Virus record (IMG/VR): IMGVR_UViG_3300045950_000168
Span: 1-26,542 of that record
Length of the DNA: 26,542 bases
Direction: 5' to 3' (one strand)
DNA from: a virus
Under the pieces are notes generated by a model that saw nothing but the letters and a program-made list of their open reading frames with translations, did not search any database and was not told where the DNA came from. A program made the translations under genes and the position numbers. This document shows positions 1 to 26,542 of the stretch, in pieces (positions within the stretch are counted from its first letter, which is position 1; each line of letters starts with the position of its first letter).

Positions 1-306
1 ACTGGCCGTGTTGTCATAGCTCGTCAGGATTTCCAACGCCACGTTCGGCGTCCCGATAGCCGAGACCGCTTGATACCACACACTCATGAAGAGGGATTGC
101 TCAACGTTGAGTGCTGACGAGAGCGTCGTGTCCATCGAGTCCGCGAAGACGTCTACACTATCCCACAAGACCGTCACGTTCGAGCTATAGCCGTTCAGGA
201 CATCGGCCTTCGCTGAGGGTGCACCTCGTAGCAGAAACGCGATCGCCAGCAGTACCATCCAGCCTCCCGGTAATCCCCATTGCAGCAGCATCCATTCCCG
301 TCGCAT
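1..306 (-). CDS. Partial secreted or membrane-anchored virion-type protein, 3' end outside window
   Basis: An open frame begins at ATG 306 behind AGAGGAGG and stays open to the window edge, giving the first 102 residues. The N terminus has Arg-Arg-Glu followed by a hydrophobic stretch at about residues 16-27 (WMVLLAIAFLL) and then an Ala-Lys-Ala-Asp sequence that could be a signal-peptidase site. The following part is Ser/Thr/Val-rich and resembles the beta-rich structural proteins encoded near phage capsid operons. It follows the adhesin-like gene by 19 bases and is probably in the same late transcript. A surface or virion-associated role is inferred from composition and context; I do not recognise the family. 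The gene lacks a stop only because the window ends. Confidence 0.7.
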   Translation of the reverse strand, partial: MRREWMLLQWGLPGGWMVLLAIAFLLRGAPSAKADVLNGYSSNVTVLWDSVDVFADSMDTTLSSALNVEQSLFMSVWYQAVSAIGTPNVALEILTSYDNTAS

Positions 307-325
307 CGCCGTCCCTCCTCTCACA

Positions 326-2500
326 TTACAGTTGATTCCCCGCATAGACCACCCAATCATAATTCGCCAGCGCCAGTGCATCTGCCGCTTGCACAGTATA
401 CCGCGCGTTCGCCCCCTCATAGGCATCCGGCACGCCGTCACTGGTCATCGGGACCCAGAACCCCCCAGTGATATTCGGGGCAAAGATCATGAGATCTACT
501 TGCGCATTGGTGTCCTCTCCCGCCGACGCTTTGGAGATTTTGAAGTCAAACGAGTCAATCGTGTCACAGTAGGCCATCGTCCCGTTCTTCGGAGCCGCCA
601 GGATGAACGCATACGGAATGTGGGTCGGTAAGGCCGCCCCCCCAATAGCATCGGTCAAGGAGGCATAGGTCACAGTCGTGCCAGTCAGGGAGGTCGCCGT
701 GTAGTCCGTGACCCAATAGGCATCCGCTGGCGTCTTGAGGATCATGAACGTGACTTTCGCATTCTCCGCCCCTCCCGCCGCCGCCTTCCGAATGTTGAAC
801 CCCGTGCTCGTGATACTCGACAGAATGACCTGCCGATCATCCTCATAGAGCACGAGGATCTTGGCATTGGTGATCGTGCCCGGCAAGGCCGAACTACTAT
901 TCACATCGGTCAGACTACTATAGGTCACGGCCACGTTCGTCAAACTACTCACCGTGTAGCTCGTGACCCAATGCTCCTGCCACCCACTCCCCCAATCGGC
1001 GAAGACCAGCACGTCCACCAACCCATTGTCCGCTCCCCCTGCCGCGCTCTTGGCAATCGTGAACCCCGTGCTCGTCACAGACGACACGTAACAGAGCCGA
1101 TCCGCCTTGTGGAGGAGCATGATGCGTGCACCCGTGATCGTCGTCGGGAGAGCAGTCCCCCGCACAGCATCAGTCAACGAGGCAAACGTCACGGTTGCGG
1201 AGGACGCCGGTTTCAGCGGAGCCGCCACAATCGCCCACACACGGGCGGTACTCCACGACCACGACATCGTGACGGTCGCCGCCCCCGCCTCACTCGATCC
1301 CGCCCCGATGTTGTCCAGTCCCGACGTCGAGTTCACCCGATTCCAGCGTTGCGTCTGGTTCGCTCCGGCCGTGATGGCCTCGTTGTCCTTGTTCTTCTCA
1401 ACCACGTCCACGACGAGGTCGCCCACCGCACTCGTCACGGCGACCGAGGCCGAAGTACTATTCCCCGTCGCCGTCGCCGCCGTCCCAAATGGCGTCGTTT
1501 GATGGACGTTGTAGTACGAACTGATCCCGACGATGTACGCCACTGACGCCGAGAACGTCACGACCACGTTGTTCGCCCCGGTCGGCGGATTGACGAGGTA
1601 CCAGAGTTCCGCCCGATGATACGTCCCGGTGTTCGTGAACGACAGCCGTGTCAGGCTTTGCCCGCCATAGGTGATCGTGCTCACCGATTGGGCGGCGGCA
1701 CTCCGAAACGACACCCCCACGACGAGGATACGATTACCCTGCGTCGTCCCGACCGTGTGGCTCTGCGTCACCGTTGCGGCTGACCCACTCGTGCTCGTCG
1801 TGGCATCGTGGACGATTGTCACGTCCACCGACGGGGCCACCGTCAAGTCTTTGGCAAAGTAGGCTCGGTATCGCTTGCCGGTGTAGTCATTCGCATTGTC
1901 GTCGAAGTACTCCCATCCAGCAACAGCGGTCGCCGATTCTCGGCTGAGCGTCAGGGCTTGCGTCGCCCGATCCGTGAAGTTGATCTTGAAGTGGAAGTTA
2001 TCCGTACCCGGATCGGTCGGGATCGTGAACGTGCAGGTAGGCGTAGTATCTTTCGCAAACCACAGATCGGCGGGGGTAACAAGGGCGGGAGCCAGCGGGA
2101 GGTTGTCAACGGTGAACGCCGAGGTCGTCGTCCATGCGGAGTCGGCGACCCCATCGTTGGCCCGAAGGCGCAGATAGACTTCATCTTCCACTTTCGAGCC
2201 AACGTCCGTCAAGGAGTTCCAGATGTAGGTGTGCGTCGTGCCGGCGCTGGACGTCGCCAAGCCCGTCACGCCGTCGCCCCCCGTCCCCATCGTGGCGGCA
2301 CTGTAGGTCGAGCCGTCCGTGCTCCACTGGACTTCCAGCGAGGCCGTGACCGTCAGGTCGGATTCCAAGACGTAGGTGACGGTCACCTCACCGGAGGCCC
2401 GAGCCTGCGCCGCCGGCGCCGAGATACTGGCGACCTTGACATCGGCCGGCGTGATCTCCAACTGCCGGGACGCCGAGACATCTCCGTAATTCACGGGCAT
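326..2500 (-). CDS. Large beta-domain repeat protein, putative virion adhesin or fibre
   Basis: 724 residues. Three parts are visible. Residues about 20-160 look like Ig/Fn3-type beta sandwiches (paired segments with Trp-Asn-Ser and a Ser-Ala-Trp motif). Residues about 225-430 form a Gly/Thr/Val-rich jelly-roll-like domain (RILVVGVSFR, ITYGGQSLTR, ELWYLVNPP) of a kind common in bacterial and phage surface proteins. Residues about 435-675 hold three copies of an 80-90-residue module, each opening with TY/TFxSLTD and containing a TSTGF-type turn followed by an (A)SAGG-like motif. There is no signal peptide, unlike both neighbours, which fits assembly into a particle. It follows the capsid gene cluster directly. 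Role as host-binding fibre, capsid-surface fibre or tail component is inferred; homology to a named family is not certain. Confidence 0.75.
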   Translation of the reverse strand: MPVNYGDVSASRQLEITPADVKVASISAPAAQARASGEVTVTYVLESDLTVTASLEVQWSTDGSTYSAATMGTGGDGVTGLATSSAGTTHTYIWNSLTDVGSKVEDEVYLRLRANDGVADSAWTTTSAFTVDNLPLAPALVTPADLWFAKDTTPTCTFTIPTDPGTDNFHFKINFTDRATQALTLSRESATAVAGWEYFDDNANDYTGKRYRAYFAKDLTVAPSVDVTIVHDATTSTSGSAATVTQSHTVGTTQGNRILVVGVSFRSAAAQSVSTITYGGQSLTRLSFTNTGTYHRAELWYLVNPPTGANNVVVTFSASVAYIVGISSYYNVHQTTPFGTAATATGNSTSASVAVTSAVGDLVVDVVEKNKDNEAITAGANQTQRWNRVNSTSGLDNIGAGSSEAGAATVTMSWSWSTARVWAIVAAPLKPASSATVTFASLTDAVRGTALPTTITGARIMLLHKADRLCYVSSVTSTGFTIAKSAAGGADNGLVDVLVFADWGSGWQEHWVTSYTVSSLTNVAVTYSSLTDVNSSSALPGTITNAKILVLYEDDRQVILSSITSTGFNIRKAAAGGAENAKVTFMILKTPADAYWVTDYTATSLTGTTVTYASLTDAIGGAALPTHIPYAFILAAPKNGTMAYCDTIDSFDFKISKASAGEDTNAQVDLMIFAPNITGGFWVPMTSDGVPDAYEGANARYTVQAADALALANYDWVVYAGNQL

Positions 2501-2539
2501 CGCTGAGTCCCTCCCCTCCGTTACGTCAGGTCAGGGGGC

Positions 2540-3226
2540 TCAATCGCTCTTATCCGTGAATTGCAGTGTCACCACCGGGGCGATCCCGCCCGTCGCCGAC
2601 GCCCCCGGTACGACCTTCAAGGAGCACACGTCCGCCGCCGAGAAACTCACGTCCGTCGTGTTGCTCCCGGTCGCCGCCCCTGACGCCACCGACACGCTGT
2701 CCCGGTTGCTCCCGGAGAAGAAGACGACCGCACACGCCGCCGTCGCCACGTTGTTCCGGGTAGCGACTTGCGCCCGCAGGACGGTGATGTCCGATTCGAG
2801 CGTGATGACCGCCGGCCATGTGGCCGCCGCCTGCGACAGGCTGTCGAGATGTCCGAAGACCATGGTTTTCAGAATCGGGGCCTGATCCACGTAGAACGCC
2901 TTTGCCGTCTTGATCGAATCATCGGCGTTGGCCTTCCCCGTCGTGGTCAGGTGCGCCGCCCCGAAATCCCACGTGCCATTCGTCGCATTCGAGATCGTCT
3001 CGTCATTCGTGCCGGTGAACTCCGGGGTGTTCGCGGTCACGTCGAGACGCCCATTGAATGCCCACACATTGTTTGTGGCATTCGAGATCGTCTCGCTATT
3101 GCTCCCCGTGATCTCCGGCGTATCCGACAGTTTCAGGCGACCGAGGTTCGTGACCGCCGCCCACACCGTCACGGCAGACGCCAACAACACCCCGAAGAGG
3201 AGGTACTTGATACGTAACTTCATCAT
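2540..3226 (-). CDS. Signal-peptide-bearing beta-repeat protein
   Basis: 228 residues starting at ATG ATG behind GGAGTGAG. The N terminus (Lys-Leu-Arg-Ile-Lys then LLFGVLLASAVTVWA) is a textbook signal peptide or membrane anchor with a likely cleavage after Ala-Ala around residue 24. Next come two imperfect copies of a 31-residue unit built on TPE-(I/F)TG-(S/T)N-(S/D)ETISNATN, near residues 36-90. The remaining half contains VITLESDITVLRAQVATRNN and a Ser/Ala-rich beta region with two isolated cysteines. It lies between the capsid gene and the large repeat protein. Secretion of a late phage product is unusual; it might be an exported surface protein or a virion protein with a hydrophobic N terminus. 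Function unknown. Confidence 0.75.
   Translation of the reverse strand: MMKLRIKYLLFGVLLASAVTVWAAVTNLGRLKLSDTPEITGSNSETISNATNNVWAFNGRLDVTANTPEFTGTNDETISNATNGTWDFGAAHLTTTGKANADDSIKTAKAFYVDQAPILKTMVFGHLDSLSQAAATWPAVITLESDITVLRAQVATRNNVATAACAVVFFSGSNRDSVSVASGAATGSNTTDVSFSAADVCSLKVVPGASATGGIAPVVTLQFTDKSD
2985..3095 (-). repeat. Direct repeat inside the secreted-protein gene
   Basis: An identical 18-base word, gcattcgagatcgtctcg on the plus strand, occurs at 2985-3002 and again at 3078-3095, 93 bases (31 codons) apart. It encodes the ETISNAT core of the duplicated protein unit. Nucleotide identity in the core with divergence around it suggests an internal tandem duplication kept under selection. 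Confidence 0.8.
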
Positions 3227-3247
3227 GCGAGTCTCACTCCTCTCCGA

Positions 3248-4438
3248 TTACACGCCGCCTCGGACAATCTGCCGATAATCATTGTGAGCGACACCACCCA
3301 TGTAGCCAAAGCGGTACCGGGTGATGATGTCCTTCTCGAAGTACGCGTCGCTGTTCGTGCCCTGTGTCAGGGTTTCCGGTCGCCAGCCCCACCGCCACAT
3401 GAGTTGTCGAGAGCAATTCCCGATGTACCACGTGGTGTTCGTGTTGATATAGGCCGACTGCACGATCTGCAAGCCCCCACGCCCCCCACCGGGACCGTAG
3501 ACGTTCGGCGCCCGGTTCGCCGTGTCCGGCGCCGTGATCGACGTGACGAGCTGCCACGCCGTCCCGTAGAGGTTCGGGTGGATCACGAGCTGGCGGGGCG
3601 TCACCATGATCTTATTACCCTTCTCGTTCACCATCTTGGCAAACAGATCGTAGGCGGCGTCTAACCCCGCTGTGTCCAGCGTGTTCGAGATCGCATTGTC
3701 ATTGACCTGCTTGTCGATGACCGTCGCATGGGTATCGGCGTAGAACTGCGCCTGCGTGATCGCCGTCCCATCGTAGACGAAGCCCCGCAAAGTGGTCGTC
3801 GTCTCTGTCGCAAACGCCGCACGCGGCCGCATCTCCAGTGTCTCGATAATCATCTGCGCCCGGTGCGCCCCGGATTCCTCCCCAATCGCCTGCGCCCGTT
3901 CGAGGATCGTGTTCGTCTGGTCGAAGCGCACCATCTCTCGACTAATGCCGATCATCCGCCCGAACTTCCCGATCCGAATCAAGACGTTCTTCTCCGATAG
4001 CCCGGTCTCCTGATAGTCCATGAACTCCGGGACTTCCAAGAGACCATCGCCGGCCCCATACCCCGCCTGCGTCGAATCCGGGAACGAGACGGCATCCCCT
4101 TCCGTCACCAACGCTCCCACGTCCCCGATCGTGCGGTCGTAGGCAGCAATGATCGTCCGATCAATGAGTTCGCCGGTGATGTTCGGAAACGCCGAGGCCG
4201 AGACTGCTTCCACCACCTGCTGCGGACTCACATTCCGGCGGTACATGATGTCCTCCGCGTTCTCGACCAGTCCCTCGAACAGGGCCCGGATCGAGAACTC
4301 GGTGGGCGACACCTTCTTGGCATCCAGCATCCGCCGGAGCTGCACCGTCATGTGATCGGCGACAAGGTGCGCATTGTCTGCGCCGCATTCCTCGACGTGC
4401 TTCTGCCGCCACTGCTGAATCTGATCTTTCCGTATCAT
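3248..4438 (-). CDS. Major capsid protein, HK97-fold type
   Basis: 396 residues from ATG 4438 (AGAGGA just upstream), a usual size for an HK97-fold capsid subunit. Sequence supports this fold loosely: a helical N-terminal arm (residues about 1-60), an extended region with LIDRTIIAAYDRTIGDVGALVT, a long P-domain-like segment (GREMVRFDQTNTILERAQAIGEESGA), and a C-terminal part with beta strands around NTTWYIGNCSRQLMWRWGWRP and a final YRFGYMGGVAHNDYRQIVRGG. Position is decisive: directly after protease/scaffold and a small decoration-like gene. A longer open frame upstream to 4618 overlaps the preceding gene and is not used. It should form the icosahedral shell of the head after scaffold removal. 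Confidence 0.88.
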   Translation of the reverse strand: MIRKDQIQQWRQKHVEECGADNAHLVADHMTVQLRRMLDAKKVSPTEFSIRALFEGLVENAEDIMYRRNVSPQQVVEAVSASAFPNITGELIDRTIIAAYDRTIGDVGALVTEGDAVSFPDSTQAGYGAGDGLLEVPEFMDYQETGLSEKNVLIRIGKFGRMIGISREMVRFDQTNTILERAQAIGEESGAHRAQMIIETLEMRPRAAFATETTTTLRGFVYDGTAITQAQFYADTHATVIDKQVNDNAISNTLDTAGLDAAYDLFAKMVNEKGNKIMVTPRQLVIHPNLYGTAWQLVTSITAPDTANRAPNVYGPGGGRGGLQIVQSAYINTNTTWYIGNCSRQLMWRWGWRPETLTQGTNSDAYFEKDIITRYRFGYMGGVAHNDYRQIVRGGV

Positions 4439-4460
4439 TCCTCTGTCACCCCCTTCATGC

Positions 4461-4934
4461 TTACGTGTCTGCCTTGTCCCAGAGACCAGCCCCAGCTGCT
4501 CGGGCCCCCACGACCTCCCGACTATCTGTGAACACCTTGACCGGCCCCGTGCCCGCCGTGTCAAGTTGCTGCATCGACCAGAAGATGATGTCCACCCCAC
4601 TTCCGGCATCCGCCGCAAACGTCCAGTCCGTCCCGTTCGCGCCCGCCGAGTAGATCAACCCGTCGCCGATGTCCAGGGCCGTCGCCGAGGCGAGCGTCAC
4701 TCGACATGTGCATCGGGTGGCAACCACGATCGGGAACGTCTCTCCATTCAGCGACGCGTGGAGCGATGGCCCAATAAACGTGTCCGAATCGGCTGCCGCA
4801 TCCACCACGACGGCTAGATCCGACGCAAGATTGATCAGATCCCCCGGTGCCACGAGCGTCGCCGAGGCAATCGGCACGTCCACGAGCGTCAGGGCGTCGT
4901 AGCCGGTGATTGTGATATTACTGGTAACTGCCAT
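4461..4934 (-). CDS. Probable head decoration protein
   Basis: 157 residues, ATG 4934 preceded by GGGGGAAGAGG. The sequence is rich in Ala, Thr, Val and Asp with short alternating beta strands and no transmembrane segment; examples are ITITGYDALTLVDVP near the start and GTDWTFAADAGSGVDIIFWSM near residue 105. Such small beta-rich proteins encoded between the prohead protease and the major capsid protein are commonly capsid decoration or stabilising proteins. That assignment rests on gene order and composition, not on a recognised motif. It is spaced 21 bases from the upstream protease gene and 22 bases from the capsid gene. Confidence 0.65.
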   Translation of the reverse strand: MAVTSNITITGYDALTLVDVPIASATLVAPGDLINLASDLAVVVDAAADSDTFIGPSLHASLNGETFPIVVATRCTCRVTLASATALDIGDGLIYSAGANGTDWTFAADAGSGVDIIFWSMQQLDTAGTGPVKVFTDSREVVGARAAGAGLWDKADT

Positions 4935-4955
4935 AGTGCCTCTTCCCCCTTTCGC

Positions 4956-5357
4956 TTAATGGCCGAGAATCGCTAAGCACACCTCATCCGAGGCCGTCCC
5001 CGGCGTGAGTGTCCCATTCGTACTATCCGATGCCGTCGAGGCTCGGACACCGAGGTTCGTCGGCTTCCCACTCGTGCGGAAGACCACCGCCTCTTGCGCC
5101 GCGATCGCCTCCGCCACCTTCTCCGTCGGCAACGCCATGAGCATGTCCACGAATGTCGGCGAGACCAGATGCTTCGGCAGCCGTGAGGCCGAGACTTGCT
5201 CCTCGATCTGCTGGCGATAGGCTCGGACCCGCTCTGCCTCCTCGATCTGCGCCTGCTTCGTCTTTATTTCAGCATGTCCCTGCTCCAGTGCTGCCAGCCG
5301 GGTCGTCAGCGGCGAGAACAGCTCGGTGATTGCTTGTCGAATCTCCTCATCAGTCAT
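4956..5357 (-). CDS. Possible internal-start product: free scaffold domain
   Basis: Inside the protease gene, ATG 5357 is in frame and is preceded by GAAGGGGG at eight bases, a good ribosome site. Translation from here would give a 133-residue protein starting MTDEEIRQAI, which is precisely the coiled-coil scaffold-like tail without the protease. In-frame internal starts that make a separate scaffold are established in other phages (lambda C/Nu3, for example). This is inferred from the sequence only. Confidence 0.45.
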   Translation of the reverse strand: MTDEEIRQAITELFSPLTTRLAALEQGHAEIKTKQAQIEEAERVRAYRQQIEEQVSASRLPKHLVSPTFVDMLMALPTEKVAEAIAAQEAVVFRTSGKPTNLGVRASTASDSTNGTLTPGTASDEVCLAILGH

Positions 5358-6581
5358 GGTATTTTCCCCCTTCTCCGTGTGTGTGATCCCCCCGGTCTGC
5401 GCTTCGGCGTACTCGCCGATCTTAGCGGCCTTCAAGAGCCGCTCCACTTTTTCCCGCACGGCCTGCGGGATACCAAACATGATCTTCTTGCCCCGGAACT
5501 GCCCGGTCTTCAAAATGGTGGAAATCGCCCGCAACGCCCCCTTGTAGATCGTGTTCCCCACTTTATACGGGAGATGCCACGTCCCTTTCACAGCAGGATC
5601 ACCCACGATCAAGTGATCGTCTGCGGTGAGCGTCGCTTTGTCCACCTTCCCCCATGAGGCGTCAGAGAACGTGTAGCCTTCACTTGCATCGAGCATCGTC
5701 CACGTCACGTCCGCATCGCCGGGCAGATCGGTTTCGTGCACCGCATACCCGAAGAGGTCGAGATCCATGCCACACGAGGCCATCACGTTCCCATAGCGCT
5801 CGATCAGCACCGACCAGTCAATCTGCGACAGGAGATCACGCAAGTCCGTCAACGCCTTATCAAACGCAACCGACTTGTCCTCATCGGTCGCTGGATTCCC
5901 TGGATGGTGGATGTTCTGCATCACCTGATTGAACTCGCTCCACACGTCCCAGAGTTTGTCTCGCTCAGCAGAGGCTTTCTGTCGCTCAGCGTGCACGGCC
6001 TTCACATCCATCATCGACATCGGAAAGTTATTGTTCTGCATCGCTTCTCCTTCCTCGTCACCCATCGCCTGCAAGACATGCATGACGTGCCCTCCCGCCG
6101 ACGGGAACGCCACGAAGTCCGCTCTGGCTCGCAGCACTTCCTCCACCACATGCCCCGTCCGGCCTTCGGCCTCCCCTCGCGGATTCACCCGCACCTGCGC
6201 ATCAATCGAGAGACCCACCTCCGAGGGATGCGCTTTCGCCTCATCATAGAACCACGACGTGCGAGGATTCGTCGTCATTCGCAATTTCGCCATCGTCATC
6301 CCGTCACCCGCCCACGCCTCTTGCACGGTCGCCGCCCAATCCAAGAGCGAGCGTCCAACTTTCTTCGTCTGCTCATCGATCTTGTGGTCGGCGAACGTCT
6401 TCCGTGAGGCCAAGAGTTTCTCCGCAAACGACTCGGCCACGCCCTTCGAGTAGTAGCGACCGTTACCTGACCAGCCCGCCTGAATCACCCGCACGACGAC
6501 TTCCTTCGCCGCATCATCGAACGACGCCTCGGTCAGGTCTTGCGTCACCAACACATGCTGAAGTTCCGTTGCCACCATCAT
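4956..6581 (-). CDS. Prohead protease fused to scaffold-like C terminus
   Basis: 541 residues. Residues about 28-165 match phage prohead proteases: a GWSGNGRYY motif (37-44), TFADHK with His66, GLSID with Ser125, then HVVEEVLRARADFVAFPSAGG (144-164), the usual end of the protease domain. A middle region (about 180-390) contains a short domain with DASWGKVDKATLTADDHLIVGDP and LPYKVGNTIYKGALRA. The last 130 residues (from about 409) are a charged coiled coil, ALEQGHAEIKTKQAQIEEAERVRAY, as in scaffolding domains. The protein should guide prohead assembly and then cut scaffold and capsid. ATG 6581 lies only two bases after GGAG; ATG 6578 is better spaced and may be the true start. The gene follows a promoter-terminator leader. 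Confidence 0.85.
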   Translation of the reverse strand: MMVATELQHVLVTQDLTEASFDDAAKEVVVRVIQAGWSGNGRYYSKGVAESFAEKLLASRKTFADHKIDEQTKKVGRSLLDWAATVQEAWAGDGMTMAKLRMTTNPRTSWFYDEAKAHPSEVGLSIDAQVRVNPRGEAEGRTGHVVEEVLRARADFVAFPSAGGHVMHVLQAMGDEEGEAMQNNNFPMSMMDVKAVHAERQKASAERDKLWDVWSEFNQVMQNIHHPGNPATDEDKSVAFDKALTDLRDLLSQIDWSVLIERYGNVMASCGMDLDLFGYAVHETDLPGDADVTWTMLDASEGYTFSDASWGKVDKATLTADDHLIVGDPAVKGTWHLPYKVGNTIYKGALRAISTILKTGQFRGKKIMFGIPQAVREKVERLLKAAKIGEYAEAQTGGITHTEKGENTMTDEEIRQAITELFSPLTTRLAALEQGHAEIKTKQAQIEEAERVRAYRQQIEEQVSASRLPKHLVSPTFVDMLMALPTEKVAEAIAAQEAVVFRTSGKPTNLGVRASTASDSTNGTLTPGTASDEVCLAILGH

Positions 6582-6590
6582 CGCTCCACA

Positions 6591-6629
6591 AGAAAAAGCC
6601 GAACACCGCAGGTTCCTGGATGTTCGGCT
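6591..6629 (-). terminator. Intrinsic terminator just before the protease start
   Basis: On the minus strand a 9-bp perfect stem AGCCGAACA/TGTTCGGCT (plus-strand arms 6597-6605 and 6621-6629) with a 15-base loop is followed by TTTTTCTT. It has a T-run only in the minus direction. It lies downstream of the promoter at 6674-6703 and ends just before the protease ribosome site, so it must be bypassed for capsid gene expression from that promoter. Confidence 0.85.
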
Positions 6630-6643
6630 CACTTCGACAGCCG
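6625..6643 (-). promoter_or_regulatory. Possible antiterminator hairpin competing with the terminator
   Basis: Minus-strand CGGCT (plus 6639-6643) can pair with AGCCG (plus 6625-6629) over a nine-base loop. AGCCG is also the first five bases of the terminator stem, so the two hairpins exclude each other. The helix is short but GC-rich. The arrangement resembles an attenuator; function is inferred. Confidence 0.4.
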
Positions 6644-6673
6644 CTCTATCTGGACTCTTCTCAACTATCTCTC

Positions 6674-6703
6674 AAGATACAGCGACCCCTCCACGCTTGT
6701 CAA
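6674..6703 (-). promoter_or_regulatory. Sigma70-type promoter of the capsid operon leader
   Basis: Minus strand TTGACA (plus 6698-6703), 18-base spacer, TATCTT (plus 6674-6679). The -35 is a perfect consensus and sits in a small palindrome GCTTGACAAGC. Transcription would begin near 6667 and meet the terminator after roughly 40-75 bases. It lies in the 145-base gap after the HTH gene. Confidence 0.75.
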
Positions 6704-6726
6704 GCAAAAAATCATCAGCTATGTTC

Positions 6727-6924
6727 CTATTTGTCCCCGTTTATCCCATTTTTTTTGAAAGTATGCGGTTGAAGCATGGCATCAACCACCATTTTCAGAA
6801 TCCGCCAATGACCATGCCCCACCCGAACCGCCGGAAGTTTCCCCTCAGCAATCCACCGCCGCACCGTCTTGGGATGCACAGCAAAGCGATGTGCCACGAT
6901 GTCTACCGTGTAATACTCTGTCAT
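6727..6924 (-). CDS. Small excisionase/MerR-like HTH protein
   Basis: 65 residues from ATG 6924, which overlaps the stop of the previous gene as ATGA. Residues 5-41, with TVDIVAHRFAVHPKTVRRWI and then AEGKLPAVRVGHGHWRI, are a clear winged HTH of the excisionase/MerR kind: helix-turn-helix, the WI-x-EGKLPA turn and the R-V-x-x-x-x-W-RI strand. It should bind DNA. It is the last gene of the connector block and lies immediately upstream of the capsid promoter, so it could control that promoter, an inference from position alone. No integrase is near, so an excision role is not supported here. Confidence 0.85.
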   Translation of the reverse strand: MTEYYTVDIVAHRFAVHPKTVRRWIAEGKLPAVRVGHGHWRILKMVVDAMLQPHTFKKNGINGDK

Positions 6925-7223
6925 CGGGCCCGCTCCCACGCCGCACACAAGGCGGCAGCGTCATGTTCGGGCACAACAGTCACCTCTTCAGTCAGCGTCA
7001 GGACGCGTCCCCGCTTGATTTTCAAGAAGAGGCGACCATCGTACGCCGGATTCACCATCCGCTGGCTCAAGGCGTCCCACACCATCCACCATGCCACGCC
7101 TCCCTCAGCCTGCTCATGCTCGTCATCGACGATCCGCCGCAACGAGTCCGCAAAGTAGGAGAGCGCCACACGCCATTGATGCAGTGTCCATCCCTGCGGA
7201 GGATCAGGCATGTCCATCATCAT
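6921..7223 (-). CDS. Small protein of the connector block, function unknown
   Basis: 100 residues, starting with three consecutive ATG codons at 7223/7220/7217 behind GGAGGAGG; the first overlaps the previous stop (TCATGA). It is mainly helical with conserved-looking aromatic residues (GWTLHQWRVALSYFADSLRR, AWWMVWDALSQRM) and ends with a beta-like segment. No cysteine motif or membrane segment. The longer open frame to 7358 runs into the preceding gene and is not used. It lies in a row of roughly 100-residue genes between MuF and the capsid operon, where head-completion and neck proteins are expected, but no motif confirms such a role. Confidence 0.7.
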   Translation of the reverse strand: MMMDMPDPPQGWTLHQWRVALSYFADSLRRIVDDEHEQAEGGVAWWMVWDALSQRMVNPAYDGRLFLKIKRGRVLTLTEEVTVVPEHDAAALCAAWERAR

Positions 7224-7537
7224 GACGGCCTCCTCCGACGAACTAACGGCACACCATTTGGATCGATCAAGCCACCACCCCCACCACCAAACATCTGCTG
7301 AATCACTTGCTGCACGACCGGCACCATCGTTTGTTGCAAAGTCACGGTGTCCACCCACGTTGTCGCATCATCCAGCACTCGAATCAGATCGTGGAGATGC
7401 TCTCCTAACGGAAACTCCGCATCCCCCACGATCTCCGTGCGGCGAGAGGCATGCAACACCAACGTCACCCGGAAGATCGGAGGACTTTCCGTCGGGGCAT
7501 CGGGAAACAAGGCATCAGACCGTAATTCCGCCATCAC
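7220..7537 (-). CDS. Small protein with poly-Gly tail, function unknown
   Basis: 105 residues. AAGGAG lies seven bases before a GTG at 7537 and ten before an ATG at 7534; either may be the start. The first half is beta-like (IFRVTLVLHASRRTEIVGDAEFPLG), the second is helical with Gln/Val (TVTLQQTMVPVVQQVIQQMF) followed by six glycines and a short basic tail. The next gene overlaps its stop. The flexible Gly stretch suggests a hinge or a disordered C terminus. I do not recognise the family; location suggests a structural component. Confidence 0.7.
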   Translation of the reverse strand: MMAELRSDALFPDAPTESPPIFRVTLVLHASRRTEIVGDAEFPLGEHLHDLIRVLDDATTWVDTVTLQQTMVPVVQQVIQQMFGGGGGGLIDPNGVPLVRRRRPS

Positions 7538-7551
7538 ATCATCACTCCTTT

Positions 7552-7887
7552 CTAGCTAAGCAGTACAACGTCGTGTGCGGTATCCCACGCCACAAGGAAT
7601 CGGCCAAGCAACACCTTCCAAACATTGACCTCACGAATAAGGGATTGAAACTCACCAGCCGTGTTCTCGACCACCACGTCCGGGCATCGCTCACGCACAG
7701 CCAGTTCCAAGATCGCCGTCAAGTCAGTGCGTCGTCCGATGTCGAGCACCGACCGCCACGACGCCTGCCAATGACGACAGACGAAGCACCGGGTCGCTTC
7801 CAGACGAGGAGCTTCCTGCGCCAGCGGCGTCACGTTGTGATACGAACCGGCGTACCGTCGATCATAAGGACGATAGAGCCACCTCAT
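7552..7887 (-). CDS. Small protein of the connector block, function unknown
   Basis: 111 residues from ATG 7887, overlapping the previous stop (ATGA). It begins MRWLYRPYDRRYAGSYHNVTP, has a CFVCRHWQ segment (single Cys-x-x-Cys) near residue 35, then alternating helical and beta segments (DLTAILELAVRERCPDVVVEN, WKVLLGRFLVAWDTAHDVVLL). Longer reading to 8010 is rejected because it would overlap the previous gene by over 100 bases. No recognised family; part of the overlapping chain 7220-8799, which is probably co-translated. Confidence 0.7.
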   Translation of the reverse strand: MRWLYRPYDRRYAGSYHNVTPLAQEAPRLEATRCFVCRHWQASWRSVLDIGRRTDLTAILELAVRERCPDVVVENTAGEFQSLIREVNVWKVLLGRFLVAWDTAHDVVLLS

Positions 7888-8228
7888 GGGATCGCTCCCT
7901 CCGGTAACGGCGGCAGGGGAAGCGATTCTGGTTGCCGCACGAACCGTATCCGAAAGATCGGGTCTCGCCCGCCCGTCAGGTTCCCGCTCATCACGGCAAT
8001 CTTGCCCCACCGGGTCAGATCCCCTCCGGCGAAGACGCCATAGAGCGGAGAGTAGTGCAAGCGATCCACGTCGGTCATGAAGGTCAGCACGATCTGCCGC
8101 AAATCCTCTGGGCCAACGATCTCGATCTGCCCATCCTCCGGGTCTTGGGTCGCTTCATCGGAATGGAAGAGCACCCGGACAGTGCGGAACGGCTTCGCAC
8201 GAGTAATGAGGCGAAGTTCATAGGTCAC
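7884..8228 (-). CDS. Small beta-rich protein of the connector block
   Basis: 114 residues from ATG 8228, overlapping the previous stop by ATGA. It starts with a beta strand (TYELRLITRAKPFRTVRVLF), has an acidic segment (EATQDPEDG), then a helix (PEDLRQIVLTFMTDVDRL), SPLYGVFAGGDLTRW and a final Pro-rich tail. A pattern of strand, helix and PLYG is faintly like small phage baseplate or neck proteins, but this is not strong enough to name it. Function unknown. Confidence 0.7.
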   Translation of the reverse strand: MTYELRLITRAKPFRTVRVLFHSDEATQDPEDGQIEIVGPEDLRQIVLTFMTDVDRLHYSPLYGVFAGGDLTRWGKIAVMSGNLTGGRDPIFRIRFVRQPESLPLPPLPEGAIP

Positions 8229-8491
8229 GGAGTCCCTCCCGCTGTGGTGCAGACATCACCACACCACCACTGAATCATGTCTGCCGTCTGCAATGGTCGC
8301 CAGTCCGTCGGCGACGGCGAAACACCGAACAACACGCTCCGTTGACATTCGAGAACCAACAGTCGCCGCTCAATCTCATGAAGTTCCTGACGCACCTCGG
8401 CCACCTCGTGTTGCAACGCGGCCAGTAGTTGTCCCACCAGCTTAAGGCTGTCAGGAAGCAACAGCGTCAACGCCTCGGCATCAATCATCAA
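8225..8491 (-). CDS. Small coiled-coil protein
   Basis: 88 residues, ATG 8491 overlapping the previous stop. Residues about 10-52 form a Leu/Glu-rich heptad-like helix (LVGQLLAALQHEVAEVRQEL continuing into HEIERRLLVLE), predicted to be a coiled coil. The C-terminal third has WRPLQTADMIQWWCGDVC with two cysteines. Coiled-coil proteins of this size occur in phage neck and tail-initiation complexes, but nothing here fixes the role. Confidence 0.7.
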   Translation of the reverse strand: MMIDAEALTLLLPDSLKLVGQLLAALQHEVAEVRQELHEIERRLLVLECQRSVLFGVSPSPTDWRPLQTADMIQWWCGDVCTTAGGTP

Positions 8492-8799
8492 CCATCACCC
8501 CTCTCATCCGTATGTGCCTGAGCCGCAGAGCACGATGCGCTGAGACGCTTTCCAGTCCTGAAATTCCACCGTTCCACTTCTATTGTTCCTCCTAAATCCT
8601 CCTCCGCTGAGACATGGCGGAGGCAAAACCGATACTCGATCCCGTCATGGTCACGCAGCCGACCAACCTCTCCTGCGGCAAAGACATTCATGCGATACTG
8701 CAACCGCTGTGAGACGCCGGTGATCTGCTCAACCAGCAACACCAAGAGCCGCAGACCCACACACTCCTGACACGCACACTTAGGAGAAGCCTTCATCAT
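8488..8799 (-). CDS. Small Cys-rich N-terminal protein, function unknown
   Basis: 103 residues from ATG 8799 (TGATG overlap with the previous stop), behind GGAGGGGGAGG. The N terminus has CACQEC within residues 8-13, which could hold a metal with His/Cys residues further on (FCLRH near residue 58). The rest has charged helical and short beta segments and a low-complexity Ala/Ser tail. No recognised family. Confidence 0.7.
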   Translation of the reverse strand: MMKASPKCACQECVGLRLLVLLVEQITGVSQRLQYRMNVFAAGEVGRLRDHDGIEYRFCLRHVSAEEDLGGTIEVERWNFRTGKRLSASCSAAQAHTDERGDG

Positions 8800-9044
8800 C
8801 AGTCCTCCCCCTCCTTTCGCTTACTCTGCATCTCCTCAAGAAACCGGTCGATGTCCCGACCAACCGCCGTGCTCGACGACCCTTCCTCTCGTCGCATCGC
8901 TCCATCCCGCCAATCCACCAACAGCACGGTGGGAACCATCACGACCCAAAACTGCCAGTCCGCCAATCCGATCCCACAGAGTCCTAATGCAAGACCCAAC
9001 CAGCATGCCCATGCAGAACGTCGTAACCATCGCCACATCGTCAT
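8799..9044 (-). CDS. Small two-span membrane protein
   Basis: 81 residues if started at ATG 9044 (AGGAG close upstream) or 79 at ATG 9038, whose spacing from AGGAG is better. After a basic Trp/Arg N terminus come two hydrophobic segments (WACWLGLALGLCGIGLADW and FWVVMVPTVLLVDW) and a charged tail with DRFLEEMQSKRKE. Two short transmembrane helices in a late phage gene suggest a holin-like or spanin-adjacent role, but no lysin is seen nearby, so this is only a possibility. Confidence 0.7.
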   Translation of the reverse strand: MTMWRWLRRSAWACWLGLALGLCGIGLADWQFWVVMVPTVLLVDWRDGAMRREEGSSSTAVGRDIDRFLEEMQSKRKEGED

Positions 9045-9049
9045 TTCTC

Positions 9050-9151
9050 CTACTCTCTCGTTGCCCACGCCATGCACCCAAAGTCGGCGACCGTCCACAA
9101 CCGACCCCCACCCACTGTTACCGTCCAGTTGGCCGTGTCTACTTCAGCCAT
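9050..9151 (-). CDS. Very short ORF, 33 residues
   Basis: ATG 9151 to TAG 9050. The product starts MAEVDTANWTVTVGGGRLWT and ends with DFGCMAWATRE. It overlaps the upstream short ORF by 13 bases and ends six bases before the membrane-protein start. No clear ribosome site, so it would depend on coupling to the upstream ORF. Its composition looks protein-like (balanced charge, beta-prone). Function unknown. Confidence 0.45.
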   Translation of the reverse strand: MAEVDTANWTVTVGGGRLWTVADFGCMAWATRE

Positions 9152-9273
9152 GGACGGTCAGTCATAAGGTTAATGATTTCTATGTGGGAAATGGCCGGTT
9201 CCCATTCCCGCACCGGCGGGCGGTAGTCGGCGTCAGCAAGGGCACGCCCCTCGCACGTATTCCAACCGGACAT
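9139..9273 (-). CDS. Very short ORF, 44 residues
   Basis: ATG 9273 to TAG 9139, overlapping the end of the 104-residue gene by 41 bases in another frame. The product contains ALADADYRPPVREWEPAISH and ends IEIINLMTDRPWLK, a composition typical of real small phage proteins. GGAGGTGA lies about 13 bases upstream, rather far. It fills what would otherwise be an empty 188-base gap in a compact operon. Function unknown. Confidence 0.5.
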   Translation of the reverse strand: MSGWNTCEGRALADADYRPPVREWEPAISHIEIINLMTDRPWLK

Positions 9274-9547
9274 CAGGCGTCGATGTCACCTCCCACAACA
9301 TCTCGTTGAGGGATTCCAGCGCTCGCTCATCAGCCAAGCGGGGAGCAAACGAAACCACCCGGATCGCCGGATCGGTGATCCGCAGATGCACCGGGACGTT
9401 CTCTCCGACTCCTCGCACCAACCGCACACCTCGTTGAAGTATCACACGAGCCATATCCTCCGAGGTCGCCTCCACCGCCAAGCGCAACCACAAATGTCCC
9501 TCATGATTGCGCAATCCCCACCGAAACAATCCGTTCAAAAGTGCCAT
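9233..9547 (-). CDS. Small protein of the connector block, function unknown
   Basis: 104 residues from ATG 9547, with GAGGAAAG some 12 bases upstream. It opens ALLNGLFRWGLRNHEGHLWL, continues with a helix (ATSEDMARVILQRGVRLV) and a beta region (VPVHLRITDPAIRVVSFAP), and ends GACPC. The alternation of helix and strand suggests a compact alpha/beta fold. No motif identifies it. It lies 36 bases after the previous gene. Confidence 0.7.
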   Translation of the reverse strand: MALLNGLFRWGLRNHEGHLWLRLAVEATSEDMARVILQRGVRLVRGVGENVPVHLRITDPAIRVVSFAPRLADERALESLNEMLWEVTSTPDVRLEYVRGACPC

Positions 9548-9583
9548 CTGTCGTTTGCTTTCCTCAACATTTCCAGAATGTAC

Positions 9584-9895
9584 TCACGCATACCACTTCA
9601 ACGTGGTATCGAAGATGCGCACGCCTTCCCAATAGCCCAACGCCACGAGCGTCTCTGCCATTAACTCATTCACCTCAGAATACCGGCCTTCCACATCCCC
9701 CTCGTTACGCTCATCTCCCTTCCCATAGAAGCCGGTTTCCCAAAGGATCGCCAGCATCCGATCCCGGAAGACTTCGGGCGAAAGAGGTGACAAACGGATA
9801 CCATACTCTCGCCCCTCCTCTGAATGCAAACACGCCATCACGAAGCCCCCGCAGGCTTCACACCATTCTCTGGTCGGCTTTTCTTGGCGCATCAT
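9584..9895 (-). CDS. Small zinc-knuckle-like protein
   Basis: 103 residues from ATG 9895, which overlaps the upstream stop (AAATGATG) and has GGAGGTGG nine bases before. The N-terminal segment REWCEACGGFVMACLHSEEG has Cys-x-x-Cys, then Cys-x-His, a plausible zinc site at residues about 12-22. The rest is helical and acidic (SEVNELMAETLVALGYWEGV). No recognised family. A longer frame to 9922 is disfavoured because the ribosome site lies inside it. Confidence 0.7.
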   Translation of the reverse strand: MMRQEKPTREWCEACGGFVMACLHSEEGREYGIRLSPLSPEVFRDRMLAILWETGFYGKGDERNEGDVEGRYSEVNELMAETLVALGYWEGVRIFDTTLKWYA

Positions 9896-10047
9896 TTGGA
9901 AACCACCTCCACAGATAAGCAATTCACTCCAAACTCTTCGCTAAAATACTTCTTAAATTCTTCCAAGTCGTTTACAGGCACAACCCACCGCAGTTCATCC
10001 TCCCCCAATGATACGTTCTGCACGATGCGCATGCCTAAAGGCGTCAT
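9892..10047 (-). CDS. Small ORF; independent gene or 3' part of a frameshifted gene
   Basis: ATG 10047 is preceded by AGAAGGAG at six bases, a strong site, giving a 51-residue product that starts MTPLGMRIVQNVSLGEDELR and contains DLEEFKKYF. However the same frame remains protein-like upstream of that ATG (RLPYVAYVEVGSMIWESLMA), back to about 10115, where the preceding ORF (10089-10229) would join it if one base were added near 10113-10117. So it may be the C-terminal part of a single 112-residue or so protein. Function unknown. Confidence 0.6.
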   Translation of the reverse strand: MTPLGMRIVQNVSLGEDELRWVVPVNDLEEFKKYFSEEFGVNCLSVEVVSK

Positions 10048-10088
10048 GCTTTCTCCTTCTAACGAGCACGCCATAAGGCTCTCCCAGA

Positions 10089-10229
10089 TCATCGATCCAA
10101 CCTCGACATAAGCAACATAAGGAAGACGTCTACCGTCGCATCAAAGAAAGCCTTTTCCAACGTCTGCAACGTCAAAGGAAAATCACTCGTCGTGAGCATG
10201 GTTGAGGCCATCAAGTGATCATTTGCCAT
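10089..10229 (-). CDS. Small ORF, possibly 5' part of a frameshifted gene
   Basis: ATG 10229 to TGA 10089, 46 residues, 20 bases after the MuF stop with GAGGGTG upstream. The product starts MANDHLMASTMLTTSDFPLT and runs LQTLEKAFFDATVD, then ends VFLMLLMSRLDR, a less protein-like tail. The overlapping frame downstream is protein-like, so a one-base loss near 10113-10117 would explain both. Function unknown. Confidence 0.5.
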   Translation of the reverse strand: MANDHLMASTMLTTSDFPLTLQTLEKAFFDATVDVFLMLLMSRLDR

Positions 10230-10249
10230 CGTTTACACCCTCACAACAA

Positions 10250-13099
10250 TCAGAGTCCCGGAATCTGTCCCCGGAGAATCCCGGCAATGAGGTAAAAATG
10301 CTCCGGGTCGGCTTGCCAGAACGTCAGCATCTTCTGCAAAGACACGAAATACGGAAGCCCCATGCTCAAGACCTCGGAATGCCCCACCTTGGGATACACT
10401 TTTCCCACGTAGGCATCCATCCACCGATCTCGTTTAGTCTGTTCCGTTTCCTCGAAATGGTCATCGTAGAGCGAGCGCAACGAGACGGCTCGCTCTCCTC
10501 GTGTCCGATCTCGATAGAAATCCCGAAGAAGAGTTTGCACATGGAGATTCCGATACTCCAAGAAGTGTCCGAACTCATGGAGCAGCTGATCCTGACTCAG
10601 GTCTGACAGCGCAATCCGTCCCGCCCAATGATACCCCCGCCCCAACGAAGTCGTCACGACACCCAACGGTAGAGTTTCATCTCCGGCTGATCGCAGCACA
10701 CGAGGAGCAATCTTCTTCAAGAACTGCGACAGCATCACCTGAATCGGTTCTTTCCACGAAGCCCGATAGAACTCGGTCAACGGTTCTTGATCCGGCGACC
10801 ATCGGTCGAACGGGAACAGATCCGCCACCGTCATCCCCAAATCTTGCCATGTCCCCCCACCAGCGAAATAGCGTTCCACGTGTTGCCCCATCTCTGGCGA
10901 AATTTGTCGAATATATGCTTGCAACAATGGCTCCAACGCCGCCTTCTGCACGACCACGACTTCCTGCCACGTCTGCGGCGGGCCCGTCACTACCATCGGT
11001 CGAGCAAAGATCCGCAAAAAGTCCCGACGGTCGACAGCATGATAGAAGCGTCCCTCCACGTCCTTCCGCAGATACAGTCCCAAGACCCGGGCCCGCTCGT
11101 TGAACTCCTGCCAGGGCACACCGGCGATCTGCTGTGCTCGCTCCACCGGATCAGCGGACAACTTTCCCCGTAACGAGAACAGCCAGTCATCCGCCTGTGC
11201 TCGCACCCCATCGGGAATCTGTCCATCCAGTCCCATCCCGAAGAGGTTCTGCCCATAGATGCCAGCCTCGTCAGGAGCATCCTTCACCGCCATGCGCAGG
11301 AACACCCGCTCAGCATCCGCCCGGTCCCGAGAATCAAGGGGCGTCAATAGCGCACGGTCAGCCGCCGTGCTCGCCCGATAACTCCCATCAGTTGCCGTCC
11401 CTAACCGGATCTTGGGATAGGACAATCCACCAAGATCGGGCAAAGTGGCCCGGAGTTCCGTCGCTGTCTTGGGCACGAACCACCCTTGCTTCTTCGTCAC
11501 CAGTGCCTCAAGGGGAAATCGCTCGGCTTGCCAGAGCGCATGCACAGCCTTCCCCATGATCCGTTGCTGATCCACCTCCGCAAGGTCATGGAACTGCATC
11601 CACATCGGCGGATGCGGTCGCTCCTGTCGTGTCCACGCCACTTGCGCCTCTTTCGGCAGAGACGCCCGGTCAAATCCCAAGTCTTCAAGGGATTTCACCA
11701 CCGGCGTCAACAGACACATCCCGTTCGGATGGTCGATGAGCGGTACGCCCAATGGGTAGCGTGTGCCGTCCATGATCAAACAATTGTGCACAGCAAAGCC
11801 GTTGGCATAATACGACTCATCCTCCTCCACTTCCAAATTATACACCCATCCGTCATAGTCGATGCGCTCGATTGACATCACCCGTTGTGTATGATGCCCG
11901 CCCAACGGCGCATCGGTCTGCACCATCGAGGTCACGGTCAACGCTCCGGCCGGAACCCACCCACCTGGCGTCAAAACGTGATGCTCCGGCGTGACTTTCA
12001 GGATGCGTCCCACGCCGTCGTGAAGCACGACTAGCTCCCCACGATAGGATCGTTGCATCGTGGCCGTGACTCGTCGTTGCCGCCCCATGTGCGTCAAGAT
12101 CATGTCGCCGACGTGCACGGCATCGATCAGGTGATACCGTCCGCCAACGTGTACTAACGTGGACGGCGGACAGCATGCCACGCAGGGCCTCCCATCGGCC
12201 ACTCGCTCCATCTCCGCCACGACTGGGTTCTGTTGGGCAAAATAGGCGACCGCCGCATTCACCGCCCGATTGTGGGACGTGCGCAGCACCCGCATGACAT
12301 GGTAGGCTTGCCCATGCCGGGGATCCGCCGTCTCCCATTCCGTCGTCAGATGCTGCATGATCCGATCCTTCGTCCACCCCAAATCTTGCCCCTTGATCAT
12401 CGCCCCCAACAACACGCCTTGCACGAACTTAAGATGCTCCGTCGAGAGCGTCGTGATGAGGCGCCCCGGATCGAGGTCGGCGTCCACCTGATCCCGGAGG
12501 AAGCGCAGAAACTCCGGGGCCAACTTGCCCGTTCCGATAGTGATCGTCACCGGATCAGCCTCCGTCAGCCCCAACGTTGCCTGTCCATACTCCTGCCACA
12601 CACCGACGCTCTCCCAGACCAAGGCATGCACCATGTCTTCGGCGCAGTGAGCACAGGTCATGGCTTCCTGCACCAGCTTCCGCAACTCCCGATCTGGGAA
12701 CATCAACGATAAGGGCATCTCCCGAAAATCTAAGGAGGTCACAGGAATCTCTGGAACCGTCACGACATTTGCAGGATACAGCGTTGCAAGGAGTGACACC
12801 AAGCCATCCCGCATCACCAGAAATCCCTGTTGCTGATACACCTGTGCCAACTTGGCGATCTGCTCGTACTGGTCTTTGATCACCCGATGCAACGCATTCA
12901 CGAATGACCGTCGCCAGCGAAGCCACAGGGCATAGTCCAGCCGGTCATGCTGCACCATCGCCGAGAGCCACTCATCGGCCACCTGTTGAAGACGACCATC
13001 CAGCTCTTTCAAGAGCGATTGCGCCTGCCAGAGCATCACCGCATCTCGGCGGAAGTGGGACTGCTGTTGGTCAAGCGCAAAGGTGCGAAGAGAAATCAT
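10250..13099 (-). CDS. MuF-type minor head protein with mini-intein and C-terminal zinc-protease-like domain
   Basis: 949 residues including an intein (309-439). Residues about 240-308 and 440-465 are the MuF/gpF-like head morphogenesis module: TKDRIMQHLTTEW, VLRTSHNRAVNAAVAYF, DGRPCVA, and after the intein CLIMDGTRYPLG and DHPNGMC. Removing the intein restores Cys-x-x-Cys-x-x-x-Asp-Gly, as in MuF proteins. The portion about 540-830 is a long region without recognised motif. Residues 841-845 are HEFGH, within LLHEFGHFLEYRN, and SEVLSMGL follows at 908-915 with Glu909 as a candidate third ligand: a zincin-type metallopeptidase signature. The gene follows portal and a 68-residue ORF, the normal MuF position. 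MuF proteins sit at the portal vertex and may enter the cell with DNA; the C-terminal enzyme could be an injected or assembly protease, which is inference. Confidence 0.88.
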   Translation of the reverse strand: MISLRTFALDQQQSHFRRDAVMLWQAQSLLKELDGRLQQVADEWLSAMVQHDRLDYALWLRWRRSFVNALHRVIKDQYEQIAKLAQVYQQQGFLVMRDGLVSLLATLYPANVVTVPEIPVTSLDFREMPLSLMFPDRELRKLVQEAMTCAHCAEDMVHALVWESVGVWQEYGQATLGLTEADPVTITIGTGKLAPEFLRFLRDQVDADLDPGRLITTLSTEHLKFVQGVLLGAMIKGQDLGWTKDRIMQHLTTEWETADPRHGQAYHVMRVLRTSHNRAVNAAVAYFAQQNPVVAEMERVADGRPCVACCPPSTLVHVGGRYHLIDAVHVGDMILTHMGRQRRVTATMQRSYRGELVVLHDGVGRILKVTPEHHVLTPGGWVPAGALTVTSMVQTDAPLGGHHTQRVMSIERIDYDGWVYNLEVEEDESYYANGFAVHNCLIMDGTRYPLGVPLIDHPNGMCLLTPVVKSLEDLGFDRASLPKEAQVAWTRQERPHPPMWMQFHDLAEVDQQRIMGKAVHALWQAERFPLEALVTKKQGWFVPKTATELRATLPDLGGLSYPKIRLGTATDGSYRASTAADRALLTPLDSRDRADAERVFLRMAVKDAPDEAGIYGQNLFGMGLDGQIPDGVRAQADDWLFSLRGKLSADPVERAQQIAGVPWQEFNERARVLGLYLRKDVEGRFYHAVDRRDFLRIFARPMVVTGPPQTWQEVVVVQKAALEPLLQAYIRQISPEMGQHVERYFAGGGTWQDLGMTVADLFPFDRWSPDQEPLTEFYRASWKEPIQVMLSQFLKKIAPRVLRSAGDETLPLGVVTTSLGRGYHWAGRIALSDLSQDQLLHEFGHFLEYRNLHVQTLLRDFYRDRTRGERAVSLRSLYDDHFEETEQTKRDRWMDAYVGKVYPKVGHSEVLSMGLPYFVSLQKMLTFWQADPEHFYLIAGILRGQIPGL
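11783..12175 (-). other. Mini-intein (HINT domain) within the MuF gene
   Basis: 131 codons, protein residues Cys309 to Asn439, with Cys440 as the first C-extein residue. Block A is CCPPSTLVHV with the nucleophile Cys1 and Thr6; block B is VTPEHHVLT with the Thr-x-x-His pattern; block F is DGWVYNLEVEED and block G is FAVHN followed by Cys. The His-Asn-Cys end and Cys1 are the complete splicing set, so it should be active. There is no room for a homing endonuclease. Choosing Cys309 rather than Cys310 restores the host motif spacing CVACLIMDG and the usual Cys1-to-Thr6 distance. Confidence 0.92.
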
Positions 13100-13125
13100 T
13101 GCATCACATCACCACCTGGATCGAT

Positions 13126-13332
13126 TCAGAGTTTGATCCCCAACCGCTTCTGTAACTCACTCAGGAGTTTCGCCAACTGGCCTTCCAGCGCACACAACCG
13201 TTGCTCCTGCGCCTGAAGCGCCACCCGAACGTCATTGGCACTGCGATGCTCATACTCTGGAACCGCCGTCGCCTGCAATTCAGGCACATCGCCATGCACT
13301 TCTTGAAGCCGTATCGTCTTAGTCTTTGCCAT
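13126..13332 (-). CDS. Small coiled-coil protein between portal and MuF
   Basis: 68 residues from ATG 13332, five bases after AGGAGG. The C-terminal half is a heptad-like helix (VALQAQEQRLCALEGQLAKL continuing SELQKRLGI). The N terminus is basic with TKTIRLQEVHGD. Such small helical proteins between portal and MuF genes are common but unnamed. It might bind the portal or MuF. Function unknown. Confidence 0.75.
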   Translation of the reverse strand: MAKTKTIRLQEVHGDVPELQATAVPEYEHRSANDVRVALQAQEQRLCALEGQLAKLLSELQKRLGIKL

Positions 13333-13434
13333 ACCATCCTCCTATATTCACTGATATTCCCTCGGTATTCCTATCGAACCCCGAGAAACTCCCAACCTTT
13401 TGCGAGGTTTATTCCTGCTCACGAATACCAGAGA
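13333..13434. other. 102-base intergenic with phased GAATA repeats
   Basis: A+T-rich gap between portal and the 68-residue gene. On the plus strand TATTC occurs at 13345, 13355 and 13366 (10 and 11 bases apart), reading GAATA on the transcribed strand just upstream of the AGGAGG site. I see no convincing sigma70 promoter and no terminator hairpin. Confidence 0.4.
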
Positions 13435-15345
13435 TTAGAGTTGCAACCACTGTTGCAATCGCTCCATCTGCGCCGCCGTGAAGTCCCCGATGCCTTCCAC
13501 TAAGTCCTGATACGCCCGCTCCCGCACCGACCGAGATTGCTGACGCCACGAGACCCCGTCACCGGCCTCGCCTATCCACAGCCCCTCACCCAATGTGTAG
13601 GAGGGCGGCATCGGCGTCGATTGCATGACCTTGAGGTCGTCCGCATGCTCCTGCCGGAGGAGTTGCCGGAGCATCTTCCGATGCGCCAGCTCCTCTTGCC
13701 AGTCCAGTCCCAACTTGGTGAGCAGTGTCCGCTGGCTAACCCCCAACTGTTGCCAGATGACCAAGGCTTGTGCTTGCTCCAACGGCGATTCATGGATCAT
13801 CACCGGAAACACGATGTCCAGTGGCGCATCTTCCGTCGGAATCGTCACCGTGTGCTCCGATTCTGTCAGAACGGGGCGGACGGCCTCGATGATGGTCTCC
13901 AAGCGCTCATGCGCCAGCAGTCCGGTGATCACCATGTCGATGGCCTCCCACAGAGCTTCCTGCGTGTAGCGAGTGATCGTGATCTGCTCCGGGAGACGTT
14001 TCCCCCACACGGCGGCTCGAAGAATCACCCGGCACATCTCTCGAAAGGCATCATCCCAAAAGTCCTGATACGAGAGGATCTTCTGACTATACGGCGTGTC
14101 GGCCTTGCGGATGCTGGCATAGACCTCGTTCTCCGCATTCTGGTCAAGGATGTGCAACGGCGTCCCAACGCCAGCTCCCGCCGTGTAGAGGCACGCCTTT
14201 CGCACGATCTCACCATCAGCCGCCGCCATGTTCGGAGATTCCGACCGATACGTCACGTTCTCGGATTCCCGCAACATGATCCCCCCCGGCGGCGACCGAC
14301 GTTCCCGTTGCGTGGTCTCGTCCAACCGCCCCACGATCTTCTGAAACCAGATCACCTTCGATTGCTCATGCCAGCGGCGTTGCGCATCGATCACGCATTC
14401 TTCCGCCAGCTTGAAGAACTTGAGGCTGGCTGCTAGGGGCACACGGCCACGGACTTCTTTGTCCGGGCCCAGCTTGATCTGCTGAATGAAGATCGTCCCG
14501 GACGTGTCATCGATTCGCCCTTCCAGTTCCTCATGCTGCGTCGAGCGCAGATCCCCATTCTCCGGGTCATTCGCCAGCCGTGCATAGTACTCGATGTCAG
14601 CGTAGTAGCGATCCAATCGCTCCATTCGACGAGCGAACTGCCGACGATACGCCAGCCGGGTCTCTGCATCCTCCGGGTGCGTCTCGATCTCCGGGATCTC
14701 TTTCGGCGGGATGTCCCGAAGCGTCACCCGTCCATCGCCTTGCACGAAGTACGCCAGATAGTATTCGCCCTCGACGTAGGCGCTCTCCACCATGTCTTTG
14801 TGGCGCATGTTCATCCGATTCCGTGTCCAGCATTCCCGGAGCACGTCGTCCACCTCCCGCACGGATGAACTGATCATCACGCCCCGCCCGATCGTGTAGT
14901 GACTGACGTTCTCCACCTCCGACTTCACATGCGGGTCCTCGTGCCACTTCTTCCATGCCGCATCTTGCATCGCCCACAGTTCGGCCACCGTTTGGGCCCG
15001 GGTCGCATCTTCGGGCGACGCCACGCCCAACCGCCACCACCCTTTGATGTCCTCGTACTTCCCTCGATCCAACGCCTCCTGGATCTGCGCACCCGTCAGA
15101 TGCCCGTACTGCTGCCATGCCCTCTTGATCGTCAGTGACTCGGCCAGCTGAAGAGCTTGGGCATACGTCACCTCCCCGACATCCTCCCACCATGCGTCAC
15201 CACTCCCATTCCGCCGTGTCGCATCCCACCATCGTCGTTCCTGAAACTCCCCAGACGTGTAGGCTTCTTGCAACGAGGCCCGAATCGCCCCAGCCGAGGT
15301 TAGCACCGGACGATGCTTTTGCCACCATGCTCGTAATCGTCCCAT
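13435..15345 (-). CDS. Phage portal protein
   Basis: 636 residues. Placement after terminase and before MuF, together with size, supports portal. Sequence elements agree: an N-terminal helical arm, a region around VSHYTIGRGVMISSSVREVDDVL and WTRNRMNMRHKDMVESAYVEGEY, the beta-rich wing (GRVTLRDIPPKEIPEIETHPED), and the stem/crown helices with SPNMAAADGEIVRKACLYTA and GVGTPLHILDQNAENEVYAS, a pattern typical of phage portals (residues with the GxP-x-x-x-L-D preceding a helix). The C-terminal part (TLLTKLGLDWQEELAHRKML) is the usual domain that lists target regions of the P22/SPP1-like portals. Twelve copies should form the DNA channel, docking terminase outside and head-tail adaptors below. The start ATG 15345 is six bases after the upstream gene. 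Confidence 0.87.
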   Translation of the reverse strand: MGRLRAWWQKHRPVLTSAGAIRASLQEAYTSGEFQERRWWDATRRNGSGDAWWEDVGEVTYAQALQLAESLTIKRAWQQYGHLTGAQIQEALDRGKYEDIKGWWRLGVASPEDATRAQTVAELWAMQDAAWKKWHEDPHVKSEVENVSHYTIGRGVMISSSVREVDDVLRECWTRNRMNMRHKDMVESAYVEGEYYLAYFVQGDGRVTLRDIPPKEIPEIETHPEDAETRLAYRRQFARRMERLDRYYADIEYYARLANDPENGDLRSTQHEELEGRIDDTSGTIFIQQIKLGPDKEVRGRVPLAASLKFFKLAEECVIDAQRRWHEQSKVIWFQKIVGRLDETTQRERRSPPGGIMLRESENVTYRSESPNMAAADGEIVRKACLYTAGAGVGTPLHILDQNAENEVYASIRKADTPYSQKILSYQDFWDDAFREMCRVILRAAVWGKRLPEQITITRYTQEALWEAIDMVITGLLAHERLETIIEAVRPVLTESEHTVTIPTEDAPLDIVFPVMIHESPLEQAQALVIWQQLGVSQRTLLTKLGLDWQEELAHRKMLRQLLRQEHADDLKVMQSTPMPPSYTLGEGLWIGEAGDGVSWRQQSRSVRERAYQDLVEGIGDFTAAQMERLQQWLQL

Positions 15346-15351
15346 TGCGTC

Positions 15352-15594
15352 TCATCCCCCTTCCACGCGAGACCGAAAGTTCACCGGAAACCCCGCCATA
15401 TTGCTACACGGCGGACGGAGATACCGCCACGCCTCGGCAAAGAACAGATCAATCCGGCCTCGAAATTGGTGATGCTCCGGCAGGCACGGAAACCACGCAC
15501 AGGCCGCACACACATGCGACACCGGACGATGGCCGGCACTCAAGACCTCCAGCACCTTCAACTCATACTGCGTCATCGTTCCTATCTGTGCCAT
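15352..15594 (-). CDS. Small Cys-containing protein upstream of portal
   Basis: 80 residues, ATG 15594 with AAGGAG at about ten bases; MTQYEL at residue 7 is an alternative start. It contains HVCAACAWFPCLPEHHQF (Cys-x-x-Cys with another Cys and two His) and a second half with IDLFFAEAWRYLRPPC. The Cys/His cluster might bind zinc. It lies between the terminase-linked ORF and portal. No recognised family. Confidence 0.7.
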   Translation of the reverse strand: MAQIGTMTQYELKVLEVLSAGHRPVSHVCAACAWFPCLPEHHQFRGRIDLFFAEAWRYLRPPCSNMAGFPVNFRSRVEGG

Positions 15595-15713
15595 CTCTAC
15601 GTCTCCTTTTCCACAATATTCATCCCGTTCTCAAATATTCCCTATTTATTGATGCTTTATGCGTCTTTTCCAGTGTTTCGAGGTAATATTTCACTCACCC
15701 CACCCCACAATAT
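15595..15713. other. Intergenic A+T-rich gap with 14-base direct repeats
   Basis: The 14-base word ccacaatattcatc (plus strand) is present at 15611-15624 and 15705-15718, 94 bases apart. The second copy overlaps the stop codon of the upstream ORF; the first lies next to the ribosome site of the following gene. No clear -35/-10 pair or terminator is seen between them. Confidence 0.6.
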
Positions 15714-16025
15714 TCATCGATAATCCCGAAATCTCGCCGCCGTCCGGGAATCCCGCTTAAGCACATCCAAGAGCCAACCGTTCGGGACGCGCACACTTGA
15801 CCGCCGCAGGATCGCCCACGGCGCACTATGCATCTGTGGCAACACATACGCCACCAACGGCCGTCCCTCGTCATCAGCCGCTTGCACACTCACTTCCAGT
15901 TTCACCCGTTGCGTCGGACGCGTATTGATCTCAGCACAGATCGCCGTGATGTCCGTAACTAGCGTCGAGAACGCCTCCTCGTCAGACGCCGGTCTCGGCG
16001 TAGAACGGATCTTCAATGTAGCCAT
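15714..16025 (-). CDS. Small protein overlapping terminase 3' end
   Basis: 103 residues from ATG 16025, with AGGAG about nine bases upstream, overlapping the end of the terminase gene by 44 bases. It has a helical N-terminal half (DEEAFSTLVTDITAICAEIN) and beta segments (RVKLEVSVQAADDEGRPLVAYVLPQ). The C terminus is basic (RDSRTAARFRDYR). The longer frame to 16109 is rejected for greater overlap. Function unknown; location suggests a packaging or head protein. Confidence 0.65.
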   Translation of the reverse strand: MATLKIRSTPRPASDEEAFSTLVTDITAICAEINTRPTQRVKLEVSVQAADDEGRPLVAYVLPQMHSAPWAILRRSSVRVPNGWLLDVLKRDSRTAARFRDYR

Positions 16026-17478
16026 AGTCTTCTTGCTCCTGTCGTGTGAGCCGTCGCCCCCAGCGACAACTCCCGCCCCCATAGGCCGGATCCTCGGGAA
16101 TATCAACATCCTGCATCGGACGCAGGTAGCGGGAGGCCAATGTCACCGCCCCCTCCAAGGCATCAGGCCCATCAACATACGCTGGTAGGGTATCCAATTG
16201 ACAGCCGAGGAGTTGATCAATCAAGAGGGGATACCGCGTCCGCCAATCCTCGGCAACCCGCAGTTGCCCTCTCGCAAACAGGGGTTGGAGCGTCCCGATC
16301 CGTCCGGTTTTGTCGGTCCGATGCGACACACCCTCAACCGGCAGGTACGTCGTCCGCTGTGACCGCAGATCCGCCACCAACCGCTCCTGAAAGTTATTGT
16401 CCTCGATGCCAAATCGAGCATACCGGTAATAGGCATGCTTCTGCGCAATCAAGGCCAAGAGCGCATCGGGCGGGATGCGTTGCAGGTCGGCATCAAGAAT
16501 ATCCAGCGTGCCATGCGCTGGATCAACTCCGACGGTCACAACTGCCGAGTAGCACCCTAAATTCGACCGCCCCAAGGCAGGATCGCAAAATCCGACGATA
16601 GACGGGTACGCAGCAACTCCAGCAAACGGAAACGTCACCATCTGTGACAAGTCAAACATCGCCGTCCCGACAGGTTGGGGATCGATAAGGTATTGCGCCG
16701 CAAAGTCGGCCGCCGGAAGAGTCAGGCGGATCTCCTGTAACGTCTCCTCCGGCAAGATGTTGGGGTACCGGGGTGTCACTCCATCGGGGAGATAGGCTCC
16801 CTCCGCCTCCACGACATACCGATCACGAGGAGTCAGTGACGGGTTTAGGACTTCCCGAATATAGTGATAGAGATCGTCGGGATGCCATGGTGTGCCCACA
16901 ACCAGGATCTCCCCTCCCTCATCCAGCAGGGAGATCGCATCCTGAAAGAATTGAATCTTATCCCGCCGAGCCAGTGACGATGCCCGATCTCGATTGTTCA
17001 CGAGATCATCGAAAATCATGAGATCATAGTGCGCAGACACCAGCGTCGAGCCGTAGCCACACACATTGATCGAGAGTTCTTTCGCCGGACGCGTGCGAGG
17101 ACGAATGTTAATACCTCCCTCATTCCATTTGTCCGACATCCAATCCCCCACTAAGTCCCGGAAACGAGCATTCCGCTCACAATGCCCTTTGATCTCCCGC
17201 AGGAACCCGATAGCATTTGTTTCCACAGCGTTGACTAAGAGAATCCGGAGGTTCGGATTCGCAATCAACCGTCGAATCGCATAACTGATCGTGTAAAACG
17301 TCGTCTTATAGGTCTTACGCGGTCGGAGGATCAAGCGACGTCGAGCCGGCTGGTAGTCGAGTCGCCGTCCCCACTCCCCGTGCACGTCCGGGTCAAGGCG
17401 GGTGTACCCAAGGATATACCGAGCTAAGAAAAAGGTGTCCTCCCGAAGACGAGCAGTAATTTCTTGTTCTGGCGTCAT
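15982..17478 (-). CDS. terL: Terminase large subunit
   Basis: 498 residues. The ATPase half has a deviant Walker A (LRPRKTYKT, residues 51-59), Walker B (LMIFDD, 153-158) and a motif III with VVGTPWHPDDLY (193-204). The C-terminal nuclease half carries the three RNase H-like acidic sites: CDPALG with Asp299, GIEDNN with Glu359/Asp360 and VDGPDALEGAV with Asp436/Asp439. The protein cuts concatemeric DNA and pumps it through the portal. Its start overlaps the small subunit by ATGA, a standard TerS-TerL pair. The length is usual and no lesion is seen. Confidence 0.97.
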   Translation of the reverse strand: MTPEQEITARLREDTFFLARYILGYTRLDPDVHGEWGRRLDYQPARRRLILRPRKTYKTTFYTISYAIRRLIANPNLRILLVNAVETNAIGFLREIKGHCERNARFRDLVGDWMSDKWNEGGINIRPRTRPAKELSINVCGYGSTLVSAHYDLMIFDDLVNNRDRASSLARRDKIQFFQDAISLLDEGGEILVVGTPWHPDDLYHYIREVLNPSLTPRDRYVVEAEGAYLPDGVTPRYPNILPEETLQEIRLTLPAADFAAQYLIDPQPVGTAMFDLSQMVTFPFAGVAAYPSIVGFCDPALGRSNLGCYSAVVTVGVDPAHGTLDILDADLQRIPPDALLALIAQKHAYYRYARFGIEDNNFQERLVADLRSQRTTYLPVEGVSHRTDKTGRIGTLQPLFARGQLRVAEDWRTRYPLLIDQLLGCQLDTLPAYVDGPDALEGAVTLASRYLRPMQDVDIPEDPAYGGGSCRWGRRLTRQEQEDYGYIEDPFYAETGV

Positions 17479-17972
17479 GGAAGTGCCTCCTCAGAAAAGG
17501 CAACAGACTCACCTTGCGACAGTGACGCCACTTGTAAGCGGCGATCCTTCGCTGCTTGCGCCAGTTCCAACACATCCTCCTTGGAAATATCCGTCACAGC
17601 AATATGCAACGGGGCATCAACTCCTAAGAGTTCCCGCTGTTGCCGCACAACTTGTAAAATGATAGACAGATCCGGAACAGCCCCTTTCCACGCCCATCGC
17701 TCAACTTCTTGAAGTTTTGCCAAGAGCCGAGCTTTGTGCTCAAGCAAGGATTGCCGGACCTCCGCCCTCCACTCATCTTCAAGACATTGAATGTCTCGAT
17801 GCACAACTCCCAAAGAATACGGTCGCTGAGTTTTCGGATTAACAACACCTAACTGCGGCAACTGTTCAACAATTTCTCGAAACGTGAGTCCTTGCACTCG
17901 TAGTCGGGCAACGTGCACCCGACGAAAAACCACCTGAGATTTCCATGCGGTGTTCAGTCCCATGGCGTTCAT
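17475..17972 (-). CDS. terS: Terminase small subunit-like DNA-binding protein
   Basis: 165 residues from ATG 17972 (AGGA five bases before; a GTG three bases earlier is too close). Residues 18-66, from RRVHVARLRVQGLTFREIVEQL to LGVVHRDIQCLEDEW, form a helix-turn-helix of the kind seen in small terminases and related HTH proteins. A helical segment with EHKARLLAKLQEVERW follows and an acidic C terminus closes the protein. Directly upstream of the large subunit with ATGA overlap. It should recognise the packaging site and assemble as a ring that feeds DNA to TerL. Confidence 0.85.
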   Translation of the reverse strand: MNAMGLNTAWKSQVVFRRVHVARLRVQGLTFREIVEQLPQLGVVNPKTQRPYSLGVVHRDIQCLEDEWRAEVRQSLLEHKARLLAKLQEVERWAWKGAVPDLSIILQVVRQQRELLGVDAPLHIAVTDISKEDVLELAQAAKDRRLQVASLSQGESVAFSEEALP

Positions 17973-17979
17973 CACATTC

Positions 17980-18372
17980 CTAAAACAAAGAAAGTTGCAT
18001 CATCGGAGAGACCACGCCCTCCACACCCTCTATAACGTCAACTTCCTTAATGGACACCCCCAGTTCACGCTCAAGCCACAAGGCAAGCATCCGTCGATGG
18101 CAATGCGTCCCATCTTTCTCATGACACAACATGATCTTATCAGAGTATCGGGACCACACAGCTTGCGCAGTAACACCATGGCGCTTCAAAAAGGAAACGT
18201 ACTCATCATACGTATATCCTCGTTGCACCATCCCCCACGAGGGAGCTAACTCCTCAGCTTGCGGGATTTTTGCACAAAACTCTGGCGAGAAATACTTAGG
18301 AAACCCTCTCGCAATACTCACTACCTGAGAAAGAGGCAAGTGAGCAACATACCCAAAATACGATGTTTGCAT
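17980..18372 (-). CDS. DUF488-family protein
   Basis: 130 residues from ATG 18372. The family pattern is seen as VVSIARGFPKYF (17-28), the region ELAPSWGMVQ, YDEYVSFLKR, and the motif KIMLCHEKDGTHCHRRMLALWL (79-100) with Cys83, Glu85 and Cys91-His92-Arg93. DUF488 proteins are small enzymes or nucleotide/DNA-repair-linked proteins of unknown reaction; many phages encode one. It is the first gene after the promoter at 18407-18435 and precedes TerS by only seven bases. It is more A+T-rich than the packaging genes. Confidence 0.85.
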   Translation of the reverse strand: MQTSYFGYVAHLPLSQVVSIARGFPKYFSPEFCAKIPQAEELAPSWGMVQRGYTYDEYVSFLKRHGVTAQAVWSRYSDKIMLCHEKDGTHCHRRMLALWLERELGVSIKEVDVIEGVEGVVSPMMQLSLF

Positions 18373-18382
18373 ACTATCTATA

Positions 18383-18468
18383 CTCCATAATTTATTGTCT
18401 CATAATAATATAAGAAATTTTCTAAGATTTGTCAAGGGAAAAATGAGGAAAAATAGAGAATTATGGAG
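18383..18468. repeat. 10-bp inverted repeat around a promoter
   Basis: Exact arms CTCCATAATT (18383-18392) and AATTATGGAG (18459-18468) enclose the promoter at 18407-18435 and are centred near it. Outer arm downstream overlaps the ribosome-site region GGAG of the DUF488 gene. Likely paired operator sites or a coincidence in an A+T-rich stretch. Confidence 0.5.
18407..18435 (-). promoter_or_regulatory. Strong sigma70 promoter of the packaging operon
   Basis: Minus strand TTGACA (plus 18430-18435), 17-base spacer, TATATT (plus 18407-18412), in an A+T-rich 131-base gap. Transcription should start near 18400 and give a leader of about 28 bases before the DUF488 ATG. This is one of three TTGACA promoters found in the window. 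Confidence 0.85.
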
Positions 18469-18503
18469 ATTTTTAACATAAATGTTCAGTGGTTACATGA
18501 GCA

Positions 18504-19285
18504 TCACGTTTCTTCCGAAGAATTTTCTGCGAGACAATGTTCTTGGACAATTTCACAAATCTTGAGCATTTTCGCTGTAAGGTTCAGAACATTATATTTC
18601 TCTTCAACACATCGCAACATCCGCAAAAACGATGAATACCACTCCACCGGAAGACAATAAATAGACGAACAGGATTCCCCATCACGCTGAAGCAACACTT
18701 CGGCATACTGTAACGCTCGCTCAACATGTTCTTGCTCTCCCCCCAAAAACACAAACGGAACAACAACCGTATCAAACTTCGGTGGAGTAATCGTGATCAA
18801 AGCCATGCCTTCCAACACACGAAGCAGATCATCAGTAAACCCCACATATTCTTTCAGCCCAACATCTTCAATCTGCGACCATAATGTTCGCAAAATCACC
18901 GGATCATCTTTTCCCTCAATCGCATTATGACTTAATTGAATAGCAATCTGTTCTTGTGCTGCAACGGGCGATCAATAAAGAGAACGAGAAACGATGATAA
19001 TCCTGCATCAATTCCTGCCTTCACACGATGATTACCTGACAAAACAAGGTACTTCTGCGTCTCAGGATTAAACCAGCAAAACGGCACACTGCTTAAATAC
19101 CGATCTTGCTTGATATTGGCAACCAACTGAGCATACACTGGTTGTTCCATATAGCGTGCATTCACCAACACAAACTCCAAATCTTCTTGAGGCACAATAG
19201 CTAATTTTAACCCATCCGTTCCATATAACTCAGCTAAATGCCTGTTCAGCTGATCAAGCACGTGTTGTACCGCAACTCCCGTCAC
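18504..19285 (-). pseudogene. ParB-like (nuclease/N-terminal domain) protein with frameshift
   Basis: The 5' frame runs from GTG 19285 (GAGAGG six bases before) to TAA 18932 and includes the ParB-like core KYLVLSGNHRVKAGIDAG and FLVLFIDRP. Right after, the second frame reads AAQEQIAIQLSHNAIEGKDD and goes on to 18504 (VILRTLWSQIEDVGLKEYVG), which is the usual continuation of this ParB family (IAIQLSHN-x-I-x-GxDD). Adding one C in the ggg at plus 18966-18968 joins the frames into a single protein of about 260 residues. No slippery sequence is present, so this is a mutation or a sequence error rather than programmed frameshifting. ParB-like domains here usually accompany DNA methyltransferases; it lies next to one. 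Confidence 0.8.
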
Positions 19286-20603
19286 AATACGCCTCTCGAT
19301 ATATCTCTCGATATTTTTGACACCATAACGAATATCCTCCCGCAAGCGTATACTCAGCAAAAGAAGCAGAATAGATCAGCCTTCCACGATCACGAGACTC
19401 TTGCTGGAACACACCTCGATACTTCATCGATACGGCAGCGTCAGAAAATACCGTCGTTTTCAGTAGCGTAATCTCACGAAAAAATATCCGCTGGAGCCTC
19501 TCTCGAACGTCTTTGCTTCGTAAGAGCATCAAGAGTAGTTTAGAAAGTCGTTGATGACACGAAGGAACGGTAAAGTCAGCAATCAGAAAAACCACATCTT
19601 GGCACATGCTCCCTCCAGAAAGAGCATTCCCAAATAACGAGACACCCCACAGCCAATCATTGACAAACCATAACCATCCTTCATAACTATTTCCATAGTC
19701 AATCAATGGAGTCAAAAAAAGATTCCGGTAATGATTAACAACATTATTCGATACGGGAAGAATAGAAATTTTCGCTTTTACCGGCAAGGGCACATCATAC
19801 GGAAGAATCGAATAAGCCTTGACCGTTTCATGAAGACCCTTACGCAAATAAACTGACCCGCGAAGCGAGGAATAAATAAATACCGGTTTCCCTTTTCCCT
19901 TCACCCTTCCAACACAAGGCAAGAACGGAACCTCCCGCCCTAAGGAGATAATATACGGCGACCACGTAAACACAGAAAGCGTCTCAGGCAAGAGAAAATC
20001 ACGAGGATCGATAACTCGATAGATCGGGCGATTCCAACAAAATCCTTCATCGATCTTCCGATACATTCGCTCATACCCACCCTTATACGTCGGTGGAGCA
20101 ACCAAAGCCAGCATATCCGCAGTAACATACTGATCAAAAAAGTCAAAGACATCTTGAGCATAATACTCCGAAATCTTCACCAAAGATTTCCATCGCCGCA
20201 CCTTTTCGTGATACTGTTGACATATCGCCACACGATGCCGCAACAGAAAAGAAAAAAAGCGTTCTTCATGGAAATGACGTCGCTGACTGACTCGTGATAA
20301 ATCTGCCCACCAAAGAAACTGAACCAAGTCATGCTCGACATCCCCTGTGTATGACACATATTCTTGTGCCTCACCACAAACAGTAAATTCAAACGGCTTT
20401 CCTAACACATAGTGCGCCAAAAATGTTGTATAAAAACTGACATCATTCGAGACAATACGGGAAAACCCTAAGCGCGTTAGTATTTGCTCATGGGTAAATG
20501 CTCCACAACACCGGACAACAACAGGCGTGGATCGAGGCACCGACATCAGAACTTCTTGCAAAATCCGCCGAACCGCTGTATCTATCGCACCAATAAATTG
20601 CAT
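19254..20603 (-). CDS. Putative antirestriction-type adenine methyltransferase
   Basis: 449 residues from ATG 20603; an open frame continues to 20726 but runs through the tRNA and is not coding. The N terminus has VVVRCCGAFT (28-37) and SNDVSFYTTFLAHY (52-65), an AdoMet-binding motif pair in the style of adenine methyltransferases; residues 168-180 are VAPPTYKGGYERM, a variant of the catalytic (D/N)PPY loop. The C-terminal part (LIADFTVPSCHQRLSKLL, then VSMKYRGVF and RGRLIYSASF) resembles the phage family called putative antirestriction adenine methyltransferase. It should methylate phage DNA at adenine, protecting it from host restriction; this is family knowledge. The gene is clearly more A+T-rich than its neighbours and followed by a ParB-like partner, the usual neighbour in such clusters. 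Confidence 0.75.
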   Translation of the reverse strand: MQFIGAIDTAVRRILQEVLMSVPRSTPVVVRCCGAFTHEQILTRLGFSRIVSNDVSFYTTFLAHYVLGKPFEFTVCGEAQEYVSYTGDVEHDLVQFLWWADLSRVSQRRHFHEERFFSFLLRHRVAICQQYHEKVRRWKSLVKISEYYAQDVFDFFDQYVTADMLALVAPPTYKGGYERMYRKIDEGFCWNRPIYRVIDPRDFLLPETLSVFTWSPYIISLGREVPFLPCVGRVKGKGKPVFIYSSLRGSVYLRKGLHETVKAYSILPYDVPLPVKAKISILPVSNNVVNHYRNLFLTPLIDYGNSYEGWLWFVNDWLWGVSLFGNALSGGSMCQDVVFLIADFTVPSCHQRLSKLLLMLLRSKDVRERLQRIFFREITLLKTTVFSDAAVSMKYRGVFQQESRDRGRLIYSASFAEYTLAGGYSLWCQKYREIYREAYCDGSCGTTRA

Positions 20604-20624
20604 ACATCCCCACGAGAGAAAAGG

Positions 20625-20698
20625 TGGAGCGGGATGTTGGACTTGCACCAACCCTTCCTTCTTGGAAAGAAGACTATGCGTCTCTACACCAACCCCGC
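20625..20698 (-). tRNA. tRNA-Gly (anticodon TCC)
   Basis: Minus strand, 74 bases including an encoded CCA. Acceptor GCGGGGT pairs with ATCCCGC (one G-T wobble), discriminator T, then CCA. The anticodon stem TCTTC/GAAGG holds loop TTTCCAA, so the anticodon is TCC. The T arm GTTGG/CCAAC has loop TGCAAGT. The D arm is short and partly wobble-paired (GTGT/GCAT, loop AGAGAC), missing the usual GG. Acceptor start and discriminator T are typical of bacterial tRNA-Gly. Its first base is the last base of the upstream gene's TAG stop. Confidence 0.85.
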
Positions 20699-20979
20699 TA
20701 GACCGGACATGCCAAATGTAATTCATTCAGCTTATCACGCGCATCACTCTCAATCTTCGTCCCCTTTTCAATCGCTGCTGTCGCTTGAAGGATCAACCGT
20801 CCTAAGACATCTGCACTATCGTCTATCCCTTGGGCCTTCTTCAAAATCTCAATACCTTGTGCTTGCAACGCCTGACCTAACTTAATATGCTTCTCAACAG
20901 CTTCCACAAACTCTGTCCACTGTTTCAACCGAAGATTATACGGCGAAACCGTAAAATAATACTGCTGTTTATCCTTCAC
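20698..20979 (-). CDS. Small helical protein, function unknown
   Basis: 93 residues from GTG 20979, overlapping the methyltransferase stop by 11 bases. A beta-like N terminus (QQYYFTVSPYNLRLKQW) leads into a long helix (EFVEAVEKHIKLGQALQAQG) and a second (ILQATAAIEKGTKIESDARD). Heptad-like spacing suggests a helical bundle or coiled coil. Its stop codon touches the tRNA-Gly. It could assist the methyltransferase, but only adjacency says so. Confidence 0.75.
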   Translation of the reverse strand: MKDKQQYYFTVSPYNLRLKQWTEFVEAVEKHIKLGQALQAQGIEILKKAQGIDDSADVLGRLILQATAAIEKGTKIESDARDKLNELHLACPV

Positions 20980-21817
20980 CCTCGATTCCCTCCTGCGATG
21001 AGAGCCGCACAGGTCGCTCTCCCGTCATCGTCAGCCAGCGTTCCAAACAAACCGCTACATAAGGCGGATGCAGTTCAATGCCTCGTCCATGCCGGCCCAA
21101 TCGTTCACACGCTACGAGAGTCGTCCCAGAACCAAGAAAGGGATCAAGGACAAGCGCCCCTTGTGCGCTATGCGCTCGAATAGCCCTTTCCGGTATGCCT
21201 CCCGGAAAGGCCGCCACATGACGAGTGAGCGGGTGATCGTCAACAGATTCGTTGCGGGTATCCCAAACGGCATGTACACTCACATCCCATTCATAACATG
21301 CATCAGTGCTTCCTCCTCCCGGCACCCGCCATGTCCAGAGATGCTCCCACTCTTGATGATGCGGAATGCTGGTATGATAGGTCCAGAAGGGTTGTTGAAG
21401 ACGGGCAAAGGGTTTCACCCACACCCGTTGCGCATACAAAGCACACCCTAACTCATCGTGAAAAATCGTCCAGTAATCTTTCGAGATCGGATACACGCAC
21501 TGTCCATCAATCCCCGTTAAGGGTTTCACATGCGATTGCGCCGCAATCTCACTAAAGTTAATAAACACAAACCCACCGTGTCTCACAACAGCGACCATGC
21601 GTTGCGCAAACTGCCGCAAGAGAGCCAGGTGCTCGTCAAACGACCGTCCCACCTCATACTCCTTCCCCACAGCATACGGAGGACTAGTCACAACCAGATC
21701 CACCAGCGCACCACGAAGGACTCGTTCTACATCCTCGATAACCGTGCAATCCCCACACAGCACGTAATGCCGATACCGCACCTCTGGTAGAAACTCATGC
21801 CCACAGTCACAGATCAT
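20969..21817 (-). CDS. DNA methyltransferase, beta-class
   Basis: 282 residues from ATG 21817, overlapping the upstream ParB-like stop by 11 bases. Motif IV is VVTSPPYAVG (42-51) near the N terminus; motif I, DPFLGSGTT (225-233), is near the C terminus, so the domain order is permuted as in beta-class N4/N6 methyltransferases. The TSPPY form is more often N4-cytosine, but the base cannot be fixed here. It starts with MICDCGHEF, a half zinc ribbon, and HYVLCGDCT follows. It should methylate phage DNA against host restriction. It forms a pair with the ParB-like gene; in many relatives these are one polypeptide. Confidence 0.92.
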   Translation of the reverse strand: MICDCGHEFLPEVRYRHYVLCGDCTVIEDVERVLRGALVDLVVTSPPYAVGKEYEVGRSFDEHLALLRQFAQRMVAVVRHGGFVFINFSEIAAQSHVKPLTGIDGQCVYPISKDYWTIFHDELGCALYAQRVWVKPFARLQQPFWTYHTSIPHHQEWEHLWTWRVPGGGSTDACYEWDVSVHAVWDTRNESVDDHPLTRHVAAFPGGIPERAIRAHSAQGALVLDPFLGSGTTLVACERLGRHGRGIELHPPYVAVCLERWLTMTGERPVRLSSQEGIEGEG

Positions 21818-22436
21818 GACCTATCCCTTCTGGTAAGCGATGCTCCTTCCCACACTTCGGACAGATCGTATAGGATCCAAGACCAAAGAGATCACCTTGA
21901 CGTACCTGCCATGTCGCTTGTAATTCCTCTGCCCGATCTACCAACTCCGGCCCCGGATCTTCCCCCGGTGGCGCATCATCCCGCATCCAGCCCGCCGCAA
22001 ACACGTCCAGATCCAGATCGGGCAACGCGGCCTCCTTCAGAAGCTGGTCAACATCCAGGTTGTGCTCGTGCAAGAACTCATACAAGCCCTCATTCGTCAC
22101 CGTTGCATACACCGACGAGTAGATCAAGACGAGTTTCGCCGCCTCCTGCTTATCCCGACAAGCGATAAAATTAGCCGGCAGGTGGTCAGGGATGGTATGC
22201 CCTTCCACTTCCAGAGCCATCATCACTTTCTGCCGATGATGGCCGTCCAGAATCCAGAGGATTCCCTCCTCGTCTTCCCACACGGTAAAGGGCATCGCAA
22301 ACCCGTTGGTGAGGAGAGAGGACTTGAGTTTCGTGAAGGCAGCAGTCGTGAGGTCCTTCAGGGCAGTCTGTATCCAGCGGGCATCTCGCCACACAATGAG
22401 ATCAGTTTTCAAGAGACGGTTCGTGAGCATCATGCG
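21807..22436 (-). CDS. ParB-like (sulfiredoxin/ParB N-terminal) partner of the methyltransferase
   Basis: 209 residues from ATG 22436, about eight bases after GAGGG; the open frame extends to 22628 but that part looks non-coding. The ParB core is LWILDGHHRQKVMMALEVEG (residues about 63-82). Later come DLDVFAAGWMRDDAPPGEDP and AEELQATWQVRQGDLFGLGSY, the linker seen in ParB-methyltransferase fusions. The C terminus is YTICPKCGKEHRLPEGIGHDL with one CPxCG knuckle; the matching CxCG knuckle opens the next ORF. The two genes therefore look like one fused enzyme split at the zinc ribbon. Role: probable DNA-site or cofactor-linked specificity for the methyltransferase, uncertain. Confidence 0.85.
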   Translation of the reverse strand, partial: RMMLTNRLLKTDLIVWRDARWIQTALKDLTTAAFTKLKSSLLTNGFAMPFTVWEDEEGILWILDGHHRQKVMMALEVEGHTIPDHLPANFIACRDKQEAAKLVLIYSSVYATVTNEGLYEFLHEHNLDVDQLLKEAALPDLDLDVFAAGWMRDDAPPGEDPGPELVDRAEELQATWQVRQGDLFGLGSYTICPKCGKEHRLPEGIGHDL

Positions 22437-22753
22437 AACACCCTCGCAGAAGAGATATGGTAGATTAGAGAATAGTCTACTTTTGCGACTTGGAAAATGG
22501 AAAGACTCCTTTGGGGAATCGATAGCTATGCCGTTATGTTTCTCACCCCACTGCAACAAATTCTCTTCTTCGATCCATGTCCCCTCATTTACCATCTCCA
22601 CTACTAAAAAGAGAATAGCACACCCCAATTTCCCCGGAACGTGCTATCGTGCATCTCATCATGGTCATTCTCCTCCACCATAAATAAAATCCCTGTGAAG
22701 ATACACATCTTTGTTTCGTCTGTCAAGAAAATTTGTAACACTCCACAACATCC
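22437..22753. other. 317-base stretch: promoter and long leader
   Basis: Only a promoter (22698-22726) is well supported. Downstream there are two very short ORFs in different frames (a 27-codon one starting near 22668 with GGAGGAG close by, and a 25-codon one starting near 22680) that overlap and cannot both be real. The rest, up to the ParB-like start, would be about 250 bases of leader RNA. I see no strong terminator. Confidence 0.5.
22698..22726 (-). promoter_or_regulatory. Sigma70 promoter of the modification operon
   Basis: Minus strand TTGACA (plus 22721-22726), exactly 17 bases, TATCTT (plus 22698-22703). It lies about 28 bases downstream of the exonuclease stop and heads a 317-base gap. 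Transcription would start near 22691 towards the ParB-like gene. Confidence 0.8.
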
Positions 22754-23377
22754 TCAAAACATGGTGAGTTGATGCATCACCGACGCCGCCGACAACGCCA
22801 TCGGCGATCGGATAGGTAACACCTGCGACGCATCACGAGGATCAAGCAATTCTCCGACCAGTATCACCCGCTCGATGAGTTTAAGCAGCAGCCACACGTC
22901 ATGCAAGCAATAATCCAGCACCTCCCCAATCTTGCCCTGTTGCCACAGCACCGGAGCCAATGCCCCGTGCCCGGACTTCGTGCCAATCCCGTTTGCTCGA
23001 CAGACCGCATCCAAGCCAAACCCTGCGCTGTCCGGGTAGACGAAGTGATCAGGAAGCCCGGCGGCCCGCCAGAGTTCGACGAGCAGATCATAAGATCGCT
23101 CGTCGGGCACGAGAAGGCCATTGGCCGCACACAACCGATTATCAAACCCAAGAGAGTTGAAGCCAATGATCACAGCAGCCTGATCGACGAGCCGCTGAAA
23201 CACCTCGAAGTTGTCCTGACAGAAGATCCGGGACTGGTGTGTGTCCATATCGTACACGCCGATGCAGGCCAGCCCCATGCCCTCGAAGTCATCCCATCCC
23301 TGACAATACTCGATGCCGGGGAGACGTAGCTCTTTCCCCGGTATCCCCTTCAAGATTTCACAATCGTAGAGAATCAT
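22754..23377 (-). CDS. DEDDy-type 3'-5' exonuclease (PolB-like exonuclease domain)
   Basis: 207 residues from ATG 23377, six bases after AGAAGGAGC; an in-frame earlier start at 23410 has no such site. Acidic motifs: Asp5 and Glu7 in YDCEI, Asp79 in GFNSLGFDN, and YCLHD with Tyr156 and Asp160. This Tyr-x3-Asp ending defines the DEDDy subgroup of RNase H-like exonucleases. Conserved family blocks are GMGLACIGVYD, SYDLLVELWRAAGLP and GHGALAPVLWQQGKIGEVLDYC. It should remove 3' nucleotides from DNA, in repair, recombination or degradation. It overlaps the previous gene by 20 bases. Confidence 0.9.
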   Translation of the reverse strand: MILYDCEILKGIPGKELRLPGIEYCQGWDDFEGMGLACIGVYDMDTHQSRIFCQDNFEVFQRLVDQAAVIIGFNSLGFDNRLCAANGLLVPDERSYDLLVELWRAAGLPDHFVYPDSAGFGLDAVCRANGIGTKSGHGALAPVLWQQGKIGEVLDYCLHDVWLLLKLIERVILVGELLDPRDASQVLPIRSPMALSAASVMHQLTMF

Positions 23378-23549
23378 AGCATGCTCCTTCTGGCTCGTTA
23401 CACTCGTCATAATCCCCTCCTTGCGTGTTTATGAGTCGGTGTTGGTCATCGTCGATCAGCATCGCAATATTCGCTTGATACGCCATCCGAAAATCAGGAT
23501 CATCAGAGCATGCTTTCTGGAAGGTCTGTCGTGCTTCTTCAATGGTCAT
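23358..23549 (-). CDS. Small acidic protein, function unknown
   Basis: 63 residues from ATG 23549, overlapping the interrupted upstream gene by 11 bases. Starts MTIEEARQTFQKACSDDPDF and runs MAYQANIAMLIDDDQHRL, mostly helical; the end carries two cysteines and several acidic residues. No recognised family. Its stop lies inside the exonuclease start region. Confidence 0.65.
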   Translation of the reverse strand: MTIEEARQTFQKACSDDPDFRMAYQANIAMLIDDDQHRLINTQGGDYDECNEPEGACYDSLRL

Positions 23550-23760
23550 GCTGTTTTTCCTCCACCAGAATCACCGGCACTTCATCAATCCGTACCAAGA
23601 ACCCGCCGTTTGTCCAATAACCATCCCCATCATCTTCTAACCCTATCCCCAAAAACGCTTCGATGGTTTCCCTCGTAGGACGGGACAGGCATACAGCTCA
23701 TGGTTGCATCGGCTCATCATACTCTCCAGCCATCACCACAAAACAGGCGTCAGGAATCAT
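23539..23760 (-). pseudogene. Small gene interrupted by an in-frame TGA
   Basis: ATG 23760 (ATGA overlap with the upstream stop) gives MIPDACFVVMAGEYDEPMQP, then TGA at 23698-23700, and the same frame then continues AVCLSRPTRETIEAFLGIGL and on through GYWTNGGFLVRIDEVPVILV to a stop at 23539-23541. Without the TGA this would be a 73-residue protein with coherent alpha/beta character. No ATG or GTG lies soon after the TGA in frame; the nearest start-like codon is TTG in the AFLG part. A CGA-to-TGA change would be enough. TGA ends many other genes in this window, so it is not globally recoded. Confidence 0.7.
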
Positions 23761-23963
23761 CGTTGCTCTTCTCCTTTCTCTTTAACATACCGTTGTTCAA
23801 CGAGATCATATCGCCAGCCATTCTTCCGGGCAACCAATCCCAAGTAATAAATGGTTTCCTGATACTCTTGTTCCTGCCCCCACGCACGGAGGTGCTCAGC
23901 TAACTGGAGCATCTTGTTGGCCATTATGAGGGACGATAACAGGTCTTCTTTTTCTGTGCTCAT
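23757..23963 (-). CDS. Small helical protein, function unknown
   Basis: 68 residues from ATG 23963, behind GAGG at six bases; the frame extends to 23999 but that stretch lacks a ribosome site. Helical and charged (EKEDLLSSLIMANKMLQLAE), then HLRAWGQEQEYQETIYYLGL with aromatic residues, ending in a basic tail. Overlaps the next gene by ATGA. No recognised family. Confidence 0.7.
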   Translation of the reverse strand: MSTEKEDLLSSLIMANKMLQLAEHLRAWGQEQEYQETIYYLGLVARKNGWRYDLVEQRYVKEKGEEQR

Positions 23964-24024
23964 CGTATCCTCATCCGAACGTCGCCGTTCCGCAGCCAAT
24001 CAATTCTCCGGTCTCCCGATCCCA

Positions 24025-24165
24025 CTACCCGTCCCGGGGACCGATCACCAGCCGCACATCAGTCTCAGTGATACATACAGAAAGATGGGTTGGCGAGGGA
24101 AGTGTGAGGGACGGAAGGATCATATCCTCATCCTCGTAAAACTCCTCTTCTTTGATGGTCTTCAT
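24025..24165 (-). CDS. Very short acidic ORF, 46 residues
   Basis: ATG 24165 to TAG 24025, eight bases after the membrane-protein gene's stop. Starts MKTIKEEEFYEDEDMILPSL, followed by LTLPSPTHLSVCITETDVRL. The highly acidic start and a beta-prone end look like real coding; the ribosome site is weak, so coupling with the upstream gene is likely. Function unknown. Confidence 0.5.
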   Translation of the reverse strand: MKTIKEEEFYEDEDMILPSLTLPSPTHLSVCITETDVRLVIGPRDG

Positions 24166-24173
24166 AGGGTTTT

Positions 24174-24653
24174 CTACTTTACTAATAATGGCGAGCGGCG
24201 ATACAAATCAAAGTTGCTCCATGTGATGGTCTGCTCATCGATCAACGTGTCTGGCACGACTACAGTCTGTAGGTAGTACAGTGGATCTGACGCATGCCAT
24301 AGCGTATCGATCTGACTCCGCACAACCCACAATCGAGCGATCACCCGATCCCCCTGCGTGCCATGCTTCGCCAATGACCACATAATGTTTGCTCCCGCCT
24401 CAACTATTATGAGGTTCTGTTGCCACAAGGAATCGATGTCTGTCGCTGAGGGATATGGTTGTCGAAAATAGAAAATCCCTCCTGTTACCGTTAAAGAATC
24501 AGGAACATACACTGAAGTTCCCGCTCCTTCTCTTACATCAGCACTACTCATTGGTGACAGAAAGTGTTTATATACAACGATGATTCCCACGCTCACAATC
24601 CCTACGCTGCACCCCATAATGATCAAGAGTAAGCCTTCTTTGTACCTGTTCAT
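24174..24653 (-). CDS. Membrane-anchored protein, function unknown
   Basis: 159 residues from ATG 24653, overlapping the upstream stop by ATGA. Residues 8-28 (LLLIIMGCSVGIVSVGIIVVY) form one transmembrane helix with a short positive N terminus (MNRYK), suggesting an N-in, C-out type with a mostly exported domain. The remaining part is beta-rich (TSVYVPDSLTVTGGIFYF, RVIARLWVVRSQIDTLWH). The longer frame to 24686 is not preferred. No recognised family; single-span early phage proteins often affect host envelope or superinfection, which remains speculation here. Confidence 0.75.
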   Translation of the reverse strand: MNRYKEGLLLIIMGCSVGIVSVGIIVVYKHFLSPMSSADVREGAGTSVYVPDSLTVTGGIFYFRQPYPSATDIDSLWQQNLIIVEAGANIMWSLAKHGTQGDRVIARLWVVRSQIDTLWHASDPLYYLQTVVVPDTLIDEQTITWSNFDLYRRSPLLVK

Positions 24654-25174
24654 GATAACCTCCGCATCTTCCTCCCCTGCCACCACTGCAAGCCCAGCCA
24701 GAGCGCATCCCGCTCATGCTGGTTATGACAGACCCCCGGATAGCAGTGATCCGCCTCGAAATCCGTTTCATCTTTGGAGCGGCGACCTCGACTGTCCCGG
24801 ACCGATTGCACGTGCACCTTGATGCCCCGTTCCTGAAAATGCCCATAGAGGACGTGAGCAATGGCCGAAACGAAGAGAATCGCCTTCATGTTCACTGCTT
24901 TTCGAGGAAACAACGGGAGGGGAGCTTGCAAGGTCAGCGGTACACCCTGGATCGTGACCTCCGGACTCTGCCGAAGCCAAGGGTCTGGACACTCGATCAC
25001 GACTTCACTAACCACCCGCTCCCCTGGATCATCCCGCCGGTCCCACTGTGCGGAAAAAGCATGCCAGACAGTTTCCGGCGTCGCATGATGAAGAGTAAAG
25101 GCTAAAATAGGCACACCGTCTCGAAAAAGGCAACACCCGGTCGTCGTGCCGGGGTCAATGCTGAGAAGAATCAT
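24650..25174 (-). CDS. RuvC-like RNase H-fold nuclease
   Basis: 174 residues from ATG 25174, eight bases after the previous gene. The RNase H-fold acidic residues are visible: Asp7 in LLSIDPGTTTG, Glu61 in VVIECPDPW, and Asp156 in NQHERDALWLGL (HxxD), the pattern of RuvC-type Holliday junction resolvases. The middle contains PRKAVNMKAILFVSAIAHVL. It may resolve branched DNA before packaging. It is shorter than or similar to classic RuvC (about 170 residues). Confidence 0.85.
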   Translation of the reverse strand: MILLSIDPGTTTGCCLFRDGVPILAFTLHHATPETVWHAFSAQWDRRDDPGERVVSEVVIECPDPWLRQSPEVTIQGVPLTLQAPLPLFPRKAVNMKAILFVSAIAHVLYGHFQERGIKVHVQSVRDSRGRRSKDETDFEADHCYPGVCHNQHERDALWLGLQWWQGRKMRRLS

Positions 25175-25182
25175 CTATCGAC

Positions 25183-25575
25183 CTACCGTATCCACCGGTG
25201 AGCAATCTCGCACAGCGCCACGAACACCGCATCCTTGTCCCGCTCTCGTGGCTCCAGTTCATCATAGGGTACAAGGTCAGGATGGGTTTTCTGCTCCCGG
25301 GAATACTCTGGGCCGTAGACCCATCCCATCTTCAGGTATTCCTCCATCCAACTGTTGTGTAACTCAGCTGGTGAGGAGGATTGTCGAGGGGAACACTGCT
25401 GGTCAATCACTCGACGGAATTGTGCTTTGAACGGCTCCTCCCGTTCGACCCACAGTACCGGTACTATCGGGGCGTGAGCCGCCTGTGCCGCTAACCGAGC
25501 AGCGTCATAGACAAACTGCGCTCGTCGCTCCAACAGATCGTCATTTCCCAAATAAACATCTGAATGGGAAGTCAT
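25183..25575 (-). CDS. RyR-domain protein
   Basis: 130 residues from ATG 25575, with a strong AAGGAGG. Residues about 70-120 match the RyR domain named after ryanodine receptors: ELHNSWMEEYLKMGWVYGPE, then EQKTHPDLVPYDELEPRERD-KDAV. Residues 1-68 are helical and include LERRAQFVYDAARLAAQAAH. Bacterial and phage RyR proteins have been linked to nucleotide-ligand binding in defence or counter-defence systems, but for this protein only the domain is seen. It is encoded next to a RuvC-like nuclease and DUF5131. Confidence 0.85.
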   Translation of the reverse strand: MTSHSDVYLGNDDLLERRAQFVYDAARLAAQAAHAPIVPVLWVEREEPFKAQFRRVIDQQCSPRQSSSPAELHNSWMEEYLKMGWVYGPEYSREQKTHPDLVPYDELEPRERDKDAVFVALCEIAHRWIR

Positions 25576-25634
25576 TCTTCCTCCTTAACATTCTGTCAAA
25601 ATCCAGTGTTCGGTTGTGAAAAAATCCGTGCGCT

Positions 25635-25760
25635 TCATCTCCATAAGGTTAAATGCTGACGGATCAGTTCTTCTACCACCTTCATGCTATTCACAACGGC
25701 CAAGACGTCCCACTGCTTTCGATGGGGGTCTCGCCGCTGCACCACATAGACTTTCCTCAT
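25635..25760 (-). CDS. Very short protein, 41 residues
   Basis: ATG 25760 overlaps the upstream stop as ATGA. Product starts MRKVYVVQRRDPHRKQWDVL and ends VEELIRQHLTLWR. One strand then one helix with positive charge. The longer frame to 25841 would overlap the upstream gene heavily. Function unknown. Confidence 0.6.
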   Translation of the reverse strand: MRKVYVVQRRDPHRKQWDVLAVVNSMKVVEELIRQHLTLWR

Positions 25761-25921
25761 GTCCTCTTCTCCTTCTCCTCGACATGATCCACATACGCCT
25801 CTCGCTCCTCCGGTGTCATGAGCTCGAGATGCCCTTGACACACATCAAGACCAAGACCATCAATATAGACGATGCGGGCGATAGCTGGTTGCTCACAATG
25901 CTCAACATCACAAGTCTTCAT
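25757..25921 (-). CDS. Small Cys-containing protein, 54 residues
   Basis: ATG 25921 overlaps the DUF5131 stop (ATGA); the longer frame to 26059 lies inside that gene and is rejected. Residues 4-31 contain CDVEHCEQPAIARI and LDVCQGH: Cys4, Cys9, Cys29 and His32 make a plausible C-x4-C...C-x2-H zinc site. The C terminus is acidic and helical. Likely a small zinc-binding protein; no recognised family. Confidence 0.65.
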   Translation of the reverse strand: MKTCDVEHCEQPAIARIVYIDGLGLDVCQGHLELMTPEEREAYVDHVEEKEKRT

Positions 25922-26542
25922 CGTTGTGGATACTCCCGCACCTGAAGACCTCTCGGCCATTCCTCGATAGCTCCGCCTTTGGGGTGCTGATAATTTCGGC
26001 ACCCAGCGATGTAGTTCCCGAGCTGCTTCACAAATACTGCCACACGAGCGACCCGGCACTGGTGAATAATTTGCCAGATCCAGGTCGGGTCACACCAACG
26101 GGCATACCCCCGGGGGGCGCTCTCGCCACCAACAACCACCCACTCAAGCTGCTGTAGGTAGGGTCGGAGATCAAGTTCATCAAGGAGTGGTTCAGCACTT
26201 ACCCAATGCACAGCGGCCGGGATCGATAAGAGCGGTGGAATCCGAGTGTCCGCCATCTCCTGATCTTCTGCGCTAACTCCCCACCACACATTCGGGAGAT
26301 AATCACCGCCACCAAAGAAGCGCACAGGATGCTCCGATGTGATCTCATAGAGTTTTCGATGCATGTTCTCTGGACGCTTGGTCAAGACTTGAAAGATGTG
26401 CTGCGGACAGGCCGCCATCACCTCCAACATTTGGTCGATGAAGGCCGCCGGTACGTTCTCATGAAAGAAGTCCGACAGGCTGTTCACAAAGATCCGGCGA
26501 GGCTTCTTCCAGTGGAGGGGTTGTTCCAAGCGATCATGAAGC
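25918..26542 (-). CDS. DUF5131 (phage Gp37/Gp68) family protein, 5' end outside window
   Basis: At least 207 residues visible; the frame continues past the apparent TTG at 26529 to the window edge (LHDRLEQPLHWKKPRR), so the N terminus is missing. Family blocks are IFVNSLSDFFHENVP, HIFQVLTKRPENM, NVWWGVSAEDQE, HWVSAEPLLDELDL and EWVVVGGESAP-RGYAR. The full family carries an N-terminal Cys-rich iron-sulfur-like motif, expected upstream of this window. DUF5131 proteins are common in phages and mobile elements and appear related to radical-SAM enzymes; the reaction is unknown. First gene of the overlapping accessory cluster. Confidence 0.9.
   Translation of the reverse strand, partial: LHDRLEQPLHWKKPRRIFVNSLSDFFHENVPAAFIDQMLEVMAACPQHIFQVLTKRPENMHRKLYEITSEHPVRFFGGGDYLPNVWWGVSAEDQEMADTRIPPLLSIPAAVHWVSAEPLLDELDLRPYLQQLEWVVVGGESAPRGYARWCDPTWIWQIIHQCRVARVAVFVKQLGNYIAGCRNYQHPKGGAIEEWPRGLQVREYPQR

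Follow-up and report, generated by a model that had tools for sequence, protein, structure and literature searches.

An intein-containing MuF minor head protein with an accessory, predicted zincin module in a phage packaging region

The gene at 10250..13099 (minus strand, ATG start) encodes a 949-aa precursor that, judged from its sequence, is a MuF minor head protein interrupted by a mini-intein and extended at its C-terminus by a module of a zincin family that is widespread in phages. Fusions of MuF with metallopeptidases have already been published, as have inteins in MuF proteins, but it is unusual to find the two additions in the same head protein. The explanation that we favor, with moderate confidence, is that the precursor splices and that the protein thus formed would carry a zincin at the portal vertex, from where it would be ejected with the DNA.

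The window, that is, the whole stretch of DNA analyzed here, is a 26.5-kb record and possibly a fragment. The ORF, which the earlier note had read as a MuF head protein with a C-terminal metalloprotease motif, is genuine, and it lies in the packaging module, with the order terminase-portal-MuF-capsid and all of these genes on the minus strand. Upstream of MuF comes the portal protein gene (13435..15345; phrog_10963, E 9.7e-11), with the large terminase gene (15982..17478; phrog_38, E 6.5e-68) further upstream, while the major capsid protein gene (3248..4618; PF25209, E 3.4e-22) is adjoined by a minus-strand candidate head-maturation protease/scaffold gene at 4956..6632 (phrog_3017, E 5.7e-5; N-terminal part phrog_15531, E 0.003). 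Single-protein searches of IMG/VR with the terminase, the portal, or the whole MuF-zincin protein returned no relatives.

The MuF-type head module of the earlier note holds once the insert is removed, and its domain layout has to be revised, as the mini-intein at residues 309-439 had been overlooked. The precursor as read does not match PF04233; the intein interrupts the MuF domain and so makes it hard to detect. Because this profile is not reached even after in-silico splicing, MuF membership is supported instead by PHROGs, homologues, a motif, and gene order. The spliced sequence matches head-morphogenesis PHROGs (E 9.5e-6 to 2e-4) and, by tblastn, the minor head proteins of Dp-1, LuckyBarnes, and Mae-JY09, and splicing in silico restores the CxxC...DG...HPN motif, which then reads CVACLIMDG...DHPNGMC.

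The N-extein comprises residues 1-308 (12176..13099, minus strand), which form the N-terminal MuF part as defined by the head-morphogenesis PHROGs of the spliced protein and by alignment to three intein-less MuF proteins from Clostridium and related contigs (L139, L140, and L141), and it ends in ...DGRPCVA. The 131-aa mini-intein follows at the CxxC motif (11783..12175, minus strand; CCPPST...FAVHN), with Cys440 as the +1 residue, and the C-extein, residues 440-691 (11027..11782, minus strand), starts with CLIMDGTRY...DHPNGMC, the second half of the MuF motif, and reaches to the end of the similarity with the closest relative, L136. The identification of the insert relies on several lines of evidence: TIGR01443, the profile for the C-terminal splicing region of inteins, reaches 36 bits (cutoff 15.6); PF14890, applied to the isolated segment, reaches 40.8 (cutoff 35.8); the RadA intein of P. 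horikoshii is a sequence match (E 4e-6); and for a model of the insert (pLDDT 71) a fold search gave 49 matches in the PDB (E <= 1e-3), those listed belonging throughout to the HINT superfamily (inteins, hedgehog autoprocessing, and bacterial intein-like domains). The segment is too short to hold a homing endonuclease.

Empty insertion sites were found in L139, L140, L141, and Mae-JY09, which read CxLCxxRDG...DHPNGMC. Across the junction the spliced sequence gives a single unbroken alignment (E down to 7e-12), whereas the precursor gives fragments only. The insertion point is the second Cys of CxxC, and a DNA pattern for this type of intein-MuF junction retrieved five further MuF inteins at the same site (L127, L129, L130, L133, and L136), which occur in MuF proteins of otherwise different phages. 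Four of the six same-site inteins measure about 300-330 aa and two are minis, the 131-aa one of the window and that of L136 with 134 aa. Since Cys1, the block-B TPxH, His438, Asn439, and the +1 Cys440 are invariant in the alignment of the six MuF inteins, the insert has the residues of class 1 splicing, and the precursor would be expected to be active in splicing.

Inteins within MuF proteins are known from the Mu-like prophage F of Methylococcus capsulatus (PMC517821), whose MuF intein is reported, like that of the window, to be without a recognizable endonuclease, from the capsid morphogenesis protein of Jerseyvirus (PMC8425127), and from Gordonia phage Nordenberg. In Jersey, Nordenberg, Malisha, and the Vibrio phages 1.265.O and 1.266.O, which have the better-known MuF inteins of phages, the insertion point is HPN|C, unlike the second Cys of CxxC that is used in the window and in L136.

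The relative that the junction pattern retrieved as L136 (IMGVR_UViG_3300020171_000019, a 76-kb record) allows the role of the two additions to be separated. Its MuF protein is 48% identical to residues 1-691 of the window protein, intein included (44% within the intein itself), and stops 15 residues past the last aligned position; the genes downstream of MuF are syntenic (47-69% identical), and the capsid and scaffold/protease genes are homologous (47-50%, the product of the 4956-6632 gene being 50% identical to that of its syntenic counterpart). Conversely, the module made of residues 692-949 (10253..11026, minus strand) has no match anywhere in the 76-kb record, although the same query was positive in two control records. 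As judged by this syntenic comparison, the zincin is an accessory, exchangeable C-terminal cartridge and no core part of the head. The stretch of small ORFs between the MuF and the capsid protease/scaffold genes is several kb long in the window (6632-10250) and about 0.6 kb in L136 (2523-3121), and the extra small ORFs suggest that the zincin module may have come in with neighboring genes.

Two other readings are affected by this comparison. One is that the HINT domain cleaves without splicing, as bacterial intein-like or pretoxin-HINT domains do, and thereby releases the C-terminal effector; a weak match to PT-HINT (E 0.0015) and the best fold match, 2lwy, which is a bacterial intein-like domain, speak for it. 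Nevertheless, the set of splicing residues is complete and invariant, the MuF motif resumes past the insert, and L136 retains the insert with no effector to release, so that we judge this reading unlikely and the splicing mini-intein remains the preferred one. The other, already raised in the earlier note, is that the zincin is the head-maturation protease of the phage and cuts capsid or scaffold, as its place in the head module and its attachment to a portal-vertex protein could suggest. This role has become highly improbable and was set aside, because L136 does without the module while keeping homologous capsid and scaffold/protease genes, because the 4956-6632 gene is a separate, weakly supported head-protease candidate distinct from the zincin, and because CRISPRi against ddrB of phage P1, which encodes a zincin of the same family, does not stop plaques (PMC10695390).

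As for the zincin module itself, the motif HEFGH is indeed found at residues 841-845 (10565..10579, minus strand) and Glu909 (10373..10375, minus strand) within SEVLSMGL, residues 908-915, as the earlier note had placed them. Taken alone, an HExxH is weak evidence, since it arises in 6.3% of shuffles of the 949-aa protein; its conservation among family members makes it more than a chance occurrence. By tblastn, the C-terminal 203 residues match minor head proteins from phages of Lactococcus, Flavobacterium, Geobacillus, and Bacillus and, less strongly, P1 DdrB (E 0.7). Two viral scans yielded 101 loci (an alignment of 12 zincin sequences was too divergent for scanning, while smaller alignments worked), and 71 distinct and divergent proteins, 19-31% identical to the window, were aligned. 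H841, E842, H845, Y897, E909, and D931 are invariant in all 71, with the proviso that some loci were retrieved with patterns containing HE..H, whereas E909 and R821 were absent from every pattern; R821 is kept in 68 of 70 aligned zincins, position 848 holds E in 67 proteins and D in the other 4, and R865 and E886 are nearly invariant. The conservation of His841, His845, and Glu909 among homologues, on which the earlier note had let its proposal stand or fall, is thus complete.

The module is accordingly predicted to be a gluzincin-like metallopeptidase, with His841, His845, and Glu909 as metal ligands and Glu842 as the base, and it would bind zinc and act as a protease. A model of residues 700-949 is confident (pLDDT 87, pTM 0.86), and its secondary structure is consistent with this assignment: HExxH lies inside one helix (helix 137-151 of the modelled fragment), and Glu909, part of a [TS]E[VI]xSMG motif, directly precedes a later one (helix 211-220). 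In a fold search against BFVD the model matches phage proteins down to E 4e-9. The profile comparison with metallopeptidase families that had been proposed along with the structure prediction gave no such match: a Pfam search of the module up to E 10 returned nothing at all, and the best solved structures, anthrax lethal factor-type zincins, are not significant (E 0.63, TM 0.34). When the zincin alignment was run as a profile against the PDB, only aristolochene synthase, a chance match, and alkaline proteases at E 0.7 came up. The ligand set is intact and fully conserved, with a consistent secondary structure, and the module has no match among the Pfam families. A structural, catalytically inactive module in which the motif is a fossil would agree with the accessory nature of the module in relatives and with the missing Pfam peptidase match, but this reading is hardly credible, as both histidines, the base Glu, and the distal Glu are kept in all 71 proteins at 19-31% identity, in the manner of an active site.

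The lethal factor-type zincins remain the best PDB fold neighbors of the model, and Iyer et al. (PMC5512222) reached the same fold group in a profile search with an N4 domain; we make no claim that the window protein belongs to the anthrax lethal factor family or shares its target. On the basis of the aligned residues, the module at 692-949 is a member of a phage zincin family that is widespread and to which P1 DdrB also belongs; the homology of DdrB, given the weak sequence match, is recognized mainly through invariant residues that the two proteins share, namely R, HExxH, E, Y, and the distal Glu. Similarly, the zincin metallopeptidases of polyvalent proteins (PMC5512222) have the HExxH in one helix and the distal Glu beside another. 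The partner domain differs, as it is MuF in the window and ParB-like in these polyvalent zincins and in P1 DdrB. Closer in architecture are the minor head protein of Lactococcus phage 62503, gp28 of Flavobacterium phage pippi8-1, and gp3 of Geobacillus GBK1, which are MuF or minor head proteins with the same terminal zincin; unlike the window, they are without an intein and have a small ORF immediately downstream. One phage record (G003, which holds L018) has two neighboring ORFs of this zincin family, at 41164-41484 and 42543-42911.

Where its partner domains can be recognized, this family points to the virion. A Pfam search of 71 full-length zincin ORFs found PF04233 in at least 40, a portal domain in 4, and minor capsid protein 2 in a single one; the ORF of the window alone contained an intein. 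The P1 head contains DdrB, which is co-ejected with the DNA (PMC9024508, PMC12810830), and these attachments, together with DdrB, favor a virion-borne protease. Of the two roles considered in the earlier note, a protease injected with the DNA is thus plausible as far as its presence in the virion is concerned, while its ejection is argued from homologues only, P1 DdrB in particular. Metallopeptidase domains were also reported by Jamet et al. in 20% of putative MuF toxins (PMC5576092), with which the window protein has in common the MuF N-terminus, the variable C-terminal extension, and the location in the packaging module; the comparison with L136 displays the same trait, an exchangeable extension on a conserved MuF part. 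It departs from these toxins in two ways: an intein interrupts it, and directly downstream there is no small ORF of the immunity-like kind seen in the family.

A further possibility, which we take seriously but do not expect to hold, is that the zincin is autoproteolytic and separates the MuF part from the C-terminal part at assembly or after entry, with no host target. Iyer et al. proposed self-processing for the phage zincin class and cited cleavage of P1 DdrB before packaging (PMC5512222), and zincins do sit in large multidomain proteins. On the other hand, at least 40 of the 71 proteins are MuF-zincin fusions, in which self-release of a protease would need some further purpose, and autoprocessing is in any case compatible with an ejected effector.

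The ejected effector remains our preferred explanation, and it can be laid out as follows. The MuF minor head protein would be synthesized as a precursor with a class 1 mini-intein at residues 309-439, which would excise itself and join Ala308 to Cys440, restoring the CxxC...HPN motif in a mature protein of 818 aa (949 minus 131). This protein would become part of the head at the portal vertex. The interchangeable zincin in its C-terminal third would ride in the virion and, ejected along with the DNA, reach the new host; there it may free itself, cut a host or defense protein, or do both. What counts against this explanation is the lack of a Pfam peptidase family, the E of 0.63 with solved zincins, and the lack of an immunity gene of the usual type downstream.

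This last point concerns a feature of the family as a whole. Among the loci numbered L001-L116, 65 of 81 have a small ORF (<=125 aa) that starts between -40 and +30 nt from the zincin stop, most commonly with a 4-nt overlap of the ATGA type; examples are L012:4515-4820 (P1 hxr), L003:6401-6673, and L030:6315-6572. Such ORFs are mostly 70-105 aa long, often acidic, and usually translationally coupled to the zincin gene, and none was found beside ten MuF genes without a zincin. Their C-termini are peculiar, as 38 of 63 distinct small ORFs end in [VIL][YF] compared to 15 of 813 other ORFs of the same loci (Fisher p ~1e-37, a value inflated by relatedness). The small ORFs form 20 BLAST clusters, in 11 of which at least half of the members have this ending; one cluster ends mostly in -V[ST]. 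Searches against Pfam gave nothing convincing, a few of the proteins match PHROG families, none with a named function, and no mention of the [VIL][YF] tail was found in the literature searched.

Jamet et al. regarded small downstream ORFs as possible immunity genes (PMC5576092), and it is possible that the product of the small ORF is an inhibitor or immunity partner of the zincin; that it plugs the active site is a guess. In a speculative, rather doubtful extension of this guess, the two genes form a system in which the coupled small protein plugs the active site with its free -[VIL][YF]-COOH end, as a product-like inhibitor, up to the packaging or ejection of the protease. The window would then be a variant that has lost the partner and has an intein in MuF instead, which could delay the assembly of active particles. 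The MuF gene of the window has no partner of the family type directly downstream (9892-10229, minus strand), where only a 46-aa ORF (10089-10229, +21 nt) and a 66-aa ORF (9892-10092, +158 nt), neither of a recognizable kind, are found.

Elsewhere in the window, a 490-aa ORF with DAM-like-phage1 and GNAT-phage-like domains (19254-20726, minus strand) shares its 5' end with a tRNA-Gly(TCC) at 20625-20698; the ORF probably starts further downstream, at about residue 41. On the minus strand at 20969-22628, two ORFs, one ParB-like and the other for a DNA methyltransferase, have 11 nt in common, and each matches a different part of phrog_498: this region is either a split form of a fused ParB-methyltransferase or a frameshift.

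These observations have consequences for annotation and for the study of head-borne zincins. The mini-intein conceals the MuF domain from Pfam and leaves the protease on an apparently anonymous protein, a pitfall for annotation. The window and L136, with the same MuF protein and intein and with or without the zincin, provide a clean natural comparison for the function of a zincin carried in the head. Finally, the coupled small ORF of the zincin family and its conserved tail offer a testable idea of how a packaged protease may be restrained, for instance with ddrB and hxr of phage P1.
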